Part shown: positions 1 through 64,000 of the stretch, piece after piece
How positions within the stretch are numbered: the first letter of the stretch is position 1
How the letters are laid out: each line of letters begins with the position of its first letter
Assembly (NCBI RefSeq): GCF_025685395.1
Contig: NZ_JAGSYA010000004.1
Coordinates: 744,001 to 808,000, forward strand
DNA length: 64,000 bases
Origin: Terriglobus tenax
Lineage (GTDB): Bacteria; Acidobacteriota; Terriglobia; Terriglobales; Acidobacteriaceae
Direction of reading: 5' to 3'
The notes under the pieces: model-generated
The model's input: the letters and a program-made list of their open reading frames with translations, nothing else
What the model was told of the DNA's origin: nothing
Databases searched by the model: none
Made by a program: the position numbers and the translations under genes

Positions 1-328
1 GCACCCTGGGGTGAACGCTTACTCTGGAGGCTGCCTGCGTTACGTCCTTCTCGCGAAGCTGTGTGGTCACATCCTCGCCATCCAGCAGAACGCGGTTCCC
101 CCCCTCGGTGGGCTCCAGCGCAATCGCAGTCATCTCCGCCATGGCCGCAAGGGCTGCCTCGTCTTCCAGGGGAAGTCCGAGGCGCAGCGCCTTGAGTGCG
201 GTGGCGCGATACATCGCGCCGCTTTCCAGGTTCAACAGGCCAAAGCGCTTTGCCAGGAAAGCGGCGATCGTGCTTTTTCCAGCTCCGGAAGGTCCATCGA
301 TGGCAACGACGGGCTTACGTACAGCCAT
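1..328 (-). CDS. cmk: Cytidylate kinase, N-terminal part
   Basis: Phosphorylates CMP and dCMP to the diphosphates in the cytosol. The visible 109 residues begin MAVRKPVVAIDGPSGAGKST, with the P-loop GPSGAGKS at residues 11-18, then ESGAMYR (the NMP-binding motif, usually DTGAMYR) and DGEDVT, all typical of Cmk. The C-terminal half lies beyond the left edge. The ATG directly follows the TAA stop of the upstream gene (TAAATG, no gap), so the two are almost certainly co-transcribed and translationally coupled. Confidence 0.93.
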   Translation of the reverse strand, partial: MAVRKPVVAIDGPSGAGKSTIAAFLAKRFGLLNLESGAMYRATALKALRLGLPLEDEAALAAMAEMTAIALEPTEGGNRVLLDGEDVTTQLREKDVTQAASRVSVHPRV

Positions 329-2515
329 TTACTCGCCGCCCTCACGCTTCTTGAACGGCTTGCGGGGTCCGGAAGGCTTGCTGCCAAACTTCTTGGGACC
401 ACCAAAACTACCACCCGGCTTGCTGCCGAACTTCTTCGGGCCACCGAAGCCAGGCTTGCTGCCAAACTTCTTCGGACCAAACGACGGCTTGCGATCTCCG
501 CCGAAGGAAGGCTTACGATCGCCACCAAAGCTGCGACGTTCACCACCACCTTCACCCTCGGTACGGGGACGGAAGGGCTTGCGCTCGCCATCAAATGGCT
601 TCCGGGCAAAAGGCTTGCGGTCGCGGTCGCTGCCAAAGCTGCGACGCTCGCCACCGGCTCCCTCTTCGCGAGGACGGAACGGTTTACGCTCACCATCGAA
701 TGGCTTGCGTACATACGGACGACGCTCACCCCCACCTTCACCCTCGGTACGAGGACGGAAGGGCTTGCGCTCGCCATCGAATGGCTTCCGGGCAAAAGGC
801 TTGCGGTCGCGGTCGCCGCCAAAGCTGCGACGCTCACCGCCACCGGCTCCCTCTTCGCGAGGACGGAACGGTTTACGCTCACCGTCAAACGGCTTGCGTA
901 CATACGGACGACGTTCACCGCCACCCTCACCCTCGGTGCGAGGGCGGAACGGCTTACGCTCACCATCAAACGGTTTGCGAGTATACGGACGACGCTCACC
1001 GCCACCTTCACCCTCGGTACGGGGACGGAAGGGCTTGCGCTCGCCATCAAATGGCTTCCGGGCAAAAGGCTTGCGGTCGCGGTCGCCGCCAAAGCTGCGA
1101 CGCTCGCCACCGGCTCCCTCTTCGCGAGGACGGAACGGTTTACGCTCACCATCGAATGGCTTGCGTACATACGGACGACGCTCACCCCCACCTTCACCCT
1201 CGGTACGAGGACGGAAGGGCTTGCGCTCGCCATCAAATGGCTTCCGGGCAAAAGGCTTGCGGTCGCGGTCGCCGCCAAAGCTGCGACGCTCGCCACCGGC
1301 TCCCTCTTCGCGAGGACGGAACGGCTTACGCTCACCATCGAATGGCTTGCGCACATACGGACGACGTTCACCGCCACCTTCACCCTCGGTACGAGGACGG
1401 AAGGGCTTGCGCTCACCATCGTACGGACGGCGGGCCGGGCGGTCGCCTTCGGCCGCGGGCTTGCGGACAAACGGCTTCTTCTCCGGGTCAAACGGACGGC
1501 GCGTGCGAACCGGCACCTTGCGCTCAAAATCGCCACGGCCTTCGCTGAAGGTCTTCTCGACGCGCTTTTTGCTGCGCTCCAGCAGGGCATCGCGGTTGGG
1601 CTCGGCCTCTCCGACATCGCCCAGGTCCGCTCCAGCGGTTTCCTCTGCGCCTTCGGCACCTTCCTCAACGGCAACAACAATCTCAGGCATCTCCGGCAGT
1701 TCGCCGCGAATATGCAGCAGCGTCTTGCCTTCGAGCACCACTTCGTCAATCTGGCGGGCGGCGTTCAGGCCGCTGACGGCATCGCGCACCTTGGAACGGG
1801 CCACCAGGGGCGACAGAAAAGATTCGATCTCTTCGCGTTCCGCCACCAGAACCGCACTCATGTAGAGCGAAATCATGGCCGAAAGCGCGGTGGGAACACC
1901 GGCGTTTCCGCCCGTCTTGATCTGCTTGGTAAAGCGCGCCGACATCAGCTCCCAGCGGGCTTCCTCGCCCTGCTGCGGAACGGGAACCACACGCAGCATC
2001 GCCCACAGCTCCGCCAGTGCGCGCAGCACAGCAGAATGCGTCAGCTCGCGGCCAAGCTCCGGCAGAAGGTTTGAGGCAGTCTGCGGTCCCTTGGTCTTCA
2101 ACAGGCTCCAGACCTTCAGTGCCAGCGGAGAAAGCGTCTGCGGGTCCGGAGCGACCTTCCAGTTCTTATCGCCGCGCAGCGTGTACACATACGGCAGAGC
2201 GGCGGGGCTGACGATAAAGTCGGGTGTCTCGCCCGGGGCGGCTCCGCCCATCAACAGCAGGGGAACGGCTGCGCCTTCGCGCACCAGGCGGCCCAGCGTG
2301 TCCTTTGCCAGTTCAACTTCCGCAAGTCCGGGTTCTGCAACTCCGGTAACGGCTGAAACAAAGACGGGGGCAAGCGTGGTAAGCTGCGTCTTCGGGGTCC
2401 ACAGGACGAGTCCCATGCGGTCTACCCACGCATGTGCGTCCTCTAAAGTAAGTAGCGCGTTTCCGTCCAGCCCAAAGGCGCGACGCCGCGCAAGATCTAA
2501 TTGCTCTCGTGTCAT
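329..2515 (-). CDS. AlkZ-related winged-helix-like protein with long basic tandem-repeat tail
   Basis: This 728-residue protein has three parts. Residues 1 to about 290 are globular, starting MTREQLDLARRRAFGLDG and continuing TLEDAHAWVDRMGLVLW, which resembles the AlkZ-related winged-helix family; I infer a nucleic-acid role, not a proven glycosylase. Next comes an acidic linker. From about residue 360 the chain is Arg/Lys/Gly-rich repeats: ten copies of DGERKPFRPR in alternating 27- and 35-residue units (EGEGGGERRPYVR and EEGAGGERRSFGGDRDRKPFAR types), followed by three GPKKFGSKPG-like units and a basic end. Such tails usually bind RNA or other polyanions. The repeats keep most other reading frames open, so long antisense ORFs here are artefacts. 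The stop abuts cmk. Confidence 0.75.
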   Translation of the reverse strand: MTREQLDLARRRAFGLDGNALLTLEDAHAWVDRMGLVLWTPKTQLTTLAPVFVSAVTGVAEPGLAEVELAKDTLGRLVREGAAVPLLLMGGAAPGETPDFIVSPAALPYVYTLRGDKNWKVAPDPQTLSPLALKVWSLLKTKGPQTASNLLPELGRELTHSAVLRALAELWAMLRVVPVPQQGEEARWELMSARFTKQIKTGGNAGVPTALSAMISLYMSAVLVAEREEIESFLSPLVARSKVRDAVSGLNAARQIDEVVLEGKTLLHIRGELPEMPEIVVAVEEGAEGAEETAGADLGDVGEAEPNRDALLERSKKRVEKTFSEGRGDFERKVPVRTRRPFDPEKKPFVRKPAAEGDRPARRPYDGERKPFRPRTEGEGGGERRPYVRKPFDGERKPFRPREEGAGGERRSFGGDRDRKPFARKPFDGERKPFRPRTEGEGGGERRPYVRKPFDGERKPFRPREEGAGGERRSFGGDRDRKPFARKPFDGERKPFRPRTEGEGGGERRPYTRKPFDGERKPFRPRTEGEGGGERRPYVRKPFDGERKPFRPREEGAGGGERRSFGGDRDRKPFARKPFDGERKPFRPRTEGEGGGERRPYVRKPFDGERKPFRPREEGAGGERRSFGSDRDRKPFARKPFDGERKPFRPRTEGEGGGERRSFGGDRKPSFGGDRKPSFGPKKFGSKPGFGGPKKFGSKPGGSFGGPKKFGSKPSGPRKPFKKREGGE
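490..1440 (-). repeat. In-gene tandem repeat, ten DGERKPFRPR units
   Basis: Near-identical DNA units encode the tail of the AlkZ-related protein. Short (81 bp) and long (105 bp) units mostly alternate to give a period of about 186 bp; one long unit is missing after the third short unit. Small differences (PYVR or PYTR, GAGG or GAGGG, FGGD or FGSD) show that the units are old enough to diverge slightly but are still homogenised. Recombination and length variation between strains are likely. Confidence 0.9.
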
Positions 2516-2594
2516 AACCTTTTAAGTTTATCGGCATTTGCGCGCGCGTGCCGCCCGCGTGAACTTTATCCGTGGGTCGACGTACAACGAAGGT

Positions 2595-3056
2595 ATGAAG
2601 AACGCCCTCGCCCTGCTCGCCGTTCTGTTCATCACATCCGCGGTCCACGCCCAGTCCTCCACGGAAACAACCCTCTACAAAACCGTCGCCGCGCTGGATC
2701 AAAAGCTGTTTCACGCCTACAACACCTGCGACCTGAAGACACTGGACGTCATGGTCGCCGACGACCTGGAGTTCTACCACGACCAGACCGGCCTGGCCGT
2801 GGGCAAACAGCCCTTTCTGGAAGCCATCAGGAACAACATCTGCGGCAAGGTCACCCGCGAACTGGTCTCCGCCTCGCTCGAGGTCCACCCGCTGAAGACC
2901 TACGGCGCGGTCGAGATCGGCGTCCACCGCTTCCTGCACCCCAACGATCCCACCAACCCTCCCGGAGAAGGCAAGTTCGTGATGCTCTGGCAGCAGAAGG
3001 GGGATGTGTGGAAACTGACGCGCGTGATCAGCTACGACCACGGACAGGCTAAATAA
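2595..3056 (+). CDS. Secreted NTF2-like (SnoaL/DUF4440-type) protein
   Basis: The 153-residue protein starts with a signal peptide, MKNALALLAVLFITSAVHAQ, with likely cleavage after AHA. The rest (LYKTVAALDQKLFHAYNTCD, VADDLEFYHDQTGLAVGK, then KGDVWKLTRVISYDH at the end) has the usual pattern of DUF4440/SnoaL-like NTF2 folds, which are small cone-shaped domains that bind or turn over small molecules. An in-frame upstream ATG at 2538 would put 19 residues before the signal peptide; the start at 2595 is preceded by GAAGG and is preferred. It is single-gene, divergent from the AlkZ-related gene. The substrate is unknown. Confidence 0.8.
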   Translation: MKNALALLAVLFITSAVHAQSSTETTLYKTVAALDQKLFHAYNTCDLKTLDVMVADDLEFYHDQTGLAVGKQPFLEAIRNNICGKVTRELVSASLEVHPLKTYGAVEIGVHRFLHPNDPTNPPGEGKFVMLWQQKGDVWKLTRVISYDHGQAK

Positions 3057-3073
3057 CCGCACATACGATTTAC

Positions 3074-3123
3074 TCTGACCTCTCGACCGGAGTGCGTAGC
3101 ACGGAGCGGAGAGACCTGCATTT
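3074..3123 (+). repeat. Dispersed intergenic repeat, copy 1
   Basis: The stretch contains CTCTCGACCGGAG and then GGAGCGGAGAGACCTGCATTT. Related sequence occurs at about 19970, 25506 and 35894. It fills the gap between the NTF2-like gene and the convergent mutL. Confidence 0.75.
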
Positions 3124-3139
3124 CTTCAACCAACGCCAC

Positions 3140-5095
3140 CTAAATCCGGTTGAAGGCCTTCTGAATCTCTTTCAGCGAATAACGCAGTGCGATCGGCCTG
3201 CCATGAGGACAGCTCGTCGGGTGCTGCGTTCTCGCTAACTCCGTAATCAGCCAGTCGATCTTCGCCGGCTCCAGTGGCATGTTGATCTTGATGGCCGCGT
3301 GGCACGCAATCGACGCCGCAATGCGGATGCGCCGGGCCTCCGCATTCTCTGCCTGCCCCGTGCGGTCATCTGCCAGCACCTCGTCCAGCAGGTGTTCCAG
3401 CTCCTTGCCCTCCAGCCCCACCGGGGCCGACTTCACCGCCAGCGTGCGCGGCCCAAACGGCTCCGCCTCAAAGCCATTCCGGTCCAGCTCATCCGCAATG
3501 TTGGCAAAGGCCAGCATCTGGGCGGGTTGCAGATCCACCAGTAGTGGCATCAGCAGGCGCTGGCGCTGCACAGACTCCGTCTTCCGTTCCCGCAGAATCT
3601 TCTCAAACAGCACCCGCTCATGGGCTACGTGCTGGTCAATAATCCAAAGCCCGTCTTCATTCACCGCCAGGATGAAGGAGTTCCGCAGCTGCCCCAGAGG
3701 GCGCAGCGTGCTGAGCGAGTGCAGCGTCTCCGGCCGGTCTTCCTCCTCGACGGCAAGCGTGGAACAGGAGTGCTTCCCCGTCGCGCGGCGGTCCGCTCCG
3801 TCCAGGTACTCCGGCTCCTCGGCAGGCCGCGTCGTCTCCGGAAAGGCAATCCTCTGCTCGGTCGCCAGGAACGGGTCTGGCTGCAAGGAGAACGCCGCGG
3901 TATCGCCAGCCATCGGCTGCCCCTCGGACTCCGGCATTCCCTCCGGTGCGCCGGGCAGCGGGCTCACATCGATGCGCAGCGACTCACTGGCCAGTGGCGA
4001 GTCCGTCAGGGCGGTGGCAAAACTCATGACCGGACGAGCCGCCATCAGTGCCGTCCGCACCGAGTCCCGCAGGAAGTCATGCACGATCGACTGCTGCCGG
4101 AAGCGCACCTCCGTCTTGGCCGGATGCACATTCACATCCACCTCCGCAGGCGGCATCTCCAGGAACAGAAGCACCACCGGATAGCTGGTCGGCGGAATGA
4201 TGTTGCGATACGCCTCGCCCAGCGCGTGCAGCACCAGCCGGTCACGAATCAGGCGTCCATTCACAAAAACGTAGATCGAGTTCCGGTTGAGCTTTTGCAG
4301 CTCCGGCTTTGAAATAAAACCACTTATGCGCATCGCTCCAGGCTCTGGGGGCTCATAGTGCTCGTCCCTCTTCCAGGGCGGCGGCTCCGGGATTCCCGTC
4401 CGTGCGAAGTCAGTTTCAGCTGTCACCGGGATCATCTGGTCCACGGTTTCGCGGCCGAAGATCTGGAACATGCGATCGGCGGCGCTGGTAACCGCAGGCG
4501 CGACCAGCAGCGCATGCGTGGCCGAGTGCAGCTCAAAGTGCCTCGTTGGATTCGCCAGCGCGTAGTGCGTCACCAGGGCGGCTACATGCTGCAGCTCGGT
4601 CGATTCGCTGCGCAGGAACTTGCGGCGCGCGGGGGTATTGAAGAACAGGTCGCGGATGGTGATCGTGGTACCGGCCGGGCGTCCCATCTCCTCGACGCGC
4701 ACCATCTTGCCGCCTGCGATCTCGACCAGTGTTCCGGCCTCATCTTCCGGAGCTCGTGTCTCCAGCAGAAGACGCGAGACGGAGGCGATGGACGGCAGAG
4801 CCTCCCCGCGAAAGCCGAGAGTGGCAATCTGCAGCAGGTCATCGGAGCTGCGCAACTTGGAAGTAGCATGACGTTCGAAGGCCAGAAGGGCGTCATCACG
4901 GCCCATACCGTGGCCGTCATCGGCAATACGGATCAGCTTGCGTCCGCCGCCTTCCACCTCAATGCGGATACGGGTCGCACCGGCGTCAAGCGAGTTCTCC
5001 AGCAGCTCCTTCACCACGGAGGCTGGACGCTCCACCACCTCGCCGGCGGCGATCTGGTTCGCTACCTGGTCAGACAAAACACGGATACGGCCCAT
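3140..5095 (-). CDS. mutL: DNA mismatch repair protein MutL, endonuclease type
   Basis: MutL couples MutS mismatch recognition to strand incision. The 651 residues start MGRIRVLSDQVANQIAAGEV. The GHKL ATPase motifs are complete: VVKELLENSLDAGATRI, DDGHGM and ATSKL...TLGFRGEALPSIASVS. The C-terminal half has the nuclease metal-site motifs, DQHVAHERVLFE near residue 487 (consensus DQHA-x2-E-x4-E, here with V for A), ACHAAIK and CPHGRP near residue 628. This marks a nicking MutL as in bacteria lacking MutH. mutS is not in the window. A Pro/Glu-rich linker of about 100 residues separates the halves. Confidence 0.97.
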   Translation of the reverse strand: MGRIRVLSDQVANQIAAGEVVERPASVVKELLENSLDAGATRIRIEVEGGGRKLIRIADDGHGMGRDDALLAFERHATSKLRSSDDLLQIATLGFRGEALPSIASVSRLLLETRAPEDEAGTLVEIAGGKMVRVEEMGRPAGTTITIRDLFFNTPARRKFLRSESTELQHVAALVTHYALANPTRHFELHSATHALLVAPAVTSAADRMFQIFGRETVDQMIPVTAETDFARTGIPEPPPWKRDEHYEPPEPGAMRISGFISKPELQKLNRNSIYVFVNGRLIRDRLVLHALGEAYRNIIPPTSYPVVLLFLEMPPAEVDVNVHPAKTEVRFRQQSIVHDFLRDSVRTALMAARPVMSFATALTDSPLASESLRIDVSPLPGAPEGMPESEGQPMAGDTAAFSLQPDPFLATEQRIAFPETTRPAEEPEYLDGADRRATGKHSCSTLAVEEEDRPETLHSLSTLRPLGQLRNSFILAVNEDGLWIIDQHVAHERVLFEKILRERKTESVQRQRLLMPLLVDLQPAQMLAFANIADELDRNGFEAEPFGPRTLAVKSAPVGLEGKELEHLLDEVLADDRTGQAENAEARRIRIAASIACHAAIKINMPLEPAKIDWLITELARTQHPTSCPHGRPIALRYSLKEIQKAFNRI

Positions 5096-5148
5096 CCGGC
5101 TATTTTAGGGGGATTTCGAGATGAGGAAAGCCGGGCTTAAAACGCAAA

Positions 5149-5178
5149 GGCCCGCATCCGGCAAAGCGGATGCGGGCC
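5149..5178 (-). terminator. Rho-independent terminator after the 32-residue peptide gene
   Basis: A perfect 12-bp stem (GGCCCGCATCCG / CGGATGCGGGCC) with a 6-nt loop. Read on the minus strand it is followed by TTTGCGTTTT. It lies 12 bp past the stop of the small gene and so closes the pyk-side transcript before mutL. Confidence 0.85.
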
Positions 5179-5190
5179 ACGCGGTGAACT

Positions 5191-5289
5191 CTACTTGAAG
5201 TTGCCGCAGAGGATGGCGAAGGTGATGCCGAAGAGGATGAGGAAAATCTGCCAGTTACGGTCGATCCAGCTGTTCTGTTGCTGCGACAT
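5191..5289 (-). CDS. 32-residue single-pass membrane peptide
   Basis: An ATG preceded by AAGGAG at 11-nt spacing opens a 32-codon frame ending in TAG. The product begins MSQQQNSWIDRNWQIF, has a hydrophobic segment at about residues 13-29 (ending ITFAILCG) and ends NFK. The strong ribosome site, a clean membrane segment and a terminator 12 bp after the stop support a real gene. It sits 57 bp downstream of pyk on the same strand. Function is unknown; other single-pass peptides of this size modulate membrane complexes, but nothing here says which. Confidence 0.7.
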   Translation of the reverse strand: MSQQQNSWIDRNWQIFLILFGITFAILCGNFK

Positions 5290-5309
5290 GTGCGTGCAAT
5301 CTCCTTAAG

Positions 5310-5332
5310 GCCATCGTAAATGCCACGATGGC
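5310..5332 (-). other. Hairpin between pyk and the membrane-peptide gene
   Basis: An 8-bp stem GCCATCGT / ACGATGGC with a 7-nt loop lies 14 nt after the pyk stop and just before the AAGGAG of the small gene. It has no U-tract, so it is more likely an RNA-stability or processing element than a terminator. Confidence 0.45.
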
Positions 5333-5346
5333 GGTCTGCGAAGTGG

Positions 5347-6927
5347 TTACTTCTTCTTGCCCTTGGTCTTCGTCGAGGTCTTGGACTTCACCTTGGACGC
5401 GGACTTGGTTTTCACGGCGGACTTGGACTTCGTCTTGTCCTTGCCTGCCTTCTTCTTCACAAAATCGTAGTCCTGGTCGCCAACCATATGCAGGCGCATA
5501 AAGTTGGTGCCGCCGGACTTGGTGCGGGTTCCGGCAACGATGCCGAGGATCTGGCGGTTCTGCACATAACCTGCATCGCGCAGAATTTCATCGGCCATGG
5601 TCACCAGCAGGTCAGTGTCCAGGAACCGCTTGCAGGCCACCGGCGTGGTGCCCCACAGCAGCATGGCGCGGTTGATGACGGCCGGGTCAGGCGAGAGCAG
5701 GTAAATCGGCGTCTCCGGACGGAACTTCGACAGCAGGCGGCCCGAGTAACCGCTCTCGGTGAAGATGGCAATGGCGGACAGGTCCAGGTCCTGCGCAGCC
5801 AGCGCCATGCACTCGCAGATGGTCTCCGGTACGGAGAGCGCTCCACGGCGCGGCTGGCGAACCTTGGGAGCCGGATTGTTGCGGATCTGGTACTCTGTCT
5901 CGGCAACGATCTTGGCCATCATGGCCACGGCGTTCACCGGATACTTGCCGTTCGCCGTCTCGGCGGAGAGCATCACGGCGTCCGTGCCGTCATACACGGC
6001 ATTCGCAACGTCGCTGGCCTCGGCGCGGGTGGGGCGCGGGTTCTCGATCATCGACTCCAGCATCTGCGTCGCCGTGATTACCGGCTTGCGGAACTCCGCC
6101 GCCTTCGTGATGATGTGCTTCTGGATGGCCGGAACCTTCTCGGGTGGCACTTCGACACCCAGGTCACCACGCGCGACCATGATGCCGTCGGCCACTTCCA
6201 GGATCGAGTCCAGGTGTTCAATCGCCTGCGGCTTTTCGAGCTTGGCAATGATCCAGGCATCGGACTTCAGGGCATCCAGGCGGCCCTTCACGTGGCGAAC
6301 ATCGTCCGCGGTGCGCACAAAGGAGACGGCGATGGTATCCACGCCCTCGCCGATGGCGAACTCCAGGTCTTCCTCGTCCTTCTCCGTCAGCGAAGGAACC
6401 TTGACCGGGATACCCGGCAGGTTGATGCCCTTGTTCTCACCCAGCATGCCGCCGTTGACGATGTCGCAGACCACGGCCGAGCCCTTCACATCGCGGACCA
6501 GCAGCTCAATCAGGCCGTCGCTCAGCAGGATGCGTGCGCCGGGTTCCAGGTTCTCGGCCAGCGTGGTGAAGGTAGTGCCTACGGCGGAGGCGGTGCCTTC
6601 CTTGATCTTCGGATCAATGGTCAGCAGCTTTCCCTGCTCCAGCAGAACGGGCTTGCCGCCCTTCAGCTTGCCGGTACGGATCTTCGGACCCTGCAGATCG
6701 GCAAGAATGCAGATCGGCTTCTTCTCCTGAGCGGCGACTTTACGCACCATGCGGATCAGTTCCGCCTTCTGCGCATGCGAGCCGTGCGAGAAGTTCAGGC
6801 GGGCAACATCAAGGCCAGCGCGGACCAGTTGTCCGAAGACGAGCTCATCGCTCGATGTAGGCCCCAGTGTTCCGACGATCTTAGCGCGGCGCGTGCCGCT
6901 CTCTCCCAGGCTCAAACCATTCAGCAT
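5347..6927 (-). CDS. pyk: Pyruvate kinase with Lys-rich C-terminal tail
   Basis: Last step of glycolysis: phosphoenolpyruvate plus ADP gives pyruvate plus ATP. The core is canonical, with RRAKIVGTLGPTSS and RLNFSHGSHAQK near the N-terminus, ILADLQGPKIRTG, the signature IIAKLEKPQAIEHL, then VARGDLGVEVPPEKVPAIQK and PVITATQMLESMI, and the C-terminal allosteric domain. At 526 residues it is longer than usual (about 470-480): the last 40 residues are a Lys/Ser/Thr tail (KSKSAVKTKSASKVKSKTST...). The tail is not part of the enzyme fold. The gene lies upstream of the 32-residue membrane-peptide gene on the same strand. Confidence 0.96.
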   Translation of the reverse strand: MLNGLSLGESGTRRAKIVGTLGPTSSDELVFGQLVRAGLDVARLNFSHGSHAQKAELIRMVRKVAAQEKKPICILADLQGPKIRTGKLKGGKPVLLEQGKLLTIDPKIKEGTASAVGTTFTTLAENLEPGARILLSDGLIELLVRDVKGSAVVCDIVNGGMLGENKGINLPGIPVKVPSLTEKDEEDLEFAIGEGVDTIAVSFVRTADDVRHVKGRLDALKSDAWIIAKLEKPQAIEHLDSILEVADGIMVARGDLGVEVPPEKVPAIQKHIITKAAEFRKPVITATQMLESMIENPRPTRAEASDVANAVYDGTDAVMLSAETANGKYPVNAVAMMAKIVAETEYQIRNNPAPKVRQPRRGALSVPETICECMALAAQDLDLSAIAIFTESGYSGRLLSKFRPETPIYLLSPDPAVINRAMLLWGTTPVACKRFLDTDLLVTMADEILRDAGYVQNRQILGIVAGTRTKSGGTNFMRLHMVGDQDYDFVKKKAGKDKTKSKSAVKTKSASKVKSKTSTKTKGKKK

Positions 6928-7020
6928 GTGTGATTAAGTCCCCTATTTTGTGCGGCAGTACAACAATAGTCCGCAGTCATTCTACAGTCTTTGTCCATAT
7001 AGCTGGTTGGACCACCATCA

Positions 7021-7884
7021 TTATCTGCGGCGAAGTAGACTTCCAGACCTGCGGCGGCTCGTGTGAAGCTGCCGCGCGGCGTTCAATTCCGCTCCAAACA
7101 TCACACTGATGCTGGCCAGATAGAGCCATACCAGCAACGCAATACCCGCGCCCAGGGAGCCATACACACGCGAGTAGTTGGCGTAGTGGGTCACATACCA
7201 CCCAAAGGCCAGCGTGGAGGCAAACCACAACAGCGTGGCAAACAGCGCACCCGGCAGTGTTCGCCGCCACGACACCGAACGTGGTGTACCGAAGTGGTAG
7301 ATAAACGAGACGATGCTGACCGTGCCGGCCAGGGCAATGATCCACCGTGCGGCAGTTGCAACAACGTAGATAAGATCCCGCGAGTAGTAGGGAGAAAGAA
7401 TGTACAGCCACAAAGCGAAATAATGGCCAAAGACCACCAGCACGCTGGCTAAACCAAGCGGAAGTACGGAGATGGGTACGAGGACGAAGGAGATGATGCG
7501 CCGCTTCCAGAAGCCCCACACCCCCTGCGGCAGGTCATAGGCGCGGCGGAAACCTTCCATCAGCGTCAACAGCACACCGGAGGCGCCGGTAAGGCTGACG
7601 ATGGAGGCCCCGATAGGAAGGCTGGCCCCGGCTCTGTCCACATGCGGAAAGTACGAAGCCAGCAGCGCCGTGACCTGCGGCGGAAAGACCCGTACGAAGA
7701 CCAGCGAAAACTGCTGGCGAAAGAGAGACCCATCCGGCATCCGCGCGATGACGGCAGCGGTAACGATCAGCGCCGGGAACAACGCGAAAATGGCAGAGTA
7801 GGCACACCCCTTGGCCGTGCCGAAGACATCGTGATGAAAGCCGTTGCGCGCGGCCAGTCGCAGGTGAGCCCAGAATCGGCGCAT
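7021..7884 (-). CDS. YihY/BrkB family inner-membrane protein
   Basis: The 287-residue polytopic protein has the family pattern: an N-terminal amphipathic region, GCAYSAIFALFPALIVTAAV, an extracytoplasmic loop and several further membrane spans, with YHFGTPRSVSWRRTLPGALFA before the last ones and a basic C-terminus. The family was once called ribonuclease BN, a name now considered wrong; its role (possibly transport or envelope homeostasis) is not settled. A GTG at 7893 is an alternative start, but the ATG at 7884 is closer to family starts. It may share a transcript with the small secreted-protein gene upstream (gap about 40 bp). Confidence 0.85.
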   Translation of the reverse strand: MRRFWAHLRLAARNGFHHDVFGTAKGCAYSAIFALFPALIVTAAVIARMPDGSLFRQQFSLVFVRVFPPQVTALLASYFPHVDRAGASLPIGASIVSLTGASGVLLTLMEGFRRAYDLPQGVWGFWKRRIISFVLVPISVLPLGLASVLVVFGHYFALWLYILSPYYSRDLIYVVATAARWIIALAGTVSIVSFIYHFGTPRSVSWRRTLPGALFATLLWFASTLAFGWYVTHYANYSRVYGSLGAGIALLVWLYLASISVMFGAELNAARQLHTSRRRSGSLLRRR

Positions 7885-7925
7885 GAGTAACACAAGACTA
7901 TCGTGGACAACGGCCGATGGAACGG

Positions 7926-8333
7926 CTATTGCTCCTGCTGGCTATAGCTCTTTTTCACGGCACGGCGAACGATCGTCATGATGTTGGCCGCGCAGACCTC
8001 GGTATCCGTGCACTGGATCCTGGCCGGATTGGAGCGGCGGGAGAGCCATACCAGGCGGACACTCACAGGAAACCTGGCCGACTGCTCCGGAGCTGCGCCC
8101 TGGCGGACCTCCACAACGTAGTACTGCGCGCGGCTGTCGCTGGTATCCACCGCTTCGGTCAGCTCGCTGTCACGGGACAGTGCGTTGTGCAGAGCGCTGT
8201 TCAACTCCATTCCATTGAACTCTTTGCACTCACACACCAGCACGACGGGGTACTGCGTCGTCGAGGACGTCTGCGATCCGGCACTCACAAGGCAGCCCAG
8301 GCTTACACAGAGCGCCGCCAGCATTCGTTTCAT
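7926..8333 (-). CDS. Secreted protein of unknown function, 135 residues
   Basis: It begins MKRMLAALCVSLGCLVSAGS, a signal peptide with a possible lipobox-like LGC, so it is exported and perhaps lipidated. The mature part has four cysteines (VLVCECKEF and IQCTDTEVCAAN), suggesting two disulfides outside the cytoplasm. I do not recognise a family. It ends 41 bp before the YihY-type gene on the same strand. Confidence 0.6.
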   Translation of the reverse strand: MKRMLAALCVSLGCLVSAGSQTSSTTQYPVVLVCECKEFNGMELNSALHNALSRDSELTEAVDTSDSRAQYYVVEVRQGAAPEQSARFPVSVRLVWLSRRSNPARIQCTDTEVCAANIMTIVRRAVKKSYSQQEQ

Positions 8334-8427
8334 GGATACTCCCGGTTACACATCAAATTTCTGAACGGAACGACCGTATGCGCGTCCTGTCCGTTGAGGG
8401 ACGCTGTTGTTTGATATCACCGTTCCC

Positions 8428-8910
8428 TTAGATCTTCCACTTATTTAGAAATTCCGTCACGGAAGAAGCATTCATCGATCGCATCGACTCAAACTCGCCC
8501 GTCTTCTGTGCGTAGAGCAACTTGCCATTCGCATCCACAACCGCCAGCGCAGGAACGCCCTTCTTCAGCGGAATCTGGTACTTGTCGGCAACATCGACAT
8601 GCTGGTCCATCCGGCCGATCCAGACATGCACCAGCACGAAGTGCTTCGCCAGCAATTCCTTATTAGGGCTCTGCTTGAAGTAAATATCCAGCACCTGGCA
8701 GTCGCCGCACCAGTCTCCGCCGAAGTCGAGGATCACGCGCTTGTGCTCGCGCTTTGCCTGGCGCAGGGCAGCGGCAATGTCCTTCCAGGGGTCAGCCTTC
8801 TCGTCGTAGATGTGGGCCTTGGTGGAAGGTGGGGCCATCTGCGCGGAGGCAAGCGCAGGAGCCGCCAGCAGCGAAAGAGCAAGAACAACAGCCGTCGTAA
8901 ATGATCGCAT
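8428..8910 (-). CDS. Periplasmic thioredoxin-fold protein (WCGDC)
   Basis: The 160-residue protein has a signal peptide (MRSFTTAVVLALSLLAAPAL, cleavage near ASA-Q) and a thioredoxin-like domain with VILDFGGDWCGDCQVLDIYF and a cis-proline motif GVPALAVVDANGKLL. The active site WCGDC fits thioredoxin-7-type proteins, which act in periplasmic thiol reduction or delivery to cytochrome assembly. An upstream in-frame ATG at 8946 would add 12 residues before the signal; the ATG at 8910 has GGAG at 8-nt spacing and is chosen. The partner is unknown. Confidence 0.85.
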   Translation of the reverse strand: MRSFTTAVVLALSLLAAPALASAQMAPPSTKAHIYDEKADPWKDIAAALRQAKREHKRVILDFGGDWCGDCQVLDIYFKQSPNKELLAKHFVLVHVWIGRMDQHVDVADKYQIPLKKGVPALAVVDANGKLLYAQKTGEFESMRSMNASSVTEFLNKWKI

Positions 8911-8976
8911 GATGTTAAATCTCCAGCAGTTAAAGATGCGCACCACCCCACAAAGTATGCAGCGGTGCGCTCCCGG

Positions 8977-10002
8977 CTAGATCTCCCAGCGCAGCAGGGT
9001 GGAAGCTACCGTGAAACCCGCTCCGACAGAGGCCAACAGGACCAGGTCGCCCTTCTTCAGACGGCCCTCTTCCATCGCCGTACCCATCGCCAGCGGAATG
9101 GTACCGGCGGTGGTGTTGCCGTAGCGGTCAATGTTGATGACAACGCGCTCTTCCGGCATCCCCAGGCGTTCTGCCGTCGACAGGATGATGCGCTTGTTGG
9201 CCTGGTGCGGAATCAGGCAGGCAAGCTCGTCGCCCTTCAGCCCGTTGCGCTCCAGCACAGTCTCGGCGGCTTCCGCCATCTTGCGGACCGCGAACTTGTA
9301 GACCGCCTGGCCATCCTGGTGCACGTAGTGCATCTTCTGGTCGATGGTTTCGTGCGTCGGAGGATGCAGGCTGCCGCCGCCGGGCATGTTGAGCGAGACT
9401 CCGCCGGAGCCATCCACCTCGTGCCAGAAATCGACCAGTCCCACCTCATCACCCTCGCAGGGCTCCAGCAGGACAGCACCGGCGCCGTCGCCGAACAGGA
9501 TGCAGGTGGTGCGGTCGGTGTAATCCATGATCGACGACATGGTATCCGCGCCGATGACCAGGACCTTCTTGTGCACTCCGCTCTCAACCAGCTTGGCGCC
9601 GACCTGTAGAGCGTAGGGGAAGCCCGAGCAGGCAGCCGAGAGGTCAAAACCCCATGCGCCTTTGGCTCCGAGCTTGTTCTGCACCAGGCAGGCCGTCGCC
9701 GGGAACATCATGTCCGGAGTGACGGTAGCGACGATGATCGCATCCACCTCTTCGGGCGAAACACCGCGGGCCGCCAGGCACTTCTTTGCCGCTTCCGTCG
9801 CCAGGTCGCTGGTCGCAACTCCCTTGTCGACGATGTGGCGCTCGCGGATGCCAGTCCGCTCCACGATCCACTGGTCGTTGGTTTCGACCATCTTTTCGAG
9901 ATCCGCATTGGTCAACAGCCGCGGGGGCACATACGTACCAACAGAACTGATCTTTGCCCGCACACTGACGCGCGGCTTCAACTCAAGAGACAAAACTGTC
10001 AC
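8977..10002 (-). CDS. fabH: 3-oxoacyl-ACP synthase III (FabH)
   Basis: Starts fatty-acid synthesis by condensing acetyl-CoA (or a branched starter) with malonyl-ACP. All three catalytic residues are visible: Cys in [10 protein letters not shown] (about residue 123), His in [11 protein letters not shown] and Asn in [13 protein letters not shown]. It ends with the family-typical [15 protein letters not shown]. Start is a GTG at 10002 with GGAAG upstream; 341 residues is slightly long (usual 315-330), so a downstream GTG at about residue 13 is possible. No other fab genes adjoin; the SRP RNA gene lies directly upstream on the same strand. Confidence 0.96.
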
Positions 10003-10075
10003 CTCACACTTCCATTAGGAAGGATATCAACGGATGAATTGTAGAGTGGGGAGCGCGGCAAAGAGTGTTTGAAGA

Positions 10076-10172
10076 GTACCGGGGAGCCTACTGCGCACAT
10101 ACTGGCCCGTTACCGTTGCTTCCTTCCGGACCTGGCGGGGTTGGCGGGATTATGTCGCGTAGGTCCCGGCAC
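10076..10172 (-). ncRNA. ffs: Signal recognition particle RNA, small bacterial type (4.5S-like)
   Basis: On the minus strand the domain IV core AGGTCCGGAAGGAAGCAACG carries the conserved GGAAG / AGCA loops that bind Ffh. The ends pair (GTGCCGGG with CCCCGGTAC, then CCTAC with GTAGG), giving a single long hairpin of about 97 nt without an Alu domain. The RNA works with Ffh and FtsY (whose gene is at 17818) in co-translational membrane targeting. Ends were set from the closing helix and may be off by a few bases. Confidence 0.92.
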
Positions 10173-10216
10173 TTGCTTAGTCTATCAGCGATTGTCGAAG
10201 CATGCTTTTCAAGCCG

Positions 10217-10244
10217 CTGAAAATAGTGGAAATCGCGGTAGAAT
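10217..10244 (+). promoter_or_regulatory. Possible promoter for rimO, leaderless type
   Basis: TAGAAT at 10239-10244 is a good -10 element ending 6 nt before the GTG of rimO; CTGAAA at 10217-10222 is a moderate -35 at 16-nt spacing. If used, transcription would start at or beside the start codon. There is no clear ribosome site before the GTG. Confidence 0.4.
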
Positions 10245-10250
10245 ACATAG

Positions 10251-11807
10251 GTGTCTACCCTTGTAAAATCTGGCGATTCCGCTGCTGTGAGCACCCCGGC
10301 AGACGACGTCGCAACGCAAAAAACCCGCATCGGATTCGTCTCTCTCGGCTGCCCCAAGAACCTCGTTGACTCCGAGGTGATGATGGGCCTTCTTCACCAC
10401 GCAGGCGCGGAGCTGACGCCGCACGCCGAAGATGCCGACATCATCGTTGTGAACACCTGCAGCTTCATCGACTCGGCCAAGCAGGAGTCCGTCAACGCCA
10501 TCCTGGAGATGGCGCAGCACAAAACCACCGGCCGCGCGCAGAAGCTGATCGTCGCCGGTTGCCTGGTGGAACGCTACCGCGACGAGATCCGGAAGAACAT
10601 CCCCGAAGTCGATGCCGTCATCGGTACCGGCGAGCTGGACGCCGTTCTGGCCGCGGCCGGCATGGCTCCCACGCAGGCCGCGAACTCGCCCTTCACCATC
10701 CTGAACGCCTCACCCGCAACCTCCGAGGCAGAACTGATTGACCGCGCTCCGTCGGCCGTCAAAAAGCATTCGCGTCCCGAAGGCGACCTGCGCGAAGAGC
10801 AGGGCCGCTTCAGCCGCGCCGCATGGGAAGGCGCCTCGGCTTCTCTGCCCGAGTATCTCTACTCGGACGAGACGCCGCGCATCCTGACGACGCCCAAGGC
10901 CTCGGCCTACATCAAGATTGCCGAAGGCTGCGATCATCCCTGCACCTTCTGCATCATCCCGCAGCTTCGCGGCAAGTTCCGCTCGCGCCGCATGTCGTCC
11001 ATCGTTGCCGAGGCGGAGTCGCTGGTGAAGCAGGGCGTGCGCGAGATCACGCTCATCGGCCAGGACACCACCTGCTACGGCGAAGACCTGGGCCTGAAGG
11101 ATGGCCTCGCCGACCTGCTGGATGCGCTCGCGCAGGTGCCCGGCGTCAAGTGGCTGCGCTTCCTCTACGCCTACCCCAACAAGGTGACTCCGAAGCTGCT
11201 GGAGACCATTGCGAAGCATGACAACATCTCCAAGTACCTCGACGTTCCGCTGCAGCACGCCGCTCCCTCGGCGCTGAAGCGCATGAAGCGTGGCGGATCA
11301 GGCGAGATCTTCCTGAAGATGATCGAACGCGCACGTGCCATCGTCCCCGGCATCGTACTGCGCACCAGCTTCATCGTCGGCTTCCCCGGCGAGACCGAGG
11401 CCGAGTTCGAGGAACTGGTCCAGTTCATCCAGAGGGCACAGATCGACTGGCTGGGTGTCTTCTCCTACTCGGACGAAGAAGGCGCCAAAGCCTTCGACCT
11501 GGGCGAGAAGGTGCCATCGCGCACCATCGAAGCCCGCCGCCGCAAGCTGATGAAGACGCAGCAGAAGATCAGCACCAAGGCAAAGAAAGCCTGGGTCGGT
11601 CGCGAGGTTGAGATTCTGGTGGAAGGCGAGAACGAAGAGACGCCACTGCTGTGGGACGCGCGCACCATGCTGCATGCACCGGAGATCGACGGCAAGGTAC
11701 TGATCAACGACTTCGGACCGCACGAGACGCTGGTTCCCGGCACCTTCTATCGCGCGGAGATTACCGAGTCGCACGACTACGACGTGGTGGCGCAGATCAT
11801 CGAGTAA
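10251..11807 (+). CDS. rimO: Ribosomal protein S12 methylthiotransferase RimO
   Basis: A radical-SAM enzyme with two Fe-S clusters that adds a methylthio group to an Asp of ribosomal protein S12. The UPF0004 domain holds the first-cluster cysteines (SLGCPKN, VNTCSF, VAGCLVE); the radical-SAM motif is AEGCDHPCTFCIIPQLRGKF near residue 227; a TRAM domain ends the protein. At 518 residues it is longer than usual (about 440), mainly through a short N-terminal extension and about 40 extra residues between the first two domains (residues 145-210). Start is GTG with no ribosome site. A terminator follows. Confidence 0.95.
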   Translation: MSTLVKSGDSAAVSTPADDVATQKTRIGFVSLGCPKNLVDSEVMMGLLHHAGAELTPHAEDADIIVVNTCSFIDSAKQESVNAILEMAQHKTTGRAQKLIVAGCLVERYRDEIRKNIPEVDAVIGTGELDAVLAAAGMAPTQAANSPFTILNASPATSEAELIDRAPSAVKKHSRPEGDLREEQGRFSRAAWEGASASLPEYLYSDETPRILTTPKASAYIKIAEGCDHPCTFCIIPQLRGKFRSRRMSSIVAEAESLVKQGVREITLIGQDTTCYGEDLGLKDGLADLLDALAQVPGVKWLRFLYAYPNKVTPKLLETIAKHDNISKYLDVPLQHAAPSALKRMKRGGSGEIFLKMIERARAIVPGIVLRTSFIVGFPGETEAEFEELVQFIQRAQIDWLGVFSYSDEEGAKAFDLGEKVPSRTIEARRRKLMKTQQKISTKAKKAWVGREVEILVEGENEETPLLWDARTMLHAPEIDGKVLINDFGPHETLVPGTFYRAEITESHDYDVVAQIIE

Positions 11808-11830
11808 CCCAGCGCATTTCAGACAAAAGG

Positions 11831-11860
11831 AAAAGGCCCCGCGATGGGGGCCTTTTCTTT
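11831..11860. terminator. Bidirectional terminator between rimO and the convergent small gene
   Basis: AAAAGGCCCC and GGGGCCTTTT flank a 5- to 6-nt loop, with T-rich sequence on the right and A-rich on the left. It can end both rimO (+) and the minus-strand gene at 11881. Confidence 0.85.
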
Positions 11861-11880
11861 TGCTGCTTCCTTGCCTTGGC

Positions 11881-12222
11881 TTAGAAACCGCCGTTCGCCT
11901 TTGCCTTATCAAGAGCCTTGTTGTATCCGGCGGTGAAGGCGGAGCGATAGGAATCACGCTTGTCCTTCTTCACGCTGGAAGGCGGGTTCTTGTACAGGTG
12001 CGACTCGGTGGCGTCGATCTTGCGCTTGGCCAGCGTGTCCAGCTTGGCCGCTTCCATACCGTCCTTGTAGGCCTGCTCCTGTTCGGGAGTGCCCACAAAC
12101 GGACCGTTGTACTGAGCGGTGTTATCGGAGGACTGATTCTGCTGGGCCAGCGTCATAACCGGGGAGCTGGCAAGGAGGGTCGCTGCAACGAGCGACATAA
12201 CAAAACGATTTGTGTTCTTCAT
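11881..12222 (-). CDS. Small secreted protein of unknown function, 113 residues
   Basis: Begins with a signal peptide MKNTNRFVMSLVAATLLASS and likely cleavage at TLA-QQ. The mature part is polar and Lys/Ala/Asn-rich (EQEQAYKDGMEAAKLDTLAK, DSYRSAFTAGYNKALDKAKA) and looks helical. No cysteine and no catalytic motif. I do not recognise a family. Upstream lies a 209-bp divergent region shared with yacG that carries short direct repeats. Confidence 0.65.
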   Translation of the reverse strand: MKNTNRFVMSLVAATLLASSPVMTLAQQNQSSDNTAQYNGPFVGTPEQEQAYKDGMEAAKLDTLAKRKIDATESHLYKNPPSSVKKDKRDSYRSAFTAGYNKALDKAKANGGF

Positions 12223-12255
12223 CGGGTGCTACCTTTCTGTTTCCAACAACTACGT

Positions 12256-12286
12256 ACTGCACACTGCGGTACTGCACAACTGCACA
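12256..12286. promoter_or_regulatory. Three ACTGCACA direct repeats upstream of the small secreted-protein gene
   Basis: ACTGCACA occurs at 12256, 12271 and 12279, 34-64 bp upstream of the minus-strand ATG at 12222. A GGCGT...ACGCC inverted repeat follows at 12300-12317. They may be protein-binding sites; nothing else in the sequence proves it. Confidence 0.35.
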
Positions 12287-12431
12287 CTTCTTTACTTCCG
12301 GCGTGAAATCTTACGCCCGGTGATGAGACGTTGCCAAGTATCCCGGCGTTGCTATTTTTCTGGGGTTTTTGCGGGTTTTTCACGATCCACCACCGAAAAG
12401 CGCAAACGGTGTAAGTTGGAAAAGGAAACCG

Positions 12432-12650
12432 ATGGCTTCGAACAAGGCTTTACGCTGCCCAACCTGCCGCACTTTGGTGCTTGAAAAGACCGAGGACTTC
12501 CCTTTTTGCAGCGACCGCTGCCGCCGGATTGACCTCGGCAAATGGGCCTCGGGCGATTACAAAATTTCCTCTCCTATCCTGGATCCTGAAGTATTAGAAG
12601 GACTTGCGGAGCATAACCGGCGTCCGCAGCAGGATAACGATGACGATTAG
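12432..12650 (+). CDS. yacG: YacG-family zinc protein (DNA gyrase inhibitor type)
   Basis: A 72-residue protein with one zinc site formed by LRCPTCRTL and FPFCSDRCRRIDLGKWASG, the YacG signature. In E. coli YacG binds the GyrB C-terminus and inhibits gyrase; the acidic C-terminus is also common. The ATG at 12432 follows AAAGGAA; an upstream start at 12369 gives 21 non-conserved residues and is rejected. The 3' end overlaps pgpA by 11 bp, so the two are translationally coupled. Confidence 0.88.
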   Translation: MASNKALRCPTCRTLVLEKTEDFPFCSDRCRRIDLGKWASGDYKISSPILDPEVLEGLAEHNRRPQQDNDDD

Positions 12651-13149
12651 CTCCGCCGCCAAACCGCACAGGACCACCTGGGCCTGGGTAATCGGCACCT
12701 TCTTCGGATCCGGCCTTCTGAAGCCCGGCCCTGGTACCTACGGCTCCATCGCAGCCGTTCTGATCTGGCGCCTGCTTGCCTATGGCCTGGACCTTGGCCG
12801 GCCCGCTCTCAGCTTTCTGACGCTGGGACTGGCCATCCTCGCCACCGTCGTCGGCATTCCGGCGGCCACCCGCGTGGCCCGTGAGAGCGGCAAAAAAGAC
12901 CCCCAGATCGTCGTCGTCGACGAGGCTGCCGGCGTCTGGGTGGCCCTGCTGTTCGCCGCCCCCGTGTGGAAGCACTACGTGCTGGCGCTGGTGCTCTTTC
13001 GCATCTTCGACATCCTGAAGCCCCCGCCGGTGCGCCAGTTGGAACGCCTGCCAGAAGGCGCAGGCATCATGTGCGACGACCTGATGGCCGGTGTCTATGC
13101 CCTGATCTGCTTCGTGGTGATCGCTCACTTCGCATTTCCCAATTTTTGA
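12640..13149 (+). CDS. pgpA: Phosphatidylglycerophosphatase A
   Basis: Removes phosphate from phosphatidylglycerol-phosphate at the inner membrane, giving phosphatidylglycerol. The 169-residue protein has the family motifs GTFFGSGLLKPGPGTYGS, IVVVDEAAGVWVALL, FRIFDILKPPPV and CDDLMAGVYA, with the catalytic acidic residues in DEAAG and DD, and hydrophobic spans between. The start ATG lies inside the yacG 3' end. Confidence 0.93.
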   Translation: MTISSAAKPHRTTWAWVIGTFFGSGLLKPGPGTYGSIAAVLIWRLLAYGLDLGRPALSFLTLGLAILATVVGIPAATRVARESGKKDPQIVVVDEAAGVWVALLFAAPVWKHYVLALVLFRIFDILKPPPVRQLERLPEGAGIMCDDLMAGVYALICFVVIAHFAFPNF

Positions 13150-13211
13150 CCGCACGCATGCCTCTCCGCAGAAATCAGGCGCGAAGCTGCTGGCTGCGTT
13201 AGGCTTAAGCC

Positions 13212-14267
13212 ATGGCCGCTGCCTTTCGTTTTGGCTCCAACCTAGAAGACCCGCGTCTTGATTCCGTAACGCCGCTGGCGGCGCTGCCCCATGGTGAGTT
13301 TGAGGTACACGGCAGTGGGCTGGGCGTGCATGAGGGCGACCTGCCGACGGTGATGATCGGCGATGTTCCGGCGCGGCTGGCTCTTTCACGTGAATCGCGG
13401 ATCTCGGTCCGCGTCCCGGAAGGCACCATCACCGGGGACCTGGTCGTGCGGTCACACGGAAGCTCCAGCAACCCCCTGCCTGTACGCGTCGCTGTTCCCA
13501 TGACGGACAACCTGCATCCGGTGGCCAACCCTGCCGTCGATGCCGAAGGCAACGTCTACGCCACGCTCTCCGGCCAGCGCAATCAACAGACCCCTGTCTC
13601 CATCTTCCGCATCGACCGCGACTTCCAGGTACGGCCCTTTGTCCGCGACCTGATGAACGCCACCGGCCTGGCTTTCGGCAAGGACGGCTACCTGTATTCC
13701 AGCTCGCGCGCCGAAGGCATCGTCTACCGCATCTCTCCCGCCGGCGCGATGACCATCTACGCCGAGGGCATGGGCGTGGCCACCGGCATCGCCTTTGATG
13801 AGGACGGGAACCTGTTCGTCGGCGACCGCAGCGGCACCATCTTCAAGATTGATCGCGAACGTCAGATCTTCGTTTATGCCACGCTGGAACCAAGCGTCGC
13901 CGCGTATCACCTGACCTTCGACGACCACGGCACGCTGTTTGTCACCGGCCCCACAACCTCCAGCCGCGACCACGTCTACGCGATCAACCGGCACGGTGAG
14001 GTGGAGACCTTCTACACCGGCCTGGGACGCCCACAGGGCTCGGCTTTTGATACGGATGGCAATCTGTACGTGGCGGCATCGCTGAACGGTCAGCGTGGCA
14101 TCGTGAGGATCACGCCCCGGCGCGAAGCATCGCTGGTGGTCTCCGGCAGCTCGATTGTGGGCTTCTGCTTCCTGGAAGACGGTTGCGCCGCCATTGCCAC
14201 CAACAATGCGCTGTACCACGTGGAACTTGGCATAGAAGGACGGTTGGTCGCATCTACGAATTCATGA
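13212..14267 (+). CDS. TIG domain plus SMP-30/NHL-type beta-propeller protein
   Basis: Of 351 residues, about 15-105 resemble an IPT/TIG immunoglobulin-like domain (FEVHGSGLGVHEGDLPTVMI, then ISVRVPEGTITGDLVV). Residues 110-350 are repeated blades such as ATGLAFGKDGYLYSS, ATGIAFDEDGNLFVGD and QGSAFDTDGNLYVAAS, the pattern of SMP-30/gluconolactonase and NHL propellers. There is no signal peptide, so the protein seems cytosolic. Its stop overlaps the ATG of cinA (ATGA), implying co-translation. Whether it hydrolyses a lactone is not shown. Confidence 0.75.
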   Translation: MAAAFRFGSNLEDPRLDSVTPLAALPHGEFEVHGSGLGVHEGDLPTVMIGDVPARLALSRESRISVRVPEGTITGDLVVRSHGSSSNPLPVRVAVPMTDNLHPVANPAVDAEGNVYATLSGQRNQQTPVSIFRIDRDFQVRPFVRDLMNATGLAFGKDGYLYSSSRAEGIVYRISPAGAMTIYAEGMGVATGIAFDEDGNLFVGDRSGTIFKIDRERQIFVYATLEPSVAAYHLTFDDHGTLFVTGPTTSSRDHVYAINRHGEVETFYTGLGRPQGSAFDTDGNLYVAASLNGQRGIVRITPRREASLVVSGSSIVGFCFLEDGCAAIATNNALYHVELGIEGRLVASTNS

Positions 14268-15508
14268 ACGCTGAGATCATCGCGATCGGCTCAGAGATGC
14301 TGACGCCGCACCGCCAGGACACCAACTCGCTCTACCTGACGGACCGGCTGAACTCGCTGGGCGTTACGGTCGACTTCAAAACCATCGTCGGCGATAACTT
14401 TGCCCACCTGACGGGAGCCATCGATACAGCCCTGTCCCGCGTGGATATCGTCATCCTCTCCGGCGGCCTGGGACCGACCGAAGACGACCTGACCCGCGAG
14501 GCTGTCGCGAGTGTGCTGAAGCTGAACCTCAAGCGCAGCAACGAGCTACTGGCCGGCCTGCATGCACGCTTTGCGAAGCGCAATATGACCATGTCGCCAA
14601 ACAACGCCAAGCAGGCGGACGTGATTGACGGCGCGGTGGTTCTGCCCAACGCACATGGTTCCGCCGCCGGGCAGTTTCTGGACACGGTCTACGGCGATCA
14701 TCGCAAGCTCATCGTCCTGCTGCCCGGGCCTCCAAAAGAACTGAAACCGCTCTACGACACCGAGGTACGGCCGCGCCTGCACGCCATTCTGCCGCCGCGC
14801 TTCATCGCCAAGCGCATGCTGCGCATCGCCCTGGTGCCGGAGTCGACCGTCGACGCCCGCACGGCGCCTATCTACAAGACCTACGAGGATGTGGAAACGA
14901 CCATCCTCGCCCACAACGGAGAGATCCAGCTGCACTTCCAGTGCGCCAACAGCTCCATGGAGCAGGCACAGGCACGCGTCAACGAAGTGGCCAGCCGCTG
15001 CGAGCAGGAGATGGCCGACGACGTCTTCTCCGCGCATGGCGAATCGCTGGAAGAGGTCGTGCAGCTTCTGCTGCAACTGAAGGGCGTACGCCTGGCCACG
15101 GCCGAAAGCTGCACAGGGGGATGGCTGGCCCAGCGGATCACCTCACTGCCAAACTCCTCACGCAGCTTTGTGGGCGGAGCGGTGGCTTACTCCGATGACT
15201 TGAAATCGACCTTTGCGGAGGTCCCACCGCTTCTGATCCGGCAGTATGGCGCGGTCAGTGAGCAGGTGGCGCGCGCGCTCGCTGAAGGTATCCGCCGTAA
15301 AACAGGCGCTGACCTCGCCATCGGCATCACCGGCATCGCTGGCCCCGGCGGCGGAACCGAAGAAAAGCCTGTCGGCCTGGTCTACGTGGCACTGGCCGAT
15401 GCCCAGGGCACCGCCGTCAAGAAGCTGAGCCTGAGCGGCGACCGGGAACGCATCCGCTGGTGGACCACCCAGCACGCGCTGGATATGCTGCGCAGAAAAC
15501 TGATGTAG
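14264..15508 (+). CDS. cinA: CinA / nicotinamide-nucleotide amidohydrolase, two-domain
   Basis: A 414-residue protein with an N-terminal MoaB/MogA-like domain (MNAEIIAIGSEMLTPHRQDT, ILSGGLGPTEDDLTREAV), in CinA an ADP-ribose pyrophosphatase-type site, and a C-terminal PncC amidase domain (RLATAESCTGGWLAQRIT, IGITGIAGPGGGTEEKPVG) that deamidates nicotinamide mononucleotide for NAD salvage. The start is the ATG overlapping the upstream stop; a longer frame reaching back to 14183 lies inside the upstream gene. Confidence 0.93.
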   Translation: MNAEIIAIGSEMLTPHRQDTNSLYLTDRLNSLGVTVDFKTIVGDNFAHLTGAIDTALSRVDIVILSGGLGPTEDDLTREAVASVLKLNLKRSNELLAGLHARFAKRNMTMSPNNAKQADVIDGAVVLPNAHGSAAGQFLDTVYGDHRKLIVLLPGPPKELKPLYDTEVRPRLHAILPPRFIAKRMLRIALVPESTVDARTAPIYKTYEDVETTILAHNGEIQLHFQCANSSMEQAQARVNEVASRCEQEMADDVFSAHGESLEEVVQLLLQLKGVRLATAESCTGGWLAQRITSLPNSSRSFVGGAVAYSDDLKSTFAEVPPLLIRQYGAVSEQVARALAEGIRRKTGADLAIGITGIAGPGGGTEEKPVGLVYVALADAQGTAVKKLSLSGDRERIRWWTTQHALDMLRRKLM

Positions 15509-16095
15509 TGGCCAATAGGTTTACAGACCGACTCGCTTACCATCGCTCCCAGGAAAACATTGGCGGCAAAGGCGAGGACGACTACTTTCTCGACATTCTC
15601 TCGAGCATCGAGAAATACGGCCTTTCGATCACACATGTTTTTTCAAACGAAGACGATGCATTTCTGGACTTCAGCTACTCAATCGGCCTGTACGACACCT
15701 ACGGCCAGCCCGAGATCATCGTCTCCGGTTTCCCTATGGATCTCGCACAGTTCGTGATCAATGAGCTCGGTAGACGTTACGAAGACGGCTTTATTCCTCA
15801 GCAGAACACGCGCTATCAGGATTTTCTCGGCGGCGGCATGGATGTTGTCTTTCGGCTGATGAGTCCGACGTTTATCGAGCGGATGATGCTCTCTTCCATG
15901 TGGTTCTATGATGAGGAGATCGCGTTCCCTGCTTATCAGTGCATCTGCCCGGATCTGAACAATGTCTTTCCCTGGGAAGATGGTTTCGACGAGTCATGGC
16001 GCAAACGGCAGGCCCTCCTGTTTGAAGGCGCACCGATCACCGCTGTCGAGCAAGAAATTCTCGACGACTTCGATCGCAGCCGCGGCGTCCAGTAA
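15508..16095 (+). CDS. DUF4262-like protein
   Basis: The 195-residue protein contains SIEKYGLSITHVFSNEDD, FSYSIGLYDTYGQPEIIVSG and AQFVINELGRRYEDGF, matching DUF4262, a family of small cytosolic proteins with no assigned activity. The only start that avoids the cinA 3' end is a GTG at 15508 that shares one base with the cinA stop (TAGTG), an arrangement usual in coupled genes. The base composition is slightly lower in GC than its neighbours. Confidence 0.7.
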   Translation: MANRFTDRLAYHRSQENIGGKGEDDYFLDILSSIEKYGLSITHVFSNEDDAFLDFSYSIGLYDTYGQPEIIVSGFPMDLAQFVINELGRRYEDGFIPQQNTRYQDFLGGGMDVVFRLMSPTFIERMMLSSMWFYDEEIAFPAYQCICPDLNNVFPWEDGFDESWRKRQALLFEGAPITAVEQEILDDFDRSRGVQ

Positions 16096-16128
16096 TCAAA
16101 CGAGATTGCTACACTTGCATCTGACGCA

Positions 16129-16761
16129 ATGAACCCCTGGCTGCTTACGCTCGTCCTTGCCTACCTTCTGGGATCCATTCCCTTTGGCTATATCCTTGTC
16201 CGCCTGTTCCTCAAGCAGGACATCCGCGCCACCGGCAGCGGCAACACCGGAGCTACCAACGTGGCCCGCAGCGGCAAAAAAGGCCTGGCCATCGCCACGC
16301 TTCTGCTGGACCTGCTGAAAGGCGTCGCCGCCGTTCTGATTGCGCGTTACATCGCCGGCGCGCACGGCCTGAGTGCCGAGGACATGGCAGCGGCAGCCGC
16401 GGCCATGGCCATCATCGGCCACATCTTCCCCGTCTGGCTTGGCTTCCGCGGAGGCAAAGGGGTGGCCACCGGTCTCGGTGTCTTCCTTGCCATCTCGCCG
16501 CTTGCGACGCTCTGCTGCCTCGCCATCTTCATCGTGGTCTTTGCCCTTTGGAAGTATGTCTCGATGGCCAGCATCCTGGCGGCAGCGGCCTTCCCGGTAG
16601 CCGCCTTCCTGATCTCGCACGGCAATGTCAGCGCCATCGTTGCGGCCAGCTACGTGGTCATCCCCGCCATCATCATCTTCAAGCACCACTCCAATATTCA
16701 GCGCCTGCTGCAGGGCAAGGAGAACCGCTTCGGCTCCAAGAAGAAGGCGGCACAGGCATGA
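16129..16761 (+). CDS. plsY: Acyl-phosphate:glycerol-3-phosphate acyltransferase PlsY
   Basis: First acylation of phospholipid synthesis, using acyl-phosphate made by PlsX. The 210-residue polytopic protein shows the three PlsY motifs: YLLGSIPFGYILVRLF, RATGSGNTGATNVARSGKKG and GHIFPVWLGFRGGKGVATGL, with about five membrane spans. Its stop overlaps the ATG of gpsA, whose product makes the glycerol-3-phosphate substrate. Confidence 0.96.
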   Translation: MNPWLLTLVLAYLLGSIPFGYILVRLFLKQDIRATGSGNTGATNVARSGKKGLAIATLLLDLLKGVAAVLIARYIAGAHGLSAEDMAAAAAAMAIIGHIFPVWLGFRGGKGVATGLGVFLAISPLATLCCLAIFIVVFALWKYVSMASILAAAAFPVAAFLISHGNVSAIVAASYVVIPAIIIFKHHSNIQRLLQGKENRFGSKKKAAQA

Positions 16762-17750
16762 GCCGGATCGCTGTACTGGGGGCTGGCGCCTGGGGCACCG
16801 CTCTGATGCTGACGCTGGCGCGCCGTGGCGGCCATGAGCTCACGCTGTGGGCCCACTCGGAAGACGAAGCCGTCACCATGCGCTCCACGCGCCAGAACAA
16901 ACGCTTCCTTCCCGGCTTCTCCCTGCCTGCGGATCTGGCCATCACATCATCGCTGGAAGAAGCCGTTCCCTCTGCCGAGGTCTTGCTCTGCGTCGTGCCG
17001 TCGGAGCACCTGCGCGCCACCTTCGTCAACGCGGCCTCGCTCATCACGCCACAGCACGCGATCGTCTCCGCCACCAAGGGCATTGAGCAAGGCACCTTCC
17101 TGCGCATGAGCCAGGTGATTGAGGAATTGACCCCCGCCAAGGTCGCCGCTCTCTCCGGCCCGTCCTTCGCGCAGGAGGTCGCCGAGGCCATGCCCACGGT
17201 TGTCACTATCGCGGCCAAAGACCATGCACTGGCCAAGCGCCTGCAGGAGGATTTCTCCTCTTCCACTTTCCGCACCTACGCCAACGAAGACATCGTCGGC
17301 GTGGAACTGGGCGGAGCGCTGAAGAACGTCATTGCACTGGCCGCCGGCGTCGTCGCCGGACTTGGCCTGGGACACAACGTCGCCGCCGCCCTGATGACCC
17401 GCGGCATCGCCGAGATCACGCGTCTGGCCGTGGCCTGCGGCGGCAAGCCCGAAACGCTGGCAGGCCTTTCCGGCCTGGGCGACCTGGTGCTCACCTGCAC
17501 CGGTTCCCTCTCCAGGAACCGCACTGTCGGCATGGAGCTGGGCAAGGGCCGCAAGCTGCCGGAGATCATCGCCTCGCTGGACGGCAAGGTGGCCGAGGGC
17601 GTTCGTTCCACCTCCGCCGCCCTGGGACTGGCGCGCCGTCACGGCGTGGAGATGCCCATCACCCAGCAGATGGACGCTGTCCTTCACGAAGGAAAGGCTC
17701 CCATGGACGCCATCCACGCGCTGATGACGCGTTCGCTGCGGACCGAATAA
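16758..17750 (+). CDS. gpsA: Glycerol-3-phosphate dehydrogenase [NAD(P)+]
   Basis: Reduces dihydroxyacetone phosphate to glycerol-3-phosphate for phospholipids. The 330 residues begin MSRIAVLGAGAWGTALMLTL (Rossmann GxGxxG), with SATKGIEQGTFLRMS, LSGPSFAQEVAEAMPT, the catalytic Lys in GGALKNVIALAAGVVAGL, and LAGLSGLGDLVLTCTGSLSR. ATGA overlap with plsY makes a two-gene lipid operon. Confidence 0.97.
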   Translation: MSRIAVLGAGAWGTALMLTLARRGGHELTLWAHSEDEAVTMRSTRQNKRFLPGFSLPADLAITSSLEEAVPSAEVLLCVVPSEHLRATFVNAASLITPQHAIVSATKGIEQGTFLRMSQVIEELTPAKVAALSGPSFAQEVAEAMPTVVTIAAKDHALAKRLQEDFSSSTFRTYANEDIVGVELGGALKNVIALAAGVVAGLGLGHNVAAALMTRGIAEITRLAVACGGKPETLAGLSGLGDLVLTCTGSLSRNRTVGMELGKGRKLPEIIASLDGKVAEGVRSTSAALGLARRHGVEMPITQQMDAVLHEGKAPMDAIHALMTRSLRTE

Positions 17751-17756
17751 GAGAAA

Positions 17757-17782
17757 AGCAGATCCCTCCGCTCCGCTGCAGA
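17757..17782 (-). repeat. Probable remnant of the dispersed repeat
   Basis: AGCAGATCCCTCCGCTCCGCT read on the minus strand gives AGCGGAGCGGAGGGATCTGCT, a degenerate version of the GGAGCGGAGAGACCTGCA core found at 3074 and 25506. It sits between gpsA and ftsY. Confidence 0.4.
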
Positions 17783-17817
17783 TTGCGTTGTCGCGCACGG
17801 CGATACACTAATAAGCG

Positions 17818-18813
17818 ATGGCTATTCAAACACTCTTCGGCTCGCTGAATGACAACGAGCCCCGTAAACCGGAACAGGAAGAGGAAGCACTTGAAGTAAA
17901 GAGCGGCTTCTTCAGCCGCATGAAGCAGGCGGTCACGCGCACGCGTGACAACCTGACCTCGCAGCTGGACCAGGCGCTGTCCTTCACACGCTCGGTCAAC
18001 GAGAGCGATCTCGAAGACCTGGAAGCGATCCTGCTCACCGCCGACATCGGCCTCGCCACCACCAACGAGATCATCAGCCGCCTGCGCGAGCGCGCCCGGC
18101 GCGAGAGCATTGACTCCGGCTCCCAACTGAAAGACCTGCTGAAGCAGGAGATTCGTTCCATCCTCGATAGCGTGCAGCGCCCCGTGCATCCACCGGCAAC
18201 GCCGCCCGAGGTCATCCTGATGGTCGGCGTGAACGGCACCGGCAAGACCACCACCTCCGGCAAGCTGGCCGCATTCTTCCAGTCGCAGAACCGCTCTGCC
18301 CTGCTGTGCGCTGCCGACACCTTCCGCGCGGCCGCCATTGAGCAGCTTGAGGTCTGGTCGCAACGCTCCGGCGTTCCCATCATCAAGACGCGCCAGGGTG
18401 GTGATCCTTCCGCCGCGCTGTTTGACGCTCTTGAAGCCGCGAAGAAGCGCGAGACCCAGGTCGTCCTGGTCGATACCGCCGGGCGCCTGCATACCAAGAC
18501 CGGCCTGATGGCCGAACTCGACAAGATGCGCCGCATCGCGCAGAAATTTGTCCCCGGAGCACCGCACCAGGTCTTCCTGGTCATCGACGCCACAACCGGG
18601 CAGAACGGCCTGCAGCAGGCACGACTCTTCACCGAGAGCGCCGGCGTCACCGGCATCGTGCTCACCAAGCTGGACGGCACCGCCAAGGGCGGCATCGTCG
18701 TCGCCATCGCGCATGAATTGAAGCTGCCGGTCGTCTTCTGCGGTATCGGAGAAAAGATGGAAGACCTGCTCCAGTTCGATTCAGCCGCCTTCGTCGAAGG
18801 ACTTTTCAACTAG
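17818..18813 (+). CDS. ftsY: Signal recognition particle receptor FtsY
   Basis: SRP receptor GTPase that docks Ffh/SRP RNA complexes at the membrane. The 331 residues have a short acidic N-terminus (A domain), the N domain ([20 protein letters not shown]), and the G domain with [61 protein letters not shown] and a membrane-binding end ([13 protein letters not shown]). The gene for its RNA partner is at 10076. Confidence 0.97.
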
Positions 18814-18823
18814 GCGGGCCTTG

Positions 18824-19945
18824 ATGAAACAGACCGGCGACCTTCAGTACATGCAGCAGGCCATCGCGCTGGCGCGTGAGGGTGTCGGTCTTGTTTCGCC
18901 CAACCCCACCGTGGGCTGTGTGCTGGTGAAGGATGGCCGCGTCATCGGTCGTGGCTTCCACATCTATGACCACCGCGACCACGCGGAGATCGTCGCCCTG
19001 AAGGAAGCCGGTAGCGAGGCCGAAGGCGCCACCGCCTACGTCACGCTGGAGCCCTGCAGCCACACCGGACGCACCGGCCCATGCGCCGACGCACTGGTGC
19101 ATGCGAAGCTTGCGCGCGTCGTGGCGGCTACCGTCGACCCCAACCCGCAGGTCGCCGGACAGGGTCTGGCAAAGCTTACCAAGGCGGGTATCGCCGTGAC
19201 CGTCGGCGTTCTGCAGCAGGAAGCCCGCCGCCTGAACGATGCCTTCGCCAAATGGATCGTCACCGGCTCGCCGTACGTTGTGCTGAAAGCGGCGCTCTCC
19301 GTCGATGGCTACCTCGCGCCTCCACCCGCAACGCGCCACACGCAGGAGCCGCACTGGCTCACCGGCCCTTCCGCACGCGCTCACGTGCAACAGATACGCC
19401 ATGCCGCCGATGCCATCCTCACCGGCGTCGGCACGGTACTGGCAGATAATCCCCAACTGACCGACCGCAGCGGGCTCCCGAGACGCCGCCCCTTGTTGCG
19501 CGTTGTACTCGACTCCCACCTTCGCCTGCCGTTGACCAGCAAGCTGGTGGAATCTGCGCAGGACGACCTGCTTATTCTCTGTGGCGAAACGGCTCCTGTG
19601 CAGCACGAAGATAAGCTGCGCGAGCATGGTGCCGATGTCGTTCGTCTTCCCGCGCAGCACAACCACGTTGATCTCACCACCGTTATGCGATGCCTTGCCG
19701 AGCGGCAAATTACCTCTGTGCTATGCGAAGGTGGCAGCCGCCTGAATGCCTCGCTGCTGACAAGTGGAGCGGTCGATGCTCTGGCTCTTTTCTATGCCGA
19801 GGCGGAGCTTGGTGCGGGCTCTGTTCCCTTCGCCGAAGGCGGCCCTTCGCCGTATGTTCTGGAGCAAAAATTGAGCGGGCTTGCGAAGACAGAGTTTGGC
19901 TCCGACACGCTGGTGACCGGATACCTGCGCGATCCCTGGGCCTGA
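18824..19945 (+). CDS. ribD: Bifunctional riboflavin deaminase/reductase RibD
   Basis: Second and third steps of riboflavin synthesis. The N-terminal deaminase has the zinc motif HAEIVALKEAG and EPCSHTGRTGPCADALV. The C-terminal reductase has VLKAALSVDGYLA, TGVGTVLADNPQLTDR and a late CEGGSRLNASLL motif. The ATG at 18824 is used; a TTG just before it is unlikely. 373 residues is normal. ribE follows after 163 bp containing a repeat element, so the two may not share one transcript. Confidence 0.95.
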   Translation: MKQTGDLQYMQQAIALAREGVGLVSPNPTVGCVLVKDGRVIGRGFHIYDHRDHAEIVALKEAGSEAEGATAYVTLEPCSHTGRTGPCADALVHAKLARVVAATVDPNPQVAGQGLAKLTKAGIAVTVGVLQQEARRLNDAFAKWIVTGSPYVVLKAALSVDGYLAPPPATRHTQEPHWLTGPSARAHVQQIRHAADAILTGVGTVLADNPQLTDRSGLPRRRPLLRVVLDSHLRLPLTSKLVESAQDDLLILCGETAPVQHEDKLREHGADVVRLPAQHNHVDLTTVMRCLAERQITSVLCEGGSRLNASLLTSGAVDALALFYAEAELGAGSVPFAEGGPSPYVLEQKLSGLAKTEFGSDTLVTGYLRDPWA

Positions 19946-19969
19946 AGGCCTTCATTCTGTCCCCTCATC

Positions 19970-20073
19970 TTTGACATTTCGACCGGCGCAGGACGGCTTT
20001 ATCGTCCTGCGCAGCGGAGAAACCTGCATTCCAGGTCCCTCCGCTTCGCGTCGCTCCGGTCGGGATGACAAAA
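19970..20073. repeat. Dispersed intergenic repeat, copy 2, inverted pair
   Basis: The left end TTTGACATTTCGACCGG and the right end CCGGTCGGGATGACAAAA are near-complementary, so the element is a large imperfect palindrome of about 104 bp. Inside are a 10-bp stem (GCGCAGGACG / CGTCCTGCGC) and GCGGAGAAACCTGCATT. It looks like two copies of the 3074-type repeat placed head to head. Confidence 0.75.
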
Positions 20074-20108
20074 CGCGAAGAAACAGCCGCCCGCACTAAA
20101 ATAAAACC

Positions 20109-20771
20109 ATGTTCACTGGCCTGATCGAGACCACCGGCTCCATCCGTTCCCTCACCCCGACTGACGGAGCAACGCGCATCGTGCTGGACGCGCCCGCATC
20201 GCTGACCGCGCGGCTGAAGGAAGGCGACAGCGTCTCTGTCTCTGGTGTGTGCCTTACCGCGCTCGACATCACCGAGAGCAGTTTCTCCGCCGATCTTGCC
20301 GCCGAGACCATCGCACGGACCTCACTCTCGCGCCTCACCTCGGGCACCGCAGTGAACCTTGAGCTGCCCACGCCTGCGGGCACTCCGCTCGGCGGACACA
20401 TCGTGCAGGGACACGTGGACGCCACTGGAACCATCGTTGAATTAAGCCCGCTGCACCCTGAGACCCCGGAGCATTCCGACTGGCGTCTGCGTATCCGCGT
20501 ACCGGTCGCGCTTACGCGCTTCATCGTGGAGAAAGGCTCCATCACCATCAACGGCATCTCGCTCACCGTGGCCGGGCTGGAGTTCGATGTCGTCACCATC
20601 GCCATCATTCCGCACACCTATGCCGCCACCAATCTGCGCACGCTCACGGTTGGCTCCGAGGTGAACCTCGAAACTGATGTTCTGGCCCGCTACGCCGAGC
20701 AGATGCGTCTGCAGTCGCTGGCTGCCGAAGGCTCGCTGACCGAGGCTGGATTGATCGCCCGGGGATTCTGA
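20109..20771 (+). CDS. ribE: Riboflavin synthase, alpha type
   Basis: Dismutes two 6,7-dimethyl-8-ribityllumazines to riboflavin. It begins MFTGLIETTGSIRSL and shows the internal duplication of the family: lumazine-binding repeat 1 (GDSVSVSGVCLTALDI...) and repeat 2 (GHIVQGHVDATGTIVEL, EKGSITINGISLTVAGL). 220 residues, a little over the usual 200. No FMN riboswitch motif is seen before it. Confidence 0.95.
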   Translation: MFTGLIETTGSIRSLTPTDGATRIVLDAPASLTARLKEGDSVSVSGVCLTALDITESSFSADLAAETIARTSLSRLTSGTAVNLELPTPAGTPLGGHIVQGHVDATGTIVELSPLHPETPEHSDWRLRIRVPVALTRFIVEKGSITINGISLTVAGLEFDVVTIAIIPHTYAATNLRTLTVGSEVNLETDVLARYAEQMRLQSLAAEGSLTEAGLIARGF

Positions 20772-20826
20772 CGAACTCCGAACTAATGTCGACAACCGTT
20801 GCCGGGATGCTCTACCATCCCGTCTC

Positions 20827-22359
20827 ATGCGACACTTCTCCTCCGGCCGACGCGAGTTTCTGCGCACCGGATCCCTGCTTGCGGGATCCGCGATGCTTCC
20901 CTCTTTTCTCTCCGCACAGGTTGCTACCGCGAAACTGAGCCTCGGCACCGGCACCGGCCCGAAGATCTCGCCGGAGTTCATCGGCCTTTCCTACGAGAAC
21001 ATGCAGTTAGAGGATCCCACCTTCTTCTCCGCGAAGAACAAGGGCCTGGTGGAGCAGTTCCGCCTGCTGTCGCCGCGCGGCGTTCTGCGCCTGGGCGGCA
21101 ATACCAGCGAGTTCAACTGGTGGCAGGCCAGGCCCACCGACAAACCTCCCGTCCGCAACATCGTTCTGCAAGATGGCAGCAAGCCGGCTGACTATCTCTA
21201 CGCCATCTCACCGGAGACTATCCGCGAGTTGGACAGCTTTCTGCGCGCCACCGGCTGGACCTGCATCTACGGCCTGAATCTTGGCTACGGCACACCGGAG
21301 ACGGATCTGCCCGAGGCGAAGTTCGTCTACGAAACCCTGGGACCGCGCCTGGAATACTTCCAGATCGGCAACGAGGTCGATAACTTCCCGCAGTACCGTC
21401 TGCGCGAGAAGTCCGAATGGAACGCCGACGCTTACCTCGCCGAGTGGCTGAAGATCGCCCACGCCGTGCAGAAAGCTCTTCCCAAGGCGAAGTTCGGCAT
21501 GCCCGACGTCGCCTCGGACACCACCTGGCTCACCCGCATCGCAGAGCTGTGGGACGCTGTCCCCGATAAGCCCAACGTCACCACGCTGAGCCATCACCAT
21601 TACTGGGGTGGTCCGCCCAGCAGCCCCAACGCCACCATCGAGCGCCTGATGCAGCCCAGCGCCGCAGCGGCAAAGCAAGCCACACTCACCAAGGCAGCCG
21701 CGGAGAAGATGCACACCGCCTATCGCATGACCGAGGGCAACACTGTTTACCGCGGAGGCAAGTATGGCTTGAGCGATGTCTTCGCCTCAGCGTTATGGGG
21801 TGCTGATTACCTCTTCCACCTGATGGCCAACGGCTACAGCGGCGTCAACCTGCACGGCGGCAGCGGCCACGCGCAGGCGGTTTCCGTCGGCGGCACCTTC
21901 GTGGGCGAAGCAGACATGAAGGACCCCAACGCACCGCACCCCAAGCCCTTCTACACACCAATCGCCAACGAAGGCACACTGGCCGGCAGCGGCGTCAACG
22001 GCAAGCTGAACAGCAAGTACCTGCTGGAGCCGGTGGGCTATGGCATGAAGTTTGCCGCCTCGTTCGCGGGCACCACCATGATTCCAGTGGAGTTCAATGC
22101 CGGCGGCGTAAATGCCGTGGCCTACGCCGCAAAGGAAACCAGCGGCAAGACCATCGTCGCCATCCTGAACAAGGACCTCGCACAGGAGATCACGGTGGAG
22201 CTTCCCGCATTCACCGTTCGCCATCTGCTCACGGCCCCGGCCATCGATGCACGCGAGGCCCATCTGCTGAGCGGCCGCGAAGCTGCCGGAAAGCTCATCA
22301 GCCGCAACGGATCGATCGTTATTCCAAAGGCTACAGGCGTTCTTCTGGAGCTGAAATAG
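20827..22359 (+). CDS. Tat-exported GH79-like glycoside hydrolase (beta-glucuronidase type)
   Basis: The 510-residue protein begins with a twin-arginine-like signal (SSGRREFLRTGSLLAGSAML). The mature part contains GVLRLGGNTSEFNWW, an acid/base motif FQIGNEVDNF (Glu near residue 183) and a nucleophile motif RMTEGNTVYRGG (Glu near residue 303) on a TIM barrel, then a C-terminal beta domain. This matches GH79, a family that includes a beta-glucuronidase from Acidobacterium capsulatum with similar Glu spacing. It probably trims glucuronic acid from plant or microbial polysaccharide outside the cytoplasm. It stands alone. Confidence 0.8.
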   Translation: MRHFSSGRREFLRTGSLLAGSAMLPSFLSAQVATAKLSLGTGTGPKISPEFIGLSYENMQLEDPTFFSAKNKGLVEQFRLLSPRGVLRLGGNTSEFNWWQARPTDKPPVRNIVLQDGSKPADYLYAISPETIRELDSFLRATGWTCIYGLNLGYGTPETDLPEAKFVYETLGPRLEYFQIGNEVDNFPQYRLREKSEWNADAYLAEWLKIAHAVQKALPKAKFGMPDVASDTTWLTRIAELWDAVPDKPNVTTLSHHHYWGGPPSSPNATIERLMQPSAAAAKQATLTKAAAEKMHTAYRMTEGNTVYRGGKYGLSDVFASALWGADYLFHLMANGYSGVNLHGGSGHAQAVSVGGTFVGEADMKDPNAPHPKPFYTPIANEGTLAGSGVNGKLNSKYLLEPVGYGMKFAASFAGTTMIPVEFNAGGVNAVAYAAKETSGKTIVAILNKDLAQEITVELPAFTVRHLLTAPAIDAREAHLLSGREAAGKLISRNGSIVIPKATGVLLELK

Positions 22360-22383
22360 ATTTTCAGCAATCCTTCCCGAGAT

Positions 22384-22404
22384 GCCCGGAGCACCATGCC
22401 GGGC
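22384..22404 (+). terminator. Weak terminator after the GH79 gene
   Basis: GCCCGG / CCGGGC stem with a 9-nt loop, followed by CTCTTGCATTT. A short stem and poor T-tract make this a moderate call. Confidence 0.45.
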
Positions 22405-22494
22405 CTCTTGCATTTAACAGCGCTTCCCCTCTTCTGTCGGCTGAGATACCATTCGCGTATCCCTTAGTTTGTTTTATTTTGTCTCCTCTGCCTC

Positions 22495-25491
22495 ATGCGC
22501 ACCTGTATTGTCTGCACCGCTGAGTTGCCGGACACACCCGGACCTTGCCCTGTCTGCAAGTCCGAACCCGTCTATCGCACGGCCATTGCCGTAGCGGAGT
22601 ACGGGTCCAGCGCCAATGGGGCCACGCCAACACCGGTTTCCAGTGACAGCAGCTCGTCGGCAGACGAGGCCACGCTTCTCTCCGTCCCCAGCCAATACCT
22701 CACACCCTCCGACGAGATGGACACCGGCATCTGGGCGGAAGAGACCCTTGTCACCGGCGACGCCACACCGACGCCTGCGTTGCCCACGCCAACACCTATC
22801 AGCAGTTTGCCGGGCGTCATTGTTCCGCCGACACCGACTCCCACGCCCACTTCGTCCGCCACCGGGGAGACACCCACTCCAAGCGACCTGCCCATCACGC
22901 ACAACAGCAGCGGCACGCCGGTCAGCACCAACAAGCCCTCCGGTCACAGCGCCGGCTCAACGCCCTCCGGGCAGACCTCGCTTGAAGAGCAGGAACTGGT
23001 CCCCGGAACACTGCTGGTCGGCCGCTACCGCGTCGTCTCGCCGCTTGGCCGCGGCGGCATGGGACGCGTCTATCGCGCCGAAGACCTGAAGCTGGGCCAG
23101 ACCGTTGCTCTGAAGTTCCTGCCCCCCGCCATGTCGAACGACCCGGCATGGCTGGCGCGTTTCTTCTCCGAGGTCCGCACGGCGCGCGAGGTTACCCACG
23201 GTAACGTCTGCCGCGTGCATGACATCGTTGAGATTCCCAACCCGAACGGACACTCCATCCATTTCCTGACAATGGAGTACGTGGACGGGGAGAACCTCTC
23301 CGCCCTGTTGAAGCGCTTTGGCCGCCTGCCTACGCAGAAGGCGCTGGAGATGGCCGCGCAGATCACCGCTGGTCTCGCCGCCGCGCACTCCAAAGGGGTG
23401 CTCCACCGCGATCTGAAGCCCGCCAACATCATGGTGGATGGCCGCGGCCATGCCAAGATCACCGACTTTGGCCTGGCCACCGTCGCCGGGGATGGACGCC
23501 TGAGCGAGGTTGCTGGAACTCCAGGCTACATGGCCCCGGAACTGTTCACCGGAGGACAAGCCTCTGGCCGCTCCGACCTTTTCGCCCTGGGCATCGTGCT
23601 GTACGAGCTGTTTGCCGGCCGTCTGCCCTGGAACACCAAGAACCCGAAGGAACGCCAGCAGACCCCTCCGACGCCCCTGAAGCGCTATGCGCCCAAGGTT
23701 CCTGCCGACGTCGAGCGCGTCATCATGCAGTGCCTGGCGACCACCGTCACCGACCGGCCCGTCTCCGCCGCTTTTATGATGCAGGAGTTTCCGGCGGTCG
23801 ACATGGTGGCACACGCCATGGCGCAGGGCGAGACCATCACGGTCGACCAGCTCACCGCCTCCGCCAATGAGACCGAGTTGCCGCTGCGCAATGCCTGGGC
23901 GCTGATCGGGATCACTCTTCTGGGCCTGGCAAGCTGCTTCCTGTTTGCCCCGAAGGCCACCACGCTGGGCGTCGCTCCGCCTGCCTTGTCCTATGACGAG
24001 ATGCTGCACCGCTCGCAGGAACTTCTGCGCGAGCTGCACATTCCGGACCGCGCCACCAACACCGCCGCCTGGCTGCAGCAGAACGGCAGCATCGCCGACT
24101 ACTGGAAGAACGACCCCAGGAAGATTGCCTCCGCCAGCGAAGGTCCGCTGCTGCTGACCTATCGTACCTACAGCAACTCCTTGCTGCCCATCCAGCTGAG
24201 CCCGCGCAACCTGCCCACGCAGACTGACCCTGCGGCCAATCGGCCCGGCATGGTCTCCATCGACGTGGACTCCAACGGGCGCCTGATCCGCCTGGTCAAC
24301 ATGCCTGACCAGGAAGAGCTGAACGCGCAGCACCAGGCCAGACCCACTGACTGGAACGCCGCTTTTGCCGCCGCCGGGCTCGACCCGAAGCTGATGCACG
24401 AAGTCACGCCGACCATCACCCCGCCGGTCGCCATGAATGAGCAGAAAGAGTGGGCCGGCACCTACCCCGGCCACCCCGATACGCCCATCAGCTTCACCGC
24501 CAGTTCCTGGTACGGCAAATTCACTTACCTGCGTGTCATGCCGCCGTGGAACCAGCCTCTCGCGGTGGCAAAGGGCCTGATCGCCGCCACCTGGAGCCAG
24601 ATCTTCCTCTACCTGGCCTTCTTCGGTACAGCCATCCCCCTGGTGCGGCGCAATGTAGCCATGCGGCGCGGCGATATGCGCGGGGCCTACACGCTGGCCT
24701 CCGGCGTCTTCCTCCTCTTTGTCGTGGCCGCCTTCTGCGGCTTCAAGCCGACCGGCAGCCCGGATGCCACCTTCTCCTGGCTGCTGACCAAGATCTCCTA
24801 CGGCCTGTTGACCGCAGGCATTGCATGGCTTGGCTATGTGGCCATGGAGCCATTCGCCCGCCGCCGTGTCCCCCGTCTGCTGATCAGCGCCGCGCTCATT
24901 CTGAAGCGCCAGTTCACCTCGCTGACGGTCACACGTGACATCCTTCTGGGCGTCAGCCTGGCCGCCGCCTGCGCTGGCGTGGAGTTCGCCCTGACCGCGC
25001 TCCTGAAGCCGTTGATCCCTTCGGTCGAGCTGTGGGAGGTCGAACCGCTGCTGCTCGGCGGGCCGATCCCCTGGCTGAACACCGTCCTCATCCTGGCAGG
25101 TACGGTCATCGTGAACACCGTGCTCGCCATCCCGGTCTTCGTCGCTCTGCGGGCCGTGCTGAAGCGGACCTACCTGACCGCCGGTATCCTTGCCTTCATC
25201 CTGCTGCTGGCGCATGTCTCTGCCCATGGCGAATGGGCCAGCCTTCTGGTCGAAGCCGTCTGGGCCGCTCTGCTTGCCTACCTTATCTCACGCGTTGGCG
25301 CACTGGCCGCCGCGGTCTTCGTCTTCGTCTCGAAGATGCTGGAGCAGCTGCCCTGGACAGTTGATCCTAACAACTGGCTCGCTCCGCCCATGTACACCGG
25401 CGTAGCCGCCGTCGCCGCTCTGGTGATCTGGAGCTTCTACCACGCCATCGGCGACCAGAAGCCGCTGGGCTTTATCAAACTCGACGACTAA
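22495..25491 (+). CDS. Membrane Ser/Thr protein kinase with zinc ribbon and polytopic C-terminus
   Basis: Of 998 residues, 1-22 form a small zinc ribbon (Cys 4, 7, 18, 21: CIVC...CPVC). A Pro/Thr-rich linker runs to about 170. The Hanks-type kinase domain (about 177-435) is intact: LGRGGMGRVYRAEDLKLG, VALKFL, the catalytic HRDLKPANIM near 303, ITDFGLATV and GTPGYMAPELF. A first membrane span lies near 467, followed by an extracytoplasmic domain of about 170 residues, then about eight further hydrophobic segments. The layout suggests a sensor whose periplasmic domain controls a cytosolic kinase. Its signal and substrates are unknown. Confidence 0.88.
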   Translation: MRTCIVCTAELPDTPGPCPVCKSEPVYRTAIAVAEYGSSANGATPTPVSSDSSSSADEATLLSVPSQYLTPSDEMDTGIWAEETLVTGDATPTPALPTPTPISSLPGVIVPPTPTPTPTSSATGETPTPSDLPITHNSSGTPVSTNKPSGHSAGSTPSGQTSLEEQELVPGTLLVGRYRVVSPLGRGGMGRVYRAEDLKLGQTVALKFLPPAMSNDPAWLARFFSEVRTAREVTHGNVCRVHDIVEIPNPNGHSIHFLTMEYVDGENLSALLKRFGRLPTQKALEMAAQITAGLAAAHSKGVLHRDLKPANIMVDGRGHAKITDFGLATVAGDGRLSEVAGTPGYMAPELFTGGQASGRSDLFALGIVLYELFAGRLPWNTKNPKERQQTPPTPLKRYAPKVPADVERVIMQCLATTVTDRPVSAAFMMQEFPAVDMVAHAMAQGETITVDQLTASANETELPLRNAWALIGITLLGLASCFLFAPKATTLGVAPPALSYDEMLHRSQELLRELHIPDRATNTAAWLQQNGSIADYWKNDPRKIASASEGPLLLTYRTYSNSLLPIQLSPRNLPTQTDPAANRPGMVSIDVDSNGRLIRLVNMPDQEELNAQHQARPTDWNAAFAAAGLDPKLMHEVTPTITPPVAMNEQKEWAGTYPGHPDTPISFTASSWYGKFTYLRVMPPWNQPLAVAKGLIAATWSQIFLYLAFFGTAIPLVRRNVAMRRGDMRGAYTLASGVFLLFVVAAFCGFKPTGSPDATFSWLLTKISYGLLTAGIAWLGYVAMEPFARRRVPRLLISAALILKRQFTSLTVTRDILLGVSLAAACAGVEFALTALLKPLIPSVELWEVEPLLLGGPIPWLNTVLILAGTVIVNTVLAIPVFVALRAVLKRTYLTAGILAFILLLAHVSAHGEWASLLVEAVWAALLAYLISRVGALAAAVFVFVSKMLEQLPWTVDPNNWLAPPMYTGVAAVAALVIWSFYHAIGDQKPLGFIKLDD

Positions 25492-25505
25492 CGCCCCCTA
25501 CAAAA

Positions 25506-25556
25506 TTTGTCATCTCGACCGAAGTCCGCAGCACGGAGCGGAGAGATCTGTATTTC
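25506..25556 (+). repeat. Dispersed intergenic repeat, copy 3
   Basis: TTTGTCATCTCGACCGAAG then GCACGGAGCGGAGAGATCTG closely match copy 1 at 3074 over about 50 bp. It lies between the kinase gene and the terminator facing rho. Confidence 0.75.
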
Positions 25557-25606
25557 CCGCCCATCCATGCGGGGATAGGTGGGATGCTAACCGCTTCATC
25601 CAAAGC

Positions 25607-25636
25607 AAAAGGCGCAGCCCTGGGGCTGCGCCTTTC
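25607..25636. terminator. Bidirectional terminator between the kinase gene and rho
   Basis: AAAGGCGCAGCCC / GGGCTGCGCCTTT gives a 13-bp stem with a 2- to 3-nt loop, flanked by A-rich sequence on the left and T on the right. It serves the convergent kinase (+) and rho (-) genes. Confidence 0.85.
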
Positions 25637-25718
25637 GTCGTTCGCGTTCTGTTGCTGAGAACCAGACCACCTGGACCGCGCGCGGATTGCTCCGCGCCAG
25701 AACCGCGAAATCTGTTGC

Positions 25719-26969
25719 CTAGAGCGAGTTCATGTTGTGCAGGAACTCGCTGTTGTTGCGCGTCTTGCCCAGCTTGTCCGTCAGAAGCTCCATCGCTTCC
25801 ACCGGGCTCAGCGGGTTCAGGACCTTGCGAAGGATCCAGATGCGCTGCAGGTCTTCCTTCGCGATGAGCAGCTCTTCCTTACGCGTACCCGAACGCTGGA
25901 TGTCGATCGCCGGGAAGACACGCTTGTCGACCAGCTTGCGCTCCAGGATGACTTCCGAGTTGCCGGTACCCTTGAACTCTTCGAAGATGACCTCGTCCAT
26001 ACGCGATCCGGTGTCGACCAGAGCGGTGGCGATGATCGTCAGGCTGCCGCCCTCTTCAATGTTGCGGGCCGCGCCGAAGAAGCGCTTGGGGCGCTGCAGG
26101 GCGTTCGAATCCACACCGCCTGAGAGCACCTTGCCCGAGGGAGGAACGATAGTGTTGTAGGCGCGCGCCAGACGGGTGATCGAGTCCAGCAGGATAACGA
26201 CATCACGCTTGTGCTCGACCAGGCGTTTGGCCTTCTCGATGACCATCTCGGCTACCTGAACGTGACGTGCCGCCGGCTCGTCGAAGGTGGAGGAGATGAC
26301 CTCGCCCTTCACCGAACGCTGCATGTCCGTCACTTCTTCCGGGCGCTCGTCGATCAGCAGAACGATCAGCACAACTTCCGGGTGGTTCGAGGTGATGGAG
26401 TTCGCAATCGACTGCAGCAGCATGGTCTTACCGGTACGCGGAGGAGCCACGATCAGGCCACGCTGGCCCTTGCCCATCGGCGTCAGCAGGTCCATCACGC
26501 GGCCGCTGATGTTGTCGCGCACCGTCTCCATCTTCAGGCGTTCCTGCGGATAGAGCGGCGTCAGGTTGTCGAACAGGATCTTCGAACGGGTCTCTTCCGG
26601 AGACTCGAAGTTGATGGCCTCAATCTTGACCAGGGCAAAGTACTTCTCGCCCTCATGCGGCGGGCGAACGTTGCCGCTGATGGTATCGCCGGTCTTGAGA
26701 TCGAACTTGCGGATCTGGGAAGGAGAAACGTAGATGTCATCCGGGCCGGGCAGGTAGTTGTAATCCGGCGAGCGGAGGAATCCATAACCATCGGGCAGAA
26801 TTTCAAGCACGCCTTCAGCGAAGATATGGCCTTCTTTTTCGCTCTGGGCCTGCAGAATTTTGAAGATCAGGTCCTGCTTGCGCAGGCCGCTGGTTCCAGG
26901 AATTTCTAGGCTGCGTGCAAGCTTGCCCAGTTCCTGGATGTTCATTTCTTTGAGTTCTGAAATTGTCAT
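25719..26969 (-). CDS. rho: Transcription termination factor Rho
   Basis: Hexameric RNA-dependent ATPase that ends transcription. The 416 residues have a short N-terminal helical domain ([19 protein letters not shown]), the RNA-binding cold-shock-like domain ([30 protein letters not shown]), Walker A in [19 protein letters not shown], then [18 protein letters not shown], the Q/R loop region ([20 protein letters not shown]) and the standard C-terminus. Length is typical of a Rho without inserts. Confidence 0.97.
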
Positions 26970-27125
26970 TGTTGCCTTTTTTTCTGAATTGGGGAATCTT
27001 GCTGCGGGCGGGAAAAGCTCACTGCGGAACTACGGACTGCGGTTTGCTGAAGGGGATGCTGCGGAAGAGGTCTTGCTAAGGCACTTATAACATCTGCCGG
27101 AGATGCGGCAAAGCCGCGGGCCTGT

Positions 27126-27347
27126 TTAGGCCGCGCGGCGATTCTGCACGCGATTGGAGCGAACCGGGCTGGCCAGTTCAGCGCCGACCGGCGACTCTAC
27201 GCGAAAACGGCCCAGGACGTCGTTCGTGGTGTCCTGCACACGGGTGTTGGGCTTGTGGAGCTTGCGCGTCGCCTTCGAGGCGAGCTGACAAAGCTCATAA
27301 CGGTTCTTGACGTGCGTAAGTGCTCCAAAAATAAGGTCTGAGCGCAT
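27126..27347 (-). CDS. rpoZ: RNA polymerase omega subunit
   Basis: A 73-residue protein beginning MRSDLIFGALTHVKNRYELC with QLASKATRKLHKPNT, the omega fold seen in acidobacterial RpoZ, which helps the beta' subunit fold and join the core. The ATG at 27347 is preceded by GAGAGGAA at good spacing. The Arg-rich C-terminus is not conserved in omega. rho follows 156 bp downstream on the same strand. Confidence 0.8.
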   Translation of the reverse strand: MRSDLIFGALTHVKNRYELCQLASKATRKLHKPNTRVQDTTNDVLGRFRVESPVGAELASPVRSNRVQNRRAA

Positions 27348-27842
27348 AAGCGATTCCTCTCTCTACCGACCGGGGTACAGTCCTCACCCGGCGCTGCTGT
27401 CGACCGCAGACTTCGTTAGCTGCAAATCGTGTTTCTGTTTCAATAGACGATGCGCCGGGACTTCAGGATGCACCTATCTTTTGTCCATTTCGGGCACGCA
27501 AACCTGCGCTCTCTGTCTACATCCACATAATTTGATTTGTGGAGCCGGCGTCCCTGACAGATCCCCAGTCGGGACCTCCAAATGGAACAGACGCCATCGG
27601 GGTCTAGTGCCCCTTCCAAATTGTTTGTCCGGGGTACCTGGCACTCACCCCAACATGCTGGCCGCCGCTACCGTCCAAACCGGCTATCAACCGCGACCTT
27701 CCAGAAGGTAACGCCTGAGCCGGGGCAAGGTCAATACTTTTTTCGGAATTTCCGGCCGTTCAAGTATCCCAAAAATGGGATCACATCGTTCCCCTTCGTA
27801 ATCAATCATTTACCGCAACGCTGCAACAGGATTGGTGCATTT
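27348..27842. other. 495-bp gap with two strong hairpins, upstream of rpoZ
   Basis: No convincing gene. The rpoZ promoter should lie near its right-hand start (27348 side). Two hairpins stand out. At 27541-27579 GGAG...GTCCC...GAC pairs with GTC.GGGAC.CTCC around a 9-nt loop. At 27599-27651 GGGGT-AGTGCC pairs with GGCACT-ACCCC around a 28-nt loop. A short ATCCCA/TGGGAT hairpin is at 27766-27781. A structured RNA is possible. Long ORFs crossing this gap on the plus strand are antisense to comM and are not genes. Confidence 0.45.
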
Positions 27843-29420
27843 TCAAGACCAATATTGGCGATCCAGCGTCCGATATTGAATCGCTTCTGCAATGTGGCGA
27901 ACATTAATCTGCGCTTCTCCGGCCAGGTCTGCAATGGTACGAGCTACCTTCAAAATCCGGTCATGCGCCCGGGCGCTGAGCCCCTGCTGCTGCATGGCGC
28001 GCTCCAGCAACCGTTCCGCATCGGAGGCCAGCTCGCAGTGCAGCCGGATCTGCTGCGTCGACATCTGCGCGTTGGCAAATACGCGCTGGCTGCGACGGGC
28101 GCCTTCAGGCGACAAGGCAAAGCGGTCATGCTGCCGCCGCCGGGCATCAAGAACCCTGGCACGTATCTCGCGCGAGCCCTCCGCCGCCGCGCCCGAGCGC
28201 AGCTCCTTATACTGCACGGCGGGCACCTCGATGTGGATGTCGATCCGGTCCAGCAGAGGTCCGGAGACCTTGGAAACATACCGCTGAATCATGGGCGGCG
28301 TACACATGCACTCGCGGCTTTTGTCATTGAAGTAGCCGCAGGGGCATGGGTTCATGGCGGCAATCAGCATGAACCGCGCCGGAAAGCTCAGACTCATGGA
28401 AGCGCGCGAGATGGTAACAACACCATCTTCCAAAGGTTGCCGCATCACCTCCAGAACGTTGCGGGGAAACTCCGGCAGCTCGTCCAGAAACAGCACCCCG
28501 TTGTGCGCCAGCGAGACCTCTCCCGGCCGCGGCACGGCTCCACCGCCGATCAGTCCGGCATCGCTGACCGTGTGGTGCGGCGACCGGAAGGGGCGGTGTG
28601 TCACCAGCCCGGTCTCAGCATTCAATACACCGGCCACCGAATGGATCTTGGTCGTCTCCAGCGCTTCTTCAAAGCTCAGCGGTGCAAGGATCGACGGAAA
28701 GCGCTTGGCCAGCATGGTCTTGCCGCTTCCCGGCGGACCGATCATAAGCACGTTGTGTCCGCCGGCAGCGGCAACCTCCAGGGCGCGCTTGGCCGTGTGC
28801 TGCCCACGCACATCGGAGAAGTCCGGGAGAGATTCCTGGATCTCCTCCAGAAGCGTGCTTTTATCCAGTTGAATCGGAGTAAGACTTTCCTGCCCCGTTG
28901 CAAGAGCGTTGATCAGTTCCCGTGCCTCCAGAAGACTGCGCACGGGATACACCTTCACGCCATCGACGACGGCAGCCTCGCGCGCGTTCACCGCGGGGAC
29001 CACCATCCGCTTGATGCCCTTCTGACGCGCAGCGACAGCGACGGGCAACATGCCCTGCACCGCGCGCACGGTGCCATCCAGTCCAAGTTCTCCCAGGAAG
29101 AGAAACTCTGTAAGGTCCGTGGCCTGCAACGCGCCGTACGCGCCAAGAATGCCGAGAGCGATCGGAAGATCGAAGCCCGAGCCCTCCTTACGGATATCGG
29201 CCGGAGCCAGGTTGATGGTGATGCGGACCGGCGGCATGTCAAAGCCGGAGTTGCGAATGGCGCTGCGCACGCGATCACGGCTCTCTTTCACGGCGGCGTC
29301 CGGAAGACCGACGGTCGAGAAGCTTTCCTGCTGCTGCTGCACTGTGGAAAAGTCGACTTCAACATCAATCAGGTGCGCGTCGATGCCGTAAACAGCTGCA
29401 CTGCGGGTCTTAAAGAGCAT
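27843..29420 (-). CDS. comM: YifB/ComM family Mg-chelatase-like AAA ATPase
   Basis: Of 525 residues the N-terminus ([20 protein letters not shown]) is a Lon-protease-like fold, followed by an AAA core with Walker [21 protein letters not shown], Walker [12 protein letters not shown], and a Zn-ribbon-like insert ([15 protein letters not shown]). ComM is a branch-migration helicase needed for efficient integration of DNA taken up by transformation. The ATG at 29420 matches family starts; the frame extends 92 non-conserved codons upstream. Confidence 0.92.
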
Positions 29421-29530
29421 GTTGGCCTGGTGTTTCCAGTGAGGCAGTAAATTGTTCCGACTATAGCATCCAATCTTGCAGAAGAGCGTTGCAGGAATCT
29501 CATGCTGCAAACGCCGGAAAGCACAACACC

Positions 29531-30475
29531 ATGAAGGCCTACACGACCCCACTTCGCCGTTCCCTGCATATGCTTGCGTGGGCCGGCGGGTTGATTGCCC
29601 TCTTCCTCTGCCTGAATGCCGTTGCCCCCGCGGAACCGCTGAACCGTGCGGAGGAGGCAGCAGCAGCCATGGACGCTCCCAAGGCAAGCTCCACACAAAT
29701 CAACAGCGATGCCTGGAACATCCTGGAGAAGGATGCCTCCGACAAAAAGACGGAGACCTTGATCATGGTTGTCTCCGCGCTGGGTGACCTTGGAGCTGAG
29801 CCCAAGGCACAGAACATGCTGATGGAAGCCGTCGGCAGCTCCGACATCGACGTGCGCATGGCAGCGATTGCCTCCATGGGCCAGACCAGGAATCAGATGT
29901 TTGTCCCCACGCTGCGCAAGCTGCTGGATGACGAGAAGCCGCAGATCGCTTTCGCGGCGGCCAGCACACTGTGGACCATGGGCGACCACTCCGGCAAAGA
30001 CGTGCTGTTTGCCGTGGTGGACGGAGAGCGCAAGGGCGATGCCGGAATGCTGGGCGGCGCCATGCATCAGGCCAGCAGAGACATGCACTCTCCCACCGAG
30101 ATTGCAAAGATGACTGCTCCCTTCTTCCTCGGGCCGTTCGGCATCGGTTTTGCCGCTTACAACTACATGCACCGGCCCGGCGGCGACAGCCCGCGCGTCA
30201 TCGCCACCGAACTGATTGCGCAGGACAAGTCAGACGATGTCCGCAAGGTGCTGGTGGATGCGCTCACGGACAAGGACGCTGAAGTGCGCCAGACGGCGGC
30301 CCGCATGCTGGGCGACTTTCATGATGACAACATAGCGCAAAGCCTCGTCCCCCTGTTTGTCGACAGCAAGCCGGCGGTCCGCATTACCGCGGCAGCAACA
30401 GCCATTCGTTTGACCTCGACGCGCACCTCTCCCCCCGTTGCTCCAAAGCATAAGAGCAAAAGAACAAAGCCCTAG
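29531..30475 (+). CDS. Exported HEAT-repeat protein
   Basis: The 314-residue protein has a signal or anchor segment ([20 protein letters not shown], then AEPLNRAEE) and HEAT/PBS-lyase-type repeats: [71 protein letters not shown]. The C-terminus is basic. HEAT repeats serve as binding scaffolds; the partner is unknown. The ATG at 29531 is placed just before the hydrophobic segment; a start at 29489 would add 14 residues. Confidence 0.75.
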
Positions 30476-30498
30476 AACGGGCGGCTCCATGTAGTCTG

Positions 30499-30524
30499 AA
30501 AGGCAGAGCCGGCGGCTCTGCCTT
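30499..30524 (+). terminator. Terminator after the HEAT-repeat gene
   Basis: AAAGGCAGAGCC / GGCTCTGCCTTT, a 12-bp stem with a 2-nt centre, followed by CTGCTTTG. It ends 32 nt before the likely start of the serine dehydratase gene. Confidence 0.75.
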
Positions 30525-30556
30525 TCTGCTTTGTGACAGCCGGCCATGGAACGGCC

Positions 30557-31942
30557 TTGAATACATCTCTCTTTGAACTCTTCAAAATCGGCATCGGACC
30601 TTCTTCCTCTCATACGGTTGGCCCGATGCGTGCCGCTTTGAACTTCACACTCCATCTGCGGCAGTCTGGCGTGCTGCAGAGGACATCCCAGGTTCGCGCG
30701 GAGCTGTTCGGGTCACTTGCCCTGACCGGACATGGCCACGCGACCGACAAAGCCGTGGTGCTTGGCCTCTCCGGCGAAGCTCCGGACCAGGTCACGCCCC
30801 AGACGATCGACCGCATTCTTGCCTCGTGGCACACAGACGGAAACATCCTGCTAGCGGGTGAACAAACGCTCGCACTGCGCGAAGGCGTCGAGCTTCTCTT
30901 CCGCCGCGACCAGATGTATCCCGATCCGGAGACACCATCGCATCCCAACGGCATGCGCTTCACTGCACTCGATGCCGAAGGCAATCCGCTGCACATGGAG
31001 ACGCTGTTCTCCATCGGCGGAGGCTTCGTGGTGAATGCCGACGAATTCGGCAAGCAAAGCTCCGTTGCACCACGCAATGTTCCGTATCCGTTCCACTCCG
31101 CTGCAGAGCTGTTGGAGATCACGAAGAAGCACAGCCTCACCATCGCGCAGGCAGTCATGGCGAATGAGATTGCCCTGGCCGGCGACGAAGCCACGGTGCG
31201 CGAACGAATCCTCGCCATCTGGAAGGTGATGCAGGAGTGCACCGAAAAGGGCATGGCCACGGAAGGCATTCTTCCGGGAGGGCTGAATGTACGCCGCCGC
31301 GCTCCTCGCCTGGCAACGCGTTTACGCACGCAGGGCAGCGCTGACCCGCTGGCTCCGCTGGACTGGGTAACGATCTACGCCATGGCGGTGAACGAAGAGA
31401 ATGCCGCCGGTGGACGCGTCGTCACGGCACCAACCAATGGCGCGGCCGGCATCATTCCTGCTGTCGCGCACTATTACCTGAACTTCATTCCGGGCGCGGA
31501 CGTAGAAGGCATCCTTCGCTACTTCCTGACGTCGGCTGCGATTGGCGTGTTGTACAAGGAGAACGCATCCATCTCCGGCGCCGAGGTTGGATGCCAGGGC
31601 GAAGTCGGCGTAGCGTGCAGCATGGCTGCCGGTGGACTTGTCGCCGCTCTGCATGGAAGCAACGATGAAGTGGAGCACGCCGCCGAGATCGGCATGGAGC
31701 ATAACCTTGGCATGACCTGCGATCCCATCGGCGGCCTCGTGCAGATTCCATGCATTGAACGCAACGCAATGGGAGCCGTGAAAGCAGTGAACGCATCACG
31801 CATGGCGATGCATGAAACAGAAGGACATAAAGTCACGCTCGATCAGGTCATCAAGACGATGTATCAGACCGGACTTGATATGCAATCGCGCTACAAAGAG
31901 ACCTCGCTCGCGGGTCTCGCGTTGAATGTCATCGAGTGCTGA
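30557..31942 (+). CDS. sdaA: L-serine dehydratase, single-chain Fe-S type
   Basis: Deaminates L-serine to pyruvate and ammonia using a 4Fe-4S cluster. Family motifs are complete: [20 protein letters not shown] at the N-terminus, [37 protein letters not shown] and [20 protein letters not shown], with the cluster cysteines in the last two. The start is unsure: a TTG at 30557 gives the usual short N-terminus (three residues before LFELFK) with a weak GGA upstream; a GTG at 30533 would add eight residues. Confidence 0.93.
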
Positions 31943-31998
31943 CGCTTGTGCGTGTTCTCAAATTCTCATCGCGCATGACAACTTTCTTCACTTTTCTC

Positions 31999-32027
31999 TT
32001 GACACTCTTTTTTCAGAACTCTATACA
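31999..32027 (+). promoter_or_regulatory. Strong sigma-70-type promoter for rsmE
   Basis: TTGACA (31999-32004) and TATACA (32022-32027) are 17 bp apart, close to the vegetative consensus. Transcription should start near 32034, giving a leader of about 165 nt before the rsmE ATG. Confidence 0.8.
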
Positions 32028-32034
32028 TTCCCTA

Positions 32035-32178
32035 GTTGCAACTCAGCGTTGCTGTTTGCAACAGGGAGAATAGAGGGGCGACGAGCTCGGCAAGGCAAAG
32101 AACGAACGCCGGACGTCAGCTTCCAACTAAAGGCAACAAACAAGGCAACACATACGGGGAGCGCGACAGCGCTCCCCG
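32035..32178 (+). promoter_or_regulatory. Long rsmE leader with two hairpins
   Basis: A GTTGCAA / TTGCAAC stem (32035-32041, 32056-32062) sits at the predicted 5' end of the transcript. A perfect 10-bp stem CGGGGAGCGC / GCGCTCCCCG with a GACA loop is at 32155-32178, 20 nt before the ATG. No AUG occurs between. It resembles a regulatory leader, but I recognise no known riboswitch. Confidence 0.45.
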
Positions 32179-32198
32179 CAGTGTTTAAGCTGAAAGAG

Positions 32199-32909
32199 AT
32201 GACACGCCGCCGCTGGATTGCCGACACATGGAATGACGAACGCACCTCTGCTTCCCTGCTGGGTGAGCAGGCACAACACCTTGCACGCGTGCTGCGCGCT
32301 GAAGTGGGACAGACCTTCGATGTCGTTGCCGGAGGCTTTCTGCACCGCGCCACCGTGGCCAGCGTGAACGAGAACGAAGTGCAGTTTGATCTGCACGAAG
32401 AACAGGAGATTGATCACGCACTGCCAGTACACCTGCTGATGGCGGTCTTCAAATTTGACCGCATGGAATGGGCGATTGAGAAAGCAACGGAGCTTGGTGT
32501 GGAGCGCATTACTCCCGTGCTGGCTCGCCGCACCGAAAAACATCTGACGCAGGCTGCGGCAAAGCGTGTGGAGCGCTGGCGCCGCATTGCACTCGAAGCC
32601 AGCAAACAATCGCGCCGTGTTGCCGTTCCGGAGATCGTCGATCCCATGCCCCTGAAGGCGGCTCTTGCCGGGGAAACTTCGACTGCAAAAATTCTTCTCT
32701 CGGAGACCGAGCAGGAGACAACGATTGCCTCCATCATCCGCAAAGAGGAACCAACCGCGCTGGCCATCGGCCCCGAAGGCGGATGGACCCCGGAAGAGAT
32801 GGCGCTGTTCACGCAGAACAGTTGGACACCGGTGACCATCGGCCCGCGCATCCTTCGCGCGGAGACCGCCGCCATTGCCGCGCTGGCCATTGCCGGTGCG
32901 CTACTGTAG
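32199..32909 (+). CDS. rsmE: 16S rRNA (uracil-1498-N3)-methyltransferase RsmE
   Basis: SPOUT-class methyltransferase acting on U1498 of 16S rRNA. The 236 residues begin MTRRRWIADTWNDERTSASL, have a PUA-like N-terminal domain, then the core AVFKFDRMEWAIEKATELGV, EASKQSRRVAVPEI, the knot motif LAIGPEGGWTPEEMALF and LGPRILR-like TIGPRILRAETAAIAALAI. An in-frame GTG at 32181 is an alternative start; the ATG at 32199 follows GAAAGAG. Confidence 0.94.
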   Translation: MTRRRWIADTWNDERTSASLLGEQAQHLARVLRAEVGQTFDVVAGGFLHRATVASVNENEVQFDLHEEQEIDHALPVHLLMAVFKFDRMEWAIEKATELGVERITPVLARRTEKHLTQAAAKRVERWRRIALEASKQSRRVAVPEIVDPMPLKAALAGETSTAKILLSETEQETTIASIIRKEEPTALAIGPEGGWTPEEMALFTQNSWTPVTIGPRILRAETAAIAALAIAGALL

Positions 32910-32932
32910 CCAACGATGATCGGCAGAAATAA

Positions 32933-32958
32933 AAAGGCGCGGAGTCATCCGCGCCTTT
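32933..32958. terminator. Bidirectional terminator between rsmE and dnaJ
   Basis: AAAGGCGCGGA / TCCGCGCCTTT, 11-bp stem with a 4-nt loop, A-rich on the left and T-rich on the right. Serves both convergent genes. Confidence 0.85.
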
Positions 32959-32987
32959 CCTTGTTGCTTGCAGCCTGAACCTTATGC

Positions 32988-34139
32988 CTAGCTGAAGATG
33001 TCCTTCACCTTGCCGAAGATGCCGCCGCGTTCATGCGGTGCATTGTCGACGGCCATCGTCTCGCTCAACTGCTCCAGCAACTCGCGCTGCTGCTTGGTCA
33101 GCTTGGTCGGCGTCTGCACGCGGACCTCCACCAGAAGATCGCCCTTGCCGCTGGAGTTCAGGTGCGGAACGCCCTTGCCCTTCAGCTTGATCACCTTGCC
33201 GCTCTGCGTGCCTTCTGGAATCTTGATGGTGGACGGACCTTCGAGCGTAGGCACCTCAAGCTCCGCTCCAAGCGATGCCTGCGGGAACGAGACCGGCATG
33301 GAGCAGTGCAGGTCGTCACCGTCACGCTCAAAGAAGGCGTGCGCCTTGACCGTCAGCACCACGTAGAGATCGCCCGAGGGGCCGCCGAAGCGCCCTGCCT
33401 CACCTTCGCCGCCATAGCGAATGCGGGTGCCGTCTTCAACACCGGCCGGCACCTTCACCAGGATGGTGTGATCGCGCTGCAGACGGCTTTCGCCCCTGCA
33501 TGTGGGGCATGGGTCTACGATCAGCGTGCCCGTGCCCTGGCACGAGGTGCAGGCGCGCGCAATGGAGAAGAAGCCCTGCTGCATGCGAACCTGTCCACGG
33601 CCGCCGCAGTGCGGGCAGGTGATGGGCTGCTTGCCCTTGGCAGCGCCGCTGCCGTGACAGTCCTCGCAAAGATCCATGCGGCGGATCTTGATCTCTTGCT
33701 CCTTGCCGAAGACAGCCTCTTCGAACTCGAGCTTCAGGTCGTAGCGAAGGTCGCGTCCACGCTGCTCGCGCGTCGCGCGGCCACCGCCGCGCCCGCCGCC
33801 AAACATCTCGCCGAACAGGTCACCGAAGATGTCGCCCAGGTCTTGCGCGTCGCCACCGAAGGGACTGCCGCCGTTGAATCCGCCGGGACCGCCCGCTCCG
33901 CCAACGCCAGCATGGCCAAAACGGTCATACGCGGCGCGCTTGTTTGCATCGCTCAGCACCTGGTAGGCCTCGCTGCATGCCTTGAAGCGCTCTTCCGCCT
34001 CGGCATTACCAGGGTTGCGGTCAGGGTGATACTTCAGCGCCATCTTGCGATAGGCTGCCTTCAGCTCCGTATCGGAGACTGTCCGCTCAACTTCCAGGAC
34101 TTCGTAGTAATCAATCTTCACGTTTGCCGTCGCACTCAT
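32988..34139 (-). CDS. dnaJ: Chaperone DnaJ
   Basis: Hsp70 co-chaperone. The 383 residues have an N-terminal J domain with the HPD motif (MALKYHPDRNPGN), a Gly/Phe-rich stretch, and the zinc domain with four CxxCxG units (CEDCHGSG, CPHCGGRG, CTSCQGTG, CPTCRGES), then substrate-binding beta domains. Third gene of hrcA-grpE-dnaJ; dnaK is not in the window. Confidence 0.96.
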   Translation of the reverse strand: MSATANVKIDYYEVLEVERTVSDTELKAAYRKMALKYHPDRNPGNAEAEERFKACSEAYQVLSDANKRAAYDRFGHAGVGGAGGPGGFNGGSPFGGDAQDLGDIFGDLFGEMFGGGRGGGRATREQRGRDLRYDLKLEFEEAVFGKEQEIKIRRMDLCEDCHGSGAAKGKQPITCPHCGGRGQVRMQQGFFSIARACTSCQGTGTLIVDPCPTCRGESRLQRDHTILVKVPAGVEDGTRIRYGGEGEAGRFGGPSGDLYVVLTVKAHAFFERDGDDLHCSMPVSFPQASLGAELEVPTLEGPSTIKIPEGTQSGKVIKLKGKGVPHLNSSGKGDLLVEVRVQTPTKLTKQQRELLEQLSETMAVDNAPHERGGIFGKVKDIFS

Positions 34140-34166
34140 GGGTATTGCTTCCTGCTGACTGATGCC

Positions 34167-34709
34167 TTAGTCGTTCACCTGCGCGTGGTTGATGGCGATC
34201 TTCACCATGGCCGGACGCAGCAGTTTGTCCTTGATGCGGTATCCGCGCCGCACTTCCTCTAATACCTGATGATCCGGATGCTCAGAGGTTTCAACCGAAC
34301 CCAGGGCCTCATGCACATGCGGATCGAACTGTGCGCCTACAGTCTCCACCGCGGTCACGCCCAGGGTCTTCAGAGCCTCTTCCATCTGCTTCAGAATCAG
34401 TTCCACGCCGGTGCGCAGCTGCTCGGCGCTTCCCTGCGACTTCAGCGCGAGCTGGAAGTTGTCCAGCACGGGCAGAAACTGCTCCACCGCATTGGCCACG
34501 GCATAATCGCGGAAGTCCACACGCTCCTTGGCCTCGCGCTTGCGGAAGTTGTCAAACTCCGCCTGCAGGCGCGCCAGACGGTCCACCAAACCATCGCGCT
34601 CAGCCTTCAGCGTCTCCACTTCACTTGGCGCAGCAACTTCCACGGCTGCCGCAGTCTCTTCCACCGGAGCGGCTCCAGCCTGCTCCTGTACCTCAGTTTC
34701 GTTGTTCAT
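34167..34709 (-). CDS. grpE: Nucleotide exchange factor GrpE
   Basis: Releases ADP from DnaK. The 180-residue protein has an acidic Ala/Glu-rich N-terminus, the long coiled coil (VETLKAERDGLVDRLARLQA), the hinge FRKREAKERVDFRDYA and the C-terminal beta domain (GAQFDPHVHEALGSVE, EEVRRGYRIKDKLLRPAMV). Start ATG at 34709 has AGGA upstream; a frame opening 12 codons earlier overlaps the hrcA stop. Confidence 0.96.
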   Translation of the reverse strand: MNNETEVQEQAGAAPVEETAAAVEVAAPSEVETLKAERDGLVDRLARLQAEFDNFRKREAKERVDFRDYAVANAVEQFLPVLDNFQLALKSQGSAEQLRTGVELILKQMEEALKTLGVTAVETVGAQFDPHVHEALGSVETSEHPDHQVLEEVRRGYRIKDKLLRPAMVKIAINHAQVND

Positions 34710-34744
34710 ATTCCTGAAAATCCTTCTCCATCTATTTTCTCGCA

Positions 34745-35824
34745 TCAGGGCCGCTCTGTGGGATTGCCGGCATGCAGCATGCGGTCAAACAGCTGTGCTA
34801 CGTAACTGACCGCTCCCATCGTCTGCTCGTACTGCATGCGCTGCGGCCCAATCACCGCCAGGGCGCCGCGGGTCTCGCCACCGATGGTCGCGGGCGCGGC
34901 CACCAGCACCAGCCCTTCCATGCCGGGAGCATACTCTTCCAGATCGAAAACGACGCGGACGCTCTTCTGCTGCGCGTCAATGTAGGCGTTCAGCAGGTCC
35001 ACCAGGTGCTGCTTGGCCTCCAGGGCCTGCATCATCGCCCGCAGACGGTCACGGTCCGCGTGGCTGCCCACCAGGTTGGCCACGCCGTCTACGTAGACGG
35101 TCTGCACCACGGTCTCGCCTGCCGGAAGCGCCTGCTTCCAAAGTTCTTTGACGCGCGACAGCAGTTGCTGGTACTCGCTGCGCTCGGTCTCAATGCGGTG
35201 TCCAAGCTCCTCGCGAATCGCGTCGAGCGTCCAGCCGCGGAAATTTTCATTCAGATAGCTGGCCGCCGCTTCCAGCTCCGCCACGGCCAGGTCACTGCCC
35301 ACCGTCAACATGCGGTCGCGCACGACACCGGGGCGCGTCACCACCACGGCCATAATGCGGCCGCCGCCCAGGCGCGAGAAGTAGATATGCTCCAACTGGT
35401 CACTGATACGCGCGCTGGCCAGCGCAACACCCACACCGCTCGACAGGGCAGCAAGCACACTGCTGGTGCGTTCCAGGAACCCCTGTGTGCTGCCAATTCC
35501 CTGCAACTGCTGGTCAATCACAACGCGCGACTGCTCAGTAAGCGCAGGGTTGCCGCCACGCAGACGCTCCACATACACACGGAAACCGGAAGCGGTAGGA
35601 ATGCGTCCCGCGGAGGTATGCGGCTGCTCCAGCAGACCCGCCTCGGAGAGGTCAACCATCAGGTTGCGAATGGTGGCTGAGCTAAGGCCCACAATCTCAC
35701 CGCCCGCGCTGCGCACAACCGCCTGCGACGAAACCGGCTCGCCGGAGGAGACATACTCTTCCACAATCGCCGTCAACACGGCCAGCTTTCGCGGAGAGAG
35801 GTTCGCTGTCAGCCCTTGCCCCAT
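34745..35824 (-). CDS. hrcA: Heat-inducible transcription repressor HrcA
   Basis: Repressor of heat-shock genes through the CIRCE operator. The 359 residues begin with a winged helix (LSPRKLAVLTAIVEEYVSSG, GLSSATIRNLMVDLSEAGLL) and have the family motif HTSAGRIPTASGFRVYVERL, then a GAF-like domain. First gene of hrcA-grpE-dnaJ. I see no CIRCE inverted repeat (TTAGCACTC-N9-GAGTGCTAA) upstream, so it may control groES/groEL elsewhere rather than itself. Confidence 0.95.
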   Translation of the reverse strand: MGQGLTANLSPRKLAVLTAIVEEYVSSGEPVSSQAVVRSAGGEIVGLSSATIRNLMVDLSEAGLLEQPHTSAGRIPTASGFRVYVERLRGGNPALTEQSRVVIDQQLQGIGSTQGFLERTSSVLAALSSGVGVALASARISDQLEHIYFSRLGGGRIMAVVVTRPGVVRDRMLTVGSDLAVAELEAAASYLNENFRGWTLDAIREELGHRIETERSEYQQLLSRVKELWKQALPAGETVVQTVYVDGVANLVGSHADRDRLRAMMQALEAKQHLVDLLNAYIDAQQKSVRVVFDLEEYAPGMEGLVLVAAPATIGGETRGALAVIGPQRMQYEQTMGAVSYVAQLFDRMLHAGNPTERP

Positions 35825-35893
35825 ATCTTCTATTGTGAACTACCCCGTCAAGCCGTGCAGGCCAGCCAGACGTATCGGCAAGCTCTTCCATCA

Positions 35894-35974
35894 CTTGTCC
35901 TCGCGGCCGGAGCGCTTCGCGCGGAGTGGAGAGACCTGCATTTCGAGCGCTGAAGCGCCAAAAATGCAGGTCTC
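35894..35974. repeat. Dispersed intergenic repeat, copy 4, with stem-loop
   Basis: CTTGTCCTCGCGGCCGGAG, GCGGAGTGGAGAGACCTGCA match the other copies. Here the right end is followed by an inverted copy, so GAGACCTGCATTT and AAATGCAGGTCTC form a 13-bp stem around a short spacer (CGAGCGCTGAAGCGCC). It fills the gap between hrcA and the mrp-type gene. Confidence 0.75.
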
Positions 35975-35999
35975 ATTGATGGAGGAAAATCGATTCGCC

Positions 36000-36833
36000 C
36001 TACGTGATCTCCAGCACGTCGTCGGCCTTGTCACTCACCTCGGCCGCGCGCGCCACCACGTTCCTGGCAATCTCGTAGAAGCCCTTCGCACGCTCGGAAC
36101 TCTCGCCACCCAGCGCTACCGGCAGGCCGCGGTCACCGCCGGAGCGAATCTCCGGGTCAAGATCGACGCTGCCCAAAAAGTGCAGGCCGAACTGGCGTGC
36201 CGTCTGCTCCGTGCCGCCAGCACCGAAGACATCCAGAATGGTGCCGTCCGGCAACCGCATCTGGCTCATGTTCTCCACCATGCCCAGCACCTCGACATTT
36301 ACCTGGTGGAACATCTCCAGGGCCTTGCGGGCGTCCTGCAGAGCGACGCTCGATCCGGTGGAAACGACCACGGCTCCTGTCAGCGGCACCGTCTGGACCA
36401 GCGAGATGACCACGTCACCCGTTCCCGGCGGCAGATCGACCACCAGGTAATCCAGCTCACCCCAATCCACCTGCTGCAGGAACTGGCGGATGATCTGGTG
36501 CAGCATCGGTCCACGCATCACCATCGGCTTGTCGCCGGGCGAGATCAGGCCAATCGAGATAAACTTCACGCCGTGCGCCGTAATGGGCTCAATGCGGTTG
36601 TCGCCGATGACGTTCGGCTGCTTCTGTGAACCCAGCATCAGGGGCACATTCGGTCCGTAGATATCGGCATCCACCAGGCCCACGCGATATCCCAGCTTCG
36701 CCAGCGCAATCGCCAGGTTCACGCTGGTGGTGGTCTTGCCTACGCCGCCCTTGCCGCTGCCCACTGCAATTACATTTGCGATTCCTGGCAGCCGCTGCGG
36801 TCCCTGCGGCGCGTTATGTCCCATGTGTCCCAT
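36000..36833 (-). CDS. Mrp/NBP35-type P-loop ATPase (Fe-S carrier)
   Basis: The 277-residue protein has the deviant Walker A VIAVGSGKGGVGKTTTSVNL, switch motif LVDADIYGPNVPLML, and LVVDLPPGTGDVVISL, the ApbC/Mrp/Ind1 pattern for carriers of 4Fe-4S clusters. The usual N-terminal DUF59 domain is absent, and the CxxC typical of ApbC was not seen, so cluster transfer is inferred only from family. The ATG at 36833 has GGAG at 9 nt and is followed by a His/Met-rich start (MGHMGHNAPQGP). It lies downstream of the thioesterase gene, same strand. Confidence 0.88.
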   Translation of the reverse strand: MGHMGHNAPQGPQRLPGIANVIAVGSGKGGVGKTTTSVNLAIALAKLGYRVGLVDADIYGPNVPLMLGSQKQPNVIGDNRIEPITAHGVKFISIGLISPGDKPMVMRGPMLHQIIRQFLQQVDWGELDYLVVDLPPGTGDVVISLVQTVPLTGAVVVSTGSSVALQDARKALEMFHQVNVEVLGMVENMSQMRLPDGTILDVFGAGGTEQTARQFGLHFLGSVDLDPEIRSGGDRGLPVALGGESSERAKGFYEIARNVVARAAEVSDKADDVLEIT

Positions 36834-36869
36834 CTTGGTGTACTCCAAATCTTTTTCGGTTTCGCTGGT

Positions 36870-37391
36870 TTAGATGTACCAGGCGTTCTCAAGGCTCTTG
36901 CGGAGCCGCTTTTTTCGCTCAACCTCGCCACTGCGCGCCTCGCGGCGCTTCAGGGCATCGTCAAAGCGGCGCTTCTGATGCTCGGTCTCCGGCACCAGGC
37001 AATCCACCTCGACCGGGTGCCCGCTGTCATCCACAGCAACGTAGGTCAGGTACGCCGAAGAAACATGGCGGAGATTGCCCGTCTTCGGATCTTCCACCAT
37101 CGCCTTCACACCCACCTCCATGGAGGTACGGAAGGCGCGGTTGACGCTGGCCTTTAGAATCAGCACCTCGCCCACGTGAACCGGTGCGACGAAGTCCAGC
37201 GAATCCATGCTGGCGGTGACGACCGTCGTAGCCCGCGCGTGGCGGTATGCGGCCACGGCGCCCACCAGGTCAATAAACTGCATCAGGCGGCCGCCAAACA
37301 GGTTGCCAAGTCCATTGGCATCGCCGGGGAAGATGACTTCGCTGCGTTCGGCCTGGCTTTCGCGGACCGTCCGCTGTCGCTTCTCTTGCAT
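36870..37391 (-). CDS. Acyl-CoA thioesterase, hotdog fold
   Basis: The 173-residue protein has the YciA/BACH-type pattern: SEVIFPGDANGLGNLFGGRL, with the catalytic Asp/Asn region, TASMDSLDFVAPVHVGEVLI and TYVAVDDSGHPVEV. It should hydrolyse acyl-CoAs in the cytosol; the chain-length preference is not readable. A basic C-terminus (KKRLRKSLENAWYI) follows the domain. The ATG at 37391 fits the family; a longer frame upstream to 37502 is antisense to the TPR gene start. Confidence 0.88.
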   Translation of the reverse strand: MQEKRQRTVRESQAERSEVIFPGDANGLGNLFGGRLMQFIDLVGAVAAYRHARATTVVTASMDSLDFVAPVHVGEVLILKASVNRAFRTSMEVGVKAMVEDPKTGNLRHVSSAYLTYVAVDDSGHPVEVDCLVPETEHQKRRFDDALKRREARSGEVERKKRLRKSLENAWYI

Positions 37392-37452
37392 AGCTAACAG
37401 TTTACCGCCGCTGGCCTGCGCAGGTATCCAATTCCGCGATAGCCTGTAAGAG

Positions 37453-37761
37453 ATGGACAAGATTGCAGCACTCTCGGAAATTCTGACGATGGACCCCGCC
37501 AACGCCTTTGCCCGCTATGGGCTTGCCATGGAATACCTTGGCCAGGGCGACACGGACAAGGCCCTTGCCGAGTTCCAGACGCTACGCGAGCACCAGCCCG
37601 ACTACGTTCCCGGCCACCAGATGGCCGCGCAGACCCTGATCAAGCTTGGCCGCTACAGCGAGGCCCGCGAGCGCCTGGAGACGGGCCTTGCCGCCGCTGA
37701 AAAAACCGGCAATGGACACGCTATTTCCGAATTGTCGGGCCTATTAAGCGATTTGCCGTAA
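37453..37761 (+). CDS. Small TPR-like protein
   Basis: A 102-residue soluble protein with about two tetratricopeptide repeats (PANAFARYGLAMEYLGQGDT, YVPGHQMAAQTLIKLGRYSE). TPR modules bind partner proteins. Ribosome site AAGAG precedes the ATG. It opens a run of plus-strand genes reaching 42690; the next gene starts 38 bp later. Confidence 0.75.
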   Translation: MDKIAALSEILTMDPANAFARYGLAMEYLGQGDTDKALAEFQTLREHQPDYVPGHQMAAQTLIKLGRYSEARERLETGLAAAEKTGNGHAISELSGLLSDLP

Positions 37762-37799
37762 ATTTGCGTGCGGTGACTAAAAGCTGGCAGGATGCGGGG

Positions 37800-38135
37800 A
37801 TGAAGGTATTTCTTTTCGTTCTTGCTGCCACGGTCTTTGAAGCTGTCGGCGACGCGGTTATCCGCATTGCCGTACACACCGGCAACATGCGCGCAAGAGT
37901 CATGTTCTTCCTTCTCGGCAGCCTGCTGCTCACCGCCTATGGGACCTGCCTGAACATCGCTCCGGTTGAGTTCGCCACTGTCGTAGGCCTGTACATCGCG
38001 CTGTTGTTTATCGTCTTCCAGATCACGAACTACCTCTTCTTCGATGTCGCGCCAACCATCCCCGTCCTGCTGGGTGGCGTACTCATCCTGAGCGGAAGCG
38101 CGATTGTCTATCTCTGGAGACCTGTCGTCGAGTAG
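37800..38135 (+). CDS. Four-span membrane protein, small multidrug/EamA-like
   Basis: The 111-residue protein is almost all hydrophobic, with four predicted spans (MKVFLFVLAATVFEAVGDAV, VMFFLLGSLLLTAYGTCL, VVGLYIALLFIVFQI, PVLLGGVLILSGSAIVYLW). The size and layout resemble SMR/EamA half-units, and the Glu in span 1 (VFEAVGD) is where SMR pumps have their key Glu. This is a resemblance, not an identification. ATG at 37800 is preceded by GCGGGG. It ends two bases before the MgtC-like gene. Confidence 0.6.
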   Translation: MKVFLFVLAATVFEAVGDAVIRIAVHTGNMRARVMFFLLGSLLLTAYGTCLNIAPVEFATVVGLYIALLFIVFQITNYLFFDVAPTIPVLLGGVLILSGSAIVYLWRPVVE

Positions 38136-38136
38136 G

Positions 38137-38868
38137 ATGATCGCGATGCCTGCCAGTTGGTTCCCTGCCATGTCGCCCGATGTCTCCATGACCAGCATTG
38201 CGCTGCGTCTCGGCCTGGCAACAATCAGTTCCGCCGCCATCGGTTTCAATCGTGACGAGCGTTCGCACCCTGCCGGGCTGCGCACCATCATGCTGGTCTG
38301 CATGGCCGCAACGCTGGCATCGCTGGAGCTGAACCTGCTGCTGCCCACGGTGGGCAAAGCCGCCAACTCCTTCGTGCAGATTGATCCCATGCGGCTGCCT
38401 CTGGGCATCCTCACCGGCATCGGCTTCATCGGCGCAGGCGCCATCGTGCGCCGCGATAACTTCGTGACCGGCCTGACCACCGCCGCCACCATCTGGGTGG
38501 TCACCGTTCTGGGTATTTTGTTCGGTGCCGGCCAGCTTGTTCTGGGCAGCATCGGAGCCGCTTCCACCATCTTCGTTCTCTGGATCCTGGAGTATGTCGA
38601 TGACCGTCTTCCACGCAAGAAGCGAGGCACGTTATCGGTGTCGGTGGAATACACACCCACCATCGAGTCTGAAGTGATTGCCCTGCTTGCCAGCACAGGC
38701 TTCATCGCGGACCGCTGGCGTGTTTCGCATGACCGCGTCAACGGTATAACCACTCTGAGCTGCGATGTGACATGGAAAGCCTCCGGAGGCCGCCAGCCGC
38801 GCATACCCCGGCCATTTACTGAACTGCGCGCACTCCAGGGACTTCGCACCTTCTCGTGGGAAGAGTAA
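38137..38868 (+). CDS. MgtC/SapB family membrane protein
   Basis: The 243-residue protein has the MgtC signature: IALRLGLATISSAAIGFNRD, SHPAGLRTIMLVCMAATL, LPLGILTGIGFIGAGAIVRR and GLTTAATIWVVTVLGILFGA, with four or five spans and a soluble C-terminal domain of about 80 residues. Relatives act in Mg limitation or acid tolerance, partly by modulating ATP synthase; which applies here is unknown. A second ATG at 38146 is equally possible. Confidence 0.88.
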   Translation: MIAMPASWFPAMSPDVSMTSIALRLGLATISSAAIGFNRDERSHPAGLRTIMLVCMAATLASLELNLLLPTVGKAANSFVQIDPMRLPLGILTGIGFIGAGAIVRRDNFVTGLTTAATIWVVTVLGILFGAGQLVLGSIGAASTIFVLWILEYVDDRLPRKKRGTLSVSVEYTPTIESEVIALLASTGFIADRWRVSHDRVNGITTLSCDVTWKASGGRQPRIPRPFTELRALQGLRTFSWEE

Positions 38869-38892
38869 CGGCCACAGGCCTATACTTGTGCC

Positions 38893-40425
38893 ATGCCGGT
38901 AACGAAGAACCTGCCCCTGACCCTTGGCGAATTGAAAAAGAGCGAGTGGACGCCGGAGCGCGTCAACCGCTCCGTCAAAGACGAGCTGCGCGAGAACCTG
39001 ATCGCACGCCTGCGCTCCAGGCAGACCATCTTCCCCGGCATCGTCGGCTATGAAGACACCGTCGTTCCGCAGATCGTCAACGCCGTGCTGTCAAAGCACA
39101 ACTTCATCCTTCTGGGTCTGCGCGGACAGGCAAAGAGCCGTATTCTGCGCGCACTGACCAACCTGCTCGATCCCGTCGTTCCCTATGTCGCCGGCTCGGA
39201 GCTGCGCGACAATCCCTACAAGCCGCTGAGCAAGTACGCCCGCGACCTGGTCGCAGAACAAGGCGACGACACCCCCATCGCTTGGCTGACGCCGGACGAT
39301 CGCTACGTCGAGAAGCTTGCTACACCGGACGTCACCGTGGCCGACCTCGTCGGCGATCTTGACCCCATCAAGGCAGCGCGCGGCGGGCAGGAGCTCTCCA
39401 GCGAACTGACCATGCACTACGGCCTTCTGCCCCGCGCCAATCGAGGCCTCTTCATCATCAATGAGGTGCCGGACCTCGCCGGCAAGATCCAGGTCGCGCT
39501 CTTCAACATCATGCAGGAAGGCGACGTGCAGATTAAGGGCTACCCCGTCCGCCTGCAGCTGGATGTCGCCATCGCATTCTCGGCGAACCCGGAGGACTAC
39601 ACGGCGCGCGGCAAGATCGTCACTCCACTGAAGGACCGCATCGGCTCGGAGATCCGCACCCACTATCCGGAGTCGCTCGAAGAAGCCATCAGCATCACCA
39701 CACAGGAGGCCTGGGCCGCACGCCCCAACTCCTCCATCGAGATTCCCGGCTACATCCGCGAAGTCGTTGAGCTGATCGCCTTCCTCGCCCGCGAGGACAA
39801 GAAGGTCGACAAGCGCTCCGGCGTCTCGCAGCGCCTGCCTATCTCGACCATGGAACTCGTCCTCTCCAACGCCGAACGCCGCGCCCTCATCCATGGCGAA
39901 GAACTCTCCGTGCCCCGCATCGGCGACATCTTCACCGCCCTTCCTGGCATCACCGGCAAGATCGAGCTGGAGTACGAAGGCGAGATGCGCGGCGCCGATG
40001 TCATTATCCGCGACATCATCCGCCAGGCCGTACAGCGCAGCTTCGACAAGCACTTCGGCAACGTGAACACGCAGCAGATTGAGGAGTGGTTCAACCTGGG
40101 CGGCACCGTGCAGTTGAACGACCAGCAGCCCGCAGCAGCGTCCCTGAAAGAGCTGAAGCAGATTCAGGGACTGCTCGACAAGCTGGAGCCTGTGGGCATC
40201 ACGGCAAAGTCATCGCCGGAGATGACAGTTTCCGCGGCAGAGTTCCTTCTCGAAGGCATGACAGCGCACAAGCGCATCACCCGCAGCGAGGAACGCAGCT
40301 TCTCCGCCGGCGAAAAAGGCCGCCGCCACGAACAGGCCGCCAACTTCCACGAGACGGTACGCGAGCGCGAAAAGGACAAGGAAGACTGGGGTTCTAAGAA
40401 CCGCACACGCCGCGGCTTCAACTAA
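38893..40425 (+). CDS. MoxR/Mg-chelatase-type AAA ATPase
   Basis: The 510-residue protein has an AAA module with Walker A FILLGLRGQAKSRIL (about residues 73-86) and Walker B GLFIINEVPDLAGKIQ, sensor region FSANPEDYTARGKIV and a long C-terminal helical part. The Ala before the Lys of Walker A and Asn in place of the Walker B Asp look odd but recur in the related family I know (GQAKTR and INELPDL), so activity is likely. Such ATPases work with a VWA-domain partner to remodel or activate targets; the VWA gene is at 41449. Located in the cytosol. Confidence 0.85.
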   Translation: MPVTKNLPLTLGELKKSEWTPERVNRSVKDELRENLIARLRSRQTIFPGIVGYEDTVVPQIVNAVLSKHNFILLGLRGQAKSRILRALTNLLDPVVPYVAGSELRDNPYKPLSKYARDLVAEQGDDTPIAWLTPDDRYVEKLATPDVTVADLVGDLDPIKAARGGQELSSELTMHYGLLPRANRGLFIINEVPDLAGKIQVALFNIMQEGDVQIKGYPVRLQLDVAIAFSANPEDYTARGKIVTPLKDRIGSEIRTHYPESLEEAISITTQEAWAARPNSSIEIPGYIREVVELIAFLAREDKKVDKRSGVSQRLPISTMELVLSNAERRALIHGEELSVPRIGDIFTALPGITGKIELEYEGEMRGADVIIRDIIRQAVQRSFDKHFGNVNTQQIEEWFNLGGTVQLNDQQPAAASLKELKQIQGLLDKLEPVGITAKSSPEMTVSAAEFLLEGMTAHKRITRSEERSFSAGEKGRRHEQAANFHETVREREKDKEDWGSKNRTRRGFN

Positions 40426-40428
40426 AAC

Positions 40429-40674
40429 ATGGAATTCAATGGCAAGGACGACGCTCTCGCTCGTTGGCTTCATGGCATCTGTGCTTTGCCGCTTGCAGTT
40501 GTCGCATTCTTATTTATCCGCTGCGGAGGTTGGCACCAGACCTCAAGAGGTTGGATCATTGGCGCTTCCCTTGGCTTCAGCATCGGGTATGTGTCATACC
40601 GCTGTGCTTTTTACGCGATCACGGGGCGCAGGAGCATCAACGAAGATGACATGTGGCGCATCAACCGCCCCTAA
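40429..40674 (+). CDS. Small two-span membrane protein
   Basis: An 81-residue protein starting 4 bp after the AAA gene stop. It has two hydrophobic segments (ICALPLAVVAFLFIRCGG and GWIIGASLGFSIGYVSYR) and a polar end (SINEDDMWRINRP). I do not recognise a family. The overlapping frame at 40439 is a shadow. Its AT content is higher than in the flanking genes, which may mean recent arrival or weak constraint. Confidence 0.5.
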   Translation: MEFNGKDDALARWLHGICALPLAVVAFLFIRCGGWHQTSRGWIIGASLGFSIGYVSYRCAFYAITGRRSINEDDMWRINRP

Positions 40675-40737
40675 GTATTCGTAATTTGAAGATGCAAAAT
40701 TTTTATATGGCGGCGACACCCGCTAGGGACCGCGCTT

Positions 40738-41424
40738 ATGGTTCAACTCATGAACATCAGCGCTACGCAGATCGTCTTCGACACCACAGCCGCCACCTAT
40801 GACCAGGATCGCGCGAAGCTGATACCTTCGCATGACACCTTCTACGGCTGGGCCATCCGCCTCATCCCGCCCGCTGCGAGAACCATCATCGACCTCGGCG
40901 CGGGCACAGGGCATCTGACCGCGATGCTTCGCCAGCACTTTCCCGCGGCGAAGATTCATCTCGTCGATTTCTCCCAGCCCATGCTCGACCGCGCTCGCGA
41001 GCGTTTCCGCGGCGACGCCAACGTCGAGTTCCACCAACTCGACTACGCTGCGCAGCCCTTGCCCACGGAAGCCTGTGCTGTTGTCTCCGCGCTCTCCATC
41101 CATCACTGCACTGATGCCGACAAGCAGCGTGTCATCCAGGCAGCGTACAACGCGCTCAAACCCAACGGCGTCTTCCTCAACGCCGAACAGGTGGCCGGCC
41201 CCACACCCGCGCAGACGGATGCCTACAACGAGCTTTGGCTGCGCCAGATCCGCTCCAACGGAGCCACCGAAGAGCAGATCGAAGCCAGCCTCTACCGCCG
41301 CCGCGACGACAAGTGCTCACCGGTGGAAACCCAACTTGAATGGATGCGCTCCGCGGGCTTTGCCGACGCAGACTGCTGGTACAAGGAGTCCGGCTTCGCC
41401 GTTCTGGCAGGCACAAGGCTCTAG
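40738..41424 (+). CDS. Class I SAM-dependent methyltransferase
   Basis: The 228-residue protein has the SAM-binding motif RTIIDLGAGTGHLTAMLRQH, acidic loop IHLVDFSQPMLDRARERF, and the later motifs AVVSALSIHHCTDADKQRVI and ALKPNGVFLNAEQVAG. The pattern is that of UbiE/Methyltransf_25-type small-molecule enzymes; the substrate cannot be read. It sits between the AAA ATPase and the VWA gene, 24 bp before the latter. Confidence 0.85.
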   Translation: MVQLMNISATQIVFDTTAATYDQDRAKLIPSHDTFYGWAIRLIPPAARTIIDLGAGTGHLTAMLRQHFPAAKIHLVDFSQPMLDRARERFRGDANVEFHQLDYAAQPLPTEACAVVSALSIHHCTDADKQRVIQAAYNALKPNGVFLNAEQVAGPTPAQTDAYNELWLRQIRSNGATEEQIEASLYRRRDDKCSPVETQLEWMRSAGFADADCWYKESGFAVLAGTRL

Positions 41425-41448
41425 CGGGCGTATCATCAAACCAGGCCC

Positions 41449-42690
41449 ATGAAGACGACGCGCTACAAGAAATACGAGGGCGACCTGGCCAGCGAGCTTG
41501 GTCTTGAGGAGTTGATGGAGGCGCTCGGCGACTTCCTGCTCGACTCCGGCTTCCAGGACCCCTACGGCGACTTCAGCGAGATGAACATGGACCAGTCGCT
41601 CGACGACCTGCGTGAGGCCATCCGCCAGGTGCTGGAGAACGGCGACTTCCTGGACGAAGATACCCAGCAGCAGTACGACGACATGAGCGCCGAGCAGCAG
41701 GAGCAGATGCTCGACAAGCTGATCGAGCGCATGCAGAACGAGAACATGATCCGCACCGACGCGGAAACCTCAGACAGCACGCAGCCATCCACTGCTCCGG
41801 GCGAGGTAGGACGCAATGAGTCCGAGGTACGCTTCGAAGTCACTGACAAGTCGATGGACTTCCTCGGTTACAAGGCGCTGCGCAACCTGCTCGGCTCCAT
41901 GGGCCGCGCCAACTTTGGCCGTCATGACACCATCCACGAGGCCAGCGGCATCGAAGCCAGCGGATCCTCCAAGCCCTACGAATTCGGGGACACGCTGAAC
42001 CTGGACGTAACCGCCACGCTCAAGTCCGCCATCGAACGCGAAGGCCTGACCATGCCGCTGAATATTGAGTACAGCGACCTGCACGTCCATCAGTCAGAGT
42101 TCCAGGCATCCTGCGCTACAGTCGTCATGCTGGACTGCTCGCACTCCATGATCCTGTACGGCGAAGACCGCTTCACCCCGGCCAAGCGCGTGGCCATGGC
42201 GCTGGCGCACCTGACACGCACGCAGTTCCCAGGCGACTCACTGCACCTCGTGCTCTTCCACGACTCCGCCGAGGAGATTCCCATCTCGCAACTTGGCCGC
42301 GTCAAGGTTGGTCCCTGGTACACCAATACGCGCGAGGGCTTCAAGGTCGCACGGCGTATCCTCTCTCGCTCGAACAAGCAGATGAAGCAGATCGTCATGA
42401 TCACCGACGGGAAACCCTCGGCGCTCACGCTGCCCGATGGCCGCATCTACAAAAACGCCTTCGGCCTTGATCCGCTTGTCGTCTCCGAAACACTGGAAGA
42501 GGTCGGACGGTGCAAGCGTTCCGGCATCCAGATCAACACCTTCATGCTGACCAATGACTTCTCCCTCGTCCAGTTCGTACAGAAGGTCACGGCCATGTGC
42601 CGCGGCAAGGCCTACTTCACCACGCCGCAGACTCTGGGGAATTACCTGCTGATGGACTTCATGCAGCGCCGCATGAAGTCCGTCCACTAG
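41449..42690 (+). CDS. VWA-domain protein, partner of the AAA ATPase
   Basis: The 413-residue protein has an acidic N-terminal half ([20 protein letters not shown], then a Gln/Glu-rich segment) and a C-terminal von Willebrand A domain with the MIDAS motif [20 protein letters not shown] near residue 227, plus [16 protein letters not shown]. No signal peptide, so cytosolic. AAA plus VWA pairs act as chelatase-like or chaperone machines. Its stop overlaps the convergent Gfo/Idh stop by four bases. Confidence 0.85.
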
Positions 42691-43949
42691 ACAAACTTTT
42701 TGATATCGAAGCCCAGCTGATACGCCTCGGTATCGGCCTCAATCTCTTCCCAGCTCACGGACCGCCCTGTCTCAGCAGCCTTTCGCGCCAGCATGCAGCT
42801 GCGCGCACTCTCCACGCCGGCCGCAATCTGGTTCTGGAAGGTATTGCTGGTAATGCTTTCAATAAAGCTGCGGTCTTTCATCTTGTCTGCTTCGGCAAGG
42901 TTATCGCTGAAGGCACCGTCAGCGGCGAATTTGGTATCGCTGCTCTGTTCACTGCCAGACCACGTCCATGGCTTCAGTCCCTGGATGCCGAGCGTTCCCT
43001 TGTACGGCATCTCGGCCAGGCCATCGGTCCCGAAGATGGTCTCCTTCACATCAAAGTAGCCGGCGGCATTGAACTGCGTGGAGCTGAAGACAAACTCCGC
43101 ACCGTTGGGATAGGTAAAGATCACCTCGTAGTTGTCATTGATATTGCCCGCGTTCGTCAGCACTTTACGGCTGGCGCGCGCAACCGCCTTCACCGGATGG
43201 GTGTTCATCACCCAGTTGCACACGTCAATGACGTGGATGTTCTGCTCCAGCAGAATGTCTCCGGACAACGTCTTGTCCCAGAGCCAGTTGCGCAGGCGCA
43301 ACTCATCCTTGGGCATGTTGCCACGGTCAGGATAGGTTGCTGTGGGAGCGTTGTAGTGTCCGCTGAGCGATGCGATCCTGCCGATCTGTCCTTCGTGGAT
43401 GCGTTTGACGATCTCGATAAACGGCGGCGCCGAACGAATCTGGAATCCAACCGAGATGCTGACCTTGTTCCCTACGCGTTTTGCTATCTCCAGAGCCCGG
43501 CGTGTCTGCGGAATATCCACACCGACCGGCTTCTCGCAGTACACATGCTTGCCGCCAGCCGTCAGCACATCCATGTGCTCCACATGAAAGAAGGGCGGCG
43601 TGGAGATCTGGACCGCGTCAATCTTCGGGTTGGCCGCCATCGCCTTGTAGGACTCCCATCCATGGAAGGTCATCTTGGAGTCAATGGCAGAGAGGCCGAG
43701 CGAAGCATTGACCTGGTCAAAGTGCTGCTTCCCTTTGGCAAGCTGGTCCGGGAAGATGTCGCCCAGCGCCACGATGCGTGCCTGTGTATTCTTCGCAAAC
43801 GAAGTGGCAACCGAGGTGCCGCGTTTGCCGCAACCAAGCAAGCCGTAGTTCACGCTCGAATTGGCAGCGTAGCTGAAGGCAACGCTCGGCTTGACGATCA
43901 TCAGTCCGCCAACGGCTCCGGCGCTCTTGAGAAAATTTCTGCGATCCAT
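42687..43949 (-). CDS. Tat-exported Gfo/Idh/MocA oxidoreductase
   Basis: The 420-residue protein starts with a twin-arginine signal (MDRRNFLKSAGAVGGLMIVK). It has a Rossmann domain (NYGLLGCGKRGTSVATSF), the family motif VYCEKPVGVDIPQTRRALE, and a C-terminal substrate domain. Exported members keep NAD(H) bound and can oxidise or hydrolyse glycosides through a 3-keto intermediate. The next gene upstream, 15 bp away, encodes a Tat-exported TIM-barrel protein, so the two probably act together outside the cytoplasm. Confidence 0.88.
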   Translation of the reverse strand: MDRRNFLKSAGAVGGLMIVKPSVAFSYAANSSVNYGLLGCGKRGTSVATSFAKNTQARIVALGDIFPDQLAKGKQHFDQVNASLGLSAIDSKMTFHGWESYKAMAANPKIDAVQISTPPFFHVEHMDVLTAGGKHVYCEKPVGVDIPQTRRALEIAKRVGNKVSISVGFQIRSAPPFIEIVKRIHEGQIGRIASLSGHYNAPTATYPDRGNMPKDELRLRNWLWDKTLSGDILLEQNIHVIDVCNWVMNTHPVKAVARASRKVLTNAGNINDNYEVIFTYPNGAEFVFSSTQFNAAGYFDVKETIFGTDGLAEMPYKGTLGIQGLKPWTWSGSEQSSDTKFAADGAFSDNLAEADKMKDRSFIESITSNTFQNQIAAGVESARSCMLARKAAETGRSVSWEEIEADTEAYQLGFDIKKFV

Positions 43950-43963
43950 CGGGAATCTCCTGG

Positions 43964-44950
43964 CTACGCGTTCCTGATCTTGTTCAGAATGTTTTCGAGA
44001 TAAAGCTTTTCTTCTTTTACGTCCTGAATCTGCTGCGGGCCAGAGGTCTCGCGCTCAATGCTGACCGCGCCCTGGTAGCCGAGTTCATGCAGCATCTGCA
44101 GCACCCTGGGAAAATCGACCTCACCCCTCCCGATCACCACCTCTTCCCCCAGCTTGTCCGGATTGGTGGGCCACTTGCCGTCCTTTGCGTGCATGGCGCG
44201 GACATGCGGTCCCAGCACCTTCAGCGCATCCACCGGGTTGGCCTTGCCGTAAAGGATGAGGTTCGCCGTGTCCAGACCGACGCCAAGCGCGGGGTTATTC
44301 ACGTCCTTGATCATGCGCAGCATGGTCGTTGGCGTCTCCTGCCCCGTCTCCATCAGGAAACTCTGCCCGTTGGCCGCGCAGTGCCTGGTAATCTCAGTGA
44401 TCGCTGCGACTGTTTCCGGATAGAGCGGGTCCTTCGGGTCTTCCGAAATAAAGCCGCAGTGTGTCTGTACACGGCCAATGCCCAGAGACTTCGCAAAGTC
44501 CGAGCATTGCTTCAGCGCATCCAGCCGTGCCTGACGATACGCCCGCGGAACCAGGCCAATGGTGGAGGGCCCTTCCAGGAAGTTCCACTTCAACGGCTGT
44601 GGATTGACTACCTCCGCCGTCGTGGCAATGACCTGGTACTTCTCCAGCAAGCCGGCGAACTGCTTCGTCAGCGCAGGAGTGAAGTGGTCAAGATAGCCGT
44701 CCAGCGAAAGGAAGCAGGTCTCGAACCCAAGCTCGTGCACCAGACGGATCTTCGCCTCCGGATCAGGCGATGGCTTGATCAGCAGCCCCAGCTCCATCGG
44801 AGCATGTTGTGGCTGCTTGTAGCTGGACTGCGCCATCAGCGAAGCGGGTGCCGTGGCCATCGCCGCGCCTGCCGTAGCCAGGGTTGCTTGTTTCAGAAAA
44901 GCTCGACGCTCCATGGAAGCAGCCTCTCGTTTTTCCAGCGGGGATGACAT
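43964..44950 (-). CDS. Tat-exported TIM-barrel sugar isomerase/epimerase-like protein
   Basis: The 328-residue protein carries a twin-arginine signal (MERRAFLKQATLATAGAAMA) and a xylose-isomerase-like barrel (GLLIKPSPDPEAKIRLVHEL, GRVQTHCGFISEDP, ALGVGLDTANLILYGKANPV, RGEVDFPRVLQMLHELGYQG, SIERETSGPQQIQ) with metal-binding Glu, Asp and His positions. The ATG at 44950 has GGAGG at 6 nt. It leads the pair with the Tat-exported oxidoreductase. The likely role is epimerising or splitting a keto-sugar. Confidence 0.85.
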   Translation of the reverse strand: MSSPLEKREAASMERRAFLKQATLATAGAAMATAPASLMAQSSYKQPQHAPMELGLLIKPSPDPEAKIRLVHELGFETCFLSLDGYLDHFTPALTKQFAGLLEKYQVIATTAEVVNPQPLKWNFLEGPSTIGLVPRAYRQARLDALKQCSDFAKSLGIGRVQTHCGFISEDPKDPLYPETVAAITEITRHCAANGQSFLMETGQETPTTMLRMIKDVNNPALGVGLDTANLILYGKANPVDALKVLGPHVRAMHAKDGKWPTNPDKLGEEVVIGRGEVDFPRVLQMLHELGYQGAVSIERETSGPQQIQDVKEEKLYLENILNKIRNA

Positions 44951-45011
44951 GGACAACCTCCGTATGCGCGGACGCGCCGCGTTTGAAAACTATCAGTGGC
45001 ACAGACAAAAC

Positions 45012-45040
45012 AAAAGCCCCTCACACACGGAGGGGCCTTT
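45012..45040 (-). terminator. Terminator after the cytochrome c-HHH gene
   Basis: AAAAGCCCCTC / GAGGGGCCTTT with a 7-nt loop; on the minus strand it is followed by TTTTGTTTTGTC. It ends the upstream gene and separates it from the TIM-barrel/oxidoreductase pair. Confidence 0.8.
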
Positions 45041-45062
45041 GTTGATAACGTATCGTCTCTGC

Positions 45063-45656
45063 TTAGAACTCGATGATGTCCTTCTTGTCGTCAATCTTCG
45101 AGCCATCCACATCCGGAACCTTCTTCAGGTCGCTCAGCGCCTTGAAGTCGCCGTTCTTGGTGCGGTAGTCCACAAGGGCAGCAGCTTCCTTCTCCGTCAG
45201 GCCAAGTCCCTTCACCAGGTCCGCCGCGGCAGCCTTGTTCACATTCACATGCGCCGTCGCACCGCCAGCTCCAGGAGCGGGGAAGTTCTTCGAGACGTAA
45301 TCCAGAATCTTCGCGAAATCCTCATCGCTGGCCGTTGCTCCCATGTCGACCATCTTCGCGAGCGTGGCTTCCCATCCCTCGCGGCTCTGCGGACGGCTCA
45401 GGATATTGTTCGGCGAATGGCAGCGGCTGCACACCCGCAGCGTAACGTCGCGGCCCTCACCGGCGGGAAATTCGGGGTGTTCGTCCGACTGGTATGCAGC
45501 CAGCACGGCCGCCGGCGGATTGGCCGGCTTTGGCTCGGCGATAACAGCAGCAGCCACAAGGCACGACGCGGCAACCACAATCGCGCCGGTGAACTTCAGG
45601 TATACCGGATTCAGCTTTCCAGTCAGCTGCTCCCACTTGTTACGCAGTTCGCTCAT
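45063..45656 (-). CDS. Membrane-anchored cytochrome c fused to ComEA-like HHH domain
   Basis: Of 197 residues, about 20-40 are a membrane anchor (KFTGAIVVAASCLVAAAVIA). The next part holds one c-type heme site (RVCSRCHSPNN, CxxCH) with a likely Met ligand further on (LAKMVDMGA). The last 60 residues are a helix-hairpin-helix unit of ComEA type (HVNVNKAAAADLVKGLGLTE, FKALSDLKKVPDVDGSKI). Both domains should face the periplasm. Electron transfer for the exported sugar oxidoreductases is one possibility. The role of the HHH part (DNA, or protein binding) is open. Confidence 0.82.
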   Translation of the reverse strand: MSELRNKWEQLTGKLNPVYLKFTGAIVVAASCLVAAAVIAEPKPANPPAAVLAAYQSDEHPEFPAGEGRDVTLRVCSRCHSPNNILSRPQSREGWEATLAKMVDMGATASDEDFAKILDYVSKNFPAPGAGGATAHVNVNKAAAADLVKGLGLTEKEAAALVDYRTKNGDFKALSDLKKVPDVDGSKIDDKKDIIEF

Positions 45657-45853
45657 TTCCCCTCACCAATCCCCAAAAGTAACCTAGCGGGGATTTTAAC
45701 ATTCCGTATGAACCCTCGGCCAGACGGATAGTTGCCCGCCCCCCGGGGATTCGTCCGTGACCGTGTATCGACTCTCATTTACAGTCGCATGTAGAGTTTC
45801 TCGGCTGCGTTTTGGCGTGGTCAACACGTTCGACAAGGAAGTTCACCAGGCCC

Positions 45854-46921
45854 ATGGCACCGAATCAAAAAGAACTGGCGAAACTCGCCGGCGTCTCCGC
45901 CGGAACGGTTTCCAACGTCATCAGCGGATCGGCAAAGGTCAGCGAGCGCTCCCGGCAGAAGGTGTTGGAGGCGATCCGTATCCTGAATTACCGCCCCAAC
46001 CTGATTGCCCGCAGCCTGAAGACCAACCGCACCTATACGCTGGGCATCGTCATTCCGGACATCACGATTCCCTTCTTCCCCAAGATCGTACGCGGCGCCG
46101 AAGCCGCCGCACGCGAGCGAGGCTACTTCCTCATCGTTCTGGACTCCGAGGGTAGCCCGGAGCGCGAAGAGGACATGCTGGCCCTGCTCCGAGCGCAACG
46201 TGTTGAAGGCATCCTGTTGGTCACCGCGCAGGCAAGCGAAGCCGGCGATACCGAAAACCCGCAGGACATCGCTGGCTCTCCCATCGTCTGCGTCGACCGC
46301 GTTCCCGTAAATCTTGACGTCGATTCGGTATGCGTGGACGATGCCGGAGCCTCCGAAATGGCGACGGCCCATCTCATTGAAAATGGCCACCGGCGCATCG
46401 CCATCATCACCGGCCCCCTGTCGCTGCAAAACGAACACGAACGCCTGCGCGGCTACAAACGCGCCCTGTCGCGCGCTGGAATCCCGCTGGACGAATCCCT
46501 GATCTGGAACGCGGCCTTCGGACAGGAACTGGTAGCTGGACTGTGCCAGCGCGGCTTCCGTCAGTCGCCGGAGAGACCTACCGCCCTGCTGGCCACCAAC
46601 GGCGTCACTGGCATGGCTGCCCTGCGCAGCCTGTACACCATGGGACTGCGCACCCCGCGCGACTTTGCCTTTGTCACCTTTGACCAGGTCAACGCCGAGG
46701 CTCTGTTCAAACCCGGCATCTCCACGGTCGTACAGCCCACCTATGACATGGGTCACCGCGCGGTCGAGGTACTTCTGCGCCGCATTGAAGCTGGCGAGCA
46801 GTCTCCTCCGCCCATCACGCGCGTGCAGTTGCCCGCCGAACTCGTCGTACGCGAATCCTCCGCCACCCGTCTGAAAGATGCGCCCGCAAGAAGCGAGACA
46901 AAGAAGCGTGCGAAGGAATAA
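45854..46921 (+). CDS. LacI-family transcriptional regulator of the sugar locus
   Basis: The 355-residue protein begins with the LacI helix-turn-helix (MAPNQKELAKLAGVSAGTVSNV...) and hinge (LNYRPNLIARSLKT), then a periplasmic-binding-type effector domain (LGIVIPDITIPFFPKIVRGA, DFAFVTFDQVNAEALFKPGI). The effector is probably a sugar handled by the adjacent transporter, whose ATPase gene starts 21 bp downstream. The ATG at 45854 follows CCAGG. Confidence 0.92.
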   Translation: MAPNQKELAKLAGVSAGTVSNVISGSAKVSERSRQKVLEAIRILNYRPNLIARSLKTNRTYTLGIVIPDITIPFFPKIVRGAEAAARERGYFLIVLDSEGSPEREEDMLALLRAQRVEGILLVTAQASEAGDTENPQDIAGSPIVCVDRVPVNLDVDSVCVDDAGASEMATAHLIENGHRRIAIITGPLSLQNEHERLRGYKRALSRAGIPLDESLIWNAAFGQELVAGLCQRGFRQSPERPTALLATNGVTGMAALRSLYTMGLRTPRDFAFVTFDQVNAEALFKPGISTVVQPTYDMGHRAVEVLLRRIEAGEQSPPPITRVQLPAELVVRESSATRLKDAPARSETKKRAKE

Positions 46922-46942
46922 GCTGGTGGCCCAGTTGCCAGC

Positions 46943-48466
46943 ATGCAAAACGTCGCGCCGAACAGCACTCTACCGCTCGCCATTCGGGCGAACGCACTGA
47001 CCAAGTCCTATGCCGGCGTCCGGGCCCTGCGCTCTGGTTCGCTGGAGCTTCGCGCCGGCGAAGTCCACGCCCTCATCGGCGAAAACGGCGCTGGCAAATC
47101 CACGCTCACCAAGATCATCACCGGCGCCATCCAGCCGGACTCCGGCGAGTTGGAGATCTTCGGCCAGCGCATCACGGCCAACGATCCCAACCTCTCCCGC
47201 TCGCTCGGCGTCGCCGTCATCTACCAGCAGCCCTCCATCTTCCCGCATCTCACGGTGGCAGAAAACATCTGCATGCCGCTGGAGCGTGAAAAAAACGGCC
47301 TGACCGTGGACTGGCGCAATCGCAAGCAGCGCGCCAAAGACCTGATGCAGTCCATCGGAGCCACCATCGACCCGGGCCGCCTGGCCGGAACCCTCAGCAT
47401 GGCCGAACAGCAGGTCGTCGAGATCGCCAAGGCTGTCGGCTCCAAAGCACGCGTCATCCTGATGGACGAGCCCACCGCCCTGCTCTCCGAGCGAGAGACC
47501 GAAAAGCTCTTCGCCCTGGTCAAGCGCCTGCGCGACGAAGGTGTCGCCATCGTCTACATCTCGCACCGGTTGGAGGAGATCCTCGCTCTCTCCGACCGCA
47601 TCACCGTCTTACGCGACGGCGAGACCATCGCTTGCCGCAACGCCAGCGACGTCAGCCGCGCCGAGCTGATTGAACTGATGGTCGGCCGCTCCATCGCATC
47701 CGTCTTCCCGAAGCGCGCAGTCACTCCCGGCGACCTCGCCATCGAAGTGAACGGCCTCAGCAATCCCGAGGTAGGCCTCCACGACATCTCCTTCAGCGTG
47801 CGCAAGGGAGAAATCTTCGGCCTCGCGGGCCTCGTCGGCTCCGGTCGTACTGAGTTGGCACGCACCCTCTTCGGGATCACTCCCGTCTCCACTTCCATTA
47901 CCTTGCATGGGCGCCAGGTCACCATCCATAGCCCCGCGGAGGCCATCGCCAACGGCCTTGGCTACTTGCCGGAAGACCGCCGCCAGCACGGCGTCATCCT
48001 CGATATGAGCATCGCCGATAACATCACACTGGCCAGCCTGAAAGACGTCGCCAAACATGGCCTGCTGAATGCCACGCAGGAAAAAGCCACCGCCGAGGGC
48101 TACCGCACCAGCCTGCGCATCAAGGCTCCAACCACGGAAACAACCACCGGAGCGCTCTCCGGCGGCAACCAGCAGAAGGTTGCACTCGCACGATGGCTGG
48201 CCATCCACCCCAGCGTCATGATCCTGGATGAGCCGACACAGGGCGTCGACGTCGGCTCCAAGTCCGAAATCCATGAACTCATTGTCGAGTTCGCCGAGCG
48301 CGGCATGGCCGTCATTCTCATCTCCTCCGAACTCCCCGAGGTCCTCGGCATGAGCGACCGCGTAGGCGTCTTCTATCAGGGCACCATCGTCGCCACGCTC
48401 AGCCAGGAAGAAGCCACGCAGCAGAAGGTCATGTCCCTCGCCTTTGGACACGAGGTATCCGCATGA
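46943..48466 (+). CDS. Sugar ABC transporter ATPase, two nucleotide-binding domains
   Basis: RbsA/MglA-type protein of 507 residues. NBD1 has Walker A GENGAGKSTLTKIITGA, signature LSMAEQQVVEIAK and Walker B VILMDEPTALLS. NBD2 has the usual weaker Walker A GLVGSGRTELARTL, signature LSGGNQQKVALARWL and MILDEPTQGVDVGSK. Powers import of a monosaccharide or related sugar by the two permease genes that follow with overlapping ends. Confidence 0.95.
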   Translation: MQNVAPNSTLPLAIRANALTKSYAGVRALRSGSLELRAGEVHALIGENGAGKSTLTKIITGAIQPDSGELEIFGQRITANDPNLSRSLGVAVIYQQPSIFPHLTVAENICMPLEREKNGLTVDWRNRKQRAKDLMQSIGATIDPGRLAGTLSMAEQQVVEIAKAVGSKARVILMDEPTALLSERETEKLFALVKRLRDEGVAIVYISHRLEEILALSDRITVLRDGETIACRNASDVSRAELIELMVGRSIASVFPKRAVTPGDLAIEVNGLSNPEVGLHDISFSVRKGEIFGLAGLVGSGRTELARTLFGITPVSTSITLHGRQVTIHSPAEAIANGLGYLPEDRRQHGVILDMSIADNITLASLKDVAKHGLLNATQEKATAEGYRTSLRIKAPTTETTTGALSGGNQQKVALARWLAIHPSVMILDEPTQGVDVGSKSEIHELIVEFAERGMAVILISSELPEVLGMSDRVGVFYQGTIVATLSQEEATQQKVMSLAFGHEVSA

Positions 48467-49407
48467 AGCAGCACGCACGCGAGATCGCTGTCGCCATCAC
48501 CATCCTTCTGCTGCTGGCCGTACTGGCTGCAACCACGCGCGGCTTCTTCACCGCCGACAATCTCACCGACCTCTTTCTGGCCAACGTACCCGTGCTCATC
48601 ATCGCCCTGGGGATGACGCTCATCATCCTCACCGGACAGATTGATATCTCCATCGGCTCGGTCTTCGCCGTCTGCAGCATCGTCGCCGGCGTGGCCGCGC
48701 GCGATGGCCTTCCGGTCCTGCTCGCCATGCTGCTGGCCTGTGCCGCCGGTACGCTGCTCGGGTCCTTCAACGGACTCCTGGTCGCATGGATGCGCATGCC
48801 CTCCATCGTGGTCACGCTGGCCTCCATGGTCGCCATTCGCGACGGCCTGCGCTGGCAGACGCAGGGTGCATGGGTCGGCGGCCTCCCCGCCAGTTTCCTG
48901 CGCTTCGGACTTTCGCAGACCGCTTACACAGCCACCACGCTCGTCATCGCTGTCCTTCTGGTCGCGCTCTTCGCCATCGGCCTGCGTTATTTTCGCGGAG
49001 GCCGCCAGATCTTCGCCACCGGCTCCAACGAAACCGCTGCCCGCATCCTCGGCATCAATACCGACCTCGTTCTCTTTTCGGTCTTCGCCATCACCGGCCT
49101 GCTCACCGGCTTTGCCGCCTCGCTCAACGCCGTACGCTTCAACCAGATTCCCAGCAACTCCGGCATCGGCATGGAGATGAAGGTCATCGCCGCCGTCGCC
49201 GTCGGAGGAGCCACCATCACCGGCGGCTCCGGCACCATCGCAGGCACCGTGCTCGGTGTCGTTCTACTCGGCCTCATCGGCCCGGCGCTCACCTTCCTCG
49301 GCATCAGCGCCTACTGGGAGCGCGCCATCCAGGGGCTCATCATTCTCGCCGCCGTCTCCGCCAACGTGCTCAGCCACTATCGCCGAAAGTCGGTGAGCCA
49401 TGCCTAA
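48463..49407 (+). CDS. Sugar ABC transporter permease
   Basis: RbsC-type inner-membrane permease, 314 residues, about ten spans. Motifs include FLANVPVLIIALGMTLIILT, GQIDISIGSVFAVCSIVAGV and AAVAVGGATITGGSGTIAGT, the EAA-like coupling region. The ATG overlaps the ATPase stop (ATGA), and its own stop overlaps the next start by 8 bp. With the fused second permease it should form a heterodimeric channel. Confidence 0.94.
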   Translation: MKQHAREIAVAITILLLLAVLAATTRGFFTADNLTDLFLANVPVLIIALGMTLIILTGQIDISIGSVFAVCSIVAGVAARDGLPVLLAMLLACAAGTLLGSFNGLLVAWMRMPSIVVTLASMVAIRDGLRWQTQGAWVGGLPASFLRFGLSQTAYTATTLVIAVLLVALFAIGLRYFRGGRQIFATGSNETAARILGINTDLVLFSVFAITGLLTGFAASLNAVRFNQIPSNSGIGMEMKVIAAVAVGGATITGGSGTIAGTVLGVVLLGLIGPALTFLGISAYWERAIQGLIILAAVSANVLSHYRRKSVSHA

Positions 49408-51385
49408 GCGGCTTCGCATCTCCGCGGCAGAGGTCGCCCTGCTCATCGCTCTTGTCTTGGAGTGCGTCTACTTCGGCATCGCCGCGCCCAGCTTCGCCAC
49501 CTGGGGCAACTTTTTTGAGGTCGTCCGCTTCTCTGTCGAGCTCGGCCTTCTGGTCATCGCGCTCACACCGATCCTCATCACCGGTGGCATCGACCTCTCC
49601 GTCGGATCCACCATCGGCATGACCGCCGTGCTCTTCGGCTCGCTCTGGCACGATGGCCACCTGCCCATCGCGCTCTGCTTCCTCCTGGCTCTCGTCATCG
49701 GCCTGCTTGCCGGAGGCTTGAACGCCCTGCTCATCGCCGGCCTGCGCCTGCCGCCGCTGATCGTGACGCTTGGCACCTTCTCGCTCTACCGAGGCATCGC
49801 CGAAGGCATCACCCACGGAGCCGTCAGCTTCACCGGCTACCCCGCAGCCTTTCTGCACCTGGGGCAGGGATACTTCTGGAAGCTCATCCCCGTGCAGCTT
49901 CCCATCCTGCTCATCATTCTCGCTGCCTATGTCGTTCTTCTGCACAAGTCCGTCATCGGCCGCAGCATCTACGCCATCGGCTTTAACGCCGACGGCGCAC
50001 GTTACGCCGGCATCCCGGTCCGCAAGCGGCTGGCGCTGCTCTATGTCCTCTCCGGAGTAATTGCGTCTCTCGCGGCGCTCATCTACGTCGCACATCTTGG
50101 CCTTGCAAAGTCTGACCTCGGCACCGGCTACGAACTGCAGGCCATCACCGCCGTCGTCGTCGGTGGCGTCTCCGTCTTCGGAGGCCGTGGCACCCTGCTC
50201 GGCTCCATGCTTGGCCTCTTCTTCCTCTCCGTGCTGCAGAACGGAATGCACCTGATGGCTCTACCTTCGGAGATGACCGGCGTCCTCATCGGCTTCCTTC
50301 TGCTGGCTATCGTTGCGGTCGATCGCCTGCGCGCCACCGGCAAGCTGAAGCTCGAACCCGGCGAAACCCCGCTCTGGAAGCGTCCCGGCATCGTTTCTGC
50401 CTTACTGGTCGCATGCGTCGTCATCGGTTCGCTGATGACGCATGCGGCCTCGCATCGCAGCAGCGCCGCCGCCGGCAGCCATAAGCTCACCATCGCGGTC
50501 ATGCCCAAGGCAAAGGGCGATCCCTACTTCATCAGCGCCCGTGCCGGTGCCGAAGAGGCTGCAAAAGAACTCGGCATCGACCTCATCTGGGACGGCCCCA
50601 CCAGCCTCGACGCCTCGCAGCAGAACGAGCTGGTCGAGAACTGGATCACCCGTGGTGTGGACGCGATCGTCGTCGCCGTCGAGAACAAGGGCAGCATCTC
50701 CACCGTTCTGCGTAAGGCCCGCGCGCATGGCATCGCCGTACTCACCTGGGACGCCGACGCCGAGCTCAATGCACGCGACTACTTCCTCAACCAGGCCACA
50801 CCTGTCGGCATCGCCAACGCCCTAACGGACGAAGGCGCGCGCCTGATGCCGCAGGGCGGACAGTTCGCCATCGTTACCGGAGCGCTCAGCGCCGAAAACC
50901 AGAACGAGTGGATCGCCGACATCAAAAAACGCGTCGCCTCCGACCATCCCAACCTTCAACTGGCCACCATTCAGCCCAGCGACGACGATCGCGACAAGGC
51001 CTTCAACCAGACCCAGGTCATCCTGAAGGCCTACCCGCAGGTGAAGCTCATCATCGCCATCTCCGCACCCGCCGTCCCCGGAGCAGCCGAAGCCGTTTCG
51101 CAGGCCGGTCGCAAGGACGTGAAGGTCATCGGCCTGTCACTGCCTTCCATCTGCCGCACCTACCTGCACGATGGTTCTGTGCAGACCATCTTCCTGTGGA
51201 ACACGCAGGACCTTGGCTACCTGACCGTCTACGCAGGCGTGCTGACCGCAGAGAAAAAAATCGCGGCCAACGCGACAGACGTCCACGTTGGCCGCTTAGG
51301 CAAGCTCGATATCAATGGTTCCGAAATCATCCTCGGCAAGCCGCTGCTCATCGACAAAAACAATGTCGACAGCCTGCACTTCTAA
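49400..51385 (+). CDS. Sugar ABC permease fused to its substrate-binding domain
   Basis: A 661-residue fusion. Residues 1 to about 320 are a RbsC-like permease (TPILITGGIDLSVGSTIGMT, ITAVVVGGVSVFGGRGTLLG). A further hydrophobic segment near 332-350 (GIVSALLVACVVIGSLMT) follows. Residues 360-661 are a periplasmic sugar-binding protein of the RhaS/LsrB/ribose type (KLTIAVMPKAKGDPYFISAR, VDAIVVAVENKGSISTVLRK, GQFAIVTGALSAENQNEWI). The extra span would place the binding domain outside, tethered to its own channel. No separate binding-protein gene lies near. Its stop overlaps the convergent DUF4432 stop. Confidence 0.92.
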   Translation: MPKRLRISAAEVALLIALVLECVYFGIAAPSFATWGNFFEVVRFSVELGLLVIALTPILITGGIDLSVGSTIGMTAVLFGSLWHDGHLPIALCFLLALVIGLLAGGLNALLIAGLRLPPLIVTLGTFSLYRGIAEGITHGAVSFTGYPAAFLHLGQGYFWKLIPVQLPILLIILAAYVVLLHKSVIGRSIYAIGFNADGARYAGIPVRKRLALLYVLSGVIASLAALIYVAHLGLAKSDLGTGYELQAITAVVVGGVSVFGGRGTLLGSMLGLFFLSVLQNGMHLMALPSEMTGVLIGFLLLAIVAVDRLRATGKLKLEPGETPLWKRPGIVSALLVACVVIGSLMTHAASHRSSAAAGSHKLTIAVMPKAKGDPYFISARAGAEEAAKELGIDLIWDGPTSLDASQQNELVENWITRGVDAIVVAVENKGSISTVLRKARAHGIAVLTWDADAELNARDYFLNQATPVGIANALTDEGARLMPQGGQFAIVTGALSAENQNEWIADIKKRVASDHPNLQLATIQPSDDDRDKAFNQTQVILKAYPQVKLIIAISAPAVPGAAEAVSQAGRKDVKVIGLSLPSICRTYLHDGSVQTIFLWNTQDLGYLTVYAGVLTAEKKIAANATDVHVGRLGKLDINGSEIILGKPLLIDKNNVDSLHF

Positions 51386-52440
51386 ACTTCAGTCGCCGCA
51401 ATCGCCTTCTGTACGGCATCCACGCCATCGTGGATATCGAACTGAATCCGGAAGACCACCTTCTCTCCCGGCTGCATGATCTTCAGCGTGCCGCGCTCGC
51501 GTTCCTTCTTGCGGCCAAGGCTGCGGCAGTTCGCCGGCTCAAAGCCCAGCACGAAATCATGCACCCCGGTCAGCTTCCACTCGATAAAGTCCGGCAGCGT
51601 GGTTGGGTCATACTTCACGCTTACAGCCCAATCCTTTTTCTCGCGATCACTGACAAGCAGCGTATTCACCCATCCATCCGTTCCGGGCTTCATGGTGTGG
51701 AAGTACACCCTCTCACCCATGCCGCGCACCGGCTCGTTGAAGACATTCCACTCGTCAAAAGTCGCCTGCGCATGCGGCGTGGCGGCAACCGTCGACGCAG
51801 GACTGGCAAAGATCTGGCTCTTCCCTGTCAGCAGCGGATATCCAAAGTTCAGGTGATACAGCGCCATCAGCGGTGACTCGCCGTAGCCCTGATTCTCGAC
51901 CGTATCCTCAACCGCAATCCTGCTCGTCTTCAAGGATGCCGTGATCTTGCGCGTCAGCAATAGGTTCGGTCCAAAGACTGAGGCCTCGCGCACCTTCCCG
52001 GTAATCGTGAAGATGCAATCATCGCCCACCCAGTCCTCGCTCCAGCTCACCTGCTCCGCCGGTGTATTCGAAACAAATCCATGCAGCCCAAGCTGCTTGC
52101 CGTCGTCCTCGCTCGGAGCGCCCGCATGCGATAACCCACAGAAGCACAGCAGGCCGCCATAGAACCCGCGCAGCCAGTCCAGCCCCTTGTCCGAGTGGTA
52201 CGCCGGATGCGTAATGCCTGTGGCCGACTGCCAGCTCAGCGACTTGCCGTAGTAATAGGCCTCGCCAATGTCCATGCCCCGGCCGGGCATCACCCAGAAC
52301 TCAAGCCCAACGGCCGTGCGCACACGCAGCGCAGAAACACCCTTCGCCTTACCGTCGGCATACTCAAACGCCGTGACACCACCCAGCTGTGACAACCGGC
52401 CAGTACGTTCTTCCAGAAATGTGCGTGTCTCAGAACCCAT
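51382..52440 (-). CDS. DUF4432, aldose-epimerase-like protein
   Basis: The 352-residue protein has the DUF4432/galactose-mutarotase-like fold: FWVMPGRGMDIGEAYYYGKS, GITHPAYHSDKGLDWLRGFY, GGLLCFCGLSHAGAPSEDDG, HGFVSNTPAEQVSW and FVLGFEPANC. No signal peptide, so it acts in the cytosol. It likely handles the anomeric form or an isomer of an imported sugar. It may be the last gene of the minus-strand operon starting at 56850. Confidence 0.85.
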   Translation of the reverse strand: MGSETRTFLEERTGRLSQLGGVTAFEYADGKAKGVSALRVRTAVGLEFWVMPGRGMDIGEAYYYGKSLSWQSATGITHPAYHSDKGLDWLRGFYGGLLCFCGLSHAGAPSEDDGKQLGLHGFVSNTPAEQVSWSEDWVGDDCIFTITGKVREASVFGPNLLLTRKITASLKTSRIAVEDTVENQGYGESPLMALYHLNFGYPLLTGKSQIFASPASTVAATPHAQATFDEWNVFNEPVRGMGERVYFHTMKPGTDGWVNTLLVSDREKKDWAVSVKYDPTTLPDFIEWKLTGVHDFVLGFEPANCRSLGRKKERERGTLKIMQPGEKVVFRIQFDIHDGVDAVQKAIAATEV

Positions 52441-52529
52441 CGTGATCTTCGTCTCCCAATGTTCCTTCTAAAAACTAACAGCGCGGCGATCCCTCGCCAC
52501 GCTGTAGGTCAAACAAAATCCGCCGCAGG

Positions 52530-53411
52530 CTATGGCAGCTTCTTGATGTAGATGTTGCGATGCAGAATATGCAGCGTCCCCGGCCCCTCGATCTCCAGCG
52601 CGATGTAGCCGCTGGAAGCCATCTTTTCCGGATCGGTATCGATCGTCTGCGAGAAGACGTGACCGTTGATCATGTGCGTCAGCGTATGGCCATCGGCAAC
52701 AATCTCAATCTCGTTCCAGTCATCTTTCTTCAAGTAGGACTTCAACTGTTCCGCAGTACCGACCTCAGCTACAACACGAGGCTTAGCCCCCTTGCCCTCA
52801 AACGCCACCACCTGGCCGGGATAGGTCATGATTCCCCGCTCCGAACTCTGCTCGTAGAGCTGGCCCGTGTAGCGGTTGTCATAGTTGAAGTCCATCTGGT
52901 AGCCGTCCATGTTCCACGCGGCATGCTTCCTGTTCAGCTCCGCCGCCTTGGCCATGCGGGCCTTCTGCTCTTCCGTCGGATTCGCCGGAGGAATACGGTC
53001 GCGCACCGGAACGATATGGCTGCAGTACTGGATGCCGCCATTCGCTCCAGCGCCTTCCATCTTCACCTCCATGCGAAGACGGAAGTTGGCGAACTGGCTG
53101 GTCTTGTAGATCAGGTTGGTCGTGCCTGACGGCACCGCTTCGCTGGACGAACCGACAATGGCGCCATCGGCCACGCTCCACACCTCAGGCGCACCGCTCC
53201 AGCCTGTCATCGTCTTGCCGTCGAACAAGGCTGTCCAACCGGTGTGGTCGTCCCAGTTGCGCGGCTCCGGAGGAACGCGGTTCACCGGGCCAAGCGGCGG
53301 CAGCTTTTTCGCCGCGGCCTTCTGCGCCGGCAGTGTTACCGCTGCGGACAAAACAAAGACGGCAGCCGTAAACAGGCCTGCCGTCTTCTTCAAGTTGATT
53401 CTGTGCATCAT
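52530..53411 (-). CDS. DUF1080 family secreted protein (3-keto-glycoside hydrolase type)
   Basis: The 293-residue protein has a signal peptide (ending AVTLPAQKAAA) and a DUF1080 lectin-like fold (WTALFDGKTMTGWSGAPEVW, FRLRMEVKMEGAGANGGIQY, GYIALEIEGPGTLHILHRNI). Members cleave 3-keto-glycosides made by Gfo/Idh/MocA oxidoreductases. The ATG shares one base with the stop of the upstream oxidoreductase gene (TAATG); a second ATG follows at 53408. The signal peptide puts it outside the cytoplasm, unlike the gene it is coupled to. Confidence 0.87.
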   Translation of the reverse strand: MMHRINLKKTAGLFTAAVFVLSAAVTLPAQKAAAKKLPPLGPVNRVPPEPRNWDDHTGWTALFDGKTMTGWSGAPEVWSVADGAIVGSSSEAVPSGTTNLIYKTSQFANFRLRMEVKMEGAGANGGIQYCSHIVPVRDRIPPANPTEEQKARMAKAAELNRKHAAWNMDGYQMDFNYDNRYTGQLYEQSSERGIMTYPGQVVAFEGKGAKPRVVAEVGTAEQLKSYLKKDDWNEIEIVADGHTLTHMINGHVFSQTIDTDPEKMASSGYIALEIEGPGTLHILHRNIYIKKLP

Positions 53412-54562
53412 TATTCCTTTGGCGGAAGCGCAGATTCCCACTGCTTGGTCTTGGCCGACTTCAGGACAGCATCGGTCACATAGTCGCACTTCAGGCCGTC
53501 TTCAAACGTCGGAGCAGCTTCCTTGCCCTCGCCTACGGCAATCAGGAAGTCCGCAACCTGATGAATGAAGGTGTGCTCGTAACCAATCTGTAGACCCGGT
53601 ACCCACCAGTTCTTCATGTACGGATGGTCACCGTCGGTAATGTGAATGCTCTTCCATCCGCGCAGACGGCTCTCGTCACGATGATCGAAGAACTCCAGGC
53701 GGTGCAGGTCATGCAGGTCCCAACGAGCGGAAGCCTTCTCGCCGTTGATCTCCAGCGTGAACAGAGCCTTGTGGCCGCGCGCGTAACGCGTGGACTCAAA
53801 CAGCGCCATCGAGCCGTTCTCAAAGTGGCCCAGGAAAGCAGCTGCGTCATCGATGGTGACCGGAGTCTTCACGCCGGTCTCGCTGTGCATGCGTTCTTTG
53901 ATGAAGGTTTCGGTCATCGCCGTCACATCCACAATCGATCCGTTCAGCCACATGGCCATGTCAATGTTGTGAGCCAGCAGGTCACCCGTAACACCAGAGC
54001 CCGACACGCTGGAATCCAGGCGCCAGGTTCCCTGCCCGCCCTGTGGCAGGTCTTCGGAGATCGTCCAGTCCTGCAGGAACTGCGAGCGGTAGTGAAAGAT
54101 GCGGCCAAAGCGGCCCTCGTCCAGCAACTGCTTCAGCAGAACCACGGCGGGCACGCGACGGTAGTTGTACCAGACCATGTTCGGAACTCCGGCCTTCTTC
54201 ACCGCGTCCCACATGGGCTTGCCCTCTTCCGCGGTACGAGCCAGCGGCTTCTCGCACAGCACCATCTTGCCCGCCTCGGCCGCTGCAATCGCAATCTCGG
54301 CATGCGTGTTGTTGGGGCTGGCAATGTCGATCACATCGATGTCCTTGCGCTCGATCAGCTTGCGCCAGTCCGTCTCGACCGACTCATAGCCCCAGGTCTC
54401 GGCAAAGCCCTTCACCTTCTCCGCGCTGCGGGCGCACACGGCCTTCAGCACAGGTTCATACGGAGTATCGAAGAAGCGAGGCGCCTGCAGAAAGGCATTC
54501 GAATGGGTTTTGCCCATGAAGCCATAACCGACCAGGCCAACGTTCAGTTTTTTCTTAGCCAT
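53411..54562 (-). CDS. Cytosolic Gfo/Idh/MocA oxidoreductase
   Basis: The 383-residue protein begins [20 protein letters not shown] (GxGxxG Rossmann) and has [20 protein letters not shown] and [20 protein letters not shown], the family's cofactor and catalytic signatures. There is no signal peptide. It should oxidise or reduce a sugar or inositol-type ring using NAD(P). It is coupled to the DUF1080 gene below and lies 12 bp after the TIM-barrel gene above. Confidence 0.9.
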
Positions 54563-54574
54563 GCGTCTGTTTCC

Positions 54575-55618
<1,044 letters not shown>

Positions 55619-55632
55619 AACACTCTCTCCGG

Positions 55633-56850
55633 TTACTTCTTGATCAGCGGCGCGGCGTCAGGATTGCCCGGGCCAAAGTGCTTCAGAACGACCAGAGGAT
55701 CGCTGATGCTCTTGTTCTGCACCACGACGCCCTTGTTCGCGGCAGCCTTGGTGACAAAGTACTCGTCCTCGGTCAGCTCCCCGAAGCGGATCATCGTCGG
55801 CGCCGACACCGGCTGCCTGCCCAGCGATCCATGGCCCTGCACCACGATGCAACCATACGCCTCGGCATCGGTGATGGTCACCGTCTGCCCCGGCAGAACC
55901 GTCAGCTCCTTGGCCGAGTAGAACTTGGTGCCGTAGGTCACCCAAACTTCGCGATAGCCCAGCTTCTCAGTCTCCGCAAACGGCTTCACCGGAGTCGGGA
56001 AGCACTTGTTCGACTTGCCGAACTCGGGGTTCACATTCTGGTCCCAGTCCAGCATGTTGATGATGTAATCCAGGTCCTGGTGCTGGGCTTCCGGAACATC
56101 CTTCACAAGCAGGCTCCAGTCCACAATGCGTCCATCCACCTCGGACTGGAACATCGCGAACACATCCGAATTCACCTGCGGCTCATAGGTCACCAGCGAT
56201 CCCGGAGCATGCAGTACGCCCGGATCAATCTGCCAGCCCGTTCCCGGCTCCAACAGGTAGGCGCGTGCCAGGCCCAGGATGCCGTTGTCGCCTCTGTTCC
56301 AGTTCTCCAGGCACTTGCGCACATCGTCCTTCGTCGTGCCGGGCTCCAGGCCCATGAAGGTGTACGGGAAGTTGTTCTTGATCTGGTTGTACTGCGGCGG
56401 GAAGTAGTACGCCTCCGGCTTGCCCTTGAAGCCGACACGCGCCGCGTCCTCATCGTTCTGGTGCATGTGGTGCGGAATCGGTCCCATGTTGTCAAAGAAC
56501 TTGCACAGGATGTTCCAACCCTTCTCACGCTCCATCACATCGGCGCCCAGCAGCAGGTCTCCGGCTTCGTCCACGGCATCCTTCAACTGGAACTTCTCAC
56601 CCGTGCCGGTGACCACGTAGCTCAGACCTTCATCCGCGGTGGTCAGCGGACCGTTCGACGCCTTGGTCGTCGACGAGAACCAGCGCTCATTGATGCCGCC
56701 ACGGTTCGCGCCAAAGGCATACAGGTCGTCCGGGTGCAGGCGCAGACGGCGGCCCGGAATCATGAATGAGCGGGGGACCCAGCAGGGAGCCAGCCGGAGG
56801 ATACCCTCGCCGGCATTGATAGCGTCCTGTACGTTAGAGCGATTCACCAT
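55633..56850 (-). CDS. Cupin protein, first gene of the sugar operon
   Basis: The 405-residue protein has a cupin metal site ([20 protein letters not shown] and following Glu and Tyr in KPEAYYFPP), and a second beta-barrel near the C-terminus ([20 protein letters not shown]). The two-barrel layout resembles phosphomannose-isomerase-like or dioxygenase-like cupins. The activity is not clear; an isomerase for the same pathway is plausible. It leads the run 56850 to 51382 (cupin, TIM barrel, oxidoreductase, DUF1080, DUF4432). No signal peptide. Confidence 0.75.
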
Positions 56851-57178
56851 GTTGACGTCTTCCTTCTTCTGTTGCGGAGACTGGCTGCCCTACCGACAAC
56901 AGGCTGGACCAGCGGATCCGGTTGTGCGAGCACATATCTCACCAGACGCCCCTTCTCTTCGCCTGAAAACCGGCGAAATACCGGAAAACAGGAGGATTGA
57001 GGAGGGAATGGAACGTTTTCGTGAGACGTCTCATTGCCGCGAGGATACTATCGACGACCATCGGCCAATGTCAAGAAACTTCCGAAAACCCTTCGATTCC
57101 TCACATCCGCCCAAGATCGCACAACCCCTGGAACCCAAACCCTGCCTCCGGCGTCCCATTACCATTACTCTTCTGGAT
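56851..57178. promoter_or_regulatory. 328-bp divergent control region with operator-like palindromes
   Basis: Lies between the cupin-led operon (-) and the lipoprotein operon (+). It contains GGAACGTTTTC at 57010-57020, close to the AANCGNTT-type core of LacI-family operators, and directly after it a perfect 12-bp palindrome TGAGACGTCTCA at 57022-57033. An ATG at 57008 with GAGGAGGGA before it is in frame with the peroxidase but would put 57 polar residues ahead of the lipoprotein signal. Confidence 0.5.
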
Positions 57179-58240
57179 ATGCCGTTTTCCCGCACCTCCA
57201 TCGCCGGCCTGCTCCTTCTTCCCCTGCTGATGGCCGGCTGCCGCTCCAGAATCCAGGACAACCCCATCGGTAAGCCAATCACCATCAAGCCGCCGCTCGG
57301 GCTGCCCGCCGTTCCGGTCCCGGCCGACAATCCCGTCACCGCCGAAGGCATTGCCCTGGGCCGTAAGCTCTTCTACGACAAGCGTCTCTCCAGCGATAAC
57401 TCCCTGGCCTGCGCGCACTGCCACGACCCGAAGTTTTACTTCACGGATGGCCTGCGCCTCTCCAAAGGAGTCAAAGAACAGCTCGGCGTTCGCAACGCCC
57501 CCACCATCCTGAACGCTGCCTACATGCCCTTCCAGTTCTGGGACGGCCGCGCCATCTCGCTCGAGCAGCAGTCCATCGGCCCCATCGCCAATCCCGTGGA
57601 GATGAACAACAAGACCCACGACATCTTTCTAGGCAAGTTGAAGGGAGACCCCGAGTACGCCACTCTCTTTCGCAAGGCCTACGGCTCAAAGGACATCAAC
57701 CTGCTTCGCGTCGAAAAAGCTCTGGCCAGCTTTGAACGCACCCTGCTCAGCGGAGGCTCCGCCTTTGACCGCTTTCAATACGGCGGAGATTCCACAGCGC
57801 TCACCCCGGAACAACTTCGCGGTCTGGTCGTCTTCATGAATCCCGCAGCGGGCAACTGCGCCGCCTGCCACACCCTCGGTTCAAAAGATTCGCTCTTCAC
57901 CGACGGCAAGTTCCACAACATCGGCCAGGGTGTAAAGGATGAGGGCGACTTCAACGATGTTGGCCGCTACCACGAGACCAAGGTGGAAACCGACAAAGGC
58001 GCCTTCAAGACTCCCACCCTGCGTAACGTGGCACAGACCGCCCCGTACATGCATGATGGCAGCATCAAAACGCTGCCCGAGGTCGTCGACTTCTACGCCG
58101 GGCAGGGTAACTCCAACCCCTACCTTGATCCTGAGATCAGAAAGATCCATCTGAGCCCACAGGACCGCCGCGACCTCGTTGAGTTTCTCAACGCACTCAC
58201 CGGAGAGATGCCGCCAAACTCCGGCCCTCCTGCAAAGTAA
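57179..58240 (+). CDS. Di-heme cytochrome c peroxidase (MauG/CcpA family) lipoprotein
   Basis: The 353-residue protein has a lipoprotein signal (SIAGLLLLPLLMAGC) and two c-type heme sites, LACAHCHDPKFYFTDGL and NCAACHTLGSKDSLF. Family motifs include GRKLFYDKRLSSDNSLACAH, GVRNAPTILNAAYMPFQFWDG and FKTPTLRNVAQTAPYMHDGS. It reduces hydrogen peroxide, or oxidises a protein partner, in the periplasm, anchored to a membrane by its lipid. The start at 57179 is chosen because of the lipoprotein signal. Confidence 0.9.
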   Translation: MPFSRTSIAGLLLLPLLMAGCRSRIQDNPIGKPITIKPPLGLPAVPVPADNPVTAEGIALGRKLFYDKRLSSDNSLACAHCHDPKFYFTDGLRLSKGVKEQLGVRNAPTILNAAYMPFQFWDGRAISLEQQSIGPIANPVEMNNKTHDIFLGKLKGDPEYATLFRKAYGSKDINLLRVEKALASFERTLLSGGSAFDRFQYGGDSTALTPEQLRGLVVFMNPAAGNCAACHTLGSKDSLFTDGKFHNIGQGVKDEGDFNDVGRYHETKVETDKGAFKTPTLRNVAQTAPYMHDGSIKTLPEVVDFYAGQGNSNPYLDPEIRKIHLSPQDRRDLVEFLNALTGEMPPNSGPPAK

Positions 58241-58268
58241 CCAGCTCAGGTAGTAAAGTGACGGTGAT

Positions 58269-59042
58269 ATGCGACTGAAGCAAACTCTCTCCCTGGCCTT
58301 GATCGCTGCTTCCCTTGCGGGCTGCAAATCCCAGCCGGCCACGCCTGTGACGACGACCGAAACGCAGACGCCTCCGGTCTACTATCACGTGGATGCGGCC
58401 ACAGCCGGTTCTATCTCCGGCACGCTGAAGTACACCGGCAAGCGTCCCGCGCCAAGGCTGATCGACATCAGTCAGGATCCGCTTTGCGTTCGCTCGCACA
58501 AGGGCAAGGCGTATGACGAGTCGCTGGTCGTCGACAGCAAGGGTGACCTTGCCAATGCCTTCCTCTACATCAAGAAGGGCCTCGAAGGAAAAGTCTTCGA
58601 AGTTCCCGCTACGCCGGTCGCTCTGGACCAGTCGGGCTGCTGGTTCCGTCCGCATGTGCTGGGCATCATGGTGGGCCAGCAGCTCACCATCACCAACTCT
58701 GACCCCGTCACGCACAATATTCACCCGGTCGCGCAGATCAACCGCGAGTGGAACCACAGTATGGGCCCCGGCGACGAGCCGCTGAAGCGCAAGTTCACCA
58801 AGCCGGAGATCATGGTGCCGGTCAAGTGCAACATCCACGACTGGATGCACTCCTTCATCGGCGTCGTGGACAATCCTTACTTCGCCGTCTCGAAGGACGA
58901 CGGCACCTTCAGGATCGAGAACCTGCCGCCCGGAACCTACACGCTGGGCGTGTGGCACGAAAAACTTGGCGTCCAGGAGCAGACCATCACCGTCTCTGCT
59001 AAAGGCGATACTCCGGTCAACTTCACCTTCAAGGGAGAATAG
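58269..59042 (+). CDS. Cupredoxin-like lipoprotein
   Basis: The 257-residue protein has a lipoprotein signal (LSLALIAASLAGC). The mature part contains TITNSDPVTHNIHPVAQINR and VPVKCNIHDWMHSFIGVVDN: His, Cys, His and Met positions like a plastocyanin-type copper site, on a beta fold. The C-terminal end (DGTFRIENLPPGTYTLGVWH) is a carboxypeptidase-regulatory-like module. It likely carries electrons on the outer face. It sits 28 bp after the peroxidase gene. Confidence 0.82.
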   Translation: MRLKQTLSLALIAASLAGCKSQPATPVTTTETQTPPVYYHVDAATAGSISGTLKYTGKRPAPRLIDISQDPLCVRSHKGKAYDESLVVDSKGDLANAFLYIKKGLEGKVFEVPATPVALDQSGCWFRPHVLGIMVGQQLTITNSDPVTHNIHPVAQINREWNHSMGPGDEPLKRKFTKPEIMVPVKCNIHDWMHSFIGVVDNPYFAVSKDDGTFRIENLPPGTYTLGVWHEKLGVQEQTITVSAKGDTPVNFTFKGE

Positions 59043-59050
59043 TCACCACC

Positions 59051-60115
59051 ATGCGGAAGTTTGCACTGCCCATTGTTGCTACCACCTGCCTTGCCTTTGC
59101 CGCCCTGGGCTGCAAGAGCACTCCCGCTCCTACGTCTGAAAACAAGCCCGCGCCGGAGCCAACCGGCCCGCGCGTCTATGCCACCAACGAGGTCTCCGGC
59201 GACCTGACCATCATCGACATCGGCACAGCGCAGAACATCGCTAATGTGCACCTCGGCAAACGTCCACGCGGCATTCATGCCTCCGCCGACGGCAAGCAGC
59301 TTTACATCGCGCTCAGCGGCACGCCCATCGCAGGCCCTGGCGTGGACGAGAGCACACTTCCTCCACCCGATCATTCCGCTGACGGCATCGCCATCTTCGA
59401 CCTTGCCACGCGCAAGATCGTTCGCACCATCCCCGGCGGCTCTGACCCCGAGAACTTCGACGTCAGCAAAGACGGCAAGAAGCTCTTCATCTCCAACGAA
59501 GACATCTCCGCCGTCAGCATCATCGACATCGAATCCGGCACCGTCGAGAAGAGCTTCAAGATCGGCAGCGAGCCGGAAGGCGTGAAGGTCAGCCCGGACG
59601 GCAAAGAGGTCTGGGTCACTTCCGAGGGTACCGGCGAGGTCTCCGTGCTCGATCCTGAAAAGGGCAAGATCATCGCCACTATCAAGGTCGGCCATCGCCC
59701 GCGCAACATTGCCTTCCTTCCCGACGGGAAGACCGCCTTCGTCAACGCGGAGAACGATGGTAATGTCGTCGTCGTCGATGTAACGAAGCACAAGATGACC
59801 AAGACCATCAAGCTGGGCGAGCCCGGCGTCATCAAGCCTATGTACGTGCTGCTGTCGCCCGATGCCTCTAAGCTCTACGTCAGCACCGGACGCGGCAAGA
59901 AGGTCTTCGCCATCAACACCAAGGACGACTCCATCCTCGGCTCCGTCGAAGTGGGCCAGCGCCCCTGGGGCATGGCTCTCTCGCCCGATGAGAAGACGCT
60001 CTTCACCGCCAACGGACCTTCGAATGATGTCTCGTTCGTGGATCTGGCCAGCTTCACCGTCACGCACAAGGCCAAGGCCAGCGGCGGCCCCTGGGGACTG
60101 GTCGCACTTCCCTAG
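59051..60115 (+). CDS. YVTN-type beta-propeller lipoprotein
   Basis: The 354-residue protein has a lipoprotein signal (PIVATTCLAFAALGC) followed by about seven blades of the form RVYATNEVSGDLTIIDIGTA, EGVKVSPDGKEVWVTSEGTG and WGMALSPDEKTLFTANGPSN. Such propellers bind partners or small molecules and often accompany periplasmic oxidoreductases. It starts 8 bp after the cupredoxin-like gene, so the three lipoprotein genes form one operon. Confidence 0.87.
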   Translation: MRKFALPIVATTCLAFAALGCKSTPAPTSENKPAPEPTGPRVYATNEVSGDLTIIDIGTAQNIANVHLGKRPRGIHASADGKQLYIALSGTPIAGPGVDESTLPPPDHSADGIAIFDLATRKIVRTIPGGSDPENFDVSKDGKKLFISNEDISAVSIIDIESGTVEKSFKIGSEPEGVKVSPDGKEVWVTSEGTGEVSVLDPEKGKIIATIKVGHRPRNIAFLPDGKTAFVNAENDGNVVVVDVTKHKMTKTIKLGEPGVIKPMYVLLSPDASKLYVSTGRGKKVFAINTKDDSILGSVEVGQRPWGMALSPDEKTLFTANGPSNDVSFVDLASFTVTHKAKASGGPWGLVALP

Positions 60116-60132
60116 CACTCACAACGACTCTG

Positions 60133-60169
60133 GGTGTCCCATCCATCGCTACGCGATGGATGGGACACC
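60133..60169. repeat. Perfect 17-bp palindrome, possible terminator
   Basis: GGTGTCCCATCCATCGC and GCGATGGATGGGACACC pair perfectly around TAC. It lies 17 bp after the propeller stop and faces the convergent anti-sigma gene. It has no clean T-tract; REP-like palindromes of this kind are common in Terriglobia. Another short repeat-like piece (GTCATCCCG...GCGAAGGGATCTGCTTCT) follows at 60198-60231. Confidence 0.7.
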
Positions 60170-60239
60170 GCTCCAAGTGACTCGCTTTTCTTGCTTTGTC
60201 ATCCCGCGGCGCAGCGAAGGGATCTGCTTCTCCATCCAG

Positions 60240-61028
60240 CTACGGCAGTTCCGGTTCTTCCAGCCCTGCTTCCACGCGAAGCGGGGTTTTCGTTTTAAAC
60301 TCCCGCTGATAACTGGCAATCCAGTCACTGGACAACGCCTGCTGCGCCTGCTCCAGGGAAAGCTGACCGCTGCATACCCTGGCATACAGCCGCTTTTCCA
60401 GCATGTCCTTCGTCTGCGCATTCCACACGGTGGTGTAAGGCTGTGGCCACAGGTTCTTCACCTCTGCCGTACCGCCAAGCTGTGGGTTGATCAGGTAGTC
60501 CACCTGGAACTCGCGGCCACGCTGCTGCTGCGGCACATGGTATTCCGCAAACACAACCTGCTGCACCTGCGACGGCACCGTGGGGTCAAGATCGTCATCG
60601 CTCCCAGAGCAAACCTCCGCAAAGGCTATCGCGCGCACGGCACCGGGCGTCAGCGACGGATTCGGCACCGGACGATCTTCCACATACGGCTTCACCGCCG
60701 CGGAATACGGATGCAAAGAAAAACCAATCCCTCCGGCAACCAGGAGCGCCGCTGCCGCACTCGCCATCCCAATGCGCAGCAGGCTTGACCGACGGTGATG
60801 TTGCATTCGCTCATGCAACTGTGTCCGCTGCGCTTCCACTGGACGCGGCCGCGCTCGCAGTGTTTCCTCGAAGGCTGAGGCGAAGGTCTTCTCTGTGGAT
60901 TGCTGTAGAGCGCGGCACGGTTCACAGGCAGCCAGATGCTGTTCGGCGGCAACAGTCTCCTCGGCGGACAACTCGCCCTCCAGCAGCAGCAGTATCTCCT
61001 CACGAGAAAGATGCTTAGCGCCGTTCAA
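60240..61028 (-). CDS. Anti-sigma factor with zinc-finger N-terminus, single-pass
   Basis: The 262-residue protein has an N-terminal zinc-binding anti-sigma motif (EQHLAACEPCRAL, HxxxCxxC), a membrane span near residues 85-105 (GMASAAAALLVAGGIGFSL) and a periplasmic C-terminal domain with two Cys (EVCSGSD, ARVCSGQL). It should hold the neighbouring ECF factor inactive. The start is a TTG at 61028, supported by a GGAGG with 6-nt spacing and by overlap with the sigma gene's 3' end; ATG starts are not available at that place. Confidence 0.82.
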   Translation of the reverse strand: MNGAKHLSREEILLLLEGELSAEETVAAEQHLAACEPCRALQQSTEKTFASAFEETLRARPRPVEAQRTQLHERMQHHRRSSLLRIGMASAAAALLVAGGIGFSLHPYSAAVKPYVEDRPVPNPSLTPGAVRAIAFAEVCSGSDDDLDPTVPSQVQQVVFAEYHVPQQQRGREFQVDYLINPQLGGTAEVKNLWPQPYTTVWNAQTKDMLEKRLYARVCSGQLSLEQAQQALSSDWIASYQREFKTKTPLRVEAGLEEPELP

Positions 61029-61590
61029 CGCTTCCCTCCGATCGTTCCAGCCGTTCCACCGAGCGGGCGACAGCCGTAGCCACTGACCCCAGCGAGATGC
61101 CAAGCACCTGCGCTATCTCACGATAGCGCAATCCCTCGGCGCGCAGCTGCAGGCAGGCACGGTCCGCCGCGGGCATCGCCTCCATCACCCGCCGCAGTCG
61201 CAACTGCCGTTCAGTGAACAGCAAGGCATCCTCCGGCCCGGGAGCAGGATCCGTACACTCCAGCGGCACATCCTCCGCACCGGCCACCTCGTGGCGATGC
61301 GCTCCTCGCCGCTTCAGGGCAAGGTTATGCGTGACGCGGAAAAGCCAGCTCCGCAGGTTGTCCTGTGGCCGCTCATCAAGCAGGTGACGAAAAAGCGCGA
61401 AGAAGGTCTCCTGCACCACATCCTCGGCGTCCTGGACCGCTATGCCGAAGGAAACGGCGTACCGCAGCAATCCGGCATGGTGCAGGTCAAACAGCGCCAG
61501 CACCTCCGTCTCAATAACGCGGGTGCGCCCCGGCCGTACCACGGCGGGGACAAGGACTGCCAATCTTGACTGGTCAAATACGGAATTCAT
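61015..61590 (-). CDS. ECF-type sigma-70 factor
   Basis: The 191-residue protein has region 2 (ALFDLHHAGLLRYAVSFGIA, QDAEDVVQETFFALFRHL) and region 4 (MPAADRACLQLRAEGLRYRE, IAQVLGISLGSVATAVARSV), without regions 1.1 and 3. It directs RNA polymerase to stress or envelope promoters. Start: ATG at 61590 with GGGGGC upstream; ATG at 61605 is an alternative. It overlaps the anti-sigma start by 14 bp and is divergent from the TonB receptor gene. Confidence 0.9.
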   Translation of the reverse strand: MNSVFDQSRLAVLVPAVVRPGRTRVIETEVLALFDLHHAGLLRYAVSFGIAVQDAEDVVQETFFALFRHLLDERPQDNLRSWLFRVTHNLALKRRGAHRHEVAGAEDVPLECTDPAPGPEDALLFTERQLRLRRVMEAMPAADRACLQLRAEGLRYREIAQVLGISLGSVATAVARSVERLERSEGSVERR

Positions 61591-61764
61591 GCGAGGCGCC
61601 CCCATTATGAACGACAGCAGGGAAAACAATCCATCCCGGCAAAAATCAAACCCTTGAAAAATTTTCGAAAAAGACTGAACAGATCGCGACCCTCGGGAAT
61701 ATCTACGCAGCGGCATATTTCACAGCTTCCATCGTCGGGCCATTCGTTCCCGAGCAAGGGTCAC

Positions 61765-64000
61765 ATGCGTCTTCTGTTTCGTATCGTTTGCGGTCTTCTT
61801 CTCTGCTTCTCTCTGGTCTCTGCTCCAGCCCAGTCGCATGACTCCGGGCAGATTCACCTGGTCGTGAAGGACACCGCCGGCCTTGGCCTGGCGGTAACCG
61901 GTACACTGACCGGCCCCGGAGCCATCCAGCAGTTCCAGACCTCTGTCGGCGGCGAGCACACCTTCACGGGACTTGCCTTCGGCAACTACAGGCTGCAGCT
62001 CTACCGCAACGGCTTTGCCACGCAGACCACCGTCATCGACGTGCGCTCCTCCGATGTTGTGGAAAGCGCAATTACGCTGACCCTGTCGTCGCTCTCCACC
62101 TCGATCACCGTCTTCTCCCAGACTCCGATCGGCCAGGCCGATACCGACACCAGCACGGTACCAATTCCCGTACAGACCGTCTCCGCGCAGCAACTCGCCG
62201 ACGTCAATGCGCTCAACCTGGGCGACGGCCTCAACAAGCGCGTCAACGGCATCTACGTCAATGAGAACCAGGGCAATCCTTTCCAGATGGATGTGAACTA
62301 CCGTGGCTACACCGCTTCCCCGCTGCTCGGTACGCCACAGGGACTTTCCGTATACATGGACGGCGTGCGCCAGAACCAGCCCTTCGGCGACGTCGTCTCC
62401 TGGGACCTGATTCCGCAGGTCGCTATTCAGGACATGGAGCTGATCCCAGGCGCCAACCCGCTCTACGGCCTCAACTCACTCGGCGGAGCACTGGCCCTGC
62501 GCACCAAGGACGGCATCTCGAACGCCGGCCTCACGGTCAAGGCCACTGGAGGAAGCTTCGGCCGCCGCGCCGTCGAAGGCGAGTGGGGAGGCTTCACCTC
62601 CCGTGGCTTCAACTGGTACGTCGCCGGCAATCTCTATCACGAGGACGGATGGCGCAAGTACTCTCCCTCGGATGTGAAGCAGTCCTTCGCCAAGCTCGGC
62701 TGGATCACCGGACGCACCACCATGTCGCTCTCCGGTGCATATGCTATCAACAACCTCACCGGCAACGGAACGCAGGACTTCCGCAATCTGAACCGCGACT
62801 ACTCCAGCGTCTACACCATCCCCGACCAGACAAAGAATCACTCCCCCTCGCTGACCTTCAACGTCACACACGAGGTCAACAACAAGCTCACCCTTTCGGG
62901 CAACGCCTACTATCGCTACATCCGCGCCAATACCTTCAACGGCGACCTGAACGACGACTCCTTCGACCAGTCGCTCTACACCCTCAGCACCGCCGAAAAG
63001 AACATTCTCACCGCCAACGGCTACACCGGCTTCCCCACCGGCGCAAGCAACGCCACGCAGCAGCCCTTCCCCTTCTGGCGCTGCATCGCACAGGGCCTGC
63101 TCAAGGACGAGCCCGGCGAAAAGTGCACCGGCATGGATACCTATGGCCAGAACAAGCAGACCGCCTACGGTCTCTCCGGTCTGCTCTCTTACCGCACCAC
63201 GCGCAATCGCTTTGCCGCCGGCGTCTCTTGGGACCGCAGCAGCCTCAGCTATTCGCAGATCTCGCAGTTTGGCTACCTGAATACCGATGGCGTCAGCATC
63301 ACCACCATCCCCGTCTTTGCGGACGGATCGACGGAAGACGACGGCGTTCCCAACGACACCCGCGTCAACCTGCATGGCAAGGTCAACGTCCCCAGCTTCT
63401 ACGCGACAGACACCATCCTGCTCTCGAAGTTCACCTTTACCTTTTCCGGCCGCTACAACCACGCCACCGTCGATAACTTCGACCGCCTGCCCTCTTCCGC
63501 CGGACGTGGCACGCTCACAGCAAAGTACAGCTACCAGCGCTTCAACCCCTCAGCGGGCATGACCTACCGCCTTGCTCCGCAGGCGACCGTCTACTTCAAC
63601 TACAGCGAAGGCAACCGCGCTCCCACCTCCACGGAGCTGGGCTGCGCCGATCCTGCATTCCCCTGCCGCCTGCCCAACGCCATGGTCAGCGATCCGCCGC
63701 TCAAGCAGGTAGTCAGCCGCACCTTCGAAGTGGGTATCCGTGGCAAGAATGAGAACCGCCTGCAGTGGAACGCCGGCTTCTTCCGTGGCACCAACTACGA
63801 CGACCTTCTCTTCGTATCGTCCACCGCCACCGGCTTCGGCTACTTCACCAACTTCGGCCGTACCATCCGCCAGGGCGTCGAGGCGGGCATCAGCTACCAG
63901 TTCCACCCCTTCACCTTCTCCACCAACTACACCTTCCTGCAGGCCACCTACGGCTCGGCACAGATCGTGGATGGCAGCGCCAGCAGCGCCAACGAAGCCG
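61765..64000 (+). CDS. TonB-dependent receptor, N-terminal part
   Basis: The frame is open from an ATG at 61765 to the right edge (745 codons, no stop). A signal peptide (MRLLFRIVCGLLLCFSLVSA, cleavage PAQS) is followed by a carboxypeptidase-regulatory-like domain (residues about 25-110: GQIHLVVKDTAGLGLAVTGT, FGNYRLQLYRNGF). A plug domain follows (PIPVQTVSAQQLADVNALNL, QGLSVYMDGVRQNQPFG, GANPLYGLNSLGGALALRTK). The rest is outer-membrane beta-barrel strands. The substrate is unknown; the barrel end is cut by the window. No N-terminal STN signalling domain is seen. Confidence 0.92.
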   Translation, partial: MRLLFRIVCGLLLCFSLVSAPAQSHDSGQIHLVVKDTAGLGLAVTGTLTGPGAIQQFQTSVGGEHTFTGLAFGNYRLQLYRNGFATQTTVIDVRSSDVVESAITLTLSSLSTSITVFSQTPIGQADTDTSTVPIPVQTVSAQQLADVNALNLGDGLNKRVNGIYVNENQGNPFQMDVNYRGYTASPLLGTPQGLSVYMDGVRQNQPFGDVVSWDLIPQVAIQDMELIPGANPLYGLNSLGGALALRTKDGISNAGLTVKATGGSFGRRAVEGEWGGFTSRGFNWYVAGNLYHEDGWRKYSPSDVKQSFAKLGWITGRTTMSLSGAYAINNLTGNGTQDFRNLNRDYSSVYTIPDQTKNHSPSLTFNVTHEVNNKLTLSGNAYYRYIRANTFNGDLNDDSFDQSLYTLSTAEKNILTANGYTGFPTGASNATQQPFPFWRCIAQGLLKDEPGEKCTGMDTYGQNKQTAYGLSGLLSYRTTRNRFAAGVSWDRSSLSYSQISQFGYLNTDGVSITTIPVFADGSTEDDGVPNDTRVNLHGKVNVPSFYATDTILLSKFTFTFSGRYNHATVDNFDRLPSSAGRGTLTAKYSYQRFNPSAGMTYRLAPQATVYFNYSEGNRAPTSTELGCADPAFPCRLPNAMVSDPPLKQVVSRTFEVGIRGKNENRLQWNAGFFRGTNYDDLLFVSSTATGFGYFTNFGRTIRQGVEAGISYQFHPFTFSTNYTFLQATYGSAQIVDGSASSANEA

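Follow-up and report, generated by a model that had tools for sequence, protein, structure and literature searches.

The gene at positions 45063 to 45656 of the window, by which we mean the whole 64,000-nucleotide stretch of Terriglobus tenax DNA that was analyzed and to which all window positions refer, encodes an exported protein in which a single heme site is followed by a C-terminal ComEA-type HHH_3 fold. We consider it somewhat probable that this protein is a mono-heme cytochrome taking electrons from exported oxidoreductases with its HHH domain as an adaptor, the window copy representing a branch of the system tied to a sugar regulon. Export was judged from the sequence. Below, L-numbers denote loci and G-numbers denote genomes. 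The gene and the parts of its product are as follows.

45063..45656, minus strand: cytochrome c–HHH gene, 197 aa (translation and Pfam/NCBIfam domain matches)
45537..45593, minus strand: hydrophobic anchor or long signal peptide, approximately residues 22–40 (by eye; similar in L034/L035)
45282..45473, minus strand: mono-heme cytochrome c domain, approximately residues 62–125 (resembles QHNDH alpha and SorB in profile comparison)
45417..45431, minus strand: heme site CSRCH, residues 76–80 (C76, C79, and H80 invariant in 15/15 aligned rows)
45066..45257, minus strand: ComEA-type HHH_3 domain with degenerate hairpins, residues 134–197 (Pfam, AlphaFold2, VIA-align, and residue comparison)

The outline given in a preliminary description of this DNA, a 197-residue protein with one CSRCH site and a C-terminal HHH unit, is borne out by translation and by an HHH_3 match at E 1e-11. 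The membrane anchor that it also named does correspond to a hydrophobic stretch at the N-terminus, which may either stay in place uncleaved as an anchor or be a long signal peptide. The two-domain reading frame is more than a chance juxtaposition, since orthologues with 81–83% identity across residues 1–197 occur in three further genomes of the genus and a paralogue with 41% identity, both domains, and an ordinary-looking signal peptide is encoded in the same genome. Matches at E ≤ 1e-8 were found in 24 of 61 genomes (the T. tenax genome and 60 relatives), some of them to the cytochrome domain only, and profile matches at E ≤ 1e-10 in 145 of 396 sampled Acidobacteriota genomes. Among the matches listed, at least 30 of these 396 genomes, with 14 family codes, carry a two-domain match, defined as one running from profile position 45 or lower through position 160 or higher; named relatives with family members include Terriglobus albidus and an Acidobacteriaceae MAG. 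The mix of domains was fairly called odd, but it is a conserved Acidobacteriota family, for which neither the papers found nor the Pfam and NCBIfam models supply a settled function. The literature searched contained no paper on any cytochrome–HHH protein, and the plasmid records searched contained no match. A distant parallel, described in the accessible part of PMC8805035, comes from two betaproteobacteria in which mtrC has an HhH gene as its neighbor.

Structure prediction places an HHH fold at the C-terminus. HHH_3 (PF12836) covers residues 136–187 and exceeds the Pfam cut-off; the ComEA-type NCBIfam matches (1.9e-10 and 3.3e-10) both lie under theirs, the comE and ComEA repeat models scoring 40.0 against 152.35 bits and 40.7 against 53.1 bits. 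AlphaFold2, given a three-row alignment as input, was fairly confident in the HHH domain only, with block means of 74–89 from residue 141 and of less than 60 in all earlier blocks. In VIA-align, the modeled domain is nearest to ComEA 8dss (Z 11.1, rmsd 3.8, 69 residues aligned), followed by Tex 2oce (Z 9.7), the ComEA-related 2duy (Z 9.0), type II secretion minor pseudopilins (Z ≤ 8.0), and PsbU (6.0–5.1). PsbU of photosystem II is alike in its HHH fold, a Z of 5–6 being a weak structural score. It provides an example of a protein-binding HHH next to electron transfer, with no cytochrome domain of its own.

What the family shares with ComEA and ComE1 (HHH_3, PF12836) is export, the HHH fold, the conserved N140, and an arginine equivalent to R71, which is present in 26/26 distinct HHH-bearing members and in 28 of 29 more from second-round loci. 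In contrast to ComEA, the HHH domain is joined to a cytochrome, the genes are linked to oxidoreductases and a sugar regulator, and both the GxG hairpin and the K63 lysine have been lost. GxG is found at hairpin 1 or 2 in 0/26 and 0/29 members, and the K63 position is occupied by Glu in 16 of the 26, Leu in four, Val in three, Asp in two, and Gln in one (Glu157 in the window protein), with Lys and Arg absent from the 29 second-round members. The excerpted text of a Vibrio cholerae study reports that the ComEA substitutions K63E, G60V, and G60E yield non-transformable cells, that G60A is without effect, and that R71 is thought to be structural (PMC3879209). Because G60A is harmless, loss of the hairpin glycine is not decisive by itself. 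Counted by eye and with Tex omitted, GxG is retained at hairpin 1 in 16 of 17 further small HHH proteins from related genomes, though most of them likewise have no Lys at the K63 position. The T. tenax genome encodes two such small HHH proteins with a GxG, and its sole ComEC-type gene sits elsewhere.

These replacements indicate that the family HHH has lost the known DNA contacts, which weighs against the suggestion of DNA binding and competence in the preliminary description, and a competence role as the main reading was rejected on the same residues and on the distant ComEC-type gene. It is unlikely that the protein is a DNA-linked cytochrome, whose HHH domain would bind periplasmic or extracellular DNA and serve tethering to extracellular DNA or DNA uptake, even though its fold is near that of ComEA, the R71-equivalent arginine is universal among the 26 members, the net charge shows no separation between the family HHH and the ComEA of 8dfk, and a ComEA-related HHH of a bacterial DNase binds DNA, as stated in the excerpt of PMC4777378. 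We call DNA binding unlikely rather than impossible because human EEPD1, which sequence comparison gives as the best PDB match, has no complete GxG in the first hairpins of the match either and because DNA binding by ComEA also employs lysine side chains, according to the portion of PMC9747964 available. The domain is more probably a docking domain. Protein binding is within the capacity of such HHH domains: Pasteurella ComE1 is described, in the accessible part of PMC2601033, as binding fibronectin in addition to DNA. Counting against a docking role, the fusion proteins of L132 and L133 retain the HHH despite covalent joining, and the members at L060 and L061 have lost it.

The N-terminal half of the protein contains one CxxCH site, and M102, invariant in 15/15 aligned members, is the likely sixth ligand of a heme that the protein is predicted to load. 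Pfam cytochrome models score under their cut-offs on the window protein, as does the NCBIfam SorB cytochrome model (E 5.8e-10, 39.1 bits where 93 are required). A profile built from 15 relatives, however, finds the heme domain of quinohemoprotein amine dehydrogenase (QHNDH) alpha (1jmx and 1jju) at ~1e-11 and SorB (2blf) at 1.3e-7 in a PDB profile search, the likeness extending across the CxxCH domain. Modeled alone, the cytochrome part reached low confidence, and the Foldseek and VIA searches with it returned no cytochrome, a result that is uninformative for so poor a model. The QHNDH alpha heme domain and SorB are electron acceptors inside periplasmic enzyme complexes. Unlike them, the window protein is separate and small and carries an HHH tail.

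Candidate electron donors are encoded around family members. Of the 55 full two-domain loci, many of which stem from close relatives, 29 have a propeller gene of quinoprotein fold no more than three genes away; a LacI gene of one family is equally near in 15, one or the other is found in 42, and 13 have neither alongside. The expectation for propellers is ~2%, based on ~12 propeller genes in the T. tenax genome (our own count, with the gene total estimated), and 0/16 control loci around other HHH proteins had one, the control stretches being shorter. Sequences of first-round neighbors went into the propeller profiles; the second-round loci, which are independent of these profiles, have a propeller nearby in 17 of 29 cases. 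Neighbor counts rely on a simple gene caller of our own that sets starts too short in several loci, such as L138 and L160, where the profile matches in the 396 genomes reveal longer open frames than the called genes. It missed the paralogue at L036, which was added by hand to the 29 propeller-linked loci, and the family genes of L134 and L149, which therefore stand outside the 55. Partial matches were also kept outside the full set (L060–L069, L071, L072, the second gene of L155, L160, L164–L166, and others), and L055, with a PQQ dehydrogenase-type gene four genes off, was scored as having no propeller.

The propellers are of two kinds, the PQQ dehydrogenase type (PF01011; in L058, E 3e-187) and divergent propellers that come in pairs, are ~500–540 aa long, and have weak PQQ scores. 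Two genomes (L132 and L133) seem to fuse propeller, cytochrome, and HHH in a 772-aa protein, whose propeller-like part is assigned from our own profile (55–56 bits) and by eye, because Pfam recognizes the HHH but no propeller there. The same cytochrome domain also stands C-terminally on PQQ dehydrogenase-type propellers in L064, L066, L069, and L072, an arrangement like that of quinohemoproteins, the PQQ dehydrogenases with a fused cytochrome c; these four fusions, however, have no HHH, and the window cytochrome is a separate gene. In a quick tree with 22 of 52 inner branches weak, one clade (support 92) sits beside propellers in 18/18 cases, and the clade of the window copy (support 94) sits beside LacI in 15/17, its members L138, L142, and L042 having propellers. 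Further neighbors are QHNDH alpha (L070), a glucose/sorbosone dehydrogenase with cytochrome c (L161), a molybdopterin enzyme (L154), and a gluconate 2-dehydrogenase subunit 3 type protein (L163). Separately, L154, L155, and L156 have, beside their cytochrome–HHH genes, thiamine-pyrophosphate enzymes with Tat-like N-termini (by eye) that are possibly exported. At L050 (frame 1521–1715, minus strand) and L071, the same cytochrome domain is N-terminal on a Vgb-like beta-propeller, the type being judged by eye.

For the window copy and its three closest orthologues, no propeller gene lies within three genes, and the partner must therefore be encoded elsewhere. Within the T. tenax genome, the orphan propeller pair of L167 is a candidate, as are the PQQ dehydrogenase-type genes found at L168 and at L170; none of these directly adjoins a CxxCH gene, although L168 has one three genes away. 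The genome encodes PqqC. G003, G008, and G014 carry propeller-linked copies but no PqqC; PQQ may therefore be absent from the divergent propellers. Within the genus (n = 19), a PqqC match occurs in 5/5 genomes with an orthologue of at least 78% identity and in 1/14 others (G007), a suggestive pattern that may merely follow one clade; in G013, the orthologue is known from a 51-residue fragment and the PqqC match is partial and under the cut-off. At L036 in the T. tenax genome, a molybdenum hydroxylase gene set (546–4490, minus strand; large subunit by domain match, the other two by eye) stands beside a propeller pair and the paralogous cytochrome gene.

It is quite improbable that the protein is instead a SorB-like subunit serving a molybdenum enzyme of the sulfite or aldehyde oxidase type. 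The SorB matches of the model and PDB profile searches would fit such a role, as would the molybdopterin enzymes near the L036 paralogue and beside L154, but the model score is far below its cut-off, propellers are much commoner neighbors, and the annotated neighbors of the window copy include no molybdopterin gene.

The window copy has its own surroundings, which are listed here with two sequence elements discussed below.

42687..44914, minus strand: Gfo/Idh/MocA and xylose-isomerase-like TIM-barrel genes with Tat-like starts (domain matches)
45009..45043, minus strand: terminator-like hairpin 3′ of the cytochrome gene, 14 pairs, 7 G-C (pattern scan: three found, 1.2 in shuffles)
45769..45787, plus strand: CGACTCTCATWTASAGTCG, imperfect inverted repeat in the cytochrome/LacI gap (conserved in the window and three orthologous loci)
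45854..46921, plus strand: LacI-family regulator, divergent from the cytochrome gene (domain match)
46943..51385, plus strand: sugar ABC transporter, comprising ATPase, permease, and a permease joined to a RhaS-like sugar-binding protein (match to the RhaS model under its cut-off)
51382..56850, minus strand: probable sugar operon of five genes (inferred from strand and spacing)
57022..57033, unstranded: palindrome TGAGACGTCTCA, lying 172 bp ahead of the sugar operon (no second exact copy in the genome)

The preliminary description was right to place a sugar regulator, the LacI protein, alongside the cytochrome gene, but its exported sugar-oxidizing enzymes are the Gfo/Idh/MocA and xylose-isomerase-like TIM-barrel proteins of 42687–44914. 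The comM-type gene that it mentioned is real, a ComM-type Mg-chelatase-like gene at 27843–29420 (minus strand), but lies ~16 kb away with no link to the cytochrome seen. The sugar operon encodes a DUF4432 protein, a member of the 3-keto-disaccharide hydrolase family, Gfo/Idh/MocA and TIM-barrel proteins, and a 405-aa protein. In L040, L041, and L043–L046, genes for rhamnulokinase and rhamnulose-1-phosphate aldolase accompany those for LacI and the cytochrome; the two enzyme names were assigned on the L040 genes, with the aldolase above and the kinase below its cut-off. Another enzyme encoded close by in L040 shows a match, under the cut-off, to 2,4-didehydro-3-deoxy-L-rhamnonate hydrolase. The cytochrome gene of the window clade probably belongs to a sugar utilization set, for which L-rhamnose or a rhamnoside would be the substrate.

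Several other features of this region were observed. The permease and RhaS-like sugar-binding protein at 49400–51385 (plus strand) form one chain, which is conserved in orthologous loci. The 405-aa protein (55633–56850, minus strand) has no Pfam or NCBIfam match, and relatives of its gene stand first in the sugar operon or behind propeller pairs. At 57008–58240 (plus strand) lies a MauG/MbnH-like di-heme enzyme gene (under the cut-off), followed by two exported-looking proteins; its called start overlaps the palindrome at 57022 and was probably set too far upstream.

The closest genes on the cytochrome strand are the 42687–44914 pair, for which the protein could serve as electron acceptor, a reading to which we give little credence. 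The pair adjoins the cytochrome gene, shares its strand, and has Tat-like starts, as judged by eye (the Pfam Tat model matches the first only, under its cut-off); against this, the terminator-like hairpin lies between, and the pair is missing at the equivalent spot in L037, L038, and L039, where the cytochrome and LacI genes remain. Gfo proteins, moreover, normally partner with NAD(P), not with a cytochrome. These genes are probably not part of the cytochrome unit, and their co-transcription with it, entertained as a candidate arrangement, is not supported given the hairpin and the three loci without the pair.

A shared palindrome lies before cytochrome–HHH genes, propeller pairs, L-rhamnose genes, and sugar transporter genes in relatives and before the sugar operon of the window. 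TGAGACGTCTCA occurs in the cytochrome/LacI gap of L138, L141, and L144, with a variant in L137; it precedes propeller–propeller–cytochrome genes in L142, rhamnose–LacI–cytochrome genes in L040 and L041, propeller pairs in L056, L057, L059, L192, L179, and L183–L185, and the sugar transporter in L138, L141, L144, and L181. Among 180 composition-matched palindromes it ranked first in the 70 loci chosen for the cytochrome: it had 17 sites, spread over 11 of these loci, where the mean was 0.2, a result that related genomes inflate. In the T. tenax genome, a one-mismatch copy lies 115 bp before the L167 propeller pair, and two more lie between the L036 propeller pair and the paralogous cytochrome gene. 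No copy within four mismatches was found in the window's own cytochrome/LacI gap (45640–45870). Because the copy at 57022 is the sole exact one in the genome, we infer control of the window cytochrome from its relatives. The imperfect repeat CGACTCTCATWTASAGTCG in that gap, with one exact copy in the genome, is a possible regulatory site.

Thirty-eight of the 49 exact TGAGACGTCTCA sites were inspected, that is, all but ten others of G012 and one of G002. A reversed control pattern gave 0–3 copies per genome; in G003 and G014, it is at least as frequent as the palindrome (2 and 2, and 3 and 2, respectively), and positions alone argue there. Of the eight G005 sites outside L040, six (L187–L191 and L193) have no relevant gene after them, and four of these six fall inside called genes. 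The palindrome was not found in the literature searched. At position 1390 of L173, in the same genome as the window, a one-base variant precedes TonB-receptor-like, CxxCH, and PQQ dehydrogenase-type genes.

That the protein acts as a sensor or regulator, signaling the redox state of its single heme through the HHH to a partner in place of bulk electron transport, is very unlikely, for all that a regulator gene lies alongside, as LacI proteins are cytoplasmic and the family relatives sit with enzymes.

For the exported cytochrome with an HHH adaptor, the evidence above would fit the following scheme. Exported oxidoreductases, chiefly beta-propellers of quinoprotein fold, would pass electrons to the mono-heme c-type cytochrome, which would hand them onward toward the respiratory chain, and the ComEA-type HHH, devoid of its DNA contacts, would most likely serve a protein partner as a docking or adaptor surface. 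In the window clade, the cytochrome, the LacI-family regulator, the sugar ABC transporter, and the Gfo/TIM/3-keto-hydrolase operon may form one sugar set. It is a more tentative proposal, which we hold to be less than evenly probable, that a rhamnose-type LacI regulon of Acidobacteriota possesses an exported arm composed of a divergent propeller pair and a cytochrome with a DNA-blind HHH, amounting to a previously unrecognized periplasmic sugar-oxidation module.

If true, such a module would supply electrons to respiration either ahead of or during entry of the sugar into the 3-keto (Gfo/TIM/hydrolase) route, and the ComEA fold would have been put to new use as an electron-transfer adaptor. 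The family carries a warning that Acidobacteriota proteins annotated as 'ComEA-like helix-hairpin-helix' can be electron carriers, and it draws attention to a family of propellers with the quinoprotein fold. With one palindrome and one regulator family, it also provides a regulon in which periplasmic sugar oxidation could be tested in abundant soil bacteria.
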